Of a DNA stretch of 57,346 nucleotides, positions 1-57,346 are shown one piece after another; within the stretch, counting starts at the first letter, position 1, and each line of letters starts with the position of its first letter. Source of the stretch: Candidatus Bathyarchaeota archaeon (GTDB taxonomy: Archaea > Thermoproteota > Bathyarchaeia > Bathyarchaeales > SOJC01); assembly GCA_023131225.1 (NCBI GenBank), contig JAGLZW010000029.1:1-57346 (forward strand). Direction: 5' to 3'. A model generated the notes under the pieces. It worked only from the letters and a program-made list of their open reading frames with translations. It searched no databases and was not told where the DNA came from. The position numbers were made by a program, and so were the translations under genes.

Positions 1-956
1 ATTTCTTCAGCGCTGAAAAGATTTGAAACTGTTTTGTCTTTGACATGGAAGGTTTGGTCGTAGGCGCATTTGAGCAACTGCCGCCTTTCTAGGTTTTTCA
101 TGATTTTGCTGGATTTTTTGCACAGTTTCAGCATTGTCCAGACGGTGTAATCGTTTAGGGCTAGGTATTCTTCGGGTGTTTTGAAATTGATTAGGTTTAG
201 TTCGTCTTTTGCTTTTTCCATGGCTGTTGCGAGCATTATTTGGGCGGCTCTGCTTACGCGGTGGAAGTAGATGCTTTTGAAGGATTCTATCCGGGCTAAT
301 ATGAAAGATTCGAGGGCGGAGAGAGCACCAGAGTCGACTGCTATGTTGTCGTTGAGGACGTCTAGCATGTGGATTATGCGGAAAACGTCTACGTTTCCAT
401 ATTCTGCGCCAGTATGGTAGGAGTCTCTGACGATGAAGTCAAGCTTGTCAACGTCAACGGCGCTTTGGATTATTTGGTCCATGAACATTTTTCCTTTTAG
501 GTGTAGCGAGCCTGTAGCGAGTTTTGCTACTGTTTTTGCGTCGTATCCTGCTTTTTCTAAGATGTCACTTAGTTCAGATTTCTGAACTATCCAAACGGTC
601 ATTTCTTCGTGAGTTTTATCGAGAAATTTCTCAAGTAAATGCTCAAAGACATGTGAGAATGGCCCGTGTCCTACGTCGTGAAGTAGAGCTGCGAAGTGAA
701 TCGTTTGAGCTTCTTCTTTCGATAGGTATTGAGAGAGGTTGGAGTTTTCTGTCAGTTTTTGAGCTAGGTACATGGTGCCGATGGAATGTTCAAAGCGGGT
801 GTGGTTGGCGCCCGGGTAGACATATTCCGCGCCTGCGAGTTGACGAAGTCTGTGGAGACGTTGCATTGGGAAGGAATCTATAATATCCCTCTCTGTCTCG
901 TTTATGTAGACGTATCCGTGAACCGGGTCTTTTATTTCGCCCCAGCGTTGACCCAT
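1..956 (-). CDS. HD superfamily phosphohydrolase (partial, 3' end outside window)
   Basis: The frame is open from an ATG at 956 down to base 1, giving 318 residues with no stop, so the C-terminus is missing. It opens with the family start IKDPVHGY (residues 8-15). It then has YPGA..TRFEHS (47-58) and the HD motif LLHDVGHG (91-98), with further acidic motifs such as DVDKLDFIVRD. These metal-binding His/Asp residues mark the HD-domain phosphohydrolases related to dNTP triphosphohydrolases (COG1078). The natural substrate is not known from sequence; dNTPs or another phosphoester are possible. It is transcribed away from tmk, so the two genes share the divergent region 957-1047. Confidence 0.9.
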   Translation of the reverse strand, partial: MGQRWGEIKDPVHGYVYINETERDIIDSFPMQRLHRLRQLAGAEYVYPGANHTRFEHSIGTMYLAQKLTENSNLSQYLSKEEAQTIHFAALLHDVGHGPFSHVFEHLLEKFLDKTHEEMTVWIVQKSELSDILEKAGYDAKTVAKLATGSLHLKGKMFMDQIIQSAVDVDKLDFIVRDSYHTGAEYGNVDVFRIIHMLDVLNDNIAVDSGALSALESFILARIESFKSIYFHRVSRAAQIMLATAMEKAKDELNLINFKTPEEYLALNDYTVWTMLKLCKKSSKIMKNLERRQLLKCAYDQTFHVKDKTVSNLFSAEE

Positions 957-1047
957 GAGTGTAACGCTCCAATTTTTATCTTAGTTATTACTATTTAAGC
1001 AGTCAGCTTTAGAATCAACAATGCTAGGCAGCAGAGGATTGATTTAA

Positions 1048-1656
1048 GTGGCGGCAGCTGAGCGTCATGGCGTGTTCATATGCGTTGAGGGCATCGATGG
1101 CAGTGGAAAGACCACTCAAGCACGCCGCCTTGTAAAAACTCTGACAAGGAAAGGTTACGATGCCGTCTACACCACTGAACCAAGCAAAGGCATCTATGGC
1201 AATATAATAAGAAAAAATATACTTCAAGGAAACATCCGTGTTCCAACAGTAGTAGAGGCTGTGCTCTTCGCAGCAGACCGTGATTATCACATCGAAAACG
1301 AAATAAAACCACTTCTCAAAGCAGGAAAAATCATAGTCTGCGACCGCTATGTTTACTCTTCCCTCGCGTACCAAGGAGCAGCAGATGTCAACATAGAGTG
1401 GATAAAAGAAATCAACAAGCATGCTATCAAACCTGACCTCGCAATTTACATCGACGTACCACCAGATATCGTAATCAACCGCATCAAACGAAGAAAAACG
1501 GTTATGGAGACACTTCAGACACAGAGGGATGTTAGAGAGCTCTACCTAAAGCTGGTGGAGGATAAGCAGCTTATAAAGGTCTATGGAAATGCCTCAATAA
1601 GAGAAGTGGCACAAACAATCGAAAACATTGTTTTGAGGTTTCTAGAGAAACGTTAG
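1048..1656 (+). CDS. tmk: Thymidylate kinase
   Basis: Converts dTMP to dTDP with ATP in dTTP synthesis. The 202-residue protein has the usual length. The P-loop is EGIDGSGKTT (14-23), followed by the DRY segment CDRYVYSSLAYQG near residue 97 and a basic LID segment (RIKRRKT). The start is GTG at 1048 because no in-frame ATG precedes the P-loop; GAGGATTGAT just upstream can act as ribosome-binding site. The last four bases overlap the convergent gene at 1653. A methanogen-type thymidylate synthase lies at 21429, so two successive steps of dTTP synthesis are in the window. Confidence 0.95.
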   Translation: MAAAERHGVFICVEGIDGSGKTTQARRLVKTLTRKGYDAVYTTEPSKGIYGNIIRKNILQGNIRVPTVVEAVLFAADRDYHIENEIKPLLKAGKIIVCDRYVYSSLAYQGAADVNIEWIKEINKHAIKPDLAIYIDVPPDIVINRIKRRKTVMETLQTQRDVRELYLKLVEDKQLIKVYGNASIREVAQTIENIVLRFLEKR

Positions 1657-2189
1657 ATTGTCCTCGTATCTTCAAGTCTTAGAGCAACAGAATGCCGGTC
1701 AGTCAGTTTACTCCTGATATGCACCGTTAAAAAGCCTATCAAATCTTCAACATGAACCCGTTGCGGTCCACGCTCATAAGAAATCAAGAACTCCATATAA
1801 TTCCTTCCAAACGCAAACCGCATCAGATAATAATCAAACTTCAATGGGGCACGTTTCCCTAACTTATCAACAATGTGATACTGAAGAACGCATAAAAAAT
1901 CCAGAAAAATCAACGCTTTCCCAGCGATTTCGGCTTCCAACACAGCTAACTCGCTTTTATCCAGAAAAGTGAACACATTGCCGTCTCCAACGCCGAACTC
2001 AAAATCTACCTCGCATTCTGCTGGAGAAGAATGAGCTATTTCCTCAAGCCTACACCTTTTTTGGTTTAGCCGATGAAAAACCGACACTATCACCTGTTGA
2101 ACCTTCTTCGACGAAGCTCTGTAAGAAAAACGAGCGACACCGTGAATAATCTTTGGAAAGTTCTCGTAACGCCCCAACATGCTTGACAC
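1653..2189 (-). CDS. Conserved archaeal protein of unknown function
   Basis: Encodes 178 residues. I do not recognise a named domain. The protein mixes hydrophobic beta-like and helical segments, with no transmembrane helix or Cys cluster. The GTG start at 2189 directly follows the TAA of the UPF0148 gene (2190), and AAGGAAACC lies just before it, so the two genes form one transcript. An internal ATG three codons in is an alternative start. It converges on tmk with a 4-base overlap. Probably a real gene because of tight coupling and full use of the frame. Confidence 0.7.
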   Translation of the reverse strand: MSSMLGRYENFPKIIHGVARFSYRASSKKVQQVIVSVFHRLNQKRCRLEEIAHSSPAECEVDFEFGVGDGNVFTFLDKSELAVLEAEIAGKALIFLDFLCVLQYHIVDKLGKRAPLKFDYYLMRFAFGRNYMEFLISYERGPQRVHVEDLIGFLTVHIRSKLTDRHSVALRLEDTRTI

Positions 2190-2546
2190 TTAGGTTTCCT
2201 TCAGTTTCTTTAACCTTTCGAGATTCTCCAAAAGCGAAGCTAAAGCCGCATTAAGCTTTTGCAGCTCCTCCACATTCTCCTCTTCCCTAATCCTCTTTTC
2301 AACAGCCTGTATCTTCACTAGTATCGTACTCTCAAGAGCGCTTAACCGCACCTGACTCGTCACCTTTTCCGCATTTTCACCTTCTTTCACGACAATGACG
2401 CGTTTTTCACATTTGGCGCACCACAGCTCCCCGCCTTTAAACCTAAACAAGGGGGACGCACACGCTGGACAAGCAAGCTCCGTAAGCGTGGCGCCTTGCT
2501 TTAGCATGTCAACCATGTGTTGAATGTCACTGGACTTCTTAGACAA
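2190..2546 (-). CDS. UPF0148 family zinc-ribbon protein
   Basis: 118 residues. The N-terminal half carries a zinc ribbon, CPACASPLF then WCAKC (about residues 26-46). The second half is a charged coiled-coil helix rich in Glu and Lys (about 75-118). This layout matches UPF0148, the archaeal relatives of the human Sjogren/scleroderma autoantigen p27. Molecular role unknown; a protein-binding or nucleic-acid-binding part is inferred from the ribbon. It is first in a two-gene transcript with the 178-residue protein and divergent from the UPF0147 gene at 2611. Confidence 0.85.
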   Translation of the reverse strand: MSKKSSDIQHMVDMLKQGATLTELACPACASPLFRFKGGELWCAKCEKRVIVVKEGENAEKVTSQVRLSALESTILVKIQAVEKRIREEENVEELQKLNAALASLLENLERLKKLKET

Positions 2547-2610
2547 GTTTAAAACCTCAAATAGTAATATTACTGCTGGTTAATTTGAGGCTTGCTCTCA
2601 ATTTTGTCGA

Positions 2611-2904
2611 GTGGAGGCACAGCTTATGGTGAGTAAGAAGAAATTAAAGGAATATGAAGAGAGAACGGGACAAGCTATGGTAGTGCTAGGTCAGATTTCT
2701 GAAGACACAACAACTCCACGGAACATAAGGCGGGCTGCCAAAGAGTCGATGGCGACACTTCAGAGTGGAGAATTAACTCCTGCTGTGAAGGCTTCAAATG
2801 CGATTTCTATTCTTGACGAGATTCTTCAAGACCCAAACATGCCGCCTTATACTCGGGTTAAGCTTTGGAACGTGATGAGCCTTTTAGAGGCCATCAAAGA
2901 CTAG
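2611..2904 (+). CDS. UPF0147 family protein
   Basis: 97 residues, almost entirely helical and soluble. It contains the family signature around RNIRRAAKESM (about 39-49) and the C-terminal NMPPYTRVKLW. UPF0147 is a small archaeal family of unknown function. The GTG start at 2611 gives a short extension; the ATG at 2626 (MVSKKK) is an equally good start. It is divergent from the UPF0148 gene and is followed by a 332-base gap before the iron-uptake genes. Confidence 0.88.
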   Translation: MEAQLMVSKKKLKEYEERTGQAMVVLGQISEDTTTPRNIRRAAKESMATLQSGELTPAVKASNAISILDEILQDPNMPPYTRVKLWNVMSLLEAIKD

Positions 2905-3236
2905 TGGAATGCAAAATTCATGGAGCCAGAAGCTTGAGAAAACCTGTACTTGCGGGTTTTGTTAGTGGACAAACTAAATTTTATTCCCGAATTTGAAAGA
3001 CACTAAAGATATATTGTAGTTAGGCTAGTCTGGGAATTAATCACTTCTATTCTATTAAGCCGATTTTCACAACGTATTACTAGATTTGTCAATAATAATG
3101 TTCTTCATTCAAATCATTTTTCTCGCAAAGGCTGTCAATTTCTGGAAGCACTATGGAAAGCTCTTAATTGCGCGTGCACAAGGCATATTTAGAAAAAGGC
3201 TAACTGCTTGTTCCTACATATCAAAGGGGGGATTAA
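2905..3236 (+). other. Intergenic region upstream of the iron-uptake operon
   Basis: No gene is visible in these 332 bases. There is an AT-rich stretch with a TATA-like segment near 3008-3016, a DtxR-box-like sequence at 3020-3036, and a second TATA-like segment near 3185. A purine-rich ribosome-binding site (AAAGGGGGGAT) ends just before the ATG at 3237. The region probably carries the promoter and metal-responsive control of the next two genes. Confidence 0.5.
3020..3036 (+). promoter_or_regulatory. Possible DtxR/IdeR-type operator
   Basis: TTAGGCTAGTCTGGGAA resembles the left part of the DtxR/IdeR consensus TTAGGTTAGCCTAACCTAA (TTAGG-TAG-CT match) but the right half is poor. It lies about 200 bases before the DtxR-like gene. 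A related TTAGGCTA occurs at about 6830, before the COG2509 gene. Evidence is by eye only. Confidence 0.3.
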
Positions 3237-3875
3237 ATGATAGCCTACGAGGGAACCTTCGATAATCTTAGTGGTAATACGCCCAAGGAACCAGATGTTT
3301 TAAAAATAGTGAAAGAGGATATCCTAAGAATATTAGGTGAAAGAAGTAAGAAGACTTCATTAGAAATTATGGAAGATGAAATTAAGGTCGCCCATCCCCT
3401 TATATCTGAAGCACTTGAAGAACTTGAAAGGGACGATTTAATAGCAATCCAAGAAAATTTTATTTCACTAACTGAACTGGGACAAGAAAATGCAAAGAAT
3501 ATTTTAGATAAATATTTTGTTCTTGAGGATTATCTTGAAAAAACAGGAAGCAAAATTGGAGCACATACTGCAGCTAACATTCTTGAACATTACGTTTCTG
3601 GAGAAGTTATTAACAACATAAAGAAGTTGTCAACCTTGAAAAAGGAAGGTGTTCCTCTAACAAAACTTGAACTTAACAAAGAAGGCATGATCACCGACAT
3701 CACGTTTTCCGATTATGGATTATTCGAGAGAATAGTCAGTATGGGGGTATTTCTAGGGGAAAAGGTAATAGTAACAAATGAAATTCCTGATGGCATTGTT
3801 GTGAAAATAAAAAACAAAAAATTTGCCATGGACAAAAATATAGCAAAAGAGATTAAAGCGGTGGAATATGAATAA
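3237..3875 (+). CDS. DtxR-like metal-dependent regulator with C-terminal FeoA domain
   Basis: 212 residues. The N-terminal part (about 20-80) is a winged helix: DILRILGERSKKTSLEIM, then ISEALEELERDDLI and a wing ending in LTELG. The middle (about 90-125) resembles the DtxR dimerisation and metal-binding segment (ENAKNIL...HTAANILEHYVS). The last ~75 residues form a small beta-barrel of FeoA type (GVPLTKLEL...VSMGVFLGEKVIV). It probably senses Fe(II) and controls its own operon. Its stop overlaps feoB by 8 bases, so the two are co-translated. ATG start with a strong purine-rich site. Confidence 0.85.
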   Translation: MIAYEGTFDNLSGNTPKEPDVLKIVKEDILRILGERSKKTSLEIMEDEIKVAHPLISEALEELERDDLIAIQENFISLTELGQENAKNILDKYFVLEDYLEKTGSKIGAHTAANILEHYVSGEVINNIKKLSTLKKEGVPLTKLELNKEGMITDITFSDYGLFERIVSMGVFLGEKVIVTNEIPDGIVVKIKNKKFAMDKNIAKEIKAVEYE

Positions 3876-5754
3876 TCTTAAAATACTTTTGATTGGCCAG
3901 CCAAATGTAGGGAAGTCTTCGTTACTTAATGCACTGGTTGGTCCAAGAGTTACAGTATCCAACTACCCTGGAACTACTGTTGAGATAACAAAAGCCAAAA
4001 AAAGTTTTGACAAAATAAGAATAGAGTTTGTAGATACTCCTGGAATATACTCTATTTCCGACAGAAGTGAAGAAGAAAAAGTAACTGAAAGGGCTTTGTT
4101 TGAAGAAGAAGCTGATGGGGTAATAGTAATTGCTGATGCGATCTCTCTTGAAAGAAGCCTTTATATGGCGTTGCAAATACTAGAAGCCCAAATTCCCACT
4201 GTTCTAGCTTTGAATTTTGTAGAAGATGCTGAAAAGAAAAGAATAAGAATTGACTGTGAAAAACTGAAAGGGATTCTTCATGTTCCCGTTGTTCCTGTAA
4301 ACCCTTTAACAAAAAAGGGAATAGGTAAACTTGTGGATTCAGTTGCAGAAATTAAAAAAATATCGAAGAGGGCTTTCACTCTTGAATATAATGATCATAT
4401 AGAAAACGCCATAGATGAAATATCCTCACAGATGAAAGAAACGTCTATACCGAGTAGGTTCATAGCAATAAGAATTTTAGAAGGAGACGAAGATTTTTAT
4501 GAGTTTTTGAAGGATGAAAGAATCGTTGCAGAAGTCAGAGAAAGTTTGGAAGAGCACCCAAAAACTGCAGAAGATATAGCAATAACCAGATATGGTACAG
4601 CCTCATTTATTGCAGCAAAAGTTACCCGAATAATTCCTTTAGAAAAAGAAAAGGAATTACAAGACGAGGTTGACGGAGTTCTCCTGCATAGAATTTGGGG
4701 TCCACTGACTACAGGTTTATTCCTTCTCGCTATATTTGGAATGATATTATATCTTGGCAACCTGATACAAGGTGTTCTTACGAACTTTACAGAAAGCCTT
4801 TTATCCTCCCTTACTACAGCGGAGCATTCTATTCTTACTATAGTATTAGTTAATGGTTTAACTGGAATTACAATTGGTGTTTCCATTGCTTTGCCTTATG
4901 TTTTCTTGTTCTATTTGCTCTTAGGCTTATTAGAAGACATAGGTCTTCTTTCCAGATTTACTGTTAATGCCGAATGGTTTTTGAAGAAAATGGGTCTCCC
5001 TGGGAAATCATTTATTCCATTGGCATTAGGCTTGGGTTGCACCGCACCAGCAACTAGAGCTACCAGAGTTTTGTCATCTGAGAAAGAACAATTTCATACC
5101 GCCTCATTATTTGCTTTTGTACCTTGCTCCAGCAGGATCGCCATAATAATGGGTATAGTCGGTTTTTATGGAGGTATTAAGTTGGCTCTTTCTGTTTTCG
5201 CTACTTCGTTTGTTGCTGGTCTAATCTGGGCTTTCGCAATTAAGAAAGTTATTCAGATAAAGAGTGAACCCTTGCTCTTAGAACTACCCCCTTATCGGAA
5301 ACCCTTGATCCAAAATGTTTTTGCTAAAAGCTGGATTAGAATGAAGGACTTTGTGTATATAGTTATACCACTGTTGGCACTTGGGGGAATAGCTTATGGA
5401 ATTTTGGATATATCAGGCCTTACCCAAATTGTAGTAGAACCCCTTTCGCCAATCACTACTTGGTTAGGATTGCCTACTATAACCATTATCCCTATGATAT
5501 TTGGATTTTTACAAAAAGACTTAACTGGGGCAATGCTTTTGTCGGTTTTGGGCAGTAAAATATCTTTTGTTTTAACTCCTCTCCAAATTTATACTTTTGG
5601 TGTAGCAACTACCCTTGGGATTCCATGCATGATTGCTTTAGGAATGCTTATCAAAGAATTTGGATTCAAAAGAGCGATAATTTTAACAATAACGTCAACA
5701 GTCTACGGTCTTCTATTTGCTGGTTTAGCTTGGAGAATAATTTCAATTGTTTGA
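3868..5754 (+). CDS. feoB: Ferrous iron transporter FeoB
   Basis: 628-residue inner-membrane Fe(II) permease with a cytoplasmic G domain. The G1 motif is GQPNVGKSS (9-17), G3 is DTPG (about 56-59), and NFVEDAE near 112 stands where the NxxD G4 motif is expected. After a linker, many transmembrane helices follow from about residue 270. They include the conserved core GLGCTAPATRATR and CSSRIAIIMG, two Gate-like halves. The length fits archaeal FeoB. It overlaps the 3' end of the DtxR-FeoA gene by 8 bases, so regulator, FeoA domain and permease are expressed together. Confidence 0.95.
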   Translation: MNNLKILLIGQPNVGKSSLLNALVGPRVTVSNYPGTTVEITKAKKSFDKIRIEFVDTPGIYSISDRSEEEKVTERALFEEEADGVIVIADAISLERSLYMALQILEAQIPTVLALNFVEDAEKKRIRIDCEKLKGILHVPVVPVNPLTKKGIGKLVDSVAEIKKISKRAFTLEYNDHIENAIDEISSQMKETSIPSRFIAIRILEGDEDFYEFLKDERIVAEVRESLEEHPKTAEDIAITRYGTASFIAAKVTRIIPLEKEKELQDEVDGVLLHRIWGPLTTGLFLLAIFGMILYLGNLIQGVLTNFTESLLSSLTTAEHSILTIVLVNGLTGITIGVSIALPYVFLFYLLLGLLEDIGLLSRFTVNAEWFLKKMGLPGKSFIPLALGLGCTAPATRATRVLSSEKEQFHTASLFAFVPCSSRIAIIMGIVGFYGGIKLALSVFATSFVAGLIWAFAIKKVIQIKSEPLLLELPPYRKPLIQNVFAKSWIRMKDFVYIVIPLLALGGIAYGILDISGLTQIVVEPLSPITTWLGLPTITIIPMIFGFLQKDLTGAMLLSVLGSKISFVLTPLQIYTFGVATTLGIPCMIALGMLIKEFGFKRAIILTITSTVYGLLFAGLAWRIISIV

Positions 5755-5826
5755 ATAACATTCAGCAGTTTTGGCTTCTTGTCCTTGCTTCTTTTTCCAC
5801 CGATGATAGACTCCGACTCAATTAAC

Positions 5827-6168
5827 TCAAGGGCGAAATTGAAGGAACAGGATCATGGTTCCAATTCCAGCCATAATCATAAAGAATTGTCGGATAGCAG
5901 ACCCGAATCCTACTTTTTGATGTAGTTCGGGGTATAAATCCGTTAAGGCAATATAAAGAAAACTCGCTGCTGAAAACGCCATAACGTAAGGAATAGCAGA
6001 ACTCATAATCTCTAAAGCATAATAAGCCAAAATTGCTGCCGGTACAGTGCTTAAACTAGATAGAACATTCAACAGTAGGGCTTTTCTTTTTGAATAGCCG
6101 CCATGAAGAAGTATTGCAAAATCGCCTACTTCTTGGGGAATTTCTGCGCGATTATCGAATGCATGCAT
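5827..6168 (-). pseudogene. C-terminal fragment of a ZIP family metal transporter
   Basis: 113 residues that begin abruptly inside the ZIP signature: EIPQEVGDFAILLHGG (9-24) follows an unrelated-looking MHAFDNRA. In full ZIP proteins this signature lies after several transmembrane helices and about half the protein. The last three helices are intact (AILAYYALEIM, YVMAFSAASFLYIALTDLYPELH, FFMIMAGIGTMILFL). The upstream half is absent from all frames of 6170-6500, so this is a deletion remnant and not a simple frameshift. It converges on feoB. A residual ORF may still be expressed, but transport is unlikely. Confidence 0.75.
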
Positions 6169-6170
6169 TA

Positions 6171-6467
6171 TTACTCAGGTTCTGAGAGACGACACTGTTG
6201 ACGAATCTCTTTTTCCTTCCATAGAGTCAACAGTGATTCATTAAGAATATATAAGCAGACTCTATCTCCTTCTGAGATTGATGGTGCATATAACTGCACT
6301 AAAACTGTCAGATTTTCACCATAAAGATAAAACTTCCCTGGGTTGTACCACACCACTTCTTTCTGTTCTTGGGCGTTTATCTTTCTGCTCCAGCCTCCCA
6401 AGTATTCATCCTCGAAATTCAGATATCTTTTGGGACCTTGAATATAGAGAAGACTTCCCGCCACCAA
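6171..6467 (-). CDS. Small unknown protein, possible remnant
   Basis: 98 residues from a TTG at 6467; no ATG or GTG is available. The N-terminus (with the few codons before it, LSWRVLLVAGSLLY) is hydrophobic and could be a signal anchor. The rest looks like an extracellular beta domain (FYLYGENLTVLVQLYAP). No family recognised. Its stop lies two bases before the ATG of the ZIP fragment. The frame is open for only a few codons upstream of 6467, so the gene may itself be truncated. Confidence 0.35.
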   Translation of the reverse strand: MVAGSLLYIQGPKRYLNFEDEYLGGWSRKINAQEQKEVVWYNPGKFYLYGENLTVLVQLYAPSISEGDRVCLYILNESLLTLWKEKEIRQQCRLSEPE

Positions 6468-6484
6468 AAGGACTCTCCAACTAA

Positions 6485-6866
6485 GAATAGAAGACTAGAA
6501 AATTTCGATGCCAAACATTGCCACAAGTCCCAATGAATCTGGTTATTGAAGACTAAATGTTCTGAGCTTAAATGGTTTGTATCATGTTTAACTGATTATA
6601 ACGCGCACGTATTCTTTGTACGCATTATCATATGCCCATAAACTGACTTTCGCGATAGCCCCACCAACTCTCAAATAAGAAAGGCTAGTAATGATATATA
6701 ATTAAAAGACTACAAACGGTAACCGAAGGATTTCTATTCTCAATAATAAAGTTGCTCTGATTTTACTATTCTTTGAATATGTAGTAGACGTTCACAAACT
6801 GAAATAGTATCTATAAACTTTTATTATAGTTAGGCTATTTTGTGTAAGGTCTTTGGTGGATGGCTC
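6485..6866 (+). other. Intergenic region before the COG2509 gene
   Basis: About 380 AT-rich bases with no convincing gene. A TATA-like stretch (ATATATAATTAAAAG) lies near 6694 and another AT-rich box (CTTTTATTATAG) near 6820, followed at about 6830 by TTAGGCTA, which is also seen upstream of the DtxR-feoB operon. The latter box is well placed to serve the next gene. Confidence 0.4.
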
Positions 6867-8249
6867 TTGAAATATGACGTCGTAATTGTGGGTGCTGGGC
6901 CAGCTGGTATCTTCTCAGCCTTAGAGCTTATGGAAAATACGTCGCTGAATATTCTGATTCTCGACAAAGGCGTAGATCTTGAAAAGCGTAAGTGTCCTGC
7001 TAGTAGAGGGCTTGGATGTCTTAACTGTGATCCATGTCATGTTCTTCATGGTTGGGGTGGTGCGGGCGCGTTCAGTGATGGGAAGTTGACGCTTTCTACG
7101 GAGGTGGGTGGTTGGCTCGGCAAATTCATTACTGAGGAGGAGCTTCAAGGGCTGATTGAGTATGTTGATGGAATTTACACTAAATTTGGTGCTCCGAACA
7201 ACGTTTATGGAGTTGACGTGAATCAAATTGAGGAAATTGAGCGGAAGGCGTCTCTTGCAGGTTTGAAACTGGTTCGACAAAAGGTTCGTCACATGGGGAC
7301 CGAGAAGTGTGCTGAGACGCTTCGGAAAATGCGGAGTTTCTTGGATACTAAAGTGGAGGTGAGAACTAGGAGTGAGGTGAAGGGGCTTATTGTCAGGGAT
7401 AAACATGTTGAGGGCGTTGAAACAGTTAGCGGCGAGAGGTTTTTTGCGAAGTATGTAGTTGTCGCGCCCGGACGAAGTGGAGCTGAGTGGTTGAAGTGTG
7501 AGGCTCAGGCTTTGGGTTTGAAAACGTTGAACAACCCTGTTGATGTGGGGGTTCGGGTGGAGGTTCAAGCTCCGGTTCTGGAGGAGTTGACGAGGGTTTT
7601 GTATGAGCCGAAGCTTTTTTACTATTCAAAATTTTTTGATGATGTTATCAGGACTTTTTGTGTTGCTCCGTATGGAGAGGTTATCACGGAGTCCTATGAT
7701 GGTATTTTAACGGTGAATGGGCAGAGCTATTCGGAGAGGAGGAGCGCGAATACCAATTTTGCTATTCTGGTGAGCACGAGTTTTACTGAGCCGTTCAAGG
7801 AGCCTATTGCGTATGGTAAGTATATTGCGCGGTTGACTAACTTGTTGAGTGGAGGAGTTATTATTCAACGGTTAGGGGATTTGGAGGCGGGGCGACGGTC
7901 AACCGAGGAGAGGATTAGTCGCAGTACAGTAGTGCCTACATTGAAGAGTGCAACACCTGGGGATTTGAGTTTTGTTTTGCCATATCGGTACTTGGTGGAT
8001 ATCCGGGAAATGTTGGAGGCTTTGGATAGAATTGCGCCGGGGTTGGCTTCGAGGGATACATTGTTGTATGGAGTTGAGGTGAAGTTTTATTCGTCAAGAC
8101 TAGAGTTAAATGAATGTTTGGAGACGCCGATTCATAACTTATTTACTATTGGGGATGGGGCGGGATTGACGCGAGGACTAGTTCAAGCATCGGTTTCAGG
8201 CGTAATTGCAGCTAGACAAATAGTGAAAAGACAAAAAGGGAAAAGCTAA
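6867..8249 (+). CDS. FAD-dependent dehydrogenase (COG2509 family)
   Basis: About 460 residues. The Rossmann FAD motif VVIVGAGPAG lies at the very start, and the C-terminal FAD motif is LFTIGDGAGLTRGLVQASVSG. Between them are RGLGCLNCDPC and HGWGGAGAFSDGKLTLS, typical of the COG2509 uncharacterised FAD dehydrogenases. The substrate is unknown. I chose TTG at 6867 because GGTGG sits 7 bases upstream and FAD motifs usually begin within 5-10 residues of the start. TTG at 6840 would add nine residues with no function evident. Codons here are richer in G at third positions than in the neighbouring feoB, a mild sign of a different history. Confidence 0.88.
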   Translation: MKYDVVIVGAGPAGIFSALELMENTSLNILILDKGVDLEKRKCPASRGLGCLNCDPCHVLHGWGGAGAFSDGKLTLSTEVGGWLGKFITEEELQGLIEYVDGIYTKFGAPNNVYGVDVNQIEEIERKASLAGLKLVRQKVRHMGTEKCAETLRKMRSFLDTKVEVRTRSEVKGLIVRDKHVEGVETVSGERFFAKYVVVAPGRSGAEWLKCEAQALGLKTLNNPVDVGVRVEVQAPVLEELTRVLYEPKLFYYSKFFDDVIRTFCVAPYGEVITESYDGILTVNGQSYSERRSANTNFAILVSTSFTEPFKEPIAYGKYIARLTNLLSGGVIIQRLGDLEAGRRSTEERISRSTVVPTLKSATPGDLSFVLPYRYLVDIREMLEALDRIAPGLASRDTLLYGVEVKFYSSRLELNECLETPIHNLFTIGDGAGLTRGLVQASVSGVIAARQIVKRQKGKS

Positions 8250-8484
8250 AGACGCCCGCTCAGACACATCAAGCTGAGTACATGCTTTACAACTATACCA
8301 ACGCTTCAAACGCCTAAGCAGCAAGAAACCTTTACTCAAATCTTTTCAATACTAATGTCCAGAAAGGAAACGTCTATTTTTGAATCGATACCAGTAAGAA
8401 CATCTCTCAGAAACTGCAAACTACGCAACGCCCAGTAGGAAGGCACCGTTCCCAACATTGAACAAACAAAATTATCGTTTTCAA

Positions 8485-8844
8485 CTAGACGTTTTGAAGC
8501 AACTCAAGCAACGCTAAAGCAAGCTTCTTACCCTTCTTCGTGATAGCGTACTTCTTCTTGAGAGGATCGATAGGAATAGCCTTCGCCAAGCCCAGTTGAG
8601 TAATTTCTATCATACGGGACCTATATGTACCGTCACTCAGTGTGAGATTATGTTTATTCATGTAGGTCTTGGCCTTCTTCCATTTTCCCTTGTCCAAAAT
8701 CAAAAGAAACAGACAATCAATAGCGTGGTCTTTCTCAAGCATCTTTTTAATTGCTGCAATTTCGGAGGTTGTAAGGACCTTTGTAATCTGCTCTTCCAGT
8801 TGCTTCTCCTTTACTTTTTCTCCCATTGAAATCTCGCCTGTCAT
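8485..8844 (-). CDS. Winged-helix transcriptional regulator
   Basis: 119 residues, mostly helical with a C-terminal wing. A coiled segment (MGEKVKEKQLEEQITKVL) is followed by a helix-turn-helix region (SEIAAIKKMLEKDHAIDCLFLL) and then by YRSRMIEITQLGLAKAIP and KKYAITKKGKKLALALLELL. The last part is typical of the wing and final helix of archaeal MarR/PadR-like regulators. Probably a DNA-binding protein; its targets are unknown. ATG start at 8844. It lies next to an integrase remnant and may be a leftover of the same element. Confidence 0.6.
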   Translation of the reverse strand: MTGEISMGEKVKEKQLEEQITKVLTTSEIAAIKKMLEKDHAIDCLFLLILDKGKWKKAKTYMNKHNLTLSDGTYRSRMIEITQLGLAKAIPIDPLKKKYAITKKGKKLALALLELLQNV

Positions 8845-8943
8845 AGTTATTTGTTACTTGTGTATGTCTTTGTACTTAAAAGATTTAACCTATATTACGA
8901 TATATGTAATAATACTGTGGAAATACAGTATAATTTTCGACAG

Positions 8944-9274
8944 TCATTTGCGCTTCCGAAAGATTTGAACCCCATCTACGATAGTGACGTATTCAAAACC
9001 AACTTCTACCAGCTTACAAGCCTCTTCAACAGTCTTTGCAGTTTTCACATGAAACTCATCGTTTATACCTTGGAACAAGGCGTGTTCAAGGTTGATGTAT
9101 AGCATTGTTGATTTTATGTCTCTATATCCAAGCATTCGCTGGACGCAGATTATGTCCTTTGCCTTATGATATTCCGTTGTAGCTTTCCAGTTGCGTAGAG
9201 TGTGCAAACCTATTCTTAAGATTCTGGCGTTGTAGTTATCTTGCCAACGTTTTCCTTTGCAGATACTCGTGCAA
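8944..9274 (-). pseudogene. C-terminal remnant of a tyrosine recombinase (integrase)
   Basis: The frame gives HTLRNWKAT (HxxR motif), then DIICVQRMLGYRDIKSTMLYINL, which holds the catalytic Tyr. It ends in VGFEYVTIVDG..FRKRK. This matches, segment by segment, the last ~90 residues of the intact integrase at 46168-47307 (HTLRHWKAT, FLGHRNIETTLLYVQL, VGFEYICEKED..FKKRK). The histidine of the LGH box is replaced by Tyr (LGYRDI). Everything before the HxxR region is missing. The readable frame begins immediately after the stop codon of the acetyl-CoA synthetase gene. It is the scar of an old integration or deletion. Confidence 0.8.
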
Positions 9275-11989
9275 TCAAGTTTTCAGGTCAAGCGTTGCCC
9301 TCGTAACTTCTTCATCTAGGGGCTCCATTTTGAACCCTTTCTTCGTACACAAATGAAACATTTTAAGATTCCTTGACATAATGTCGCCGCAGACGCTTTC
9401 CAGCCCCATATCTTTGCCAATCTCAACTATGTAGTCAACTAGCTTAGACCCTAAGCCAAGCCCTTGCCACTGGTCTCCTACAACAACTGCAAACTCTCCA
9501 AGTTTACGACCTGGCTGTAGAATAAGTCGAGCCACGCCGATAATTTTTCTTTTCTTGCCCTCTTCAACTTCAGCTACTATGGCAATTTCTCGGTTATAAT
9601 CTATGTTGCAATATCGGGTCAAAGTATCATGGGACATTTCTCTAATTATTTGGAAGAACCGGAAACGCATCGTTTCTTCAGAAAAGGATTGATATAACTC
9701 GTTGAGGAGGATTTCATCTTCAGGTTTTATAGGGCGAAGAACAACGGGTTCTCCATCTTTTAGTTTCCATTGAGTGGTGTACCTTTTTGGGTAAGGAGCA
9801 ATCACTAGATGTTCGTAGGGTTGAACTTCAGCTGAAATTCTGTCGGTATCTATCACTATACGAGTGTCTACAGCTACAGCGTCGTCCTCGTCAACTATTA
9901 AAGGGTTTATGTCAACTTCTTTTATTTCAGGAAAGTCTATCACAAGTTGAGAAAACTTCACCAAGATTTCTTCAAGGAGCTTTATGTTGACACGGTGGTC
10001 ATTTTTGTCGGAAACGAGTTTGTATATTGCTGTTTTCGCCATCAACCTTCTTGCGAGCACCTGATTTAACGGCGGAAACCCTATGCTTACATCTTTCAGT
10101 AACTCGGCAGCCACGCCCCCCATTCCAAATACAATGACAGAACCAAAATACGGATCTTTCTTAGACCCAATTAACAGTTCGTATCCTCTCTTCTTAACCA
10201 TTGGTTGAAGTATTACACCTTGAAATTCTGCTTGGGGCATGTATTTTTTGACTTTCTGAGCCAAATCTTTAAAAGATTTCGCAACCTCTTCTTTTGAACG
10301 CACATCCAGAATAACTCCTTCAACCCTTGATTTATGAGTTATCTGCGGTGAGAAAGCTTTCATTACAACAGGGTACCCGATTTTTGAAGCGACGTCAACA
10401 GCTCCTTTAGAAGTTTTGGCAACTACAGATTTTATTGTTGGGATTTTATATGCTTGAAGAAATTGTTTTGATTCCGGCTCTGTTAAGACCGTGCGTCCTT
10501 CCTCAAACGCCTTTTGTAACACCTCTCTAAGAAATACTGGGATTGACAGCTCGATTGAAAGTTCTTCAGGGGTTTCATATAAAAGCTCTAAATTTTGCGC
10601 ATAACTCCACATGTACACGAAAGTAGAGACCGCCTGTTCAGGGGTCGTAAAGGCTGGAATACCGTTCTTACGCAAAATTTTTCTTGCTTTCCAACAGCTA
10701 TCTTCACCCATCAAGGAAGTGAGAATCGGTTTCGTAGTTTTCTTTGAAAGCTCCACTATCGCCTTTGCAGTCTCAACCGGGTCGGATGCTCCTTGAGGAG
10801 TATAAATAATTAAAAAGCCATCAGTGGCTGGGTCTCTAAAGCAGATTTCCATAACCTTTCTAAACCTATCAGTGGTGGCTTCCTCTAGGACGTCGATGGG
10901 ATTCAATTTGCTACAGTAAGAAGGTAAAACTTCATTTAAAGCTTGGACAGTTTCATCGCTTAAAGGCGAAAGTTTTCCCCCCTTAGCTATCAAAGAATCT
11001 GTCGCCATAATTCCTGGTCCACCAGCGTTGGTGATTATTGTAAGGTTTGAACCTTTAGGATTCGGCTGCATGGCCAATGTTTCAGCACAATTAAAGAGGT
11101 CGCTTATCGCTTCAACACGGACGATCCCAGCTCTTTTGAAAGCAGCGTCGTAAATGGCATCTTCTCCGCATAAGGCACCGGTATGACATATGGCTGCTTC
11201 TGCACTTTCACGGAACCTTCCAGCTTTCACCACCACGATTGGTTTAGCTCTGGCAAAACCTCTTGCTGCACTCATGAATTTTCTCGCGTTCTTGATGGAT
11301 TCAACGTAAAGCACGATACTTCTTGTTTGGGCATCAGTTCCAAAGTAGTCGATTAAATCTCCGAAGTCTACATCCAACATAGAACCCACCGAAACTACAA
11401 CACTGAATCCTACTTGAGCTTCGGAAGCCCAATCCAAAACAGAGGTACACAACGCAGCGCTTTGCGAAATAAAAGCTATTTTTCCCAGGTTAGCTGCTCT
11501 GTTGGCAAAGGTGGCATTTAGCTTGATACTTGGGCGTATCACTCCGAGGCTGTTAGGTCCAATTATACGCATGTTATAACGATTTCTGAGTTCAAGAATT
11601 CGTTTTTCAAAGTTCTCTCCTTCTTCTCCAGCTTCTCCAAAGCCTGCTGAAATAATTATGATTCCTGAAACTCCTGCCCTTCCACATTCTTCTACAATTT
11701 GTGGAACAGTGTGCGCTGGTGTCGCCACGATTGCAAGGTCTATTTGTCGCGGGATTCGTTCTATTGTTGGGTAGGCGGTTATGCCATGCACTGTACGCCT
11801 GAAAGAATTAACGGGGTAAACTGCTCCTTTGTACCCCACCCCAATCAAGTTTCGAAGCAGTTTGGAGCCTACAGATCCTTCTTTGTCACTTGCCCCAACG
11901 ACAGCAATTCTTCTCGGACTAAAAAGCTTGTCGAAGTTTTCGACGCCCAACCTCTGAAACTGCCTCCATTCCACAAAACTTCTCTTCAC
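9275..11989 (-). CDS. ADP-forming acetate-CoA ligase (alpha+beta) fused to a GNAT acetyltransferase
   Basis: 904 residues. Domain order: CoA-binding Rossmann (about 20-145, FSPRRIAVVGAS), two ligase-CoA domains (about 160-460), ATP-grasp (about 490-710) and GNAT (about 740-895, VVVGDQWQGLGLGSKLV). The phospho-His loop AICHTGALCGEDAIYDAAF keeps its histidine, and HKSRVEGV of the ATP-grasp half is also present. The enzyme could therefore still make ATP and acetate from acetyl-CoA, unlike bacterial Pat proteins whose ligase half is dead. The GNAT tail suggests protein lysine acetylation, as in Pat. It fits a cell that makes acetyl-CoA through the Cdh complex. ATG start. Confidence 0.92.
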   Translation of the reverse strand: MKRSFVEWRQFQRLGVENFDKLFSPRRIAVVGASDKEGSVGSKLLRNLIGVGYKGAVYPVNSFRRTVHGITAYPTIERIPRQIDLAIVATPAHTVPQIVEECGRAGVSGIIIISAGFGEAGEEGENFEKRILELRNRYNMRIIGPNSLGVIRPSIKLNATFANRAANLGKIAFISQSAALCTSVLDWASEAQVGFSVVVSVGSMLDVDFGDLIDYFGTDAQTRSIVLYVESIKNARKFMSAARGFARAKPIVVVKAGRFRESAEAAICHTGALCGEDAIYDAAFKRAGIVRVEAISDLFNCAETLAMQPNPKGSNLTIITNAGGPGIMATDSLIAKGGKLSPLSDETVQALNEVLPSYCSKLNPIDVLEEATTDRFRKVMEICFRDPATDGFLIIYTPQGASDPVETAKAIVELSKKTTKPILTSLMGEDSCWKARKILRKNGIPAFTTPEQAVSTFVYMWSYAQNLELLYETPEELSIELSIPVFLREVLQKAFEEGRTVLTEPESKQFLQAYKIPTIKSVVAKTSKGAVDVASKIGYPVVMKAFSPQITHKSRVEGVILDVRSKEEVAKSFKDLAQKVKKYMPQAEFQGVILQPMVKKRGYELLIGSKKDPYFGSVIVFGMGGVAAELLKDVSIGFPPLNQVLARRLMAKTAIYKLVSDKNDHRVNIKLLEEILVKFSQLVIDFPEIKEVDINPLIVDEDDAVAVDTRIVIDTDRISAEVQPYEHLVIAPYPKRYTTQWKLKDGEPVVLRPIKPEDEILLNELYQSFSEETMRFRFFQIIREMSHDTLTRYCNIDYNREIAIVAEVEEGKKRKIIGVARLILQPGRKLGEFAVVVGDQWQGLGLGSKLVDYIVEIGKDMGLESVCGDIMSRNLKMFHLCTKKGFKMEPLDEEVTRATLDLKT

Positions 11990-12332
11990 TATTTAAGAGC
12001 AGCTTCATCCTAATAAATTCCGTTTTAAGCATTGCACGCAAAGCAATTTGATAGGATTTCATATTTGTCCATTCATGCGCTCTTCCTGTTAAAAAAAGAA
12101 AGGGTTGAAATTGTGTGTCTGCGTAGCGCGCGCAGCGTAGGTTTCCCCTTCTTTTTCACTCCCACTCCATACTGACTTCTTATGCAGGTTCTTGCTAAAT
12201 GTATGTTCGGCCCTCCAGCCAGAAAATGTGTTCGTAAAACATATGCATGTACTTATGATCCTGCGTTTCTAAAATCGGCTGATAGGAGGTGTGCTTCAGA
12301 CAAAGTGTTAAATCTTATCAGACGATAGAATC
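11990..12332 (+). other. Intergenic region
   Basis: 343 bases, no gene seen. AAAAAAAGAAAGGG at about 12091 faces TTTCCCCTTCTTTTT at about 12147, so the two could pair. Between them lies CTGCG-TAGCGCG-CGCAG, a small GC hairpin. The TTCCCCTTCTTTTT run resembles the terminator motif used elsewhere in this window. It could be a small RNA or back-to-back terminators; nothing firmer can be said. Confidence 0.3.
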
Positions 12333-12917
12333 ATGAATGAAAGAGGTGAATTCGCTTTGGATATTTCCGAGTGGAAAGCCCGTCTGGAAAGGGAACGTGA
12401 GGAGAAAAACAGGTTTTTTATGTTAGATCCTCAATCACCTGTACCTCGTGAAGAACGTAGAAGTCTTGTTGGTAAGGGCCTCAGCTATTTTCCTCCAGAT
12501 CCAGATTTACGCTTTGAGCTGGCACTTGACGAGCATGACGAGAAGAAGAAAATAATAGTAGCAACTTCAAAAGGTGGAGAACAAGAATTTATCCGTTGGG
12601 GCGAATTCAAATTTGAAGTTGACGGGAAGCAATGTGTACTTCAGGCCTATAAGAGTGCCCGTGAAGAGGAAAGACTTTGGGTTCCTTTCAGAGATAAAAC
12701 CTCAGGCAAGGAAACGTATGGTGCGGGTCGATACCTTGATGTAGAACAGGAGAGACACCGCACGGATGAAGGAAAATGGATTCTCGATCTCAACAGAGCA
12801 TATAATCCATGGTGTGCTTACAGTGAAGCATACACCTGCCCTTTCATTCCTCCAGAAAACTGGCTGGAAGTACCGATTAGAGCTGGCGAGAAAAGTTATC
12901 CTTTCAAGAAAAAATAG
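12333..12917 (+). CDS. DUF1684 family protein
   Basis: 194 residues, soluble, of usual length for the family (COG3358). Recognised by the family motifs YFPPDP (about 51-56), LWVPFRDKTSGKETYGAGRYL (about 114-134), DLNRAYNPWCAYS and CPFIPPENWL, followed by VPIRAGEK near the C-terminus. The function of DUF1684 is not established. ATG start; GATAGAATC upstream is a weak binding site. It is convergent with the ferredoxin at 12957. Confidence 0.88.
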   Translation: MNERGEFALDISEWKARLEREREEKNRFFMLDPQSPVPREERRSLVGKGLSYFPPDPDLRFELALDEHDEKKKIIVATSKGGEQEFIRWGEFKFEVDGKQCVLQAYKSAREEERLWVPFRDKTSGKETYGAGRYLDVEQERHRTDEGKWILDLNRAYNPWCAYSEAYTCPFIPPENWLEVPIRAGEKSYPFKKK

Positions 12918-12956
12918 TGAAGTTGGATGGCAAAGGACATGGTTTTGATTAAAACT

Positions 12957-13151
12957 TTATATATGAACTACTCTAATTGCCTCTGCTTCGCATTCTTGTG
13001 AGCAGTCTTTGCATCCTTTACAGTTTTCAAGTTTGACCGGATATGCTATATTATCTATAATTTCCAAAACACCATAGGCACAAGATTTTACACAATCACC
13101 GCATCCAACGCACTTGTCATAGTCAATACTCACTCTAAACCTCATGGTCAA
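12957..13151 (-). CDS. Two-cluster 4Fe-4S ferredoxin
   Basis: 64 residues with two cluster motifs. The first is CVGCGDCVKSC (residues 15-25). The second is CKGCKDCSQEC (44-54), which lacks the usual following proline (CEAEAI in place of CPxxAI). It is a small soluble electron carrier, a candidate low-potential donor for the CO dehydrogenase, MetFV or related complexes here. A decayed copy of the second half of this gene is found at 45210-45308. Confidence 0.92.
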   Translation of the reverse strand: MTMRFRVSIDYDKCVGCGDCVKSCAYGVLEIIDNIAYPVKLENCKGCKDCSQECEAEAIRVVHI

Positions 13152-13255
13152 ATCTTGTTCAATCCTTTAGCAGATAGTGATGTCTACAACCGTAAGTTCA
13201 AGAGAAAGATTTAAGAACTGCGTTTTCTCCGTTTATTGGTCGGAGTAGAAGTAAG

Positions 13256-13435
13256 ATGGCGAAATGTGATATCTGCGGTAAGAATGGAAAGGATTTATCC
13301 TTGTTGGGAGCCAACCACAAAGAGTTGGGGCACATCGAGGTGTGCTCAGAGTGTTGGGAGAAACTCTACGGTGAAAACGAATTTGTGGGCGGCAGCACAG
13401 GCTCAAGCAGCAGCTCTTGCCCGACTTGTGGATAA
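13256..13435 (+). CDS. Small zinc-binding protein
   Basis: 59 residues, ATG at 13256, stop at 13433-13435. Two Cys pairs are near the N-terminus, CDICGK (4-9) and CSEC (about 32-35), and a third ends the protein (CPTCG) after a Gly/Ser linker. This is a treble-clef or ribbon-like zinc site. Function unknown. The purine-rich GTAAG before the ATG may serve for ribosome binding. Confidence 0.7.
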   Translation: MAKCDICGKNGKDLSLLGANHKELGHIEVCSECWEKLYGENEFVGGSTGSSSSSCPTCG

Positions 13436-13500
13436 CAATCTCTGAGAGACACCTCTCTAGCAAAGAAGACATCACCTTGCTATGTTGGAAAACTTTTGTC

Positions 13501-14298
13501 CTAATTGTGATTTTTTTCCGGCGCCTTAACCGTGATCTCTACATGTTGTGGATGTTTTCCTACACCTTTCAGGGTATCTAGAACTGCCATAACTAGATTT
13601 CTGATGATTTGCTGGGGAAATTTTCCTATTGGGATGTTTTTACCGTCTACTTTGAGCGTGGTGATGTTCGTAGCCAGCACTTCGCAGTCTTTTTTGGTGG
13701 CTTCTCCTTCTACGATTGCTTTCGCCATATCCAGGCAGGAGTCGTATCCACAGTGCTCGCAGTTTAAGCCTGGAAGACTTCTTAGGATTGATTTGACTAG
13801 CATCCCTTTCAATGCAGAGACCATCTCCTCAAAATCGTATACTGGTATGTCAGGAAACTTTGTCTGAAATCTTTCCTTTTCTTTGACACTGCCTGAAATT
13901 CTGCCTGAGACCATAACGACGTTTGAAATCTGTTTTATTATGGCTTGTCCTTCTTCAGCCGTATCTGCACATAAAATCTTGGAATATGAAGATCTCTTGT
14001 ATCCCTCCACAAGTATTATTTCCGGTTCAACGTGAATGGCGTCTAAAGCTTTTTCAAGCGAGGGTTTTTTCCTTCTGGTTATGACTACTATCTCGTTCGG
14101 TGTGGAGGCTACTGTTACAACCGCTCCGGCTTCTAGATGTCTCCAAGTGTCTTTCTTAGCTGTGTCAAAAGACCCGCTTGTATGCTTGACTGTTGCTACA
14201 CTGAAACCTTCGCTATTAAACCTATTAGTTAGCCGCTCGACTAATGCCGTTTTTCCTCTTGCCCTTGCTTTACTAACAACGCAGATAATCAGTGTCAT
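13501..14298 (-). CDS. mobB: MobB-like GTPase with C-terminal Fe-S (Fes) domain
   Basis: 265 residues. The first ~160 are a MobB fold (molybdopterin-guanine dinucleotide synthesis adaptor). The P-loop is altered, SKARARGKTALVE, with the GKT kept; next comes VKHTSG with the MobB-typical His, and then ILVEGYK. Residues ~175-215 form a 4Fe-4S site of the type CEHCGYDSCLDMAKAI..GEA..KDC, as in corrinoid Fe-S proteins. A MobB with such a domain suggests delivery of a Mo or W pterin cofactor to a redox enzyme such as formate or formylmethanofuran dehydrogenase, neither of which is in this window. ATG start. Confidence 0.82.
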   Translation of the reverse strand: MTLIICVVSKARARGKTALVERLTNRFNSEGFSVATVKHTSGSFDTAKKDTWRHLEAGAVVTVASTPNEIVVITRRKKPSLEKALDAIHVEPEIILVEGYKRSSYSKILCADTAEEGQAIIKQISNVVMVSGRISGSVKEKERFQTKFPDIPVYDFEEMVSALKGMLVKSILRSLPGLNCEHCGYDSCLDMAKAIVEGEATKKDCEVLATNITTLKVDGKNIPIGKFPQQIIRNLVMAVLDTLKGVGKHPQHVEITVKAPEKNHN

Positions 14299-14381
14299 TT
14301 TTCAACCCTTGACATAACAGAGGATGAACAATACGTATTTGTCGTATCTTTCTGCGAAAACTGAGAAACATCTGTTACTTT

Positions 14382-14786
14382 TCAACTATTTTGTGTACTT
14401 CTCCTTTCAACCATTACGCAGACTCCATGGACGACATCCATGCCGTTCTCTTTGCAGAAGTTTATCGCTGTTTCAGATTCTGACCCTGGTTGCATCCACA
14501 CTTTCTTTATCCCAAGCTTCTTGCAAGTCTTAACCACTTGCTCTGATACTTTTGGTGGAACCACCAGATTAGCAACATCTGGCTTTTCAGGCAATTCCTC
14601 AAGACTTGAATAACACTTGTCCCCTAAAATCTCACCTGCATTCGGATTCACTGGATAAACCCTATACTCAGCTTTACGCAAGTCTTCATAAACTTGGTGG
14701 CCATACTTCTCAGGGTTTCTGCTGGCGCCTAACACTGCAAAAATGTTCTTCTTAACTAGAAACTCTCTAATCAGATTCTCATCCAT
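14382..14786 (-). CDS. CoA-binding domain protein (YccU family)
   Basis: 134 residues, a single Rossmann CoA-binding domain: IFAVLGASRNPEKYGHQV (16-33), RVYPVNPNAGEI, LPEKPDVANLVVPP, VWMQPGSES. The family is common in bacteria and archaea. It binds CoA and may regulate or protect protein thiols, but its role is unsettled. It is the same fold as the first domain of the ACD protein at 9275. ATG start. Confidence 0.88.
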   Translation of the reverse strand: MDENLIREFLVKKNIFAVLGASRNPEKYGHQVYEDLRKAEYRVYPVNPNAGEILGDKCYSSLEELPEKPDVANLVVPPKVSEQVVKTCKKLGIKKVWMQPGSESETAINFCKENGMDVVHGVCVMVERRSTQNS

Positions 14787-14904
14787 ACCTATTCCCCCTC
14801 CGCTTATTCTACAAACTCTACCTTATAGGGATTGTATTAGCTTTGCTTTCTACATTTTAGATTTTGCTTATTTCTCTTCGGTTTCTAATTCTGATAAGAC
14901 TTCT

Positions 14905-15222
14905 ATGCAGTCTGCGACTTGCGGTGGATTCAAGAACGAGGATGATGCCGAGGTATGTAGTAAATGTGGAGCGTCTCTTCATATATCTCGCGCCGAAAGA
15001 AGACGAAGTCGAAGGGAAAGGCGTGCAGAAGATGAATGCTTTGGTTTGCCACATAGCGGCGTAATTGTAGGTCTGCTCATTGGCATAATAATAATACTTT
15101 GGGAGCTTTCCCAACTGCCTGGGCTGCTGCCTGCAGATTTTGAGTTTTGGCCATGTATAATAGTCATTTTTGGTGTATTGATTGTCCCTGGGGTTTTGTA
15201 CGGCTTTACCCGCAGACAATAA
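14905..15222 (+). CDS. Zinc-ribbon membrane protein
   Basis: 105 residues from ATG 14905. A zinc-ribbon motif GGFKNEDDAEVCSKCGASL lies at the N-terminus. A very basic stretch RRRSRRERR follows, then two transmembrane helices (GVIVGLLIGIIIILWEL and FWPCIIVIFGVLIVPGVLYGF). The ribbon's first half has only one Cys (ATCGGF), so metal binding may be weakened or a base may be wrong there. Function unknown. It is followed by a T-rich terminator at 15229. Confidence 0.65.
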   Translation: MQSATCGGFKNEDDAEVCSKCGASLHISRAERRRSRRERRAEDECFGLPHSGVIVGLLIGIIIILWELSQLPGLLPADFEFWPCIIVIFGVLIVPGVLYGFTRRQ

Positions 15223-15228
15223 CCTACC

Positions 15229-15249
15229 CTTCTTTTTCTGTTTTTTGCC
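15229..15249 (+). terminator. T-rich terminator after the zinc-ribbon membrane gene
   Basis: CCTTCTTTTTCTGTTTTTT follows the stop codon at once. It matches the pyrimidine motif CCCCTTCTTTTTT found after several other genes here. Confidence 0.5.
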
Positions 15250-15395
15250 GGACGCCTGCAACCGTTTTGCGCGCAAAAGAAATATTATTCGAATCTCCCA
15301 GCTTCGACAAAAAGAAAATCCAAAAGCCATTTTGATAAACTGTGGCGGCAAGAATGGACATTCCTCAGAAAATTTTGTATTCTTCTTTGCTTCCC

Positions 15396-16229
15396 TCACT
15401 TTGGTGGAAACATTAATTTATCTTTCGTCTTGAGTCTACCATCCTTAGCATGAGGCGTTCTTAACAGCGTGTCAGCATATTTTTCGATTTCCCTAGCCTC
15501 TTCAGCTAAATTGGCACTCGCTTGAACGATTTCGTGTGCACACGCGACAAGGGGGATATACTTTTCCTTGTCTTTCTCGATAAAGCACGCTCGAATATTG
15601 ATTTCAGCAACTTTCTTTAGTAATTCATAGGCAGCCATCGCCTTGGCCTTCGCATACGGATTTTTGAAGCTTTGAGAGTCTCGAACACTATCGGTGTCAA
15701 TTATTAACCTCGGCATAGAAAGGCTTGATCCGGTCTTTAGAGCTGAGATTAACTTGTCGATTTCTTTGAATACTAACCTGAAAATCCCGGTGCTTGCAAG
15801 AACTTTAATCACATTTGCGTTGAAAATCGCCATCTCTATTGGGTCGAGAAATTCTTTTCGTGCGCCAATGAGCGGATCGCCCATGATTATTGCGTAGCCT
15901 AATCCTTGTGCTTCCATCTCAGTTTTTACACGTTTTCCAGGTCCATCCGTGAAAACAATGGCAGGTACTTTCTTCTTTGATAAAACCTCTCTGGCTTTGG
16001 TCGGTCCAGGCGCGGACGTGTTTGGTGAAACGAAGAGCACAATGTCAGGGGTGAATTCAAAGATTTTTTTTATGGCATCTTCAATGGCTTCAACGTTCAT
16101 TTTGGAACCAGTTGTCACTGTTCGCACTGTTATGTCTTTGCGGTCAGCTAATTCATCAAGAAGTAGTTCTAGTAGTGGGGCTGTTCCGATATTGCCACAT
16201 TTAAAAACTCCTATCTTAACTTTGTTCAA
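15396..16229 (-). CDS. mtd: F420-dependent methylene-tetrahydromethanopterin dehydrogenase
   Basis: 277 residues, the usual length for Mtd. It oxidises or reduces the C1 unit on tetrahydromethanopterin between methenyl and methylene using F420. Family motifs: IGVFKCGNIGTAPLLELLLDE at the start, VSPNTSAPGPTKARE (about 68-82), FTDGPGK and IMGDPLIGARREF-like IMGDPLIGARKEF. It lies downstream of metV-metF on the same strand with a 120-base gap, so it may be in the same transcript. It supplies the methyl branch of the Wood-Ljungdahl pathway. Confidence 0.95.
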   Translation of the reverse strand: MNKVKIGVFKCGNIGTAPLLELLLDELADRKDITVRTVTTGSKMNVEAIEDAIKKIFEFTPDIVLFVSPNTSAPGPTKAREVLSKKKVPAIVFTDGPGKRVKTEMEAQGLGYAIIMGDPLIGARKEFLDPIEMAIFNANVIKVLASTGIFRLVFKEIDKLISALKTGSSLSMPRLIIDTDSVRDSQSFKNPYAKAKAMAAYELLKKVAEINIRACFIEKDKEKYIPLVACAHEIVQASANLAEEAREIEKYADTLLRTPHAKDGRLKTKDKLMFPPK

Positions 16230-16349
16230 GCAAACCCCAGCTTAATCAAGCTTATTCTATGGTCTATATAATATATATTGTTAAAGGCAACGTTAGAATT
16301 GCGACTATTCTTTTCTTGCTTGACGCTTCCTTGGAAATATTGCTGTTCG

Positions 16350-17264
16350 CTAGAGTCCAGCGCGTTCCATTATCTTTGGAACAATCCATTCAAAACCAAT
16401 TGCCATGGTATGTATACCCGCAGCATTAGTTGTTTTCCTAATTTGCCTCAACATTTCTCCAAAAATATCAATGTTCACCTCGTACACCGCCTGTTTTCCG
16501 CCAGTCTTTTTAGCCTTGCGAATGGTCTCTTGAATTTCCTCCGGAACTTTTACACCTGGCACAAATTTGACCATCCACTTCATCATAGAAACAGATTTAA
16601 ACGGAGCAATGCCGATAAGTATCGGAGTGTTTAGATAAGAAGCAGCATCTAAGAAGTTCTTAGCCTGCTCAACGCTGTAGACACATTGAGTTTGAATAAA
16701 ATCTACTCCCAGCTTTACTTTTCTTTCGATTTTCAGAAGCTCAGGTTCTAACGGATCTGCATTTGGGGCCGCAGCGATGCCGATGTTGAATTTCGGGGGT
16801 TTTTCGATTTCGTTGTTGTTTAGGTCTACGCCTTCATCCATCATTTTTCTTAGCATGTATACGAAGGTAGCTGAGTCTAGGTCGAAAACTGGTTTGGCTT
16901 GAGGGGTATCGCCGACTGTTGTGTGGTCGCCTGTCAGGGCCAAGATGTTTTTTATTCCCAAAGCTCCAGCAGCCAGTACATCTGAAATTAAAGCCAAGCG
17001 GTTTCGATCTCGAGTTGTCATCTGATAGACAGCCTCCACTCCAGCCTCTTTTTGAATCATATAAGAGGGCACAAGTGCGTTCATGTAGCCAAATGCTGTG
17101 GGGTTATCAGTAATATTTATAGCAACCACGTGATCTTTCAAAACTTTTGCCCCTTCAATGACTTCGTTGAGACTTGTGGTTTTAACTGGCTCAAGCTCGC
17201 CTGTAAAAACGAATTTGCCAGCGTTTATTTGCCTCATTAACTCGCCATATGCCTCTCTCGTCAT
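16350..17264 (-). CDS. metF: Methylenetetrahydrofolate/methylene-H4MPT reductase, MetF family
   Basis: 304-residue TIM-barrel flavoprotein (FTGELEP near residue 20; LALTGDH near 107; GVDFIQTQCVY near 187). It reduces the methylene to the methyl group on the pterin carrier. Because Mtd is the H4MPT type, the real substrate here may be methylene-H4MPT, with MetF standing in for Mer; that is inference. The start overlaps the metV stop by 4 bases, so the two subunits are made together. MetV brings Fe-S clusters for electron input. Confidence 0.92.
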   Translation of the reverse strand: MTREAYGELMRQINAGKFVFTGELEPVKTTSLNEVIEGAKVLKDHVVAINITDNPTAFGYMNALVPSYMIQKEAGVEAVYQMTTRDRNRLALISDVLAAGALGIKNILALTGDHTTVGDTPQAKPVFDLDSATFVYMLRKMMDEGVDLNNNEIEKPPKFNIGIAAAPNADPLEPELLKIERKVKLGVDFIQTQCVYSVEQAKNFLDAASYLNTPILIGIAPFKSVSMMKWMVKFVPGVKVPEEIQETIRKAKKTGGKQAVYEVNIDIFGEMLRQIRKTTNAAGIHTMAIGFEWIVPKIMERAGL

Positions 17265-17947
17265 TCTGTTGCCTCCTCTTCTTCTGTTTCGCCACCGAGT
17301 TCGCGGGGATGCTCTGAAACTTGATAATCTCTTGGAGGTCTAAACTTTGTAAATAGCTCCAGACAGTTTCGCTCTTTCAAGCGGTTGTATATGAGAATCC
17401 ACGCACAGTCATTCTTCCATCCGCCTACTTCACATTTGCCTTTTGTTTGTCCTCCACAGGGGCCGTTTAGTAGGCTTTTTGCGCATCGAGTTAAGGGACA
17501 TATACCGCCTGTTTCGAAGAGGATGCAGTCGCCGCATGCTCTGCACATTTCATAGAATTTGTCTACTTTGGTGTCGTGCATCCCGAGGAATTTTGTGTCG
17601 TTTGCTGGGATAATCAGCTTCGTTTTGTAGAGGTCTGCGAGAGTTTGAACTCCAACTCCACAGCCTAGGCAAACAACTGCGTCATAGTCTTCTATTAAGG
17701 GATTAAGGGCTGTTGAGGTGATCTGTCGGTCGCATTGACGTAGAATGGATATAGCCTTCACGTTAGGTGCTTCTTCTCCTTTCACTTTTCGCTCCATTTC
17801 CAACAAAGACTTTAACACCTCTGCTTGTCTCTTGCCTCCTGCTTGAATTACGGAAGCGCATCCATCACAGCCTACGATTAGAAGACTCCCGAGGGTTTTC
17901 GTCATTTCAAAAATTTCTTTTAGCGGCTTTTGCTGAACTATAATCAA
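17261..17947 (-). CDS. metV: MetV, Fe-S subunit of methylene reductase
   Basis: 228 residues. Cys-rich: GCDGCASVIQAGGK near the start, CLGCGVGVQTLAD (about 93-105), CRACGDCILFETGGICPLTRC (about 134-154), then LLNGPCGGQTKGKCE and CAW. This is the pattern of the MetV / MTHFR C-terminal domain that forms Fe-S clusters and a zinc site and passes electrons to the flavin of MetF. It is first in the metV-metF pair. The divergent neighbour at 18125 is a plausible electron donor module. Confidence 0.92.
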   Translation of the reverse strand: MIIVQQKPLKEIFEMTKTLGSLLIVGCDGCASVIQAGGKRQAEVLKSLLEMERKVKGEEAPNVKAISILRQCDRQITSTALNPLIEDYDAVVCLGCGVGVQTLADLYKTKLIIPANDTKFLGMHDTKVDKFYEMCRACGDCILFETGGICPLTRCAKSLLNGPCGGQTKGKCEVGGWKNDCAWILIYNRLKERNCLELFTKFRPPRDYQVSEHPRELGGETEEEEATE

Positions 17948-18124
17948 CTAAGAGTCACTCCTTAGAGAAAATCAGTGAAAGCTGAATCAGTGATATAAAA
18001 ATTCCTATAAGAGAACGCTGGGCATGCTTTTTGTGGTTTGTACGCAAGTTTAATATTGCTGTTTCCTTTCCTTTTAGCATTCTCTCTAAGACTAAAAATC
18101 CAATAACCAATGTAGGAGGACTTT

Positions 18125-20230
18125 GTTACGGCTACCATTTCTAAAACGCTTGATGAAAAATATCCCCCTTGCCGTAAAGCTTGCCCAGCTGGAATAAACG
18201 TTCAAGCCTACATCGCACTTATTGCTCAAGGAAAACTCAAAGAAGCCCTAGGAATTATCAGGAAATCTATTCCTTTTCCATCTGTTTGCGGCAGAGTTTG
18301 CTTCAGTCCTTGCGAAGATGCGTGTACTCGAAAAGACATTGACGAACCGCTCAGAATTCGTGCCCTTAAACGTTTGGTTGCTGACTACGAGTTTACTTCA
18401 GGGATTAGAGAAAAACCAAAGCCAGTACCAAAAACCCATAGCGAAAAAATCGCTATCATAGGCTCGGGGCCAGCAGGGCTTACTGCTGCCTACGAGCTGG
18501 CTAAAATTGGATATCCAGTAACAGTTTTTGAAAGTGCGTCAAAGCCTGGGGGTAGTTTAAGATTCTGCATCCCGGAGTATAGGTTGCCTGAAATGGTGTT
18601 GGATGCTGAAATTGACTATATTAGGGAAACTGGAGTGGAAATTCGCGTTGACACAACGATTGGTAAAGATATGACCATTGACGAAATTAAAAGACAAGGA
18701 TACGACGCAATTTTCATAGCTGCAGGCGCTCACCACTGTATCAGCATAAACCTAGAAGGCGAAGAATTAGATGGCGTCTTTCATGCTCTCGATTTCCTAA
18801 AAGAAGTGCATGTTGGGAACCGTGTTGAGCTCGGAAGTAGAATTGCTGTTATAGGGGGTGGAAACGTTGCCATCGACGCTGCTCGGACAGTTAGACGCCT
18901 TGGCCCAAATGAAGTGACGATAATTTATAGAAGGTCAGAAAAGGAGATGCCTGCCCATCAAAAAGAGGTTGAAGAGGCAAAACTGGAAGGCGTAAAGCTC
19001 CATTTTCTCGCAGCGCCTAAAAAAATTCTTGGAAAAGATGGCAAGGTCATTGGAATAGAATGCACCAGGACTGCTCTGGGACTACCAGATGAAAGCGGTC
19101 GTAGGCGTCCTGTACCAGTAAAAGGCTCAGAATTTGTCGTTCCAGTTGACTCCGTGCTGCTTGCCATTGGTGAAATGCCTGACATTTCTTTCTTGCCCAA
19201 AGAAATCGAAGTGGCGAGAGGAAACAGAGTTATTGTAGACGAAGTTACGCTTGAAACAAAATCGCCCGGTGTATTTGCTGGCGGCGACACTGTCACTGGC
19301 CCCGCCTCTGTTATTGAAGCCATCGCTGCTGGTAAAAAAGCAGCAGTGTCTATTGACCGCTATATAAGAGGAGTTGACCTCAAGGCTGGGAGGACAAATG
19401 AGGTTCCTGAGATGACATGGGTTTCAGAGAAAAGCGTTTTGAAGAAAAAGCCGAGACAAACAATGCGTTGTCTAGCACCTGAGGAGCGAGTGAGTTGCTT
19501 TGAAGAGGTTGAATTAGGTTTGATACTTGATGCTGGACTGTTAGAAGCCCGTAGATGTCTCTTCTGTGGTCCCTGCTCAGAATGTTTAGAGATGGAAGAA
19601 CTTTGCGAAGCAGATGACGCACTTGTAGATGAGGACAGATGCATCGCCTGCGCCAACTGCGAGAAAGTATGTGAATATGGCGCGATAAAAGTGGAAAAGT
19701 CTGTCGCAAAAGTGAACTTAATCCTGTGTAAGGGATGTGGGACGTGCGTTGTAGAATGTCCAGCAGAAGCGATCACCATGCAGAACTTTTCTGATGAGAA
19801 AATTTCAGCCCAAATAAAAGACGCTGCAACCTCATGGGCAACTAAAAAGGGACCTCAAACCTTAGCTTTTGTTTGCAACTGGTCCTACAACGCAAACGGG
19901 TTTGAATGGCCACAAAACACTCATGTTGTCCCAGTAAAATGCAGCGGCAGAGTTGACCCCCTACATGTCCTCCACGCTTTCATGCTTGGTGCCGATGGAG
20001 TTCTAGTTATAAGTTGTGACTCTAAAGATTGTCATTACGTTTTTGGAGGCTCCACTGCTGAGAAACGCGTCAAACAAATGAAAGAGTGGCTTCAAGCTGT
20101 GGGAATCGAGTCTGGAAGGCTACAGATGGAACGGTCTTCGGTGGGCAACGAAAAGCATCTCAGCGAAGTTCTCAAAAGTTTTGCAGCCAAACTGGAAAGC
20201 ATTGGATCAACTCCACTTAAAGAAGCTTGA
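18125..20230 (+). CDS. GltD-like flavoprotein fused to 2[4Fe-4S] ferredoxin and MvhD domains
   Basis: About 700 residues when the conserved N-terminus is counted. Order: Fe-S domain of the glutamate synthase small-subunit type (CRKACPAG..CGRVCFSPCEDACTR, codons from 18125); FAD and NAD(P) Rossmann domains (IIGSGPAGLTAAYEL, VIGGGNVAIDAAR, then FAGGDTVTGPA); two 4Fe-4S motifs (CIACANCEKVC, CKGCGTCVVEC); and an MvhD domain at the end (FVCNWSYNANG..DSKDCHY). It should connect NAD(P)H or ferredoxin to a partner through Fe-S clusters. No ATG/GTG/TTG lies in frame before 18374, so the true start is unclear, although the homologous region clearly begins near 18125. AGGAGGA at 18114-18120 marks ribosome binding. 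Confidence 0.85.
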   Translation, partial: VTATISKTLDEKYPPCRKACPAGINVQAYIALIAQGKLKEALGIIRKSIPFPSVCGRVCFSPCEDACTRKDIDEPLRIRALKRLVADYEFTSGIREKPKPVPKTHSEKIAIIGSGPAGLTAAYELAKIGYPVTVFESASKPGGSLRFCIPEYRLPEMVLDAEIDYIRETGVEIRVDTTIGKDMTIDEIKRQGYDAIFIAAGAHHCISINLEGEELDGVFHALDFLKEVHVGNRVELGSRIAVIGGGNVAIDAARTVRRLGPNEVTIIYRRSEKEMPAHQKEVEEAKLEGVKLHFLAAPKKILGKDGKVIGIECTRTALGLPDESGRRRPVPVKGSEFVVPVDSVLLAIGEMPDISFLPKEIEVARGNRVIVDEVTLETKSPGVFAGGDTVTGPASVIEAIAAGKKAAVSIDRYIRGVDLKAGRTNEVPEMTWVSEKSVLKKKPRQTMRCLAPEERVSCFEEVELGLILDAGLLEARRCLFCGPCSECLEMEELCEADDALVDEDRCIACANCEKVCEYGAIKVEKSVAKVNLILCKGCGTCVVECPAEAITMQNFSDEKISAQIKDAATSWATKKGPQTLAFVCNWSYNANGFEWPQNTHVVPVKCSGRVDPLHVLHAFMLGADGVLVISCDSKDCHYVFGGSTAEKRVKQMKEWLQAVGIESGRLQMERSSVGNEKHLSEVLKSFAAKLESIGSTPLKEA

Positions 20231-20319
20231 GAAAAAAAGGAGCCACAAAAAATTTCTTGCCTCTCCGAGAAATTTATGTAGATCCTGCCTTAAACAATAA
20301 CACTCCTTAAGGGTTGAAC

Positions 20320-21366
20320 ATGCAGACTCGTAAGTTGGGCTTCGAGGAATCTTTAAAGAAAGATGTGGTTTCTAGTCGCCAATGTGTAGGCTGCGCCACT
20401 TGCGTAGTAGTATGTCCCTTCAACTGCTTGGATTATAACGAAGGACAACCGAGACTAGTGAAAAAATGTGAAACCTGCGGCATTTGCCCTCAAGTCTGCC
20501 CAAAATATGATTGGTCGTGGTCTAAGGCAGAAGAATTTGTATTTGAAAGACAAAAGGGGGAAAGTGAAGAGTTTGGCATCTATCGCCGTCTTATTCTAGC
20601 TCAAGCAACTGATAAGAAAGTATTAGAAAAGTGTCAGGACGGAGGTGCTGTCACTGCCATTCTTATTTACGCCTTGCGAGACGGCATAATTGAAGGAGTA
20701 GCCCTTTCAGGACTCGCAGCACACAAGCCTCTTTATCCCATGCCTAAACTGGCGACAACTCCGAAAGAAGTTTTGGAAAACGCCGGAACCCGCTACTCTT
20801 ACTCGCCAAACATGTTAGCGCTGCAAGAAGGAGTGAAACAGAAAAAGAAGAGTTTGGCTTTTGTAGGCACTCCATGTCAGATTCAAGCAATTCGGAAAAT
20901 ACAGATGCTTCCCCTAAAGAAGTATTCCAACCCGCTACAATTCACTGTTGGATTAATGTGCACAGAAAGTTTCACGTACGACGGGTTTTTTGAAAAGCAT
21001 CTCAAAGAAAACATGGGTCTCGACCTGAGCAACATTGAAAAGATGAACATTAAAGGGAAAGTTCTTGTCTCTCTGAAATCAGGCGAAGTAAAGAGTGTTT
21101 CCTTGTCTGAGGCAAAGCAGTATACTAGGGAGAGCTGCCATCTTTGCAGCGACTTCAGCGCCGAACTAGCAGACATTTCCGCTGGTGGCTTAGGACTTAG
21201 TGGCTGGACATTCGTAATTCTTCGAACTGAAAAAGGCAAAAAGATTTTTGACGGCGCGGTGGAAGCTGGAATGCTGAGAACAAGAGCGGTGGACGAGGAG
21301 CCTTTTGCGCTGACTCTCTTGACTAGGCTTTCAAAGAAGAAGCGAAAAAATTCTCCGAGAAGTTGA
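20320..21366 (+). CDS. F420-binding oxidoreductase, FrhB/FpoF family
   Basis: About 348 residues. The N-terminus has two 4Fe-4S motifs (CVGCATCVVVC and CETCGICPQVC). The FrhB domain follows, with CQDGGAVTAILIYAL, AGTRYSYSPNM, FVGTPCQIQAIRK and DFSAELADISAGG. The family oxidises or reduces F420 through FAD. Lying 90 bases after the GltD-MvhD fusion, it probably gives that protein an F420 port. ATG 20320 has AAGGGTTGA upstream; TTG 20314 is possible but too near that site. Confidence 0.92.
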   Translation: MQTRKLGFEESLKKDVVSSRQCVGCATCVVVCPFNCLDYNEGQPRLVKKCETCGICPQVCPKYDWSWSKAEEFVFERQKGESEEFGIYRRLILAQATDKKVLEKCQDGGAVTAILIYALRDGIIEGVALSGLAAHKPLYPMPKLATTPKEVLENAGTRYSYSPNMLALQEGVKQKKKSLAFVGTPCQIQAIRKIQMLPLKKYSNPLQFTVGLMCTESFTYDGFFEKHLKENMGLDLSNIEKMNIKGKVLVSLKSGEVKSVSLSEAKQYTRESCHLCSDFSAELADISAGGLGLSGWTFVILRTEKGKKIFDGAVEAGMLRTRAVDEEPFALTLLTRLSKKKRKNSPRS

Positions 21367-21428
21367 CGCTTTTTCCTCCCTTTGGTGGCTGCAAAACGGT
21401 TTTAACCCAAAACATCCATTCTTAACGT

Positions 21429-22115
21429 ATGAAGCACGTCTTGATAAAGGCATTTGACCTCCCCAGCGCTTGGTATCGGGCAGTAAATCTAGTCTATCGA
21501 GAAGGGGACACGTTTAGGGTTGAAAGAGGTTCCGAGATCTCCCTAACAAAGAAACTGTCAGTTACCCTTGAAATAGCTCACCCAGAGCATCGACCTTTGA
21601 TCGATGAGAAGGCTCCGTGCGACATAAAATATGTTGAACAGGTTTACCTATCTTACCTCTTCCTCCCAGAAAAAAGCCCCGAAGAAAGCTACACCTACGG
21701 AGAAAGACTGAGGAAACCCGTTGATCAAATAGAGGAAGTCATAAAGAAATACAAAGAATTCAAAAGTGACAGACAAAACACCATGGTGCTGAGGCTACCC
21801 CAAGACCTAAACCTAGAGGCCCCGCCCTGTCTAACTATAATTGACACGGAAGTATCCGATGATCAACTACACTTCTTCCCCTACTTCCGATCTTGGGACT
21901 GCTATGCAGGTTTACCAGCCAATCTAGCTGGGATACAGATTCTAAAGGAACACATGGCCAAAGAAATAGGCGTAAAAACAGGTAAAACAGTCACCTACTC
22001 AAAAAATCTTCACCTTTACGAGAGACAACTGAAGTTTGCTGAAGAACTGTTGATTAGAAAAATCGAATCCAAAAAGTGGTGGGAAGAGATACAAGCAAAA
22101 CCAAGCACAAGATAG
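21429..22115 (+). CDS. thyA: Thymidylate synthase, methanogen type
   Basis: 228 residues, shorter than bacterial ThyA (264). The catalytic region is APPCLTIIDTE (Cys near residue 137), followed by FRSWDCYAGLPANLAGIQ. This holds the RS-D and G-P-N residues used for dUMP and folate binding in the archaeal branch (TIGR03283-like). Makes dTMP from dUMP; in this lineage a pterin other than folate may be the C1 donor. ATG start 63 bases after the FrhB gene. Confidence 0.88.
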   Translation: MKHVLIKAFDLPSAWYRAVNLVYREGDTFRVERGSEISLTKKLSVTLEIAHPEHRPLIDEKAPCDIKYVEQVYLSYLFLPEKSPEESYTYGERLRKPVDQIEEVIKKYKEFKSDRQNTMVLRLPQDLNLEAPPCLTIIDTEVSDDQLHFFPYFRSWDCYAGLPANLAGIQILKEHMAKEIGVKTGKTVTYSKNLHLYERQLKFAEELLIRKIESKKWWEEIQAKPSTR

Positions 22116-22346
22116 CTTTGATAAGTGACATCACAGAAGACGCGCATTATCTTCATTACCTTTACGAGGGTTTTGCCTCATTTGAAATTTTGGAAGCAAA
22201 ATCTCCTTTCTTATTCTCAGCCTTTAAAAGAGGCGTACGCTACGGGCACAAATTAAGTTCTGAAAGAGGACCAGCAACATACATTAATTTATTTTAAGGT
22301 GACAAATATAGAAAAGACTGAGAAAAACTCTTTCAGCCTATAACAT

Positions 22347-23318
22347 GTGGAAGTGGTTGATTTGGAAAGCATAGCTTTCGGTCCTGTTCCGTCAAGACGT
22401 CTAGGCCGAAGCTTGGGAATAAATAATATCCCGGCAAAGACTTGCTCTTACTCATGCGTTTACTGCCAGTTAGGAAAAACCGTAAACATGTCAATAGAAA
22501 GGCACCCGTTCTATAAGCCGGAAGACATTTTCAAAAAAGTTAAAAGAAAAGTTGCTGAAGCAACTTCAAGGAACGAAAAGATTGATTATCTGACCTTTGT
22601 TCCGGATGGAGAACCAACTTTAGACCTTAGCCTAGGCAGGGAAATACCCTTGCTAAAGCAAATCGAGATTCCGATAGCTGTTTTAACAAATGCCTCGCTA
22701 ATTTGGTCGGATGACGTAAAGGAAGATTTGCTGGAGGCAAACTTGGTCTCTTTAAAGGTAGACACCGTCAGCGAAGATTTATGGAGAAGAATAAACAGAC
22801 CTCATAAGAATCTAAGACTAAATATCATTTTAGAAGGGATAACGGAGTTTGCAAAAGAGTTTAAAGGAACAATTATCAGTGAAACAATGCTTATAGATGG
22901 CGTGAATTATGGAGACGAATTTGAAAAGATAGCAGAGTTTCTGAAAAAATTGAAAAGGTTGGATAAGGCGTATATTGCCATTCCAACAAGACCGCTAACA
23001 GAAAAGTGGGCTAAGCCAGCTGAGGAAGAAATCGTAAACACTGCTTTTCAAGTGTTCTCCGAGAAACTTGGCGTCAACAGAGTTGAGTACTTGATAGGTT
23101 ACGAGGGCAACGCCTTCGCCTTCACTGGAAAAGTTGAAGAAGACTTACTGAGCATAACGGCGGTGCATCCCATGCGTGAAACGGCAGTTATTGAGTTTTT
23201 GAGGAAGGCTGGTGCGGACTGTCGTGTCATTGAGACACTCTTACAGGAGGGTAAGCTTATAGAGCTTGAATATGAGGGAAACAGATACTACATGAGAAAA
23301 ATTCCAAGCAGAGAGTAA
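22347..23318 (+). CDS. Radical SAM protein (COG0731-like)
   Basis: 323 residues. The 4Fe-4S motif CSYSCVYC (33-40) follows GPVPSRRLGRSLGIN, the typical opening of the COG0731/TYW1-related Fe-S oxidoreductases. VPDGEPTLD and LTNASLIW agree with the GGEPT and beta-4 motifs of the SAM barrel. The C-terminal ~70 residues look like a winged helix (MRETAVIEFLRKAGADCRVIETLLQEGKLIEL), perhaps for nucleic-acid binding. GTG start. Substrate unknown. Confidence 0.9.
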   Translation: MEVVDLESIAFGPVPSRRLGRSLGINNIPAKTCSYSCVYCQLGKTVNMSIERHPFYKPEDIFKKVKRKVAEATSRNEKIDYLTFVPDGEPTLDLSLGREIPLLKQIEIPIAVLTNASLIWSDDVKEDLLEANLVSLKVDTVSEDLWRRINRPHKNLRLNIILEGITEFAKEFKGTIISETMLIDGVNYGDEFEKIAEFLKKLKRLDKAYIAIPTRPLTEKWAKPAEEEIVNTAFQVFSEKLGVNRVEYLIGYEGNAFAFTGKVEEDLLSITAVHPMRETAVIEFLRKAGADCRVIETLLQEGKLIELEYEGNRYYMRKIPSRE

Positions 23319-23456
23319 AATCTCTCAGATAACCGGGGGTAATTACAGGACTGAGAGCGTTTATGAGCACGTAAGTAGTATATGTTGAATGGAGACAAGT
23401 AATTGAAGAAGCATGGGTGACAGACTTGACAATATTATACTTGCGGAGTTTAGGAA

Positions 23457-25298
23457 ATGGGTGACCTTGTAAGAATAGTCTTTAATCCGATGGACAAGGT
23501 GATTGAGGTAGAGGGAGGGACGATACTGCTCGATGCGATCAGAGAGGCGGGTATAGACATTAGAAGCATATGTGGCGGCGAAGGCGAATGTGGAACATGC
23601 AAGGTGATTCTTAACAAAGGTGAAGTCTCCGATGTGTCAACTAAATATACAAAGTGGCTATCTCCTCAGGAAATATCTGAAAGCTACCGTCTTGCTTGTC
23701 AAACGCGCGTCCTAAGCGACTGTGAGTTTACTATCCCTGTTGAAAGTCGAATTGCCAACCCTAAAATACTTCTCAGTGCAGAAATGACCATTGATAAACT
23801 GGATCCTGCGTCAAAGAAATATCTGGTGTCCTTACTGCCTATCCGAGATGATGAACATCGACAAATCAGACTTCATGACTACTCGGGTCTAAGCCCAAAG
23901 GTGAGCGACGAAATCTATAACAAGCTTCTTTTAATGAGAGAACCGATAACCGCGACTTTGAGTATGATGAAGACTCCTGAGATTATCAACGTTGAGTCAG
24001 GCGACAGAACCAGTTCAAACTATGGTCTTGCCATCGACATTGGAACCACGACAATCGTCGCTCTCCTCGTTGACTTGTCAAGTGGGGAGATTCTAGGCAG
24101 AGCCTCGGGGTTGAACAAGCAGATCACTTACGGTGAAACACTCATCACGAGAATTGCTTTTTCACGTAAAGCCGAGAGTGGATTGCACAAGCTCCAGCAA
24201 GCGGTAGTCCGAACCATAAATGATCTTGTGAACAGGCTTACACTAAGCGCTGAAATCAAGAAAGAAGAAATCACAAGCGTTTCTGCGGGCGGAAACACCG
24301 TTATGAATCACCTCTTAGCAGGGGTGAACGTAGACTACCTTTGGTATGTGGATGCAAACGACAAAGTTCCTAGGACCCCAGTCATCAAAAAAGCAAAGGA
24401 ACTCGGACTCAACACAAATCTGGAAGCTTATGTTTACTGCCTTCCCAACGTGAGCCGATTCTTGGGAGGAGACGCAGTCGGTGACGTAGTAGCCTCTGGT
24501 ATGCACGAATCTGGCGAAACCTCTCTTTTAGTTGACATGGGAACAAATGGGGAAATTATCTTCGGGAACAAGGATTGGCTCGTATCATGCTCCGTCGCAT
24601 CTGGTCCCGCCTTCGAAGGGGCAGGCACCAGATTTGGGATGCGGGCTATGCACGGCGCAATAGAACATGTTAGAATCGACCTTGAATCCCTCGAGGCGGA
24701 ATACACGGTCATCGGGAACAAGCGTCCAATGGGAATCTGCGGATCAGGCATAATCGACGCCGCAGCAGAGATGTTTCGTGTCGGCATCCTTGATTTCAGT
24801 GGAAAGATCGTCGTGGGACGAGCGGCGCTCGTTAGAAAAGGGAGAGACGGATTGGAGTATGTCATAGCTCCTGCAGAGAAGACGACGATTGGCCGAGACA
24901 TAGTAATAACGCAGCGAGATATGGATTATATCATGGACTCGAAAGCCGCCTCCTGCGGAGGAATAATGGTTTTGATGAGGAAATTTAACCTCTCCATCTA
25001 CGACGTTAAGAACTTTTACCTTGCAGGAGCTTTCGGGGCGTATACTAATTTGGAGAACGCAACAAAGCTTGGGGTTTTCCCTGAGTTCCCGAATGCAAAG
25101 ATACGCTCAATTGGAAATGGTTCACTTTCAGGCGCGTACGCTACACTCTTGTCGATGAAGAAGCAAAACCACGCGAATACTATAGCACAGAATATGCTGT
25201 ACATAGATCTTCTTGCAGATGTCGTGTTCGCGGAAACGTACTCTGAGTCGATTTACATCCCGGGTCCTAAGGAACTCTTCCCAAGCTATAACCCCTAG
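23457..25298 (+). CDS. RACo-like reductive activator of corrinoid protein
   Basis: 613 residues. N-terminal 2Fe-2S ferredoxin: CGGEGECGTCKV (about 39-50), closed by RLACQ (about 80). A linker follows and then the ASKHA ATPase domain of DUF4445 type: GLAIDIGTTTIVALLVDL (about 190), VSAGGNTVMNHLL, LLVDMGTNGEI, GPAFEGAGT. RACo proteins use ATP and reduced ferredoxin to return inactive Co(II) corrinoid protein to Co(I). Being next to cdhE/cdhD, which form the corrinoid Fe-S protein, its likely target is CdhDE. ATG start with AGGAAATGG upstream. Confidence 0.92.
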   Translation: MGDLVRIVFNPMDKVIEVEGGTILLDAIREAGIDIRSICGGEGECGTCKVILNKGEVSDVSTKYTKWLSPQEISESYRLACQTRVLSDCEFTIPVESRIANPKILLSAEMTIDKLDPASKKYLVSLLPIRDDEHRQIRLHDYSGLSPKVSDEIYNKLLLMREPITATLSMMKTPEIINVESGDRTSSNYGLAIDIGTTTIVALLVDLSSGEILGRASGLNKQITYGETLITRIAFSRKAESGLHKLQQAVVRTINDLVNRLTLSAEIKKEEITSVSAGGNTVMNHLLAGVNVDYLWYVDANDKVPRTPVIKKAKELGLNTNLEAYVYCLPNVSRFLGGDAVGDVVASGMHESGETSLLVDMGTNGEIIFGNKDWLVSCSVASGPAFEGAGTRFGMRAMHGAIEHVRIDLESLEAEYTVIGNKRPMGICGSGIIDAAAEMFRVGILDFSGKIVVGRAALVRKGRDGLEYVIAPAEKTTIGRDIVITQRDMDYIMDSKAASCGGIMVLMRKFNLSIYDVKNFYLAGAFGAYTNLENATKLGVFPEFPNAKIRSIGNGSLSGAYATLLSMKKQNHANTIAQNMLYIDLLADVVFAETYSESIYIPGPKELFPSYNP

Positions 25299-25432
25299 CG
25301 TACGTAGCGTTAAGGGCCTAAAGAGGCACTATTTAACGTCAAAAATCTCGCTTCGTGCTTTATTTCAGGAATCTGGAAAAGGAAAGCGGTTCGATTTTAT
25401 GATACACGCGCAGGTGTCTCAAAAACCTCTTG

Positions 25433-25669
25433 TTAACGCTTCATACACTTGATTATTTCTCTGCATTTGTCCGCGTACTCACACCAGTCTAGGCACGACT
25501 GCTCCTTTTCGGGTCTACCAGATTCTTTGTTGCATGTGTCGCATATCCCAACATCTTCGTCGCTCCAAATCTCCACCGTTCCACTGCAGTTAGGGCATTT
25601 AATATATTCGGGGACAGGTCTAACAAACTTCCTTATGCCCGGACAAGTTTTGAAGCTTTTCCTAAACAA
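25433..25669 (-). CDS. Small zinc/Fe-S Cys-rich protein downstream of cdhE
   Basis: 78 residues with nine Cys: CPNCSG (25-30), CDTC (44-47), and CLDWCEYADKC (59-69) plus C76. The first two pairs form a zinc ribbon and the second group resembles a cysteine-rich redox or metal site. It lies 110 bases downstream of cdhE on the same strand and may be the last gene of that operon, perhaps in assembly of the complex. Function not known. Confidence 0.72.
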   Translation of the reverse strand: MFRKSFKTCPGIRKFVRPVPEYIKCPNCSGTVEIWSDEDVGICDTCNKESGRPEKEQSCLDWCEYADKCREIIKCMKR

Positions 25670-25779
25670 AAAATCCTCGCTTCTCTAATGGTAATGTGCG
25701 CGCATTGCCTTGCATTGTGTACTCATCATGGGAGCTTTTTGAAAAAGACGATAGATTACTCTCAAACATCTTTTTGTTT

Positions 25780-27267
25780 CTACTCCTCTTCTTCCTCTTT
25801 TGGGGGCCACTTCTCTTCCAGAAGTTTCGCTATTCCAGACGAATCTCTTGGACCTACCATAACATGCCAACCAGGCAAACCAACGTTCTTCAATTCGTCT
25901 TCCGTCTCTCCGCTTAGCCTAGCAGCCATACCGGGTATAATTAGGTACTTATGTTTAACCTTCTCTGCTACGCCTGACTTCTTAACCGCCTCTGCAATTG
26001 ATTCTGCCGTGAGGTATCTCCCGGCTACGGCGCTTTCAACGCTGATTCCTTCGGTGTCGGCAACAATTAGATAGCAGTCTGTCCCAAATTTCTTAATGTC
26101 AGACTCGACGGTGAAGTACGTTAAGGCGTAATTGGTGGTCAGCATCACCGGCGACATTTCATCAGGCTTCCCAAATGTATACAACTGTGAGTCAACTGAA
26201 ACCGGCTTTCTGGGGTCTGTGTAGATGTTAAACCTCCATATGACAGTTGGTAATTGAACCCATCCATCGAGGCTATGCATTATTAATATGTCGGCGTATC
26301 TGGAGATTAGCATAGAAGCAATGTATGCTTCCTCCCACGCCAGCATCTCCTTTGAATCCTTCTCGCCAGACCAAACTGTGATGGGCGTCCCAATAAGCGG
26401 GAAACCGAATAGCTCATCCCCGCCTTTACACGCATTTCTTCTCACCATAGTGAAGTTGTTGACGGTGTCCGATAATCCCTCACCAGGGAGTGTCCCAGGG
26501 TCGAGCACCAAATCCTCAACCCCATACTCGATCATGGTCTGCGATAGAGACCTCAGAAGGCCGAGGTCGTTCGGGGCAAAGATGGTTAATGGACAGCTGT
26601 ACATCAGCGCCAGATCAGCCATTTCTCTCCAATTGTCCTTGGTTGCCGCATAAATTAGTGGCCTCCTACCTGAAGCCGCGACCAGTCCAGCCTCCATAAC
26701 ACTAGGGTTGAACGCGCATAGAACCAGCGGCAGGTCTGTGACTTTGGCAACGTTTTCAACGGCTGACTTGAAAGTTGCCGGGTCATTTGATGTTGACCTG
26801 ACGGCTATCATATCAAGATTAAGATCCCTTCCTATGTAATTATACAAGAAGTTCTCAACCTTCCTCACTCTGTCTGTGAGCTCTTCCTCTTCGGAGAATC
26901 TACGCTGCATCGGCAGCTCATCGGTTACATCGAAGGCTAGTGCCACTGGGTTGTGGTAAGTGAACTCGTGGCGATACATGACAAGTTTGCCGCCTATTTT
27001 GACCGCGTGCTCTCCCGTGCCGATAGTGATCTTCTTAATCACTGGCGCTAGTATCTCTTGGAGTTTCTTGTACGACTTTTCGTGCTCCTTTTTCAGGATC
27101 GGGGGGCACTTTTCCAAGGAAGCCTCTCTATTAACCAGTTTGGCCGCGAAGGCTATGCAGTTTAGTTCTCCACACTCTTTACAGTTTGTTCTAGGAAGCA
27201 GCATGTACACATCGATGGGGCTGAGTTTCGTTGCAGCCTTCTTAATTTCCCTCTCGGTCATGTTCAT
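25780..27267 (-). CDS. cdhE: ACDS/CODH complex gamma subunit, corrinoid Fe-S protein large subunit
   Basis: 495 residues. The N-terminal 4Fe-4S domain has TNCKECGELNCIAFAAKL..CPP (27-54). A TIM barrel follows (LPLVLCAFNPSVMEAGL; ILMHSLDGW) and then a C-terminal cobalamin-binding Rossmann domain ending with LIIPGMAARLSGETE. It carries the methyl group on its corrinoid between the pterin carrier and CdhC, in complex with CdhD. It is last of the cdhC-D-E cluster, 7 bases after cdhD. Confidence 0.94.
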   Translation of the reverse strand: MNMTEREIKKAATKLSPIDVYMLLPRTNCKECGELNCIAFAAKLVNREASLEKCPPILKKEHEKSYKKLQEILAPVIKKITIGTGEHAVKIGGKLVMYRHEFTYHNPVALAFDVTDELPMQRRFSEEEELTDRVRKVENFLYNYIGRDLNLDMIAVRSTSNDPATFKSAVENVAKVTDLPLVLCAFNPSVMEAGLVAASGRRPLIYAATKDNWREMADLALMYSCPLTIFAPNDLGLLRSLSQTMIEYGVEDLVLDPGTLPGEGLSDTVNNFTMVRRNACKGGDELFGFPLIGTPITVWSGEKDSKEMLAWEEAYIASMLISRYADILIMHSLDGWVQLPTVIWRFNIYTDPRKPVSVDSQLYTFGKPDEMSPVMLTTNYALTYFTVESDIKKFGTDCYLIVADTEGISVESAVAGRYLTAESIAEAVKKSGVAEKVKHKYLIIPGMAARLSGETEDELKNVGLPGWHVMVGPRDSSGIAKLLEEKWPPKEEEEE

Positions 27268-27274
27268 CTCTTCC

Positions 27275-28525
27275 CTATATTCTTGTATTGACCCAGTTAG
27301 CTATTTTTTCGGGCTTAGCCTTACCCCTAGTCATCAACTGCTGTATGACCTTTCTCATGGTCCTGATGGCGTCCGGGTGCATCATCATGAACACATCAAC
27401 CCCAGCTAGGAGTAGAGCCAGCGCGGTTGTAGTCTCCCATAATGGTCCCCTGAGTCTCCTCGGCTCCCACTCAGGGCCCAACTTCAGCCAAGCCTCTCTT
27501 GCAGCCCAAGCGTTCGTTGTTCCGGCTAGGACTGGGTACTGAAGCTCTGAGTCTCCCATTAGCGCTGCCATCCTAGCGCGCTCGTGGATGGTGAATGAGT
27601 ACTCAAGTCCGTAGCCTAGGGCTGCCGTCGTGAGGTCCATTAGTATGTTATCTTCGGATATGTAATCGTAGAGTTTCCTGTTCAGCTCCTTAGCTCGGTT
27701 CAAGTCTAAGGCTGTGAATCCCAAGACTAATTGTCCATGTTTCCCGGCTGCCTTCGCCACGCCTTCGAGGACACCAGCTTCGTCCATGTCCAACGTAAGG
27801 GAGCTGAGCAAAACCCTCTCGCCTTCAGCCATCTCGGCAACCTTAGTGAAAACCTCGGCATCCTTCTTTGGATCACCGCAGCCTCCAATGATGAGGGGGA
27901 CATCCACTGCTTGCAGCACCTCCTCTACAGTTTTCACAGCCTCGGATGGTGGTGTGTCCTTAATAAGCGGGTCTATGCTCAGCAGATGCACTGTGACCAC
28001 GTCTACTCCCCACTTGTCAACTGCCATCTTGGCCCACGCAGCCGTGTCCTCCCAAACCTCCTCGACATGTATTCTTATCGCCTTCGGAAGCGTCACCTTC
28101 ATGTCGAATGTGTCTACGGCAATGGCGGGTAGGTGTGGCGGGGTCTTCTCGAATAGGTAGAATGCAGGGGTTGTTGCGCCTCCGATCGCTATGGTTTTGC
28201 CGCGACTACCTCCCTCACTCTTGGTAGCCCCAAGCGTTACCTCTCTAATCTGTCCAGGATATTCTTGGACAAAAGGAGTGAAGGAGGCTTCCAAGATCTT
28301 TGTGGGCTTCACTTTTGGCGGTGCGAGTGCGGATGGAGTGGGTGGTACAGCAGCTCTCAGTTTGGCAGAGGCTAAAACCGATGGCTGAAGGATAAGTTCT
28401 CCTATAGTTAGCTCCACATCCTCTAGCTCAATTTCACTTTCACCCTCCAAACCCAGAAGCTTCAGTAGCTCAGCAAGTTCGGTGGCAGCCTTTTTCTCCT
28501 TCTCTTCTTCTCCCAAGGTTTTCAC
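27275..28525 (-). CDS. cdhD: ACDS/CODH complex delta subunit
   Basis: 416 residues. TIM barrel of the small corrinoid-protein subunit: FTPFVQEYPGQIREVTLG (about 108-125), GGATTPAFYLFE, VDVPLIIGGCGDPKKDAEV and LDMDEAGVLE. An N-terminal ~100-residue acidic and proline-rich extension precedes the barrel. It pairs with CdhE to accept the methyl group from methyl-H4MPT. The start overlaps the cdhC stop by 4 bases, so translation is coupled. Confidence 0.94.
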   Translation of the reverse strand: MKTLGEEEKEKKAATELAELLKLLGLEGESEIELEDVELTIGELILQPSVLASAKLRAAVPPTPSALAPPKVKPTKILEASFTPFVQEYPGQIREVTLGATKSEGGSRGKTIAIGGATTPAFYLFEKTPPHLPAIAVDTFDMKVTLPKAIRIHVEEVWEDTAAWAKMAVDKWGVDVVTVHLLSIDPLIKDTPPSEAVKTVEEVLQAVDVPLIIGGCGDPKKDAEVFTKVAEMAEGERVLLSSLTLDMDEAGVLEGVAKAAGKHGQLVLGFTALDLNRAKELNRKLYDYISEDNILMDLTTAALGYGLEYSFTIHERARMAALMGDSELQYPVLAGTTNAWAAREAWLKLGPEWEPRRLRGPLWETTTALALLLAGVDVFMMMHPDAIRTMRKVIQQLMTRGKAKPEKIANWVNTRI

Positions 28526-29901
28526 CTCTCCACTCTTCGAATGATAACTTTCTTAGCATAGATCTTTGCGTCTTTGAGAATGATCTGGAACCCTCCAGCG
28601 GCAGTGGGTATTCCAGGAAGAGGAATCTCTGGTACCGCAACTTCCACTTCCTCCGCTTCGGGTGCCACTTCAACTGGTAAAGCCTTCCATCGTTCGACAA
28701 CTGGATGCTCCATCTTCTCAAGAAAGGCCTTCAATTCATCAATTGACTTTGTCTCGTTTTCTGTGGCTATTTTATCGACTACACCTTTTGGTACGAAGTC
28801 TTTGACGCGTTCCTTGACGCTGGATGGCATCCAAACTATACGGTTCCAACCTCCGTCAATCTGGAGAAACTTTGGGGATCTCATATATTCGATGGATAGT
28901 CCGTGGAAGCCGTCTACTTGCCGCCCTCCAGCCGTTGAGTCTGCCATGGTTGAGAAGGGTAATCCATTCACTGTTCTTTCGCTGAAACCTCTGTGAACGA
29001 TTCCCATGCCATCCACCTCAGGGATGTAGAAGGCTATACCCTCGAAGCATCCACAAGATGTGTGAGGATAATCAAAGGCTGTGTAAAGCCAAACTCGTGT
29101 GATTTCTCCCATCGTCCTTTCTTTTACAGCTTGGTTAGCCCCTGACCATTCACCCTTGAAAGCATCGAGGCACTCGCCTCTTTCGATCTTGAAGATCGGG
29201 CCCTTTGGGTCCACTCGTGCTGCAGCTCTGCCGTCGAACCAGCTGATGGCTCCGCAGTTAGCGTACCTTTGAGGTGTGATCACGCAGCAGTGAGTTGGAG
29301 CAAAGGACTGGCATAAAGTGCATCCATAAAATTCCTCGACATCCTCATCCTTTAAACCTCTGGCTTTAGCATCTCTAGAATCATAGATCTTAATCGCCTT
29401 TTCCATCATTTCTTTCACTTTTTCGGGTTCCGTAACGAAGGTTGTCTGTATCTTTTCGATGAATGGTAGATCGCTTTTGAACAGTCTATGCAAGACTTTC
29501 CCTATCAATTCGAAGTTGTTTAATCCCTTTTCGAAGGATTTTTTGCTTAGTCTCAGCCATATGTCGTATCTCTGATTCAAGTGCATGAATCCCTCAATGT
29601 AGTTGCAGAATTCGTGGACTCTTCTTTCTATAACGCCTTCAAGTTCTTCTTCAACTTCCTTTCCTGCGACATCGATCCAGATTCCACAGGGGTAGCTGCC
29701 TCCAAGCTCTAAGTCCTTGAGGTCTGGTCCTATCACTGTTATTTTTTCATCTTCGATTTCATCCATTGGCCTGCATTTTACAATCTCAAATTTCGATTCT
29801 ACTTTTGGGCCTCCAAGTTCAACGTGCATTTTGTTTCTTCGAATTCTTTCTCCTTCGTATATCACTCCAACGTCTACTGGAATGTCTTCAAACATGGACA
29901 T
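28522..29901 (-). CDS. cdhC: Acetyl-CoA synthase beta subunit (archaeal type)
   Basis: 459 residues, the short archaeal form that lacks the bacterial N-terminal CODH-binding domain. The A-cluster ligands lie in YGCTLCQSFAPTHCC (about 197-211), ANCGAISW and SCGCFEGIAFY, giving the 4Fe-4S/Ni-Ni site. It joins the methyl group, CO and CoA to acetyl-CoA. Its ATG is only 14 bases from the left 49-bp repeat of element 1. Before the insertion the cdhB stop codon overlapped this start. Confidence 0.95.
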   Translation of the reverse strand: MSMFEDIPVDVGVIYEGERIRRNKMHVELGGPKVESKFEIVKCRPMDEIEDEKITVIGPDLKDLELGGSYPCGIWIDVAGKEVEEELEGVIERRVHEFCNYIEGFMHLNQRYDIWLRLSKKSFEKGLNNFELIGKVLHRLFKSDLPFIEKIQTTFVTEPEKVKEMMEKAIKIYDSRDAKARGLKDEDVEEFYGCTLCQSFAPTHCCVITPQRYANCGAISWFDGRAAARVDPKGPIFKIERGECLDAFKGEWSGANQAVKERTMGEITRVWLYTAFDYPHTSCGCFEGIAFYIPEVDGMGIVHRGFSERTVNGLPFSTMADSTAGGRQVDGFHGLSIEYMRSPKFLQIDGGWNRIVWMPSSVKERVKDFVPKGVVDKIATENETKSIDELKAFLEKMEHPVVERWKALPVEVAPEAEEVEVAVPEIPLPGIPTAAGGFQIILKDAKIYAKKVIIRRVER

Positions 29902-29915
29902 TTTTTAACTCGCCT

Positions 29916-29964
29916 CCTAACTTACTTATTATCGTTTCAAAACTTTCATTCCAATCTTTAACCA
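29916..29964. repeat. attL: left 49-bp direct repeat of element 1
   Basis: Begins CCTAACTTACTTATTATCGT and ends CCAATCTTTAACCA. It is identical over 49 bases to 41267-41315. On the minus strand it encodes VKDWNESFETIISKLG, the conserved end of CdhB, and continues in frame outside the element as GELKNVHV-stop. This side therefore keeps the original cdhB tail. Confidence 0.95.
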
Positions 29965-30045
29965 ACCTCTATATCCTCCCCTTTTTTATGTGTTGCTGAA
30001 GTCGCAGCTTCGAGCTTGTTCTTCTGTGGAGTCCATGAAAACTGT

Positions 30046-30074
30046 TCTAACGTTAGAGAAAAAAGAAGGGGTTA
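30046..30074 (-). terminator. Palindrome TCTAACGTTAGA with CCCCTTCTTTTTT run
   Basis: On the minus strand the pyrimidine run CCCCTTCTTTTTTC is followed by the perfect palindrome TCTAACGTTAGA. The same pairing is found at 54916-54941 and 56207-56229 in element 2. Here it stands after the leftmost minus-strand genes of element 1, and probably ends their transcript before attL. Confidence 0.55.
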
Positions 30075-30168
30075 GTTAGCATTGCTGTGCCAAATCAACT
30101 CTATCAGCCGATCCGTCTTATTCCCCTCTGCAAGAGTTCTCTCAGTTTCTCTAAGAGCCTCTTCCCAC

Positions 30169-30740
30169 CTAAAGCTTCTGTGCTCCTTTGGATGCCTGTA
30201 TACGTCTTCTTATCCACTGTTTTCTGTCAATCCATGCTCTTTGTGACGCATTCAAAACTTTTTTGTAGGCTTGTTCTATGGGTATTTGGAATCGGTTTAT
30301 TTCATTCCGTAAGTCTTCAATGTAAACGAATTTGGTTAGGTAAATCCAAGTGTAAACTACGTCGCGGTGTCTCATTATTTTTGAAAGTAAAGGGATATTC
30401 GGATCATCCTGTACTAAGTAGCGTTGCCGTACCCATTCCTTCGTAAAGAAAGAGCGTAGATGGTTAGGCGTGAAACTCTCCCAGTTAAGAACGTCAGCCT
30501 TGCAACCCAATCTTTCAGTTTTTGCCAGAACCACTTTTTACCTATAGGCTTCCCAGCGATTTTCTTCCATTTATTCTTTCTTTGCAAAACATACCCGTTA
30601 GGCTGCCTTTCAAGTTTCATAAACTCTTTAGCAACTTCCCATTCAAGTGGCAGGGGATAGAGACATTTGTCTTTGCTGTCATTAACGTAGATTATGCCTT
30701 CGTCTAATAGGAAGTGCTCGTATCTTGCGTGTCGAATCTC
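30169..30740 (-). pseudogene. Decayed tyrosine recombinase inside element 1
   Basis: Two overlapping frames together give the catalytic half of an integrase. The first (from 30740) reads IRHARYEHFLLDEGIIYV to WFWQKLKDWVARL. After a shift near 30495 the second reads KADVLNWESFTPNHLRSFF (HxxR motif) and IMRHRDVVYTWIYLTK (H and Tyr motifs). The N-terminal half is missing; the frame begins directly after the stop of the 370-residue membrane gene. It is not similar in detail to the intact integrase at 40489, so it is from a different recombinase. Confidence 0.75.
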
Positions 30741-31853
30741 TTATAGAGTTGAAATGAGAATGAAAATCAAGGGGATGAGAGCCAATATAATAAAAACTGC
30801 TATTCCAAGGATTTGCTTCTTAATTTGCTCTTTCGACATCACGGCAAAGTAGAAGCATATGTAGGAAGGAACTACAATATACGTAAAGATTAGTGAAGCG
30901 GGTATATTTATTCTGCCAAATAAGGTAAACAGATAAATTATCATGAAGAGTACTAAAGAGAGATTTGAGGCTATCAAATCCCATCTACTGTAAGTTACCT
31001 TCTGCTTACGAGAATTCTTCTGATTCCCAAAAATACTGAAAATCCCAAAAAGTGTGTTACTGACTATCAAGTTAACTAAAAGAAACTCTGGAAAAGATAA
31101 TGAAGAACGATAGGGTAGGAATTTTTGGATTGCTATTAAGAATGTGGGAACAAAAACAAAGAGTGACAGGTGAATTCTTAATCTTTCAGCTAGTTTTTCT
31201 TTAGGATTCAACATCAAAGTAGCTCCAAGAAGATAATAGCATCCAATAATTGGAATCAAGAACTGCAGAATAGCAATAGATAAAGCGTTATCACTTCTTC
31301 CAATAGCAAAGGCTATTTCTTCGGTTTTAATGTACTCAATGGGAATTAAACCATTATCTGTTTTCCATAAATCCTTTAAAGAGTAAGCTTTAGACCCAGT
31401 AAAGAAAGCTTGATGCCCCTCAGATGACAGAGTGAAATTATGGTTAATAAAATATACATCATATACTTCAAAACGCAAATTATAAGAATCAAAAGGAAAA
31501 TGTTCACCCATCCCCTCTAAGAGCCACGTTGTCTGCTCAGACTCTCCTTGATAATACCATGTGCTAACCATATGTGCTCCTGTATTGTTGCACCAAATAA
31601 TCGTGTCTCCAGCACCAATGACCCATACACCTACTCTCGATTCATTATAAGGAAAGTTACTAATACACACAATTATCTTTAGATCTACAGTTTTCTGTGA
31701 CTGATCTATGTCCAAAATGTGAATGATTAACCTTACCTTAGCCAAATCATCATTTTCAACTTGGGCATAGACAAAGGAAAATAAAAGCAGTAAAGGGACT
31801 AAGACCACGATTGAAGTTAGGACGATCCTTGTAAAATCGCTTCTTTTGGGCAT
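30741..31853 (-). CDS. Channel-like membrane protein with extracellular beta domain
   Basis: 370 residues. A signal or anchor helix is at 10-30. An extracytoplasmic domain (about 31-180) contains GMGEHFPFDSYNLRFEVY (115-132). Several transmembrane helices then follow from about 190 (ALSIAILQFLIPIIGCYYLL, LFVFVPTFLIAI, LVNLIVSNTLFGIF, SLVLFMIIYLFTLF, IFTYIVVPSYICFYFAV, ILGIAVFIILALIPLIFILI). The FPFD motif before a four-or-more-helix bundle recalls pentameric ligand-gated channels and DUF4436-like proteins, but the helix count is higher and I cannot assign a family. First of a minus-strand gene group; function in the element unknown. Confidence 0.6.
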   Translation of the reverse strand: MPKRSDFTRIVLTSIVVLVPLLLLFSFVYAQVENDDLAKVRLIIHILDIDQSQKTVDLKIIVCISNFPYNESRVGVWVIGAGDTIIWCNNTGAHMVSTWYYQGESEQTTWLLEGMGEHFPFDSYNLRFEVYDVYFINHNFTLSSEGHQAFFTGSKAYSLKDLWKTDNGLIPIEYIKTEEIAFAIGRSDNALSIAILQFLIPIIGCYYLLGATLMLNPKEKLAERLRIHLSLFVFVPTFLIAIQKFLPYRSSLSFPEFLLVNLIVSNTLFGIFSIFGNQKNSRKQKVTYSRWDLIASNLSLVLFMIIYLFTLFGRINIPASLIFTYIVVPSYICFYFAVMSKEQIKKQILGIAVFIILALIPLIFILISTL

Positions 31854-31895
31854 AAATTGTATTATAGTAATGATCTTAATGTAAATGTTAGGCTT

Positions 31896-32354
31896 CTAAC
31901 AGTATTCTTGTACGTATGTTTGAGCATCAACTATCTGAATGTTTTCACTACTCAGCATTCTGGCAAAGTTCTCAGTTTGGTCAGGGTCATTGGATATAAG
32001 CAGAACTTGATGTCTATTGTTTCCCTTAGCTTCGATAGCTAGACCATATAGAAATCTGTCTTTCCTAGAAACTCTAAATACTGGTTGATGTCTACTTGCA
32101 TTTTTGTCGTTTATGTCCTTAACAAGAACTTCATCATATACACTTCTTAGAAAAGGTTGAGCTTTCATCGATAGCCTCTTAGCAATCGCACCTATGTAAT
32201 GCTTCTGGAGTCGAGTAGATTTGATGATGTACTGATGTTCTCTCCTTATCTTTTCAAATTCTGGGCAATTATCACCTTTCACCCTTGAAATTGCAATATC
32301 TAGGAATACATTTGCATCTAACAGGACTCTAGCATTCCTATAATGATGTGGCAA
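31896..32354 (-). CDS. PIN-like nuclease, partner of the ATPase
   Basis: 152 residues. LLDANVFLDIAISR (11-24) gives the first acidic residues of a PIN fold. SRKDRFLYGLAIEAKG (about 96-111) and VLLISNDPDQTE (about 117-128) fit the later acidic positions. PIN proteins are Mg-dependent RNases, often toxins or defence effectors. The start is 10 bases after the ATPase stop, so both genes are in one transcript. Read together, they look like a two-gene toxic-effector or anti-invader unit. Confidence 0.7.
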   Translation of the reverse strand: MPHHYRNARVLLDANVFLDIAISRVKGDNCPEFEKIRREHQYIIKSTRLQKHYIGAIAKRLSMKAQPFLRSVYDEVLVKDINDKNASRHQPVFRVSRKDRFLYGLAIEAKGNNRHQVLLISNDPDQTENFARMLSSENIQIVDAQTYVQEYC

Positions 32355-32364
32355 ACTTCATCCT

Positions 32365-33705
32365 CTAAAGTGCGCTAGAAACCATTTTCTTCTCTGCTTT
32401 TACTATACTTGGTACAAAGCCCTTTACTCTTCCATCAGAAAGTACGGTTAGTCTTTCAATTGATGATCCTTTTTGGCTCTTCCTCAGATGATATACAGAT
32501 AATTCATTCTTTGTTAAACTATATCCTAAAGCTTTCTCTGAGAAAAGTGGCTTAAATGCTGTCAGAAAATCCCCACTATGAGAAGTCACAATAATCTGCT
32601 TCTGCAATCTTTTCGCATGAGCAAAAAGCTTTGGGAGTTCTAGTTGAAGATTCAAATGTAGACTTATTTCAGGTTCTTCTATTGCAATAGTGCTGTCAAG
32701 TTTTGAGTGGAATATCTGAGTTAAGACTACAAGTATCTGTTTTGACCCATGTCCAGCAAAAACTATGTCGTTGTTGGCGTCCATAATTGGATCCTTGAAT
32801 GTTGCTTTAACACGATTGTTTCCTACATAACCCGCATGCAATTTGTCCAAACCAAAAGTTCTAGCCCACTCAGTCACATAGTCTCGTGACCTTTCTAACT
32901 CCACATTGCCAAATATCAGAGACAATACCCTTACTAAATCCTCTCCTTCAACACCAACCCACTCAGCCTTTCCCGCAGTATCTGTTAATAAACGAGGAGT
33001 TGCTCTTGTCGGACGTAGAATAAAATATTTGTTTATCATCTCTCTTATTATTCTAACTAGATCTCTCGAAAATCTATTGTAAACATTTGTTGTTTGTCGC
33101 ACTTCATCCGTTGGTTTCCCACTTTTTGAAAAACTGAAAGTATTGTCAATCAACAAAGACCTTGGATCACCAGTGCATTCTACTCTACCAGCAACTTTTT
33201 TGTTCGGCACATAAACATGATTTCTATGTGTACCTTTTTGTGATACGAACTCAACCCTTTCTAATGTTTCATCATTCAGCAGTAGGGTTTGCTTTGTCTC
33301 AAAAGGCTGGTTTTTCCTAGATTGTCTGAAGGATAGTTCATATCCAATTTCTTTGAATTTTATTGGAAATGGGAGATACTCCTTTATTACTTTAAAATCC
33401 GAATAAATAAGATTGTTAATGAGTTCTTCAGAAGTTAGATTAATCCCGAGTCCAATTGTAATCCATTCTTCTTCATTGTTATTAGACACAATGTCCGTAT
33501 AAGAGCCAAAGTCAACAGGAGATTTGAATGGGTCTTGTCCAAGTCTCATCATATATCCCATCCCCTGCCTTAAAAGTTGAATTGCTTCAAGAACACTTGA
33601 TTTCCCAGAGCCATTTTCACCGTAAATCACAGTAATAGGAGCTAGTTCTAATTTGACGTCTTTCAAACATCGAAAGTTTTTGATTTCTATTCTCGAAAGA
33701 AACAT
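32365..33705 (-). CDS. ABC/SMC-like ATPase (AAA_15/AAA_21, OLD-type ATPase half)
   Basis: About 446 residues from ATG 33705; an upstream ATG at 33765 would add 20 hydrophobic residues with no clear role. Walker A is YGENGSGKSSVLEAI (28-42). The signature region GHGSKQILVV comes late (about 330-345), Walker B is DSTIAIEEPEISLH and the switch His is in IIVTSHSGDFL. No TOPRIM or other nuclease domain follows, so it differs from full OLD proteins. It is co-transcribed with the PIN-like gene at 31896, which may supply the nuclease. Confidence 0.85.
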   Translation of the reverse strand: MFLSRIEIKNFRCLKDVKLELAPITVIYGENGSGKSSVLEAIQLLRQGMGYMMRLGQDPFKSPVDFGSYTDIVSNNNEEEWITIGLGINLTSEELINNLIYSDFKVIKEYLPFPIKFKEIGYELSFRQSRKNQPFETKQTLLLNDETLERVEFVSQKGTHRNHVYVPNKKVAGRVECTGDPRSLLIDNTFSFSKSGKPTDEVRQTTNVYNRFSRDLVRIIREMINKYFILRPTRATPRLLTDTAGKAEWVGVEGEDLVRVLSLIFGNVELERSRDYVTEWARTFGLDKLHAGYVGNNRVKATFKDPIMDANNDIVFAGHGSKQILVVLTQIFHSKLDSTIAIEEPEISLHLNLQLELPKLFAHAKRLQKQIIVTSHSGDFLTAFKPLFSEKALGYSLTKNELSVYHLRKSQKGSSIERLTVLSDGRVKGFVPSIVKAEKKMVSSAL

Positions 33706-33866
33706 AATTGTCAATAAGGCTAGGACTAGATAAAATTTTGTTATAGAGGAATTGTTGATTATCATTTCGACGCATCAACATCTAGTAAATCACTATAGTT
33801 GAAATGCGGAAAAGTTATAGCATAACTAAAGGAACTAGTTGAACTTGGAAGAGGTAGATTTTTGCA

Positions 33867-34457
33867 TTGAATGGTGATTTACTTATTCTCCTCCTAGGTG
33901 GAATCATTGCCATTTTGTCTTCGGTTGTAACCTATTATCTAAACTATATTCTTAGAATAAAAGAGCAAAGTATTTCCAGAGAGTTTACAATGCGAAAAGA
34001 GGCAAGACACTTTTTTCAAACTTTGTACGGTATCGTTAGTCGTCTAACTGATTTTATGAGATCTTATACTGAAGAAGATATTGACAAACCTTTAATGCTA
34101 TCTAAAGTGGGCTATAAGAGAGTCTTACGAGAAGAAATAGTCAAAGAGTACAAGAATGCATACAAGGAGGGAATTGAACTTTGGTCAAAAGCTGCCAAGG
34201 AGGGTTTTGAAATCTTTCTACCTCCAGATTTAGCTGATGAATTGGCTGTCTTCTGGGCTTTTGCTAGTTTTCTCAAAAGGCAAAATAATTGGAAAGAAGT
34301 AGAAAAGGAACTACCGATTTTCGTTATGCGCTCAGAAAGGATTATGGATATGATTGAAGAGTCACTGGGTCTGAAAAGAAGAACAACAATGAAAAGACCG
34401 AAATGGTTAAGATGGAGGCAAATACGTTCTATTATTAAGGGTGAAAAAGCTGCCTGA
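33867..34457 (+). CDS. Membrane-anchored helical protein
   Basis: 196 residues. One N-terminal transmembrane helix (LLILLLGGIIAILSSVVTYYL) is followed by a long charged helical cytoplasmic part. No family recognised. TTG start; the gene is divergent from the ATPase/PIN unit and shares its promoter region (33706-33866). Its 3' end overlaps the next small gene (34441) by 17 bases. Confidence 0.6.
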   Translation: MNGDLLILLLGGIIAILSSVVTYYLNYILRIKEQSISREFTMRKEARHFFQTLYGIVSRLTDFMRSYTEEDIDKPLMLSKVGYKRVLREEIVKEYKNAYKEGIELWSKAAKEGFEIFLPPDLADELAVFWAFASFLKRQNNWKEVEKELPIFVMRSERIMDMIEESLGLKRRTTMKRPKWLRWRQIRSIIKGEKAA

Positions 34458-34614
34458 AGAAAAAAAGAAAAAAGGTCCTTATTTTGCCAAAGAAACTGCT
34501 GTAAAAACAAGAAAAGTCTCCACAATACGTAAGGGACTTGTTAGAACCTCTGATGTTTCCAAATATCTGAAGACATTAGAAAGGCGTGCAAGTCAAAAGA
34601 AGAAAGAAACGTAA
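34441..34614 (+). CDS. Small basic protein
   Basis: 57 residues from GTG 34441 to TAA 34612-34614, overlapping the end of the preceding gene in another frame. Very rich in Lys and Arg (KKLPEEKKKKG at the start, RRASQKKKET at the end). It may be a nucleic-acid-binding or antitoxin-like peptide. No homolog recognised. Short and lysine-rich, so confidence is limited. Confidence 0.45.
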   Translation: MKKLPEEKKKKGPYFAKETAVKTRKVSTIRKGLVRTSDVSKYLKTLERRASQKKKET

Positions 34615-34666
34615 AATAAAACATCTACTCTTTAGAGCGAGAAGAAAAGAGAAGCTACTTTTCAAG

Positions 34667-34973
34667 ATTTTATGGCTTGTGGAAGAAACTTCTAAATCAT
34701 ACATTCAAGAGAGCTTTCTTTTGCATTTTGGACAAGCCGCAGGATATTCTTTCATACTGACTCCGCACAGAAAGCATATACAAATGTTGCACTGGAGACA
34801 ATGCCAATTAGCTCCAGTGATTCTTCGTCTACAAAGATAACAAGGCTTGGTTAGACACGTATCAGACATAGTGTCCTTTTTTCAGAAGAGGGTATTTAGA
34901 GACTTTGAAGCAACGACAAATGGCAAAGCAGAGAGAAGAGTGAAAGTTCCAAGTTCCAGAAGCCATGCATGCA
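34667..34973 (-). repeat. About 307-bp repeat shared (inverted) with element 2
   Basis: The minus strand of this segment is about 88-90% identical by eye to 53767-54072 on the plus strand. It covers a complete 54-residue gene and about 100 bases upstream, including the region CAAAGTCTCTAAATACCCTC that is likely its promoter. Similarity fades on both sides. Confidence 0.85.
34705..34869 (-). CDS. Four-pair Cys zinc-ribbon protein
   Basis: 54 residues, ATG at 34869 and TGA at 34705-34707. The Cys pairs are CYLC (10-13), CLQCNIC (about 24-30), CFLC and CPKC, so a double zinc site is expected. It is nearly identical to the product of 53871-54035 in element 2. The changes are mostly silent or conservative, which shows that both genes are, or recently were, under selection. 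Function unknown; likely a conserved part of this element family. Confidence 0.75.
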   Translation of the reverse strand: MSDTCLTKPCYLCRRRITGANWHCLQCNICICFLCGVSMKEYPAACPKCKRKLS

Positions 34974-34986
34974 TTGAGAAGACGTA

Positions 34987-35232
34987 CTAAATCACCTTTT
35001 TTTCACGTAGCTTATTTTCTAACTCGAAGATTTGTTGTCTCAAAGCGTAGATTTCATCCTCATCAGAATAAAGCCACCATGCCATTAACACGTTTAGAAA
35101 TGTGAAAAGTATAGGCGCTAAAAAGAAGATAGAGAGGTATGTTTCGTTCCATACGCTATTAGGTATAAAGGACAATCCGACAAGTTCTGCGAAGAAAACT
35201 GCAAGGTAAATGAGAAATGCTAAAACACGCAT
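34987..35232 (-). CDS. Two-helix membrane protein
   Basis: 81 residues. Two transmembrane helices (VLAFLIYLAVFFAELVGL and YLSIFFLAPILFTFLNVLMAWWL) are followed by an acidic coiled-coil tail (DEDEIYALRQQIFELENKLREKK). Architecture is typical of small element or virus membrane proteins. No family recognised. ATG start at 35232. Confidence 0.6.
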   Translation of the reverse strand: MRVLAFLIYLAVFFAELVGLSFIPNSVWNETYLSIFFLAPILFTFLNVLMAWWLYSDEDEIYALRQQIFELENKLREKKVI

Positions 35233-35438
35233 TATCTTACATCCTCAATTCTGAAAGGTTCGTTTAACTTTTTATGTTTATTGGCGGCGTACATCCTTGA
35301 GCGTTGTAACAGGACCCTATGTATGCATGCACAACATAGAAGCGAGAAATGCAATGGATGTGCTTTTCTAGGTTAGTAGTGGAGACATCTCCCGCATTCT
35401 CTCCATTTTTTATGTGCTTGCATTTAGACGAATAGAAT

Positions 35439-36206
35439 TTACTTGTTTGGAAAAAGAGCATTTAATACCTTTATCATTCTTCTATATGCTTGAAAAGCTA
35501 TCTCTTCTATTAGTTCATTCTGTATGATTCTCCAGTATGTGAAGTCGAACGGTTCATAACGAACGGGTTTACGCTGCTCAAGATAGTCCAAAACAGAGAA
35601 CTCCTCCAATATTTTGCCCTTTGTATCTCTTTTTGAGAATGTTTTTTCCTCAATCGTCTTTCTTTTATCTGGTTCAACAAACTGAAGAAGCTTACGAATA
35701 TCTCTAAGCATTATCCTATTTGCCCAAATTTCTAGCTCTGGTTCTCGCGGTGTGAGTGTCCCTGGCTGTTTTATTTCAAAAGGATTACCAATATATAGCG
35801 GATGAGCGACAATTTCGTTTCGAGTTTTTCTCAACCAATCCGCATCTCTGAGCAAGCTAGTACACTTATCGTTTGTTCTTCTTAGTTCCTCAATGACCTT
35901 CTTGAAGCTAAATTTCTTCACTTCTATCTCCCAATATGTTTGTTCCCAATCTTCTGAAAGGAAAATCAAAGTATGCTTAAGCGTAAGCTCGGCTGCAATT
36001 GCAGAGCAAATGATGCAGCTTCTGAAACATCCATATATAAAGGAACTCTTTGCTTCTTCACAATAATCAGCTATTCGAAAGGTAGAAAAATCAGGCAATT
36101 TTAAAGATGCTAATCTATTAAGTCGGGACGCTCTCAAAGTTTTCTCATGTTCGTTGTTCTTACGGAAAATCACACCGTTGCGTAAAGGTGAACTCTCACC
36201 GTTCAA
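35439..36206 (-). CDS. HEPN-like helical protein
   Basis: 255 residues, all-helical. LRKTRNEIVAHPLY (125-138) contains R129-NEIVA-H135, which fits the RX4-6H motif of HEPN RNases. The region before it (SSFIYGCFRSCIICSAIAAELTLKH) resembles the first HEPN helix that covers small Cys/Ala residues. A DUF4145-like protein is also possible. It is a lone gene in the element; the TTG start at 36206 is uncertain. If active, it would be an RNA-targeting effector. Confidence 0.55.
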   Translation of the reverse strand: MNGESSPLRNGVIFRKNNEHEKTLRASRLNRLASLKLPDFSTFRIADYCEEAKSSFIYGCFRSCIICSAIAAELTLKHTLIFLSEDWEQTYWEIEVKKFSFKKVIEELRRTNDKCTSLLRDADWLRKTRNEIVAHPLYIGNPFEIKQPGTLTPREPELEIWANRIMLRDIRKLLQFVEPDKRKTIEEKTFSKRDTKGKILEEFSVLDYLEQRKPVRYEPFDFTYWRIIQNELIEEIAFQAYRRMIKVLNALFPNK

Positions 36207-36469
36207 GTTTCGTATACACTTCCATTATTAAGACACAATCCCCTGTTGGTATAAGTTTTGTGAGTTGCCAAGTTTTTCCTGAAGTTGAAATTCTTTGTTT
36301 GTTTAAGGGATTTTTGGGAATATCCGTAGATTTTCGTGTGTTCTTTTATGAACTCCACAAAAAAAGAAGGGGTTGAAGGGCGGATACTATTAAGTCTGTT
36401 GACCAACCTAAAAACTGAATTACGAGTTCAGAAACTTAAAACCTAATAAGTTGTTTCACTTTACATAGT

Positions 36470-36874
36470 GTGAAAGTTATGACAAATAGTGAAAAAGAAA
36501 ATAAGGCGAAGCTCTCAAAAGAAGAAGTGAAGAATTTAGTTGAGATGCTTAGGTATCTGATGGATGCATATGGTTTTTTTGCTGAGAAGCTGGGAAAAAT
36601 CCAAAAGTCTCATAAAGAAGCTTTTGATTCCATGTTTTCACTTGAATCTGCTGAAAAACTACCAGAAATGATGAGCATGATGGTTGAAAAAGCCCCTGAA
36701 ATGGGTAAACTATATACTAGCATATTTATTAGAATGATGACCGTCATGCCTAGGATAAATAAGCTAATGACCTTATCAGCAGATGAAAAAATAAAGTTGG
36801 GGGAAAGCCTCAAAACTTTGGCTAAAGACCTTGATAAGTTGCTAGAATGGATTGATAAGATGGAAGAAAAATGA
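36470..36874 (+). CDS. Helical protein, first gene of a three-gene HEPN unit
   Basis: 134 residues, entirely helical and Met/Lys/Glu-rich (LVEMLRYLMDAYGFFAEKLG, LPEMMSMMVEKAPEM, LAKDLDKLLEWIDKM). No family recognised. GTG 36470 lies in the inverted repeat TTTCAC-N10-GTGAAA; ATG 36479 is an alternative start. The stop overlaps the next gene as ATGA. Transcribed with the next two genes. Confidence 0.6.
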   Translation: MKVMTNSEKENKAKLSKEEVKNLVEMLRYLMDAYGFFAEKLGKIQKSHKEAFDSMFSLESAEKLPEMMSMMVEKAPEMGKLYTSIFIRMMTVMPRINKLMTLSADEKIKLGESLKTLAKDLDKLLEWIDKMEEK

Positions 36875-37335
36875 TGTTAGAAATCCAAGAATTGGAAAAA
36901 CCGTTTAAGAAAGTCTCACATGGGTTAATGGCAGGCAACATTAGGCTACTGGAAACTGGTATAACCCATCCTTTTATAATACTAAATGATAGAACCAAAC
37001 TTCTAGCTAGAATTTTATCAGATAGAACACCATGGTTGATCAAAACTGAAAAAACTATCCGCAATTTCAGTGAAATCATATATGGGATTAGAGGGATAGA
37101 AGGTCTTTATCTTAATATGAGGGAAGTTTACAACCGCACACCATCTGGATATATTACCGAGATTAGAGTGATTATTCCCGAAAGCAACCGAGATATTGAA
37201 TGTGCGATATATGACGCTTTTGGAGAGCTTTTAAGAAAATCTCGCCCATTATTATTTGATCTTCACATAATCAAACTTAGAGGTCGGAAGCAAGAAGAAG
37301 CTACTCCTGAAGGATTTTGGCGATATGAATGTTGA
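36871..37335 (+). CDS. Unknown protein, middle gene of the HEPN unit
   Basis: 154 residues, alpha/beta. It has a core beta segment YITEIRVIIPESNRDIECAIYDAFGELL that looks like a small catalytic or binding fold. No motif allows a name. Starts at the ATGA overlap with the preceding gene, and its stop overlaps the start of the HEPN gene by 11 bases, so the three are translationally coupled. Confidence 0.55.
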   Translation: MMLEIQELEKPFKKVSHGLMAGNIRLLETGITHPFIILNDRTKLLARILSDRTPWLIKTEKTIRNFSEIIYGIRGIEGLYLNMREVYNRTPSGYITEIRVIIPESNRDIECAIYDAFGELLRKSRPLLFDLHIIKLRGRKQEEATPEGFWRYEC

Positions 37336-37690
37336 TTCCCATCTTTTGAAAGCGGATCGAAATAAGACATTCTTACATAAATTTTTGATGGGAATCATTG
37401 ATAAGTGTCCAGATTGGGTTTCTATTGTGGCTTTCTATTGTGCCCTTCATTTTATAGAAGCTTTTCTAAAGAAAAACCACGGTTTAGATTTTAAACATCA
37501 CGAAGAGAGACATACATTTCTGAGTCACAGTGTTCCCAAAAGAATTTTCTCGGCTTACTATCGCCTTTACGATTATGCGTTTAATTCGAGATACAAAGCG
37601 TTAAAAGATGCTCCCACTTGTGATGAAGCAAATTCATCAGTTCAATTTGATCTTGCTGATGTAGAGAGTTTTGTTAGGGCAAATATTTAG
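37325..37690 (+). CDS. HEPN domain protein
   Basis: 121 residues. WVSIVAFYCALHFIEAFLKK (about 32-51) resembles the first helices of the HEPN/DUF86-like family (W-x-A-FY-A-H-EA). HHEERHTFLSH follows and then IFSAYYRLYDYAFNSRYKA, with the Y-L-Y-A-SRY pattern typical of such proteins. No clear RX4-6H motif is seen, so it may be a non-catalytic HEPN or rely on the partner. Third gene of the tightly overlapped operon. Confidence 0.62.
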   Translation: MNVDSHLLKADRNKTFLHKFLMGIIDKCPDWVSIVAFYCALHFIEAFLKKNHGLDFKHHEERHTFLSHSVPKRIFSAYYRLYDYAFNSRYKALKDAPTCDEANSSVQFDLADVESFVRANI

Positions 37691-37702
37691 TCTACGGTAT
37701 CT

Positions 37703-38107
37703 TTAGGGTATACCGCTATAGACTTGAACTTCTTTTTCTTCCTTTAAGGCGTAAAAAATCGGATTCGTTAAACTCATAAAACGGTCTTCCAGTTCAACCA
37801 AAGGCACATCATCCCGCAAAGCCAACGCGAAGAGCGCTGACATTGGTAACTCAACTTTCTCGTGCCTAGCCCAATCCATTTCAACGCTGTACGCTGGAAA
37901 AATCTCAGGTGTAGCATTGCGTTTTAAGTGGACAAGAACAACGTCGTCGTTCATAGCAATTATTCGGTCTTTCAAGTTGAAAACGTGTGGTTGCTTCAAG
38001 ATTTCTTTTTTGCTTACGAAGACAGAAATGAAATCTTGTGGGATAGTGACTTGTTTGGCTTTTATAACGTTGACGTGGTTGCGGTTGAACAGTTTTGGAA
38101 ACTTCAC
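37703..38107 (-). CDS. Element protein of unknown function
   Basis: 134 residues, mixed alpha/beta, soluble. No recognised family. Features: VTIPQDFISVFVSKKEIL and a segment DDVVLVHLKRNATPEIFPAYSVEMDWARHEKVELP. The first four bases overlap the end of the basic gene at 38104, so both belong to a minus-strand operon driven from the divergent operator region 38293-38430. Confidence 0.55.
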   Translation of the reverse strand: MKFPKLFNRNHVNVIKAKQVTIPQDFISVFVSKKEILKQPHVFNLKDRIIAMNDDVVLVHLKRNATPEIFPAYSVEMDWARHEKVELPMSALFALALRDDVPLVELEDRFMSLTNPIFYALKEEKEVQVYSGIP

Positions 38108-38292
38108 TTTTTACGCCCCTTCTTACGCTTCTTCTTCTTGAGGTGTATCTTAGGTTTCCTTTGTGCAATTTGCCTAGCTTTACCAAAGTCACCTTTCAGA
38201 ACAGCTTTTCGCATATCGCTGTTTCTTTTCGACCTAAAACTAGAATACTTCCTTTGATACTTTTTTTGATTATTTTTACTCTTGTAAGGCAT
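38104..38292 (-). CDS. Small highly basic protein
   Basis: 62 residues, about half Lys or Arg (tail KKKKRKKGRKK). A nucleic-acid-binding role is likely. ATG at 38292; 12 bases upstream begins the first copy of the palindromic operator. Element 2 has a shorter counterpart at 48835-48930 with the same basic tail. Confidence 0.6.
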   Translation of the reverse strand: MPYKSKNNQKKYQRKYSSFRSKRNSDMRKAVLKGDFGKARQIAQRKPKIHLKKKKRKKGRKK

Positions 38293-38304
38293 GCGTTCTC
38301 ATTA

Positions 38305-38366
38305 GGTTTGATACCAAACCTTTATTAAACAGTTTCGGTAGTGGTTACTTGGTTTGATACCAAACC
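38305..38366. promoter_or_regulatory. Double palindromic operator between divergent element genes
   Basis: GGTTTGATACCAAACC occurs twice, at 38305-38320 and 38351-38366, 46 bases apart. Each has 6-bp inverted arms. Between them are TTTATTAAAC and AGTTTCGG, which could hold a TATA box. The two copies sit between the minus operon (38104, 37703) and the plus operon (38474 onward), so one repressor may control both. The repressor is not identified. Confidence 0.75.
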
Positions 38367-38473
38367 CAAAAAGGTAACTAAGAATTGAAGGAAAAATCCG
38401 TGGACAAGACAAAGTTCAGGTCGAAGACGTGGCATCACCGCCTTCCCGACGGCAAGCTCGTAAGGTGCAAACC

Positions 38474-39178
38474 ATGACTGAACATTCTGAGAAAATCACC
38501 CTTGAGAAGAAGCTCACGATAGAAAGACCTTTCACGACAGAGCCAAAAACACGAAGGAAAAACCGCAAGCTAGGAATAGTGAAGAGACGAGTTATTGAGC
38601 TACGGGAAAGCTTCTTTCCAACTGTAAGAGTGCCATATGTAGCAGTTGTACGCCGCATGAAACAGATGTGTCTATGTGACTGTAAGACAATTTTGAATTA
38701 TTTGGGACGTACTGACACAGTAACAAAGACTGTGATAGACCACACGGTTAAGTATGAGAAATCAGGACAGCTTATTCCAAAGAAGCACACGTTTAGGCGT
38801 ACTTTACATGAGCAAGAAGGGTACATAGCTGTTCTTGAGCAAGGCCATCTTGAGAAAGATGGGAATGGTTCTGTTTCGGTTGTGTGGAATCATCAGGTAC
38901 AGACTGATTTTTTGCGCGTATTGGGCAACAATAATGAATTGGTGTGTGGTTCAAAGAACTTTTCTCTCTCTCCTTTAGGGGAAGGAAACGAAGAGGCTGG
39001 GGAGAGTTTGGTTGACAGGGATATGTCTACTACTATAAGAGAATATAATAATAATAATAATCTCATAGGGGGAGAGAGAAAAAAGTCCAAAGATAGTGAA
39101 GGTGAAAGTGAAAGTAATCGGCTTTCTGATGAAGAAAACATGATTCTTGAAGCTGCCAAAAAGGAGGCTTCAACGTGA
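38474..39178 (+). CDS. Element protein with basic N-terminus
   Basis: 234 residues from ATG 38474, supported by AAGGTG six bases upstream; GTG 38429 would add 15 residues. The N-terminus is basic (KTRRKNRKLGIVKRR), then VRVPYVAVVRRMKQMCLCDCKTILNYLGR looks like a helix-turn-helix. A low-complexity tail has five Asn from an AAT repeat and GEGESES-like acidic residues. A DNA-binding role is likely. First gene of the plus-strand operon 38474-40297. Confidence 0.6.
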   Translation: MTEHSEKITLEKKLTIERPFTTEPKTRRKNRKLGIVKRRVIELRESFFPTVRVPYVAVVRRMKQMCLCDCKTILNYLGRTDTVTKTVIDHTVKYEKSGQLIPKKHTFRRTLHEQEGYIAVLEQGHLEKDGNGSVSVVWNHQVQTDFLRVLGNNNELVCGSKNFSLSPLGEGNEEAGESLVDRDMSTTIREYNNNNNLIGGERKKSKDSEGESESNRLSDEENMILEAAKKEAST

Positions 39179-39513
39179 GTAGGCAGGTTGTTCGTAAGAA
39201 GCCTTATTTCGGTTTGGACTTCACTGAGGTTCTTAAGCTAAGTGTGAAAGTTCCAGTCACCACAACTATAGATCGCAGGTCTAAGCTTGCTTTCACTGGT
39301 ATCTTGGTCTTAGATTTTCACAAGAATTCGTATAGGTATGATAATGAGGCTGTTCTCGCTGTGTGGAGCTACAGCTACCCAGTTGTGAAGGCACGTTCTA
39401 GTAACCGCAATTATGGCCGTTCTGAAATTATCCTTCCTCTCAGTTGTGAAGTGCGCGATTTCCTTATGGCTTGTGCGTGCGAGGTTGATGCGCATCTTAA
39501 AGGTGTGAAGTAA
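39175..39513 (+). CDS. Element protein of unknown function
   Basis: 112 residues, GTG start overlapping the preceding stop (GTGA). Beta-rich (KLSVKVPVTTTIDRRSKLAFTGILVLDF; AVLAVWSYSYPVVKARS). It could be an OB-like or other small beta domain, perhaps a single-strand-binding protein, but this is only from appearance. Part of the plus operon. Confidence 0.55.
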   Translation: MSRQVVRKKPYFGLDFTEVLKLSVKVPVTTTIDRRSKLAFTGILVLDFHKNSYRYDNEAVLAVWSYSYPVVKARSSNRNYGRSEIILPLSCEVRDFLMACACEVDAHLKGVK

Positions 39514-39529
39514 TGGAAGGTGACTTAAC

Positions 39530-39703
39530 ATGACGGATTCTTTTGAGAATGTTGGCATATTGAAACTTGCTAGTACGGGGCGATCCTACAAGCTTGAGTA
39601 TTTAGGCTTCATCTCGGCCTATGTTAGCGTGAAGGATGTGGAGCTTGTGCGTCAGGGGAAGAAGAAGACAGCTACGATTTTCAAAGTGAAAAGGAGAGAG
39701 TAA
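39530..39703 (+). CDS. Small element protein
   Basis: 57 residues, ATG 39530 after GGAAGGTGACTTAAC (good binding site), TAA 39701-39703. Beta-rich sequence (ILKLASTGRSYKLEYLGF, then VSVKDVELVRQG) with a basic C-terminus (FKVKRRE). No family recognised. Part of the plus operon; one base separates it from the membrane gene. Confidence 0.6.
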   Translation: MTDSFENVGILKLASTGRSYKLEYLGFISAYVSVKDVELVRQGKKKTATIFKVKRRE

Positions 39704-39704
39704 G

Positions 39705-39920
39705 ATGGCGGATCCAAAACCCGCGTTAGCGTTGCTTGTCATTGTAGGCTTAGTCTCTCTCTTCTGTTGGATCGCATTGCCTCAGGTGATGAGAAGCGCC
39801 ACAACGATTCACGGCAACGTAGCGTTTCAAATATCTACTTACGTCTTGTTTGCTGTTCCCCTGTTGCTAGTTGGCTTGGTTGGTTTTATTCTATTCGTGA
39901 AGAGTAGGGAATCAGATTGA
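39705..39920 (+). CDS. Two-helix membrane protein conserved in both elements
   Basis: 71 residues. Two transmembrane helices (LALLVIVGLVSLFCWIAL and YVLFAVPLLLVGLVGFILFV) joined by a short loop with RSATTIHGN. It is about 70% identical to the product of 56753-56962 in element 2, including the opening MADPKPA. Small two-helix proteins of this size are major capsid proteins in spindle-shaped archaeal viruses, but no direct match can be claimed. ATG follows the previous stop by one base. Confidence 0.75.
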   Translation: MADPKPALALLVIVGLVSLFCWIALPQVMRSATTIHGNVAFQISTYVLFAVPLLLVGLVGFILFVKSRESD

Positions 39921-40297
39921 GAGCGCGATTGCAGAGAAATGATGTTCTTTTCATATTGGACTTGCTGAAAAAAGAGAAGGAGAGGCATGACGTTGAAATG
40001 GAAGACCTGCGACAGGAGATAGACCTCTTGGAAGTTTGGGTTAAAAAATGGAGGTGGAGGTTGATTAACTATTCCTATTTCGAGTTTCGAGATGGCTTCA
40101 ATTTTATGAAGGCTCGACTTGCTTATTTGAAAAGTCAACAAAACTTCATTAAGATGTTTACGTTCTCGCGGGCGCTGCACTATTTAACTAAGCGATATGA
40201 AAGCTTGCTAAGAGGTAAGGCTGGAAGACCGTTGGGCGTGACTGATTGGGGTAAGCATGACCTTGAGGCAGTTGTTAAAGAAAGAAAGCGTCCATAA
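39917..40297 (+). CDS. Element protein with coiled-coil and basic end
   Basis: 126 residues. TTG start overlaps the stop of the membrane gene (TTGA). A charged coiled coil (LLKKEKERHDVEMEDLRQEIDLLEVWVKKW) is followed by a basic, aromatic region. No family recognised. Last gene of the plus operon, ending just before the phased repeat module at 40300. Confidence 0.6.
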   Translation: MRARLQRNDVLFILDLLKKEKERHDVEMEDLRQEIDLLEVWVKKWRWRLINYSYFEFRDGFNFMKARLAYLKSQQNFIKMFTFSRALHYLTKRYESLLRGKAGRPLGVTDWGKHDLEAVVKERKRP

Positions 40298-40299
40298 TC

Positions 40300-40340
40300 G
40301 TTGAAATTGTCAAACTCTGCTACTTATACCATTTATATAT
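40300..40340 (+). promoter_or_regulatory. Phased 9-bp repeat + AT-rich box (module D)
   Basis: Repeats at 40300 (GTTGAA), 40309 (GTCAAA) and 40318 (TGCTAC; weak) are 9 bases apart. TATACC-ATTTATATATA begins at 40325, exactly 25 bases after the first repeat. The layout is the same as three modules in element 2. A hairpin CTCTATCTAAGAGAG follows. It is likely a promoter with upstream operator, serving the region before the integrase. Confidence 0.6.
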
Positions 40341-40488
40341 ATTATCTCTATCTAAGAGAGAAATAGGCTTTCTTTTGAATCAAAAGCTTGTAAAGCATGG
40401 GTGTTTAACCTTTTGCACGAAAGCTTTAATAAAGCATGAACGCCTATGTATTTCGCGGCTAGGTAACTAGCCAGTAGAAGGCGATAAA

Positions 40489-41271
40489 ATGGAAAGTCTG
40501 AAAATGAAAAGAGGAAGCACTGGAAGAAAAGGATACTGGGCATCACATCAATACTCAAGACGCGCAGTGGTTGACCTAAATGGCAAAGAGTTCTGCGGTT
40601 GGGGAGCATTGGCTAAGATGTGCGAAGCTGCTATGGACACTTCACGGTACACTTGGGAGCAACAGTTTCTATGCGAAAGAGACAGAGCGTTAATCGCCAT
40701 ACTATTCTTGACGGGAGCTAGAGCCGACGAAGTTGTTAGGCTAAGGAAGTCTATGTTTACTTTCGACGAAGCATGGATATACGGGAAAATGATTCCAGTT
40801 GTCAAGTCGTGGCGATATGTGGATAGCAAGAAAACAAGAGTGGAAAAGCAAGCGCGTGGAGAAAAGCCTAGAACAAAGACCCTAAAGAAAACGCGCGAGA
40901 TAGTTTTTCCCCGAAGAGAACCCTTAAGCGAAATATTGATAGAATGGCTAGATCAAGTGCAAGACTACCTATTCCCCTCAAAGTTTCACCGACACCGAAA
41001 ACACCTAAGCCCGATACGCGCCTACCAAATAGTATGCGATTTAGCAGAGAGAACAGGCTTCGATATGTGGCCTCACCGACTAAGATCAGAACGCGCTAGT
41101 CAACTAGGAAGCGAATACGGATATAGAACAAGAGACATAATGCGGTTCTTCGCGTGGGAGTCTGAGAAAACAGCAAGACGCTACGTTCACGAAAGCATAG
41201 AAGACATGAAAAAAAGAATCCCCGAAATAAGCTACAACCTTTCAGTTAAGGATTGGCTACTGACTACCTAA
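40489..41271 (+). CDS. int: Tyrosine recombinase (integrase) of element 1
   Basis: 260 residues. Catalytic residues: Arg in LTGARADEVVRL (about 80), a Lys-rich beta region (KTLKKTREIVFP), HRLRSERASQL (HxxR), then FAWESEKTARRYVHES, in which Tyr is the nucleophile and a Trp replaces the usual second His. No N-terminal core-binding domain of full size is seen, so it is a compact integrase. ATG start after AGAAGGCGAT. Its TAA (41269-41271) lies in the right att repeat, so attP was at the 3' end of int. Confidence 0.88.
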   Translation: MESLKMKRGSTGRKGYWASHQYSRRAVVDLNGKEFCGWGALAKMCEAAMDTSRYTWEQQFLCERDRALIAILFLTGARADEVVRLRKSMFTFDEAWIYGKMIPVVKSWRYVDSKKTRVEKQARGEKPRTKTLKKTREIVFPRREPLSEILIEWLDQVQDYLFPSKFHRHRKHLSPIRAYQIVCDLAERTGFDMWPHRLRSERASQLGSEYGYRTRDIMRFFAWESEKTARRYVHESIEDMKKRIPEISYNLSVKDWLLTT

Positions 41272-41802
41272 CTTACTTATTATCGTTTCAAAACTTTCAT
41301 TCCAATCTTTAACCATAAGGTTTGGAAATGACCAAGTTGCATGGGGATTATAAAATCTGTCCAGACTTATGGTCTTAAGGTTTGTGCAAAAGTGTTTTAG
41401 CCCGGCTAATATTACAAATTCCATGTAGTAGGGGAGCCCCATGAACATTGCGAGGTCATACGGGCCCATTCCGTCTAACCCTTTCCATTCTGGGTCCTTA
41501 ATCCTATTACCAATGTCCATTGCAGACATCCAAGCAGCGGGTTGAAAGCCTCTCTTGATAAATTCGATTGTCACGTGCGCTGTGGCTACCACAGGGATTC
41601 CAGCAGTCTTGCTCATGCGGATTACGTAATCAATCATTTTGACATCATCTGAATAATCCTCAGCGGCCAGGTGTCCGACGACGAGGATGGGACGCTTTGC
41701 TCTATGCACCATTGCAACCACCACCTCAGGCTTCAAGATGATAAGAGCTTTCTTGGGACCCGCGATCTCAGCTCTCTGCCACGGTTCTGCCTTCACACCC
41801 AT
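41257..41802 (-). CDS. cdhB: ACDS/CODH complex epsilon subunit with element-altered tail
   Basis: 181 residues from ATG 41802, one base after the cdhA stop and with AAAGGTGA upstream; GTG 41811 is an alternative. The fold is Rossmann-like (MVHRAKRPILVVGHLAAED about 27-45; FIKRGFQPAAWMSAMDIGN). It supports the CO dehydrogenase of CdhA. Its last residues, LGSQ, come from the integrated element: the original tail, still readable outside attL, was LGGELKNVHV. It ends inside the integrase 3' end on the opposite strand. Confidence 0.93.
   Translation of the reverse strand: MGVKAEPWQRAEIAGPKKALIILKPEVVVAMVHRAKRPILVVGHLAAEDYSDDVKMIDYVIRMSKTAGIPVVATAHVTIEFIKRGFQPAAWMSAMDIGNRIKDPEWKGLDGMGPYDLAMFMGLPYYMEFVILAGLKHFCTNLKTISLDRFYNPHATWSFPNLMVKDWNESFETIISKLGSQ
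41267..41315. repeat. attR: right 49-bp direct repeat of element 1
   Basis: Identical to 29916-29964. Here it is the 3' coding end of the present cdhB on the minus strand and holds the stop codon of int on the plus strand. After the repeat the minus frame runs out into element DNA as only SQ-stop. Confidence 0.95.
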
Positions 41803-41803
41803 G

Positions 41804-44158
41804 TCATTCACCTTTCCTCTTTCTGATGAGTCTAGGTAGCAACGTTGGGTCAGGAATTCTCGTCTCCTTCCATCCCTTTTCCTCCAGAACCTTGAGAACC
41901 TCCTCTTTCATGGTGATAGGTATGTCAGCTTTGTTTCGGACGAAGAGGTGTATGTCGTCAGGCATAACGCCGTAAAGACGCCTGTGCAGGTCGATGTAGT
42001 GGGTTAATTTTATGGCGCGACCCTTAGTAGTATCGTTGGGTCTCATAACAAGCTTGGCTATCAACACCATGGCCTCCTCTTTGGTTTCAACCGCAGTAAA
42101 GAGATGCTCAGGAGCTGGACCCCCGTAAACTTTATCGCCGGTTCTGGCGTCATATACATACCAATCTTCCTTCTTGTCTTTTCTCCCGAGGAGCATACGA
42201 CGATACTTAGATCCATGAGGCCCAACGATTACAGGTACGCCGAGCCTCCAGAAGCCTGAGGCTATTGAGGCAGCCTTCTGAGACATGGCGCCCCAAGCGA
42301 CTCCCACTGCCCCCACCCGGTTAAGGACGTAATCAGCGATCTCCTCGTAGTTAGCCCGCAGTTTTCTCTTTGCGAAGATGCTTGCGATTTTGATGGCTGC
42401 CCCAGCTATGTGGGGATTGGAAACGCATGAACCCACGTTGAGAATGCCACCAGCCTCAAAGCTACCCGGATATTTCTCGTAAAGAGTCTTTCCCTCTTCA
42501 TCCTTTACCATGGCTATGGACATAGCTGCACACCCTGAGGTGACAACGATAAACCTACGCTTAGCGAACTCCTCAGCGATCTCTGCAACCTCTTTTCCAC
42601 CGCGGGGGTAGTTGGCGCATCCTACTAGAGCTACTATTCCTGGAATCTCGCCAAGAACTATGGGTCCGCCGACTTGCCTTATTTCCACATCTTGAATTGC
42701 ACCCCGTCCAACCCGTATCTTAAACTTCTCTTCTATCAGCGATTTTTCTCCAGCCTTTATCATAAAGCTGTGCAGGGGGAAGTCGTTGGGACAAGCGCTA
42801 TCGCAACGGGCGCAGCCCACACAGTTCTCGAGAATTTCAGCAAGTGGGTTAAGGTCGCCCTTTGCTGCTGCTTTCATAGCCTCGGGGATTGGTTGATTGT
42901 TTGGGCAGGCTCGCATACATTCGTTGCATTGTGTGCATTCTTGAGCAGCTTTAATAATTTCTTCTCTCTTGGGGATAATGTTGAATTTCTTTCGCTTTGG
43001 GGCAATGGCTGTCACAGTTTCAACCGCGACTTCTCCAACCTTCTCTGGGTCTAGGATGAGCACTCCAGGAACTTTTCTCTCTACCAGATCTGATATTATT
43101 CCCTCTGCGGGGCTGTCTGTTCTGTTTTCAAGTCCCAGACAGCTTTTTGAGCTTGAGGCGATCACTGGTGTCTTGATTTTTTGAGCCTCGATCAAAGTGT
43201 CCGCGCGGATACACTGCTCGTCTACTACTATTAAATCGGGTAATCCGCTCCTGATAAAACGCAATTGCCAAGATATCGGGCCTATTATCTTAGCCATAGA
43301 GGGACTGTACCTGGTCATATCGATGGCTGTGCAGCATATACCTACAACTTCGACGGCGTTATACATTCCCTTGTCTTTTAGGTAGTCGATTATTCCTACG
43401 GCGGATGGCATGTTGTGACCAATGACCAATATCACAGGTTTAGAGACATCTGCTACACCCCAGCCTATCTCAGTTAGGGCTGCTTCTGGGTCTCCTTTTG
43501 GAAGACCATAGGCTGAAATCTGTGCCATATCTGCTATTTCCATGCCAACTTGATCTACCATTCCTGCGTGAAGAACTTTAGACTCAAAGTCTAGGTTGCT
43601 TCCTTCCTGTCCCGTATGAGTGGCCGAGAGAAGATGCGTAAGCTGCTCCTCGCAATAGTCAAGAGCGCCCTCTACATCTTTGAGCGTCTTAGGCCTGATA
43701 CCGGTAACCAGACGGGTTACTGGAGCTTCCACTTCGATGTTAATCCCTCCAACGTCAATGGGGCAGTTTCGACCAAATTTCTCTGTCAGGTGTTTAACTA
43801 AGTGCCTAGCATGTGCAATATGAGTGGCGGCTCCGATGCAGCAGGCAAGGAGAACCATACGAGACTGCTGGGCTGCCATATCCAACCCACAAGCGCCTCG
43901 CTTGTCTCCGGTAAGGTCGCATTTTCCGAAGGTGCAAAGGCAGCAGACATCACAGAAGGGTAGATAGAAGGGTTTGTATCGTTCGAGAAGTTTGAAGTCC
44001 CATTCCCGCAGGTCGGTTATAGATGGTAAAGGAGTTGGGCCAACTGGCTCAGTCCAAGTTTTGTCAAGAATCTTGCCAATGGACAATTCAACGTCCTTCA
44101 AGACAGTAACATCTGTTTTCAATTCTTTTGCTTTCAAAAACAAGTCTTTTTTAGCCAA
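41804..44158 (-). CDS. cdhA: ACDS/CODH complex alpha subunit, Ni-Fe CO dehydrogenase
   Basis: 784 residues. Cys clusters for the B/D sites are near the start (FCDVCCLCTFGKCDLTGDKRGACGLD, about 68-93). A ferredoxin-like insert has CTQCNECMRACPNN and CVGCARCDSACPN (about 410-465). The C-cluster region includes GSCVSNPHIAGAA. It interconverts CO and CO2 and passes CO to CdhC. TTG start at 44158, since no ATG is in frame. cdhB follows after one base. It is cut off from cdhCDE by element 1. Confidence 0.95.
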   Translation of the reverse strand: MAKKDLFLKAKELKTDVTVLKDVELSIGKILDKTWTEPVGPTPLPSITDLREWDFKLLERYKPFYLPFCDVCCLCTFGKCDLTGDKRGACGLDMAAQQSRMVLLACCIGAATHIAHARHLVKHLTEKFGRNCPIDVGGINIEVEAPVTRLVTGIRPKTLKDVEGALDYCEEQLTHLLSATHTGQEGSNLDFESKVLHAGMVDQVGMEIADMAQISAYGLPKGDPEAALTEIGWGVADVSKPVILVIGHNMPSAVGIIDYLKDKGMYNAVEVVGICCTAIDMTRYSPSMAKIIGPISWQLRFIRSGLPDLIVVDEQCIRADTLIEAQKIKTPVIASSSKSCLGLENRTDSPAEGIISDLVERKVPGVLILDPEKVGEVAVETVTAIAPKRKKFNIIPKREEIIKAAQECTQCNECMRACPNNQPIPEAMKAAAKGDLNPLAEILENCVGCARCDSACPNDFPLHSFMIKAGEKSLIEEKFKIRVGRGAIQDVEIRQVGGPIVLGEIPGIVALVGCANYPRGGKEVAEIAEEFAKRRFIVVTSGCAAMSIAMVKDEEGKTLYEKYPGSFEAGGILNVGSCVSNPHIAGAAIKIASIFAKRKLRANYEEIADYVLNRVGAVGVAWGAMSQKAASIASGFWRLGVPVIVGPHGSKYRRMLLGRKDKKEDWYVYDARTGDKVYGGPAPEHLFTAVETKEEAMVLIAKLVMRPNDTTKGRAIKLTHYIDLHRRLYGVMPDDIHLFVRNKADIPITMKEEVLKVLEEKGWKETRIPDPTLLPRLIRKRKGE

Positions 44159-44357
44159 TATCCATGACCTCTGACATATTTACAATCTATATTTAGAGTG
44201 TAGTAAATTGCCAAGAATCTTAATTAACCTTTCGCGTATGCATCTCCTGCTTCTTTTCTTCCATTTTGAGGAAATCTTCATTCCTTTCAACGATTGCTTT
44301 TCCACTTTTTAGGTTTATAAGTTCTGCAAAAATTTTCAATGAGACGTTTTAACTAGT

Positions 44358-45119
44358 TTAGTAACCTGCTTCTGCCATGAACTTTTTCACTGAAATGTAT
44401 GCAAGGGATGAGGAAGAAAGTTCAAGTAAAGGTTTTCCAGAGAAAACATAGTCTTCGACGTCTTTGTCGTAGGCGATTTTCCCCAGATATTTCAGTTTTA
44501 TTCTTTTTTTAACTTCTTCTTCTAGTTTCTCTGGAACTCGATAGCCCGCGATAACGTAGAAATTTTTGAAATCGATCTTAACCTCTTTGGCGACTCTGTA
44601 TGCTCTCTCAATGTGGTTGAAGGATTTCTGGGAAGGATCTATTATGTCAAATATGACGTCTACCTGAGAAGTTATTCTTCTGTTTAGGTGCTCTAGTCCA
44701 GCTGGAGAATCAACGAGAACGTATCTGTAGGTCTTCGTTAACCTTTCCAAGGCTTTTTTCAACGCAGCGTCTGGTAAACAGTAACAGCCTTCCATAAATT
44801 TTGTACCAACAGCGATCAGATCAAAAGAGTCTCCTTCATATAGTCCCTTTTCCCAGATCGTACTTTCTATTCTTTCTGAAGGAGGTACTCCGACTGTGGT
44901 GCCTCCTTTCTCCTTAAAAGTTTCAAGCAATAACTCAGATATTGTCTTCTTCCCCTCTTCTTTAAGGTCTATTCCAACCATTTCTCCCAAGTTTTGATCA
45001 GGATCTACATCTACAAGAAGGAGGGGAATTTCGCCGATTTCAATGAAGTATTTGGTCATGAGAGAGACAAAAGTTGTTTTTCCGCTTCCCCCTCTACCCA
45101 TAGAGACAATTGTTTTCAT
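44358..45119 (-). CDS. cooC: CooC-type ATPase for CO dehydrogenase nickel insertion (copy 1)
   Basis: 253 residues. Deviant Walker A MGRGGSGKTTF (7-17), VDVDPDQNLGEM, and the CooC nickel/zinc motif EGCYC (about 111-115), followed by LVDSPAGLEHLNRR (about 138-151). It binds Ni and hydrolyses ATP to mature the C-cluster or A-cluster. It lies 200 bases upstream of cdhA. A second copy is at 45349; they are clearly diverged, so they may serve different clusters (C in CdhA, A in CdhC). Confidence 0.9.
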   Translation of the reverse strand: MKTIVSMGRGGSGKTTFVSLMTKYFIEIGEIPLLLVDVDPDQNLGEMVGIDLKEEGKKTISELLLETFKEKGGTTVGVPPSERIESTIWEKGLYEGDSFDLIAVGTKFMEGCYCLPDAALKKALERLTKTYRYVLVDSPAGLEHLNRRITSQVDVIFDIIDPSQKSFNHIERAYRVAKEVKIDFKNFYVIAGYRVPEKLEEEVKKRIKLKYLGKIAYDKDVEDYVFSGKPLLELSSSSLAYISVKKFMAEAGY

Positions 45120-45209
45120 CTAACTCATCTTTCTCTGTGTTTCTTCTGCCAATTCTTATACTTTGCGCGTCTGTATAAATTAGCGCTGGTGTATTTCTAA
45201 AAGCGTGTG

Positions 45210-45308
45210 TTACTGTAATTGCTTTGGCTCACAGCTATATGAGCAATCTTTGCATCCTTTGCAGTTTTCGGGGTTAGCAGGATTAAATACTCATCTATTA
45301 TCTCCAAG
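45210..45308 (-). pseudogene. Ferredoxin 3' remnant
   Basis: On the minus strand one frame reads ENCKGCKDCSYSCEP and then a stop. The second-cluster region of the ferredoxin at 12957 is nearly the same (ENCKGCKDCSQEC). The preceding LEIID is in a shifted frame, and no first cluster is left. It shows a duplication of this ferredoxin that decayed here. Confidence 0.65.
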
Positions 45309-45348
45309 CGCATGCAAATAAACATGCATACATGCTGTTAATCTCATA

Positions 45349-46128
45349 CTACCGTCTGATCTGGATGATTCTCGCACCCAAATTTTCAATAGTTCGTACT
45401 GCAGAAGAATCTTCATATTTAAGCGGCGTCTCTCCTTGCATCTCCGCCTTTATGACTTGTTCGTCGAAAGGCACGAAATCCAGCATGTTCAAGCTGTTGT
45501 TTTCAGCGAATTTCTTAATCGCGTCCTTCTGCGGTTCGCTTGCCACCTTATTCCCTATTAGAAAAACCTGTTTAATGCCTGCTTCCTTGGCTAGTCTATG
45601 GATGTGCTTAGCAGTTTCCAAAGATTTTATGCTAGAGTCTGTAACGATCAACATAGTGTCGACATGCTTCGCGGTTCCTCGACCCAAATGCTCGACACCT
45701 GCTTCCATATCGAGAAGCACCACCTCGTCCCGCTCCACTACCAAATGGCGAAGCAAAGCACGAATAACAGCATTCGCAGCGCAAGTGCACCCCGAACCCA
45801 TCGATCGTACTGTTCCCATCACTATCAAATTCACATCACAAGGAGTTTGAACAGAAAAGTCACGAACAATGTCGTCTACAGTGAAAGAAAGGCGATAGAC
45901 GCCTGAGACCCCAGTGTTTGTTTTTGATTCAACTAGCTCTTTGTTTTCTGATATCGGCACTAAATCTCGTGCTTTCTTTAGCGGTAGACCCAAGGTTAGG
46001 GCAAGATTCGGAGAAGGATCAGCATCAATGGCAATTGTTTTTAATCCTTTGCTGGCGAAAGAACAGGCAAGGGCTCCTGCAATTAAGGTTTTGCCCACTC
46101 CGCCCTTCCCAGAAACCGCTATTTTCAC
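45349..46128 (-). CDS. cooC: CooC-type ATPase for CO dehydrogenase nickel insertion (copy 2)
   Basis: 259 residues. Walker A SGKGGVGKTLIAGAL (6-20), then IDADPSPNLALTLG, and a CooC CxC motif GSGCTCAA (about 111-118) with LLDMEAGVEHLGRGTAKHVD (about 138-157). It belongs to the MinD/CooC/AcsF family. GTG start after AAATCGA. It is the last clear host gene before the integrase of element 2. Confidence 0.9.
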   Translation of the reverse strand: MKIAVSGKGGVGKTLIAGALACSFASKGLKTIAIDADPSPNLALTLGLPLKKARDLVPISENKELVESKTNTGVSGVYRLSFTVDDIVRDFSVQTPCDVNLIVMGTVRSMGSGCTCAANAVIRALLRHLVVERDEVVLLDMEAGVEHLGRGTAKHVDTMLIVTDSSIKSLETAKHIHRLAKEAGIKQVFLIGNKVASEPQKDAIKKFAENNSLNMLDFVPFDEQVIKAEMQGETPLKYEDSSAVRTIENLGARIIQIRR

Positions 46129-46167
46129 TCGATTTCCCTCGTTTTCACCCTTTTTTCTCTTAGTGGC

Positions 46168-47307
46168 TTATTTACGTTTCTTGAAGTAGAGCAGATCTTC
46201 CTTTTCGCAGATATATTCGAAGCCTACCTCCAGCAATTCCTGAATTTCCTTCGAGGTCTTAGCTACTTTCACAGTGAAAGCATCACGGGTTTCTTTGAAG
46301 ATTGCTTCCGTGAGCTGAACGTAGAGGAGCGTTGTTTCGATGTTTCGGTGTCCTAGAAACTCTTTGACGTAGAGAATATCTTTAGTGTCATGGTAGAGCA
46401 TTGTTGCTTTCCAATGGCGGAGTGTGTGAAAGCTTATTTTCAGCAATCTAGGATTCTGAAGTTTTTTTGCCAATCTTTTCCTAGCCAGGTAAAATGATGA
46501 TCGCTTATTAGCTGCTGATGGTCCAAAGACTTTCTGATCTTTTCTTTGCAGAGTGTTAAGCATGCCTAACAGTTTGCTGCTGACTTTGAAGATTCTTGGG
46601 TTGCCGCCTTTCTCTGGTTTGTTCAATGTTATGGTTTGGCGTTCAAAGTCGATGTCGCTCCATTCAAGTCTGTTAGCTTCGCCTTTTCTCATAGCTGTTT
46701 CCTTCAAGATTTGAAGAAACGTTGCTGTCTTCTTGCCGCAACCAGCGATTAAAGCATCGATTTCTTCTCCTTTTGGGATGAAAGGCAACTTGCGTGTCAC
46801 CTTACATATTGGTGGCTTCCAGGTTTGGTCGTGCATTTTCAAGAACAAAGTATAAGCAGCAATGGCGTTGTGTCTTCTCGCGTTGCTCCATTCCTGTTCC
46901 GCTATTGTTTCTTTTACGCTTTCAGGGTTCAGGACATCTGCGCCTCTTTGCCAAAGCACTTTGAGAACGGTTGTGTTTACTCTGATTGTTGTGTCTGCGT
47001 ACCCATTCTTTTTCATCCACCATGCGAATTCAACAAGCTTTCCTTTGACATTGGCTTCTGTTGGCTTTGTGGCTCCCGCAAGCCCTTCTCTAAGCGGTTC
47101 TACTTTGGTCAAATTTCTCACTAGCCCATGGGCTTTAGGCTTAGCGCCTATTTGACAAGTAAAACCTATGCTTGAAGGTCTATTTTTGTTTTTGGAGAAG
47201 CGGACGCCACAGTCTCGGCAGAGCCACCGTTGCACGTCGTCATAGTTTGTTTTTCGTATGCCATCTTTCCAGACGCGCTGCGACGTACATTCTGGACATT
47301 TAGGCAT
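46168..47307 (-). CDS. int: Tyrosine recombinase with N-terminal zinc ribbon
   Basis: 379 residues from ATG 47307. Residues 1-40 are a transposase-like zinc ribbon (CPECTSQRVWKDG..CRDCGVRF). A core-binding domain follows (about 80-180) and then the catalytic domain: Arg in ETAMRKGEANRLEW, Lys in LNKPEKGGN, HTLRHWKAT, LGHRNIETTLLYVQL. An upstream GTG could extend it to 47400. The stop is 40 bases before the cooC GTG. Its C-terminal third matches the remnant at 8944. Confidence 0.9.
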   Translation of the reverse strand: MPKCPECTSQRVWKDGIRKTNYDDVQRWLCRDCGVRFSKNKNRPSSIGFTCQIGAKPKAHGLVRNLTKVEPLREGLAGATKPTEANVKGKLVEFAWWMKKNGYADTTIRVNTTVLKVLWQRGADVLNPESVKETIAEQEWSNARRHNAIAAYTLFLKMHDQTWKPPICKVTRKLPFIPKGEEIDALIAGCGKKTATFLQILKETAMRKGEANRLEWSDIDFERQTITLNKPEKGGNPRIFKVSSKLLGMLNTLQRKDQKVFGPSAANKRSSFYLARKRLAKKLQNPRLLKISFHTLRHWKATMLYHDTKDILYVKEFLGHRNIETTLLYVQLTEAIFKETRDAFTVKVAKTSKEIQELLEVGFEYICEKEDLLYFKKRK

Positions 47308-47437
47308 GGTGGACGCGAGAGCATCGTTCGAACTCGTACTATGCCTTTCTTGAGACTTGTATGACGAACACCTAGCTTTTCTGCTCTGCAGATCCACCAC
47401 TACCCGAAATCACCTTTCTCTGAGAGTCTCTAAACTA

Positions 47438-47566
47438 TCAGCTAAGCATCGAACTGCACAGACTTCGATGTTCCACCCACCAAGCGCAACCCTTCCGCAT
47501 ACAAGCGTTGCCCCGCAGTGGACACCACTTCAACTCAATTTTCTTCTCTGCTTCTTGATTACTCAT
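47438..47566 (-). CDS. Small Cys-rich protein (element 2)
   Basis: 42 residues, ATG 47566, TGA 47438-47440. The Cys pattern WCPLRGNAC...GCAWWVEHRSLC looks like the small Cys/Trp proteins often seen in phages and archaeal elements (CP-x-C-x-CAWW-x-C). A metal-binding site is likely. GGAGAAATAAAA precedes the start. Function unknown. Confidence 0.6.
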   Translation of the reverse strand: MSNQEAEKKIELKWCPLRGNACMRKGCAWWVEHRSLCSSMLS

Positions 47567-47706
47567 TTTTATTTCTCCTCGCAAATTTTAAATCCAAAAA
47601 AAAGGGAGTGTTTATGTGACAAAGAAGCGATCTCTGCAACTACGCCTTACAGGGCACACTGAGCATATCACAGCGTCAATCAGATAATGGGTCCCGTAGC
47701 AAAATC

Positions 47707-48015
47707 TTAGTCGCTTGGCAAGTTTTTTTGAGGCTCCACGTAGCAGGTCCAGAAAACCACTTGCTTCTCTTCGCCGCGTATAGTCTGCGTTTCCAAACTA
47801 GCCTTCGCCTTCTTGTTAAGCCACAGCTGACTGTCTTCGCCGAAGCCTCGAACAAGCCTGTCCCAGCTTGTCGTGTTAAACGGCGCGGTGAACAGTTCAC
47901 CCGTACGTTCCAACTTTACAACCGCATACCCCTGCTGTCCATACTTGCCATCTTTAATGTACGGCTCTTCGAGGACCATGATTAAATCGTCGTTCTGCAA
48001 GTGTTCAGGACGCAA
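47707..48015 (-). CDS. Element 2 protein of unknown function
   Basis: 102 residues, beta-rich and soluble. Segment NDDLIMVLEEPYIKDGKYGQQGYAVVKLE followed by LFTAPFNTTSWDRLVRGFGEDS reads like a single-strand-binding or OB-type domain. No name can be given. TTG/GTG starts are possible. Follows the 227-residue gene on the same strand with 24 bases between them. Confidence 0.6.
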   Translation of the reverse strand: MRPEHLQNDDLIMVLEEPYIKDGKYGQQGYAVVKLERTGELFTAPFNTTSWDRLVRGFGEDSQLWLNKKAKASLETQTIRGEEKQVVFWTCYVEPQKNLPSD

Positions 48016-48038
48016 ATAAGGCGGTTTCCCAAGAAACT

Positions 48039-48704
48039 TTAACTTAGCCGTTGTTTTTCACCTCCCTTACGCTTATACGTCATGCGCTGGCGTGACCTTG
48101 AACCCTTCAGCACGTACTGCTTTTCTGGAAGTAACTGGTCTTCAATCTCGCAGATTTCCTTAACAATTGCCTCCCGACGTGCCAAAATACGCTTAACAAT
48201 CTCAACCTCTTTTCTGTCAGCTAAAACAGCTAAAGGCTGACGACCAAGTTTAACCGACAACTTCTCATCTCCTTCAACCAACTTCGCCGCGTAACTATCC
48301 AGAAACGCGCCACTCCTCAAAACAACCCGCATACTTTGGCGAAGCTCATTCTCCTCATGCAGCAACCGCGCTAGCTGCGCCCGAAGCTTAAGCTCAGACT
48401 CACACCCCTCCTCAAACCACAAAAGAAGAGCCTCATTTAAAACACGGTTCAAACTCAAACCCTTACGCCAAACCCTATCCACAAAAACCCAAACACTAAC
48501 CCAAGGACGAAACCGCACAGGCGCACGCTGCCTGCTACTCCTACATCGAATAGTAGGACTATTTCGACTCTTGCGTTTCGGGGGTTCTGCGAGGTGCTTC
48601 TGCCATTCAGGGCGCTTAACAACCTTCTTTTCACACGTTTTTTTAGTCCTACTACGTGATGTAGGTGTAGCGAAAGTTTTATCTAGTTTGTCTTGACTGT
48701 TCAT
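48039..48704 (-). CDS. Element 2 DNA-binding-like protein
   Basis: 221 residues from ATG 48704 (GAGG upstream). The first ~60 residues are very basic and disordered. Then PWVSVWVFVDRVWRKGLSLNRVLNEALLLWFEEG looks like a ribbon-helix-helix or HTH region, and a long charged helix follows (ELKLRAQLARLLHEENELRQ). It ends with a basic tail. Possibly a partition or replication protein. No family recognised. Confidence 0.55.
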   Translation of the reverse strand: MNSQDKLDKTFATPTSRSRTKKTCEKKVVKRPEWQKHLAEPPKRKSRNSPTIRCRSSRQRAPVRFRPWVSVWVFVDRVWRKGLSLNRVLNEALLLWFEEGCESELKLRAQLARLLHEENELRQSMRVVLRSGAFLDSYAAKLVEGDEKLSVKLGRQPLAVLADRKEVEIVKRILARREAIVKEICEIEDQLLPEKQYVLKGSRSRQRMTYKRKGGEKQRLS

Positions 48705-48834
48705 ATTTGGTGTTCCTCGCACCTTTTTTTTATTGGAGTTTCTGTTTTAGTTCTTTAATGTCTGTTAGTGCGTTTTCGCCTGGCTAGAATTTTGAGTAGT
48801 TCAGCGCGATCTACGAGAACTTTGTCAGCGACGG

Positions 48835-48930
48835 TCACTTTTTGCGCCTCTTTTTTTTAGCGCGGTGGATGCGTTGTCTCTCAGCCCAGTAATCACGCAT
48901 AACTTTCGGATGTTTGAATTTCTTCTTCAT
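48835..48930 (-). CDS. Very small basic protein
   Basis: 31 residues, ATG 48930, TGA 48835-48837. It contains KFKHPKVMRDYWAERQR and then KKKRRKK. The start is six bases from the palindromic operator at 48936. Counterpart in style of the 62-residue basic protein in element 1. A small ORF, so only moderate confidence. Confidence 0.4.
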   Translation of the reverse strand: MKKKFKHPKVMRDYWAERQRIHRAKKKRRKK

Positions 48931-48935
48931 TCCAA

Positions 48936-48962
48936 GTCAATTACTTCAAATTGGTAATTGAC
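48936..48962. promoter_or_regulatory. Palindromic operator of the winged-helix gene
   Basis: GTCAATTAC and GTAATTGAC are perfect 9-bp inverted arms around the 9-base spacer TTCAAATTG. TTATATTCAATTTAGG follows and is TATA-like. It lies between the divergent basic gene (48930) and the regulator (49025). It likely binds the regulator's own dimer. Confidence 0.7.
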
Positions 48963-49024
48963 TTATATTCAATTTAGGAACATAATCACCGTTTGAATAG
49001 ATATGTTCAAAGAGCTATGGAAAC

Positions 49025-49708
49025 ATGGACTGGTTTGAAATGGAAAAACTGTTCAACGAAAAAGACGTTCAAATAATGAGGAATGTGATATTTGGCACAT
49101 ATAAGAGTAAGTATGCATTGGCAAAAGCTGTGAAAATCCCTATTGCTACTCTTTTAAGAAAAGTAAAGAAACTTGAAGCTGTTGGAATGATTGTTCGTTT
49201 ACCTGAAGAAGCTGTTAAAAAGGATGGGTCTCCTGATAAAAGAAAAGGGCAAAGATGGGATGTAACTATTAAAGGCTTAGTGTACCTGCTTGTGAATGAT
49301 CACCTTAAAGATAAAGATATAGAAAACGGACTTATGAGACTGTTTTATTCTGCTAAACTGCAAGCTATTCAAAGGATTATGAAAGCGGAGGGATCTAGAG
49401 CTGCTATCGTTTCTAGCTTTATAGATGCTATGTTCGAGTTACGCATGAAAATAAACTTTCAGCATTTCAACAAAGAATACGTTGTTAACCTTTTTAGCTC
49501 TTTTTTTGAGCAAGCTCTCTGGAAACGATTTGACAAAGCGTTAGATCCTATAGAACTTAAAAGACTAGTAAGGAACTCTGGAAAGAAAAGCGCGATTCTG
49601 AAGTGGTACACTGCCAAATTAAAAGATGCAAGGTTACAGAGGAAGGACGCTGAAAATAAGATAGATGCATATAGAAAGCTTCTCAGCTTCGTTCGAAGTG
49701 TCCGTTAA
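49025..49708 (+). CDS. Winged-helix regulator of element 2
   Basis: 227 residues. A winged helix spans about 15-95: IMRNVIFGTYKSKYALAKAVKIPIATLLRKVKKLEAVGMI, with a basic wing KDGSPDKRKGQRWDVT and ITKGL-like end. The helical C-terminal half probably dimerises. It is the only plausible partner of the inverted repeat at 48936-48962 just upstream. ATG start. A likely copy-control or lysogeny regulator. Confidence 0.75.
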   Translation: MDWFEMEKLFNEKDVQIMRNVIFGTYKSKYALAKAVKIPIATLLRKVKKLEAVGMIVRLPEEAVKKDGSPDKRKGQRWDVTIKGLVYLLVNDHLKDKDIENGLMRLFYSAKLQAIQRIMKAEGSRAAIVSSFIDAMFELRMKINFQHFNKEYVVNLFSSFFEQALWKRFDKALDPIELKRLVRNSGKKSAILKWYTAKLKDARLQRKDAENKIDAYRKLLSFVRSVR

Positions 49709-49715
49709 TTTTTTG

Positions 49716-49811
49716 ATGACGCTTGTCCCTATTTTACTTGGTATGCATGCTCTGCTTTGCGTGATGGGGGTCATGGCTATGATTCTCATTAGCAAGGGAA
49801 GAAACAGCTAA
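49716..49811 (+). CDS. Small single-helix membrane peptide
   Basis: 31 residues, ATG 49716 and TAA 49809-49811, 7 bases after the regulator stop. One hydrophobic helix, LLGMHALLCVMGVMAMILI, ends in KGRNS. A T-rich terminator CCCCTCTTTTTTTT follows. Too short to assign function. Confidence 0.4.
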   Translation: MTLVPILLGMHALLCVMGVMAMILISKGRNS

Positions 49812-49927
49812 CCCCTCTTTTTTTTGCGGTAGAGCCAACGAGCCACATAAAATATAGCTACTGCAATTAGTATGTACCCTATAACATTGCCGATGACGTA
49901 GCTGGGCGATAGGTCGTTAAAGCTCAA
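49808..49927 (-). CDS. Small membrane protein with basic tail
   Basis: 39 residues from TTG 49927, with GGTG eight bases upstream. One transmembrane helix (YVIGNVIGYILIAVAIFYVA) is followed by RWLYRKKKRG. Overlaps the end of the convergent 31-residue gene by 4 bases. Second gene after 49942 on the minus strand. Low size, moderate support. Confidence 0.4.
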   Translation of the reverse strand: MSFNDLSPSYVIGNVIGYILIAVAIFYVARWLYRKKKRG

Positions 49928-49941
49928 ACACTTTCACCTTT

Positions 49942-50283
49942 CTAGTATTGATAATAAATCGCTTGGTTGTAATATGGCTTGAACCACACAACATGGTTTT
50001 GCTCGTCTAACATTATGACAATTCCATAGGGGTTTTGCTTCCAGCTTTCTTTAAATTGTTCCCAACTGTCCATTTTGGTAAGGATCAGCCCTGAGTCTCT
50101 AGCTGTTTTAGACCAAACACCCCAGTCATATTCTCGGATGGAGTAACCGTTGCTTAGTTCATTTTTTATTTGTTGTCTCATATCAACAGAGGCGCGTGAG
50201 GGGGAATAAAACTTGAAGAAGACAAGTAAGGCAACTATGACTATTAGGGCGATGAGGAGAATGTATGCCTTTTTCGCTTTCAC
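49942..50283 (-). CDS. Single-pass extracytoplasmic protein
   Basis: 113 residues. Transmembrane helix AYILLIALIVIVALLVFF (6-23), then a soluble domain outside the membrane (YDWGVWSKTARDSGLIL, VWFKPYYNQAIYYQY). No family recognised. ATG start preceded by AGGAGAGAG. Same strand as the 39-residue membrane gene. Confidence 0.6.
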   Translation of the reverse strand: MKAKKAYILLIALIVIVALLVFFKFYSPSRASVDMRQQIKNELSNGYSIREYDWGVWSKTARDSGLILTKMDSWEQFKESWKQNPYGIVIMLDEQNHVVWFKPYYNQAIYYQY

Positions 50284-50459
50284 TTGTCTCTCTCTCTCCT
50301 ATAATAAATTATAAATATAACTCTTTTTTACTTGCAGAATTGGATTAACTTCATGCATGCAGAACTTCATTTTTAACTACAAGAAAACAAATAACCTATC
50401 TGAAGATAGTCTTATTGTCTGTGGAGGCTTAGAAAACGCTTATTCGGTATCTCCGAAAA

Positions 50460-53400
50460 ATGTTAAAAGTGGCAAGGCAAGGTGATGCGAGAGAAGAAAG
50501 CTACTACTCTGCACTAGAAACTTTGTTAAGTGACTTTGCGATTTCCAAACGTAAAAAGGAAATTCGTGTTACTTCTCAACCCAAGAAAACAGATGCAGGC
50601 AATCCAGACTTTAGAGTATGGGATGGAAGGCAAAAAATCGTAGGATATGTAGAAGCAAAAACACCAGACAAAAACCTTGATGATGTTGAAAAGACAGAAC
50701 AAGTGAAACGCTACAGAACCACATTCCCAAATTTCATACTAACAAATTTTTTTGAGTTCAGGTTCTATAGAGGTAGCTCTCTTGTTGATAAAGTAAGAAT
50801 TGCTGACCCTATAGCAATCCATACTTTGAAAGGTATTCCATCAGTTACAAATGAAGAGGCTTTTGAGAACCTATTAGAGAAATTCTTCTCTTTCTCTTTT
50901 CCAAGCATTACGTCAGCTCAACCCCTTGCAGTGGAGTTGGCAAAAAGAACCCGATTTCTACGAGACGAGGTAATTGCTGAAGAATTAAGAGAGGCAGAAA
51001 AGAACGGAATTGGGAAAATAATTGGTTTTTACGAAGCATTCCAGAGATATCTCATTAGGGGATTAACAAAGGAACAGTTTGCGGACTTGTATTCGCAGAC
51101 AATTACATATGGTCTCTTTGCTTCCCGAATGCGTTGTGAAGGAGATTTCAATAGAAGACTTGCAGTTTATGACATTCCCCGTTCAATAGGGATATTAAGA
51201 GAGATGTTTGAGTTTATCTCTTTGGGAGATTTGCCTCCTCAGTTAGAGTGGATTGTTGATGAAATCTCAAACGTGTTAGCAAATGTTGATGTAAAGAAAA
51301 TATTTTCAGAGTATTACCACAACAAAAAAGGAGAAGACCCAGTTTTTCATTTCTACGAGACTTTCTTAGCAGAGTATGATCCCGCAGAAAGAGAAAGAAG
51401 AGGCGTATATTACACTCCCAAGCCAATTGTCTCCTACATAGTTCGCTCACTTGATTTAATTCTAAAAGAAAAGTTTGGTTTGGCAGATGGTTTGGCAAAC
51501 GGTAATGTAACAATTTTAGACCCTGCAGCTGGGACACTCACGTTTATAGCAGAAGCAATCAAGCAAGCGGTTAACGAGTTCACATCAAAATATGGAGAAG
51601 GAGGAAAAGAAGGATTCATCAAAGAACACATAATGAAGAATTTTTATGCTTTTGAATTAATGATTGCTCCTTATGCTATTGGACACGTAAAGATATCATT
51701 CCTGCTTGAGGAGTTAGGGCATAGAATACAGGATGAAGATGTGAGATTCTATCTAACCAATACCCTGGAATTAGAGGATATTGAGCAAACTTCGTTGCCT
51801 GGAATGGCATCGTTGGCTGAGGAAAGCAGAAAAGCAGGAGAAGTGAAGAAGAGAACTCCTATCTTATGCATTCTGGGAAATCCACCCTACTCTGTTAGTT
51901 CTGCCAACAAGTCTGAATTCATTGAAAAGGAGATGGAACTTTACAAAGAAGATGTTCGTGATGAAAAAAATATCCAACCTCTTTCAGATGATTACATAAA
52001 ATTCATCCGTTTTGCTCACTGGAAAATCGAAAAAAATGGAAAGGGGGTAATTGGCTACATCTCTAACAATTCGTATCTAACAGGAATTATACATAGAGGA
52101 ATGAGAAAGGAACTCCTTGAGACATTTGACGAGGTCTACGTGCTCAATCTGCACGGTTCTTCAAGAATTAGGGAGAAAGCACCCAATGGTGGCAAAGATG
52201 AGAATGTGTTTGATATCCAACAAGGAGTCACCATTGCTTTATTTGTCAAGTTCGATGAAAATAAGAAAATGGGAAGGGTTTTCCACAAAGATGTCTGGGG
52301 TCTGAGGAAAGATAAATACAATTACCTGGAAAACTACGATGTAAACACAACCGAATGGACAGAGATTTTTCCCGCCCATCCTTACTATTTCTTTGAGGGA
52401 AGGAGATTTCCAGAAGAAGAATACAAAAAGTTTGTTCCAATTGTTAAAATCTTTCAGAGACATAGCAGTGGTGTAACAACTCACAGGGACCACTTTGTTG
52501 TGGGTTTTCTCAAAAAGGAAATAGAAAATAGAATGAAAGTGTTCACTGGGAACTTTTCAGATGAAGAGGTAACCAAGATTTTGGCTCTGAGAAACACAGA
52601 TGATTTCAACATTGAAACCACCAGACAATCGTCAAGAAACCAGGACTGGAGCGAAGATATCTTACCCTATTCATATCGTCCATTTGACGAGAGATACATC
52701 TGCTACCGCCCAGAAATAATTGATAGGGATAGATATCAAATAATGAGGCATTTCCTGAATGACAATTTGGGCTTGGTGGTGATGAGACAATATTTGTATG
52801 ATTTTGTGAAAATCTACAACTATGTTTTCGCTGTAGACAAATTGTCAGATAGAAGACTTTTTATTAGCAATAGAGGAGCAGGGTTCGTCTTTCCACTATA
52901 TCTCTATCCGAGCGTCAATTCGCATAATCGTAGAGCAAATGTAAGAACAAGTATAATCCAAAAGATTAGCGAGTCTTTCGGAAAAGAAATCCAACCTGAA
53001 GAAATTTTCTTCTATGTTTACGCTGTCTTACATTCTGTCCTTTACAGGAGTAAATTTGGGGAATATCTCAAAATTGAGTTTCCCAGGATACCTTTTACGA
53101 CTAACTCTAAAGTGTTCACTAAAATAGCAAAACTGGGCAAGAAATTGATAGATTTACACCTGCTAAAATCTGAAGAACTACGCAACCCAATTGCTAAGTT
53201 TCAAGGTAAAGGAGATAATTCTGTGAAGAGACCGATGTACAATGAAGAGAAAGGCTTGATTTACATCAATGAGAAACAATATTTTGAAGGAATCGAAAAG
53301 GGTGTTTGGGAATACCAGATAGGGGACTATCAAATTCTATACAAATGGCTTAAAGATAGAAAAGGAAGAAAACTATCACTTGAAGACATAAAGCATTATT

Positions 53401-53531
53401 GTAGGGTGGCAACTGCACTTGCGAGAACAATTGAAATTCAGGATGAAATAGATAAGTTATACCCAAATGTTGAAGAGGACATCATAGAGTTCAAAGAAAG
53501 CAACAAGAATTTAGGAGATTATACGCAATAA
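50460..53531 (+). CDS. Type IIG / type ISP-like restriction-modification enzyme
   Basis: 1023 residues in one polypeptide. N-terminal nuclease region with DFRVWDGRQKIVGYVEAKTP (about 56-75), a D-x-n-E-x-K site. A helical part follows, then an N6-adenine methyltransferase: TILDPAAGTLTF (motif I, about 352-363) and ILGNPPYS (motif IV, about 471-478). A large target recognition region makes up the C-terminal half. It would both methylate and cut DNA, with no separate partner. ATG start. It protects the element or gives it a selfish advantage. GC and codon use are AT-rich compared with the cdh genes. Confidence 0.9.
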   Translation: MLKVARQGDAREESYYSALETLLSDFAISKRKKEIRVTSQPKKTDAGNPDFRVWDGRQKIVGYVEAKTPDKNLDDVEKTEQVKRYRTTFPNFILTNFFEFRFYRGSSLVDKVRIADPIAIHTLKGIPSVTNEEAFENLLEKFFSFSFPSITSAQPLAVELAKRTRFLRDEVIAEELREAEKNGIGKIIGFYEAFQRYLIRGLTKEQFADLYSQTITYGLFASRMRCEGDFNRRLAVYDIPRSIGILREMFEFISLGDLPPQLEWIVDEISNVLANVDVKKIFSEYYHNKKGEDPVFHFYETFLAEYDPAERERRGVYYTPKPIVSYIVRSLDLILKEKFGLADGLANGNVTILDPAAGTLTFIAEAIKQAVNEFTSKYGEGGKEGFIKEHIMKNFYAFELMIAPYAIGHVKISFLLEELGHRIQDEDVRFYLTNTLELEDIEQTSLPGMASLAEESRKAGEVKKRTPILCILGNPPYSVSSANKSEFIEKEMELYKEDVRDEKNIQPLSDDYIKFIRFAHWKIEKNGKGVIGYISNNSYLTGIIHRGMRKELLETFDEVYVLNLHGSSRIREKAPNGGKDENVFDIQQGVTIALFVKFDENKKMGRVFHKDVWGLRKDKYNYLENYDVNTTEWTEIFPAHPYYFFEGRRFPEEEYKKFVPIVKIFQRHSSGVTTHRDHFVVGFLKKEIENRMKVFTGNFSDEEVTKILALRNTDDFNIETTRQSSRNQDWSEDILPYSYRPFDERYICYRPEIIDRDRYQIMRHFLNDNLGLVVMRQYLYDFVKIYNYVFAVDKLSDRRLFISNRGAGFVFPLYLYPSVNSHNRRANVRTSIIQKISESFGKEIQPEEIFFYVYAVLHSVLYRSKFGEYLKIEFPRIPFTTNSKVFTKIAKLGKKLIDLHLLKSEELRNPIAKFQGKGDNSVKRPMYNEEKGLIYINEKQYFEGIEKGVWEYQIGDYQILYKWLKDRKGRKLSLEDIKHYCRVATALARTIEIQDEIDKLYPNVEEDIIEFKESNKNLGDYTQ

Positions 53532-53729
53532 AAGGATGACTTGCAGGTGCATCAAGAAAGCAAAAGCTGGTATCTTTCTCCTTTCTTTCTTGCATCTCGT
53601 TGTGGGCAGAATGTGGACGTTTGTGGCATGAGATGTTTTCTTAAGGGTTGAGAACTCTTCTGGAGTAGCCATTAGCTCTTTTTTCCAGTCTTGCACGGGC
53701 AAATTTACGGCTGGTACGATAGTTTGCAA
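53511..53729 (-). CDS. Possible small protein antisense to the restriction gene end
   Basis: 72-codon frame. The first ~60 codons (MQTIVPAVNLPVQDWKKELMATPEEF) lie outside the restriction gene and have a plausible soluble composition. The end overlaps the 3' end of the restriction gene by 21 bases. No family. It may be only chance. Confidence 0.3.
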   Translation of the reverse strand: MQTIVPAVNLPVQDWKKELMATPEEFSTLKKTSHATNVHILPTTRCKKERRKIPAFAFLMHLQVILLLRIIS

Positions 53730-53766
53730 CGAAATATCTTTGTATTTATTAACTTGAGCATTTAGT

Positions 53767-54072
53767 CATGCATGGCTTCTTGAACTAAAATCTGTTTCAC
53801 TCTTCTCTCTGCTTTGCTATTTGTCGTTGCTTCAAAGTCTCTAAATACCCTCTTGTGAAAAGAGGATACTATGTCTGATGCGTGTTTGACCAGGCCTTGT
53901 TATCTTTGTGGACGAAGAATCACTGGAGCTAATTGGCATTGTCTCCAGTGCAACATCTGCATATGCTTTCTATGCGGAGTCAGCATGAAAGAATATCCTG
54001 CGGCTTGTCCAAAATGCGGAAGAAAGCTCTCCTAAATATGATAACTAGAAGTTTCTTCCACAAGTCATAAAA
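53767..54072 (+). repeat. Copy of the zinc-ribbon gene repeat shared with element 1
   Basis: About 306 bases closely match the minus strand of 34667-34973. The match covers the coding region 53871-54035, about 100 bases upstream and about 35 downstream. Confidence 0.85.
53871..54035 (+). CDS. Four-pair Cys zinc-ribbon protein
   Basis: 54 residues, ATG 53871, TAA 54033-54035. Cys pairs CYLC, CLQCNICIC, CFLC and CPKC as in 34705-34869, with few amino-acid differences (C-terminal part CPKCGRKLS here, CPKCKRKLS there). A double zinc-binding fold is expected. The start has GAGGATACT upstream. Part of the shared gene set of the two elements. Confidence 0.75.
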   Translation: MSDACLTRPCYLCGRRITGANWHCLQCNICICFLCGVSMKEYPAACPKCGRKLS

Positions 54073-54121
54073 ACTGAAGTCAGGTAACGAGATGCTAGTT
54101 AGAAAGGAGAGGGTATCATAA

Positions 54122-54304
54122 ATGCATTGGAAATATGTTTCGTTTGTGTTAGGAATCTCATTGTGCTTGATTGGTGCCTTTTTGATGTTTGAAGGAAATA
54201 TTTTGGGAGAGAACAATACTGGTTGGGCAATTGTGATAGGGATAGTAGGAATCGGCTTAATTGCCACCTCTGGTGTAAGGTTGCTGAAACCCAAGACATC
54301 CTAA
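54122..54304 (+). CDS. Two-helix membrane protein
   Basis: 60 residues with two transmembrane helices (VSFVLGISLCLIGAFLMF and WAIVIGIVGIGLIATSGV) and a short loop GNILGENNTG between them. Similar in style to 57021 and 39705 but with no close identity. ATG start after AAAGGAGAGG (strong site). Confidence 0.65.
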   Translation: MHWKYVSFVLGISLCLIGAFLMFEGNILGENNTGWAIVIGIVGIGLIATSGVRLLKPKTS

Positions 54305-54347
54305 AAGGAAACTTGAATACCCATTAACTACTACCAGTCATAGTATA

Positions 54348-54378
54348 CAGATTACGAAACCTTTATTTTTATAATCTG
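54348..54378. promoter_or_regulatory. Inverted repeat around a TATA-like box
   Basis: CAGATTA (54348-54354) and TAATCTG (54372-54378) form perfect 7-base arms around CGAAACCTTTATTTTTA. A second pair, CTGATT/AATCAG, overlaps to the right. It may be the promoter/operator of the gene at 54539. Confidence 0.45.
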
Positions 54379-54538
54379 ATTTCTGAAAACTTAATCAGTT
54401 GTTTAAAAAAATTGTGGGATAGGGAAAATAGAAAAGGGGGAATTTATCGGAGTATTAGTGGTTTTTCTTTTTTCTACAAATTTGGCACAAATGTTAAGTT
54501 TTCAGAGCACTTAAAAACAAGAGAGCGTATCAAACTTG

Positions 54539-54898
54539 GTGAAAATTACTTTCAAACCGTGGGAAGAAGTGATAATTCACGAATCACTTCGCTACTCTCT
54601 AGAAGATCTGATAAAGAACCAAAGCTTGGGTGTCCAACCTGGAGGGCTTGCATCACCACTAAGATGGGCGGAGGGGGTGGCTTTCAATTCTCAAAGTATG
54701 CCACCGACTAGAGAAGTTGTTAGGGAGCAACTTGAAGGTAAAATACATTGGACTTTGGTGACGTGGGCTTTAATGCCGCAATACAAGAACGTAATACCAA
54801 TAGAAGACATAAATGCAAAAATACCTGTGATTAATGTAACGGCTAACGTTATTTTCTGTGAAGTTGTAAAAGAGTTAAAGAAGCAAATACAAGAGTAG
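54539..54898 (+). CDS. Element 2 protein of unknown function
   Basis: 119 residues from GTG 54539 (TTG 54536 is also possible). Alpha/beta, soluble: ITFKPWEEVIIHESLRYSL, a Gly/Pro loop QPGGLASPLRW, and ending in a helix VVKELKKQIQE. No family recognised. A clear hairpin terminator follows its stop. Confidence 0.55.
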   Translation: MKITFKPWEEVIIHESLRYSLEDLIKNQSLGVQPGGLASPLRWAEGVAFNSQSMPPTREVVREQLEGKIHWTLVTWALMPQYKNVIPIEDINAKIPVINVTANVIFCEVVKELKKQIQE

Positions 54899-54930
54899 GG
54901 GTTTTTCGCCAATAAACCCCTTCTTTTTTC
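54897..54930 (+). terminator. Hairpin terminator after the 54539 gene
   Basis: AGGGGTTT (54897-54904) pairs perfectly with AAACCCCT (54914-54921), with a 9-base loop, followed by TTCTTTTTT. An unusually bacterial-like intrinsic terminator. Confidence 0.7.
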
Positions 54931-54941
54931 TAACGTTAGAA
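54916..54941 (+). repeat. Pyrimidine run + CTAACGTTAG palindrome (copy 2)
   Basis: CCCCTTCTTTTTT is followed by the 14-base palindrome TTCTAACGTTAGAA (54928-54941). The same unit is at 30046-30074 and 56207-56229. Confidence 0.6.
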
Positions 54942-55333
54942 ACTTTACACAAGAAAAATAAGGGATACCCGTTCATTGTTTTTGTCGACAAAGAATAGAT
55001 CTTTCGGCATATTTTAAAAATAGCTCGTAACTTTTGTATAGTTGAAACAGAAATATTCTTGATGTTGTATAATTATTTTGACGAAGGGGAGTTGGTTGTG
55101 AAACCAGGGGAAAATGCGCATGAATTATGCATGCAATCGTGACATTTCACTAACATCAGCCTAACGGGAACGCGCGTGGTTTACTTGTCTGTCTCGTGCA
55201 CGACGTATCAAAAATGCACATATCTGCACGTAATATGCAAAGAAATTCAATATAGAAGATTCTTTCACAAATTTTAAATGTGGTCACCATACATTCCTAA
55301 ATAGTATAATTTTGAAAGAGGGGAGGTGATAAA
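54942..55333 (+). other. Intergenic region before the secreted protein
   Basis: 392 bases with no gene seen. Palindromic ATGCAT-containing stretches occur near 55117-55133 (GCGCATGAATTATGCATGC) and TGCACATATCTGCACG near 55214. The promoter of the next gene may be CAAATTTTAAATG near 55268. GAGGGGAGGTGAT just before 55334 is a very strong ribosome-binding site. Confidence 0.4.
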
Positions 55334-55831
55334 ATGAAAAAGATGTTATCAGCAGCGCTTCTGACGTGCATTGTTGCGTTTCTCACGCTATCGACCCCAG
55401 TGCATGCAACGCCACCTACAACCGTGTCAGGAACTGTTAACTACACATTTTCTGTCGAAGAGATGAGGGAGGCTGATGGCAACCTGTTCCTTTACGCAAT
55501 AGAGTGGGAGGACTGGATGGGAGACTTCGAAGGAACTGCGGAGGCTTTCTTCAGAGTAGAGGTGTTTTCCTCGGCGGGCTTTTGGAACGTATGGCTTCGA
55601 AGTACTTTTACTGGTATTGTGAACGGCGAATCGGGCACCCTGGTTATCCAGCTTGTTGGTAAGAAGCCATTGGGTGAGGATTGGTATGGTCAGTGGGTGA
55701 TCATCAACGGCGAAGGCGGTCTGGCGGATCTCCGTGGGCAAGGAACATGGGGAGGACCAGGATGGCGATCGGACATAAAAATTCCTGGGGACCCGGATCT
55801 ATGGTATGAGGGACAGATACACTTCGATTAG
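55334..55831 (+). CDS. Secreted beta-rich protein (DUF3224-like)
   Basis: 165 residues. Signal peptide: KK, then a hydrophobic core MLSAALLTCIVAFLTL, and a cleavage-like VHATPP near residue 25. The mature part repeats beta strands with EGTAEAFFRVEV, GIVNGESGTLVIQLVG and GEGGLADLRGQGTW, resembling the DUF3224 / allene-oxide-cyclase-like barrel. Ligand unknown. Strong AGGGGAGGTGAT site before the ATG. The sequence is more GC-rich than its neighbours, so it may be a recent cargo gene. Confidence 0.72.
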   Translation: MKKMLSAALLTCIVAFLTLSTPVHATPPTTVSGTVNYTFSVEEMREADGNLFLYAIEWEDWMGDFEGTAEAFFRVEVFSSAGFWNVWLRSTFTGIVNGESGTLVIQLVGKKPLGEDWYGQWVIINGEGGLADLRGQGTWGGPGWRSDIKIPGDPDLWYEGQIHFD

Positions 55832-56206
55832 GAAGTAATCTTAAGCCAGCCACGCGTGCGCTATGTTGCCAGGCTAATAAGCACGGAAAGACAGGGTACA
55901 ACAGCGATAAAAGACGCAAATTTCTAAAGAAACCATGTTCTCCAAAGAAATCCTAATAGAAGCCTGGAAATAGGGCACTTTTTTTACAGTTTCCCATGCT
56001 TTTACATCATAGTAGCGCATGCATTTTTCCTTTGCTTTCTGCTTTCCTATGTCCAGATTGCCACATGGAGGAGCATGGAAAAGGTCTAAAGTGACACAAC
56101 GAATCAAGCGAAATCTCAGAATGAAATGTTCCTCTCGCGATCATTGGAATCGTGTTCCAGTAAACAAGATTTTCATCAATTTTAACGGTGTTAACTTTCA
56201 TTTTAC

Positions 56207-56229
56207 CTCTTCTTTTTTCTAACGTTAGA
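56207..56229 (+). repeat. Pyrimidine run + CTAACGTTAG palindrome (copy 3)
   Basis: CTCTTCTTTTTT directly before TCTAACGTTAGA (56218-56229). Matches the copies at 30046 and 54916. Confidence 0.6.
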
Positions 56230-56264
56230 GTTTTTTCGTCAGCATACAGACCAGAGGTTTGTAT

Positions 56265-56307
56265 GTTGAACCTGTTGAACTAGTTGAACTATAACATTTA
56301 TTTATAG
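56265..56307 (+). promoter_or_regulatory. Phased 9-bp repeat + AT-rich box (module A)
   Basis: GTTGAAC begins at 56265, 56274 and 56283, exactly 9 bases apart. TATAAC-ATTTATTTATA begins at 56290, 25 bases after the first repeat. A hairpin GAAGAG-AAAG-GCTCTTC follows at about 56322. Confidence 0.7.
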
Positions 56308-56424
56308 TATCTTAAATGAAGGAAGAGAAAGGCTCTTCTATGCACAAACAACCGTTCACTTCCCAATATGCACCCTACTAAGAAGTGGAAGGGAAAGCAG
56401 AAGAAAGATAATGAACCTAACACT

Positions 56425-56467
56425 GTTAAAGCTGTTAAAACGGTTAATGTATAACATTAATTTATAC
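56425..56467 (+). promoter_or_regulatory. Phased 9-bp repeat + AT-rich box (module B)
   Basis: GTTAAA begins at 56425 and 56434 and GTTAAT at 56443, 9 bases apart. TATAAC-ATTAATTTATA begins at 56450, again 25 bases after the first repeat. A hairpin CTCTTCT..AGAAGAG follows at once. Confidence 0.7.
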
Positions 56468-56662
56468 TCTTCTAGATGGAGAAGAGAGAGAGGATGCTTG
56501 TTACCAAAACTATCCTTTTGGTAAATAATTTTGGCAAACCATAGTTTGACAAGTAGAAACACCATTGTTTACCATTGGTTTGGTTCTTAGTAAACGCTTT
56601 AGTGTGAACTGAATGGGTATTGAAGCATAAACGACCCCTTTTCTCTCTCTATTTAGAATATT

Positions 56663-56703
56663 ATGAATAAATGTTATACTGTGACAACTTTGATAATTGT
56701 GAC
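56663..56703 (-). promoter_or_regulatory. Phased 9-bp repeat + AT-rich box (module C, inverted)
   Basis: On the minus strand GTCACA begins at 56703 and again at 56685 (18 bases apart), with ATCAAA in the middle position at 56694. TATAAC-ATTTATTCATA begins at 56678, 25 bases after the first repeat. Downstream sequence CTAAATAGAGAG resembles that after module A. It faces modules A and B. Confidence 0.65.
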
Positions 56704-56752
56704 ATGGACAAACGTAAAGGTTATTCTCCCGCGACGTTGCCAAACGACAACG

Positions 56753-56962
56753 TTACTCTCTATTCTTCACAAGCAGGACAAGCCCAATCAATCCTAACAA
56801 CACGAGAGGAAAACCCAACAGAGCATAGAGGGATATTTGAAACGCTATGTTGCCATGAATGACTGTGGCACTTCTCATCACTGGTGGCAACGCAACCCAG
56901 CAGAAGAGAGAAACTAAGCCTACAACAACAAGCAACGCGAACGCGGGTTTTGGATCCGCCAT
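56753..56962 (-). CDS. Two-helix membrane protein conserved in both elements
   Basis: 69 residues. Starts MADPKPAFALLVVVGLV and has a second helix ALLGFPLVLLGLIGLVLLV. Paralog of 39705-39920 in element 1, with most differences conservative. Opposite orientation relative to the integrase compared with element 1. A structural or membrane component of the element family is a reasonable guess. Confidence 0.75.
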   Translation of the reverse strand: MADPKPAFALLVVVGLVSLFCWVALPPVMRSATVIHGNIAFQISLYALLGFPLVLLGLIGLVLLVKNRE

Positions 56963-57020
56963 TCAAGTCACACAGCTAATCACACGTTATTTCCTTTTCC
57001 TATACTCTTATTTTCATATT

Positions 57021-57212
57021 CTATACTTCCAAAAAATTATATGCGATTGATCCACTTAATACCATTGCAAAGAATGCTGTTAAGCCTACTATCAATAAAG
57101 GTAGATCTTGAGTAATAGCACTGTGAAGAGTCAATGCTATAAATACACAGGCTAAGAAGAAACTTATACCAAAGACAATGAAGAAGAAAGACTTTTTTAA
57201 CATTTTAAACAT
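57021..57212 (-). CDS. Two-helix membrane protein
   Basis: 63 residues. Basic start MFKMLKKS and two transmembrane helices (FFFIVFGISFFLACVFIAL and LPLLIVGLTAFFAMVLSGSIAY). No family recognised. ATG at 57212 after AGGAGATG. Upstream of the conserved two-helix gene, same strand, and probably in the same transcript. Confidence 0.6.
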   Translation of the reverse strand: MFKMLKKSFFFIVFGISFFLACVFIALTLHSAITQDLPLLIVGLTAFFAMVLSGSIAYNFLEV

Positions 57213-57332
57213 CTCCTGTTTCTATTTTATTTAAAAAATTTTCTATTCACTTATCCTCACTCATGGAGACCTAATTCATCGCTCACTCTTTAGGCTGCAT
57301 CCAACAGACTCATTGGATAAGCTTTTGTCCAT

Positions 57333-57346
57333 CGGGGGGGGGGGGG
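57333..57346. other. Terminal G run
   Basis: Fourteen G residues at the very end. This looks like a sequencing or contig-end artefact. Confidence 0.7.

Follow-up and report, generated by a model that had tools for sequence, protein, structure and literature searches.

A tyrosine-recombinase integrative element in the 3′ end of cdhB divides a bathyarchaeal CODH/ACS operon, probably without supplying a new promoter

Integrative elements seated in the 3′-distal regions of protein genes have been described in Thaumarchaeota, NitEve-E2 being one example (in the part of Krupovic et al. 2019, PMC6563490, that treats such elements). In E. coli, prophage HK022 lies at torS-torT, and a transcript start inside the prophage has been mapped there (in the part of Carey et al. 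2019, PMC6814406, that treats this locus). We analysed a stretch of 57,346 nt (the window), which is contig C29 of a 1.9-Mb Bathyarchaeon genome and carries a CODH/ACS operon, which has a central place in the carbon fixation and acetyl-CoA metabolism of an abundant archaeal class. All cdh genes of the window lie on the minus strand and each exceeds the cut-off of its matching NCBIfam model: cdhA (alpha; 41804..44158; TIGR00314), cdhB (epsilon; 41257..41811; TIGR00315, 4.6e-40), cdhC (beta; 28522..29901; TIGR00316, 2.6e-197), cdhD (delta; 27275..28525; TIGR00381, 4.9e-126) and cdhE (gamma; 25780..27267; NF003195, 1.3e-174). The nearest GTDB records to this CdhB are Bathyarchaeota MAGs.

Between cdhB and cdhC lies an element with a unique part of ~11.3 kb (29965..41266), bounded by 49-bp direct repeats and matched by empty sites in relatives. 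The copy now before cdhC (attL; 29916..29964, minus strand), common to cdhB and the element, and the copy within the 3′ end of the present cdhB (attR; 41267..41315, minus strand) are exact repeats (49/49 positions, 100% identical), the repeat being part of cdhB. At the right end of the element we found an intact integrase gene, int (40489..41271, plus strand; 260 aa; PF00589, Phage_integrase, 4.3e-16), whose stop codon lies within attR, 5 nt into the repeat. Alignment of its product with 3 relatives showed that R78, H196-x-x-R199 and Y232 are kept, which we take to be the catalytic residues of a tyrosine recombinase. An SSV-type (suicidal) integrase was rejected because the int gene is whole and not split at att. 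The element belongs with the tyrosine-recombinase integrative elements that insert in protein genes, as every testable feature of that class was found: direct repeats that match the target, a recombinase with R/HxxR/Y, an empty orthologous site, and a target reading frame restored with a stop that the element supplies. The 49-bp exact repeat, the intact int ending in attR, a second genome arranged alike and the empty sites in relatives argue that the arrangement is more than chance.

Of the element proteins, 10 were compared with PHROGs as a check for a provirus (capsid, terminase and packaging genes), and only integrase and AAA ATPase families matched at useful E-values. Relatives of int were found neither in IMG/VR nor among phage records; the GTDB search gave 13 pattern stretches, none of them confirmed, and an int relative was absent from all 46 GTDB cdhB loci. 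Within the element, the gene of an AAA_15-type ATPase with NsnB- and AriA-like PADLOC matches (32365-33765, minus strand) is followed by a small ORF that is PIN-like by eye (31896-32354, minus strand), a possible element-borne defence pair. Broken frames next to attL (30169-30741, minus strand) resemble a decayed second recombinase by eye. As a candidate, the decayed recombinase (30172-30741) was dropped: its 121-aa piece has no Pfam match, a weak phrog match (E = 0.011) and no useful blast match.

When the flanks were joined in silico, they gave a 190-aa CdhB ending SKLGGELKNVHV and a stop (GGELKNVHV-stop), with an overlap of 14 nt with cdhC and the TGA of the empty-site cdhB at 29890-29888, within cdhC. 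The joined flanks contain GTCCATGTTTGA, read in two frames, which bears out the sequence-only reading that a VHV-stop end of CdhB overlapped the start of cdhC before the insertion. Two further proposals of that reading also stand: cdhB now ends SKLGSQ-stop, SQ and the stop coming from the element, and the direct contact between cdhB and cdhC has been lost to an intervening 11.3 kb. Its statement that cdhC now has only element DNA upstream does not hold, since the 63 nt before the ATG are pre-insertion sequence (14 nt of host flank and 49 nt of att). The likely ribosome-binding site of cdhC, GGAGG (29913..29917, minus strand), straddles the att/host border and is unchanged by the insertion, and GGAGG-like words occupy the equivalent place before cdhC in many relatives. 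Because CdhB tails are naturally variable among relatives (GGE, GEK, GGN, GGK, ENVNV and others), the swap to SQ is probably harmless.

We found CdhB in 63 of the 81 genomes searched. In 30 fetched cdhB loci, a subset of these matches, cdhC follows cdhB directly in 27, the exceptions being this genome, G009 and G066, in the last of which no cdhC was found. In GTDB, 41 of 46 cdhB loci run directly into cdhC. Only 4 of those 41 (L143, L149, L168 and L177) show the overlap (gap −14), which is thus the less common arrangement. In two Bathyarchaeal MAGs (L154, L158), cdhB and cdhC are 74 nt apart. The gap contains a short ORF in which the start of cdhC and the tail of cdhB seem to be repeated in tandem, and a site resembling a promoter (10.5-10.8 bits) stands 48 nt ahead of cdhC, which perhaps is naturally uncoupled in these MAGs. 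A relative with a single-contig genome (G042:C1:7151-7459; L133, L172) carries a truncated extra copy of cdhB, with 81% identity across residues 3-105.

A related element occupies the cdhB site of G009, which belongs to the same family and another genus. On contig C16 its integrase, 85% identical to that of the window, adjoins cdhB, whereas contig C22 has a 26-nt element edge followed by an att copy and then by cdhC; the junctions thus lie on separate contigs, whose union we infer. The att repeat of G009 (~42 bp, by eye) differs from that of the window by several bases, so the two copies match each other within each genome. In G001, a member of the window's own genus, the cdhB site is empty. 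With G009 occupied and the congener empty, either the site was entered on more than one occasion, or the element was lost repeatedly or regained. An element found in two genera that spares every gene and splits the operon offers a natural test of whether co-transcription of the subunits matters.

Sibling elements sit at another site. One of 8.2 kb, with a 35-bp att and genes in common with the window element, is on contig C20 of the same genome, and one with the same 35-bp att is on contig C9 of G001. Their integrases are 45% identical to that of the window and belong to another subfamily. At the left edge, a block at 29973..30077 is shared with the C9 element (92% over 102 bp) and with the C20 element (91% over 56 bp). 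The idea that this block is an arm site of the integrase was weakened, as 92% identity is shared by elements whose integrases are 45% identical; being better conserved than the integrase, the block should have some role beyond the present explanation. No Rfam-type RNA family was detected in the left-edge region at E up to 1. Within the block lies the 17-mer TTCGRGCTTGTTCTTCT (30009-30025). Of the order's 101 genomes, 5 contain it, with 8 exact and 3 one-mismatch occurrences (L058, L059, L072, L100, L101, L102, L078); these are found at the edges of elements and also in intergenic DNA that has no integrase, and an ORF often follows. A different block of ~300 bp, ~90% identical, is present in the window element (34668-34974) and in the C20 and C9 elements, and recurs inverted at 53767-54077, near the right end of the window, where parts of another related element seem present.

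Four left edges were compared, two at the cdhB site and two at the other site. Read into the element, they are ACCTCTATATCCTCCCCTTTTTTATGTG (window), CCTCTATATCTCCCCCTTTTTTATAT (G009, contig end), ATCCCCCCTTTTTTTTGTG (C20) and ATCCCCTCTTTTTTTGTG (C9). Their constant feature is a C/T tract, CCCCTTTTTT in the window (29978..29987, plus strand), found in 4/4 edges. Its bottom strand is part of a TATA-like word, ACATAAAAAAGG (29990-29979, minus strand), whose T is present in only two of the four, the siblings at the other site (C20, C9) having an A in its place. From this word the sequence-only reading had proposed that the left edge supplies a new promoter for cdhCDE. We scored it with a promoter model of 16 positions built from 30 tRNA loci of the same genome, which reads AAA-N-A-TTTAAA, and obtained 2.87 bits (position-wise p = 0.009), a value that random 126-nt stretches reach or exceed in 54% of cases. 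In sample, none of the 30 tRNA genes falls below 6.3 bits and 0/30 score as low as the left edge; in leave-one-out scoring their 10th percentile is 5.8 and their median 8.7. The word is thus present where it had been placed, at no more than chance would give, and the promoter built upon it lost its footing, with a score not above random and the T missing from half of the edges. No outward, HK022-like promoter signal above chance was detected in the left edge, by a test of low power. On protein genes, the model gives a median best score of 6.1 for divergent first genes versus 5.1 for operon-internal genes; because it separates the two weakly, the negative is moderate, not final, and a weak or unusual promoter could escape it. 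A de novo search for motifs ahead of protein genes was dropped after it converged on purine-rich start regions.

Tracts of the form C4-Y-T5+ number 15 in 320 kb of this genome, and 6 of the 15 have a stop on the same strand no more than 20 nt upstream. In the predicted excised circle, the left-edge tract would follow the int stop by 57 nt (window) or 106 nt (C20). The constancy of this tract in the edges, together with the occurrence of its class after stops, suggests that it is the int terminator, moved 11 kb from int by integration. A second tract, CCCCTTCTTTTTT (30059..30071, minus strand), ~160 nt before cdhC, is a probable terminator of leftward element transcripts; elsewhere in the genome the same tract occurs at three places downstream of a stop on its own strand, at distances of 6, 19 and 20 nt. 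The pyrimidine terminator earlier placed just inside the element is therefore upheld as to the tract and the habit of its class, and weakened by the behaviour of T6 runs, which are no more frequent after operon ends in sense (16/173) than in antisense (16/173). On this count we rejected T runs in general as terminators, and only the C4-Y-T5+ class is informative. At 41215 (minus strand) we also noted GGGGATTCTTTTTTT. It is antisense to int, lies 42 nt beyond the element-supplied stop of cdhB and could end the cdhAB transcript; G009 has no T run at the matching place.

The explanation that we favour, and consider probable, is a site-specific integrative element with quiet ends, whose attachment site is approximately the last 49 nt of cdhB and which sets cdhAB apart from cdhCDE while supplying no evident new promoter. 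One att copy restores CdhB to its conserved end SKLG, which the element extends by two residues and a stop, and the other, with the 14 host nt, leaves both the leader and the ribosome-binding site of cdhC unchanged. The ends of the element may be quiet by design: the minus-strand C/T tract at 30071 would stop element transcripts ahead of cdhC, the plus-strand tract at 29978 would end the integrase mRNA in the circular form, and the supposed TATA box is the bottom strand of the latter. Quiet ends would leave cdhAB separated from cdhCDE with no evident promoter gained, and cdhCDE would then depend on a weak start in att or the leader, on very long read-through, or on cells free of the element.

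A start of that first kind could be older than the insertion. Near cdhC, the best-scoring site, AATGAAAGTTTTGAAA (5.53 bits), lies 49 nt before the ATG in the att core and was therefore present before the element arrived, so that cdhC might have its own weak promoter in the cdhB tail, duplicated by the att core and kept in either state. The same word is found in G009, and best sites at about −47 to −53 are seen in many relatives, strong in few of them (L154, 10.8 bits; L161, 11.2). Against coding windows the signal appeared strong (p = 7e-10; 25 loci, cdhB identity at least 70%), but it was gone against dinucleotide shuffles (p < 0.05 at 1 of 41 loci; p = 0.59 in the window), and homologous codons explain the common position. 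We regard such a promoter as possible, though somewhat unlikely.

Alternatively, the left edge could be a real outward promoter driving cdhCDE, as prophage HK022 provides for torS in E. coli, where the torS promoter is replaced without clearly visible −10 and −35 elements (in the part of PMC6814406 on this locus). Selection for a promoter could also account for ATAAAAAAGG, the reading common to both cdhB-site elements (window and G009); they read A[C/T]ATAAAAAAGGGG, and the two elements at the other site read ACACAAAAAAA. Because the left-edge 17-mer recurs away from integrases, the idea retains a low probability. Of the 10 places that we examined, 7 have the 17-mer followed by the start of an ORF in the same orientation, ordinary ORFs included, but at 3 the next ORF has the opposite orientation. 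Since the score is indistinguishable from that of random sequence and the model's near-invariant T is lost in two of four edges, we hold an edge promoter to be unlikely.

The element might also act as a switch, integration lowering cdhCDE and excision restoring the operon under the control of the cell or the element. Its intact integrase and identical att copies would allow this, and occupied and empty relatives both exist, but no excision factor was recognised, and elements of this kind usually keep the cost low by inserting at the 3′ end of a gene with the reading frame restored (in the part of PMC6563490 on their integration); we think such a use improbable. Equally doubtful is the broader proposal of a recurrent cdhB-targeting element of Bathyarchaeia serving as a reversible operon divider. 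When integrated, it would have cdhAB and cdhCDE transcribed separately and the int mRNA run without its terminator, antisense into cdhBA; when excised, both the operon and the int terminator would be restored. Least plausible is translational coupling through a possible 25-codon leader ORF (29888..29965, minus strand) that would re-create the CdhB tail at the junction and stop within cdhC, for although GGGGAGG stands nine nt before its TTG and the frame is open up to the old stop, G009 has no start codon there and the ORF is not conserved.

Among the matches listed in our literature search on insertions in cdh genes, or on an excision switch of a cdh operon, we saw nothing on cdhB. XerA/XerC-type recombinases (NF040815, PDB 4a8e) have weak similarity to Int over its catalytic half, but Int scores 38 bits against the NF040815 cut-off of 220 and so is not XerA, and its gene adjoins its own att sites. 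The archaeal tyrosine recombinases whose attB lies in a protein gene share the integrase class and a non-tRNA target with this element, although cdhB is not named among the targets in section 19 of the review (PMC8371274). As with HK022, a host gene has been severed from its own upstream signals and an element edge placed before it; there, however, a prophage start has been mapped, whereas the edge here is without promoter signal above chance (compared with the part of PMC6814406 on torS). The likeness is closest to elements of the NitEve-E2 type, in which a protein gene carries att in its 3′ end, the element's stop replaces the old one and restores the reading frame, and orthologous sites are both occupied and empty. 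The att of NitEve-E2 is 13 bp rather than the 49 bp found here, and the present host is a Bathyarchaeon; because cdhB sits within an operon, the insertion also separates downstream genes, unlike in the thaumarchaeal cases (as presented in the part of PMC6563490 on these elements). Insertion at a 3′ end with an element-supplied stop is thus already known, and what is new is the target gene cdhB and the cutting of a central operon, which adds a central metabolic gene to the known integration targets of archaea.

Follow-up and report, generated by a model that had tools for sequence, protein, structure and literature searches.

Two mobile elements in the window

The window, a stretch of 57,346 nucleotides from a Candidatus Bathyarchaeota archaeon, holds two related mobile elements. 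Element 1 (29965–41315) forms an 11.35 kb insertion (29916–41315) which splits the CODH/ACS operon; a direct repeat of 49 bp, identical in its two copies, marks its ends. The left att copy occupies positions 29916–29964 and the right one positions 41267–41315, where it overlaps the ends of two genes, cdhB and the integrase gene. The att core is provided by a protein gene, at the 3' end of cdhB, and not by a tRNA gene. Since the flanks are joined at the att sequence in four named Bathyarchaeota genomes (L083–L086), element 1 sits between the cdhB and cdhC genes of this operon; the host cdhC is 88% identical to that of the Bathyarchaeota MAG CSMAG_2176. Element 1 has all the features of a site-specific integrative element, namely an integrase gene, att direct repeats and an empty site in relatives. 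Its integrase is a tyrosine recombinase (40489–41271, +; Pfam PF00589 Phage_integrase, E=4.3e-16). A 71-aa protein with two hydrophobic stretches (MADPKPA..., 39705–39920, +) and a conserved 126-aa protein (39917–40297, +) are also encoded, the latter directly before the module D1 described below.

The same 126-aa protein is found in two further elements. Element 3 belongs to the family of element 1, lies on contig C20 of the same genome and has a 48-bp att repeat; a variant occupies the same chromosomal site in the congener G008. Element 4 comes from another genus (G009) and is spread over contigs C44 and C16, its module and its integrase being on different contigs. Searches of viral contigs with the MADPKPA, integrase and 126-aa proteins returned no match, and the alignment of the 126-aa protein returned none among the named genome contigs. 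Just 5' of the integrase ATG of elements 1, 3 and 4, a dyad is present (GGCTAGGTAACTAGCC; GCCTAGTAAGGCTAGGC; GGGTAGTTACCC) in which the sequence has changed and the symmetry has been kept (window 40455–40475, L043 about 14210–14235, L045:125–150).

Element 2 is related to the family of element 1 but rearranged. On its left side it encodes a tyrosine recombinase of another type (46168–47400, −; Pfam PF00589, E=8e-21). It also holds a type IIG/ISP restriction-modification gene and homologues of a 54-aa zinc protein and of the MADPKPA protein; the latter (69 aa, 56753–56962, −) is encoded upstream of module C on the same strand. An att repeat was looked for in element 2 and not found. The integrase of element 2 weakly matches an InsA-like zinc ribbon at its N-terminus, and sequences related to the 3' part of its gene occur on at least three other contigs (C26, C31 and C37).

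Anatomy of the repeated module

Re-reading of the window confirmed the four modules that the sequence-only reading had placed at 56265 (+, A), 56425 (+, B), 56703 (−, C) and 40300 (+, D1). Module A (56265–56334) carries three perfect GTTGAA hexamers at 9-bp steps and an AT box at 56290–56306. Module B (56425–56496) has its box at 56450–56466 and module C (56634–56703, −) at 56678–56662; B and C are convergent. D1 begins with GTTGAA and GTCAAA, two 9-bp-phased hexamers which may form an operator (40300–40314, +), followed by the AT box TATACCATTTATATATA, a putative BRE/TATA (40325–40341), and by the purine-rich region AAGAGAGAAATAGGC (40354–40368), conserved in alignments and predicted from its distance to the box to be the transcription start region. 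Three phased hexamers per module, as initially described, are thus found in A, B and C but not in D1, whereas the distance of 25 nt from the first hexamer to the box holds for all four.

Four further copies (D2, D3, D4 and E, see below) share this plan. All eight copies have two to three tandem direct repeats of the GTYRMA type at 9-bp steps, ending 1–10 bp 5' of a conserved TATAAC-ATTWATTTATA box, and a purine-rich AGAGAGAAA-RGGC stretch (AGAGAGAAA..GGC) about 25 nt past the box. D1 to D4 have two hexamers each and E has three; the first hexamer precedes the box by 23 nt in D2–D4 and by 25 nt in the other five copies. In D1–D4 the purine-rich stretch is followed by a conserved leader of about 65 nt. 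D1 and D4, from different genera, are 70% identical from the first hexamer to the end of the leader (40300–40432 in D1), above the 64.5% of the adjacent coding sequences, and identity drops to 33% over the last ~60 nt before the gene. The motif CATGGNTRTTTAA is conserved in the D1–D4 leaders (e.g. window 40396–40409), with an in-frame ATG-NNN-NTT-TAA in 4/4; it is a candidate mini-ORF, second TATA-like box or protein site.

The module is rare and confined to integrative elements

Three 9-bp-phased GTYRMA-type hexamers occur three times in the window (A, B and C) versus 0.01 times expected from dinucleotide shuffles. The composite pattern of hexamers and AT box at +25, which was written from the four modules that it then matches, has exactly four matches in the window and 0.00 in shuffles. 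In the whole genome (1.92 Mb, 50 contigs) the repeats-plus-box pattern was found only at A, B, C and D1. The composite pattern with up to 3 mismatches returned these same four sites in 257 genomes of the class, while a control pattern read backwards had one match in all of them. The strict pattern had no match in the 256 other class genomes, and strict patterns had none in viral contigs.

Sequence models, whose E-values are rough, revealed the four additional copies. D2 (C20:25054, +, same genome), D3 (G008 C9:16603, −) and D4 (G009 C44:8119, +) each follow the 126-aa gene or its remnant, as D1 does. E lies in another element, element 5, on contig C32, and has three 9-bp-phased repeats with the +25 spacing. 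All eight copies are inside integrative elements; they come from three species and are partly non-independent, D2 and D3 being orthologous and A, B and C lying in one element. A sequence-only model trained on D1–D4 alone (R2) recovered the held-out modules A (E=1.4e-5) and C (1e-3) as its best other matches in the genome, and module B was at noise level (0.019). The best false match of R2 in the class, within a coding region, reached 23.5 bits, a ceiling which module A alone clears. A model of seven copies trained without E (R1) found E at 25 bits, against 17 bits for the top-scoring non-member among the 13 genomes of the family. With the eight-copy model, members score 46–63 bits and the next best match anywhere in the 257 genomes 22 bits. 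A non-member match at 22 bits directly precedes an ordinary gene, a position in keeping with a generic TATA promoter. Weak model matches outside elements were inspected and set aside: one lies inside a coding region (G190), two just before ordinary genes (G077 and G110), and for the others no sign of an element was seen in the stretch around them.

The spacing-constrained motif search proposed by the sequence-only reading therefore returned only mobile-element matches in the 257 genomes; the scattered matches in host chromosomes which would speak against a family-specific control module did not appear, and this part of the earlier proposal is supported. The module offers a short sequence by which a family of integrative elements of Bathyarchaeia can be recognised; the mobile elements of this class are, to our knowledge, poorly known.

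A fixed-distance gene slot points to a promoter

The first open reading frame starts 154–165 nt past the box in four of the five copies D1–D4 and E, and 215 nt past it in the fifth. These genes are unrelated: the integrase in D1 (ATG at 158 nt), a TIR-like gene in D2 (165 nt), a RelA/SpoT gene in D4 (158 nt) and, only in the in-silico circularised form, the integrase of element 5 in E (154 nt). The exception is D3, with a PycTM-like gene at 215 nt. The fixed distance before unrelated genes is the strongest argument for a promoter followed by a slot, whose cargo appears swappable and often defence-like. Among the slot genes, those at L043:13250–14116 and L044:14677–15360 resemble TIR effectors and Pycsar TM effectors, respectively, and the RelA/SpoT-domain gene at L051:8307–9316 corresponds to the PDC-S33 model. 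The variable slot may also recall an archaeal integron, a system characterised by attC sites and an IntI-type integrase. No convincing gene was found behind A, B and C, in agreement with the earlier remark that no protein gene lies close behind A and C.

We consider it probable that the module is an element-specific archaeal promoter for an integrase or cargo slot, with tandem repeats read by a putative factor. TBP and TFB would bind the AT box, a protein would bind the tandem repeats cooperatively, thereby activating or repressing, and transcription would start in the purine stretch, cross the leader and enter whichever gene comes next, integrase or cargo. A, B and C would be three instances of this promoter in element 2, which is related but rearranged. 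The TATA identity of the box is inferred, as is the start site, which is predicted in the purine stretch on the basis of known archaeal TATA-start distances. A profile of TATA positions pooled over Bathyarchaeia genes gave no information, which is probably due to uncertain start codons. Read as a promoter, the module predicts where variable, often defence-like genes are inserted in these elements and by what route they would be expressed. The integrase of element 3 may have its own TATA-like sequence too.

The lack of a nearby gene behind A, B and C also fits the suggestion of the sequence-only reading that the modules perhaps drive small structured RNAs, which would have no protein product. 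So do the hairpins seen in single sequences, the likeness of A and C over 79 nt, which extends ~60 nt past the box, and the sequence downstream of B, which folds better than shuffles (z=−2.94). However, RNAalifold of D1–D4 found a two-sided change at a single isolated pair and the stems are broken in D4, the eight-pair consensus of seven copies is weak, single-sequence folding is not significant except in B, and the Rfam covariance models gave no match. The hairpins reported earlier can be formed by individual sequences, but neither where they lie nor how they pair is conserved, and those of D and B mostly straddle or precede the predicted start. Moreover, a real gene stands at a fixed distance behind D1, D2, D4 and E. 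RNA structure was rejected because of the lack of covariation, and we regard small RNA genes as improbable.

The other function proposed initially was replication. On this reading the repeats would act as iterons and the AT box as the site of melting, together forming a plasmid-type origin or incompatibility site of the elements. Such an origin would agree with tandem direct repeats adjoining an AT-rich stretch, with the confinement of the module to mobile elements and with the PrimPol replication gene of element 5. It is disfavoured, though, by the conservation of position, strand and distance to the next gene and by the presence of three copies in one element. In addition, the AT stretch is not loosely AT-rich but consists of a conserved 17-mer, conservation continues into the purine-rich start and the leader, and elements 1 and 3 have no recognisable common initiator; no common Rep-like protein was recognised. 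An iteron-type role is thus unlikely, and a promoter remains our preferred reading.

Probable promoter and integrase at opposite ends of element 5

Element 5, delimited by an empty site in G008, carries E at its right end, pointing outwards, and its integrase gene at its left end. When its ends are joined in silico, attP falls between the E box and the integrase ATG, which are then 154 nt apart across a junction deduced from the unoccupied site in G008. Integration would thus separate promoter and integrase: circularisation would join E to the integrase gene, and integration would part them and turn E-driven integrase transcription off. From this arrangement we infer that an integrase switch active only in the circular form may operate in element 5. 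Among the elements considered, element 5 only has promoter and integrase at opposite ends and joined in the circle; elements 1, 3 and that of G008 keep them together.

The vicinity of E to the attachment site (~110 nt) and the presence of all copies in integrase-bearing elements would also suit a recombination site, in which the repeats serve as accessory (arm-type) sites for the integrase or an excision factor near attP. Yet D1 lies ~930 nt and D2 ~2 kb from att, the same module accompanies the very different integrases of elements 1 and 5, and the TATA-like box and the leader would be left unexplained. We consider this highly improbable and retain the promoter interpretation.

Candidate binding factors and known systems

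All-against-all BLASTP found no regulator common to all elements and no detectable shared protein between elements 1, 3 and 4 and element 5. Candidate binders are a host factor or the 126-aa and 129–134-aa proteins conserved in elements 1, 3 and 4. AlphaFold models of the two proteins are of low confidence (pLDDT 64 and 46), and no Pfam match to the RHH family, to which the F55 repressor of SSV1 belongs, was obtained among the element proteins scanned, which included some of the small ORFs. In a broader interpretation, doubtful in our opinion, the promoter/leader cassette would be common to integrative elements from a single archaeal lineage that are unrelated in other respects and would form a fixed-distance slot for swapped defence genes, with a circular-form-only integrase switch in one element type. 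Since the backbones have no detectable regulator in common, its operator might be recognised by a host factor devoted to mobile elements.

The claim that the module has no described counterpart was too strong. Among described systems, F55 of SSV1 comes closest: in this integrative archaeal element, operators made of tandem direct repeats lie at promoters, that of the integrase operon among them, and the repeats, ATAGATAGAGT, overlap the BRE or the start site (PMC5569661, PMC8371274). Both systems have at least two tandem direct repeats at the promoter. They differ in that the F55 repeat is ATAGATAG(AGT), a sequence that the GTYRMA repeats of the module do not share, and in that the module repeats lie just 5' of the BRE/TATA at 9-bp steps. 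The layout of element 5 has counterparts in Pcirc of ICEclc and P3'end of ICEKp1, state-dependent integrase promoters of bacterial conjugative elements (PMC13023037), where promoter and integrase likewise lie at opposite ends and are joined across attP only in the circle. Those promoters are bacterial, that of ICEKp1 being of the sigma-70 type, in contrast to the predicted archaeal TATA type here. Element 5 suggests that archaea, too, possess state-dependent integrase promoters like those of conjugative elements in bacteria. The cryptic integrated elements of Thaumarchaeota are likewise att-bounded archaeal elements with a tyrosine recombinase and mostly unknown genes, but they belong to a different class and differ in gene content; no promoter family was reported for them, the word 'promoter' being absent from the text (PMC6563490).

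Element-end repeats, window ends and a 54-aa gene

In the congener (G008:C31), the right end of the window (56986–57254) lies ~6.6 kb from its left end (1–3027), and the left flank of element 2 (44200–46202) is ~43 kb away. This discordance of the window ends (56986–57346 and 1–3027) reflects either a rearrangement or a collapsed repeat or misassembly. A poly-G run forms the end of the contig.

An element-end repeat, ACCYCTTCTTTTTTCTAACGTTAGA, lies just before module A (56205–56229), with other copies at 54916–54940 and, inverted, at 30045–30073. It contains a 12-bp palindrome, TCTAACGTTAGA, which is found near the ends of several elements; a repeat bearing it also adjoins the integrase of the unrelated element 5 (L132:3029–3061). 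The 54-aa cysteine-rich protein is encoded at 34705–34869 (−) and 53871–54035 (+) of the window, at L043:9291–9455 and at L044:17575–17739. It is 91–96% identical in four elements that are otherwise far more divergent, and since the DNA copies are 90–95% identical, the gene may move as a unit.
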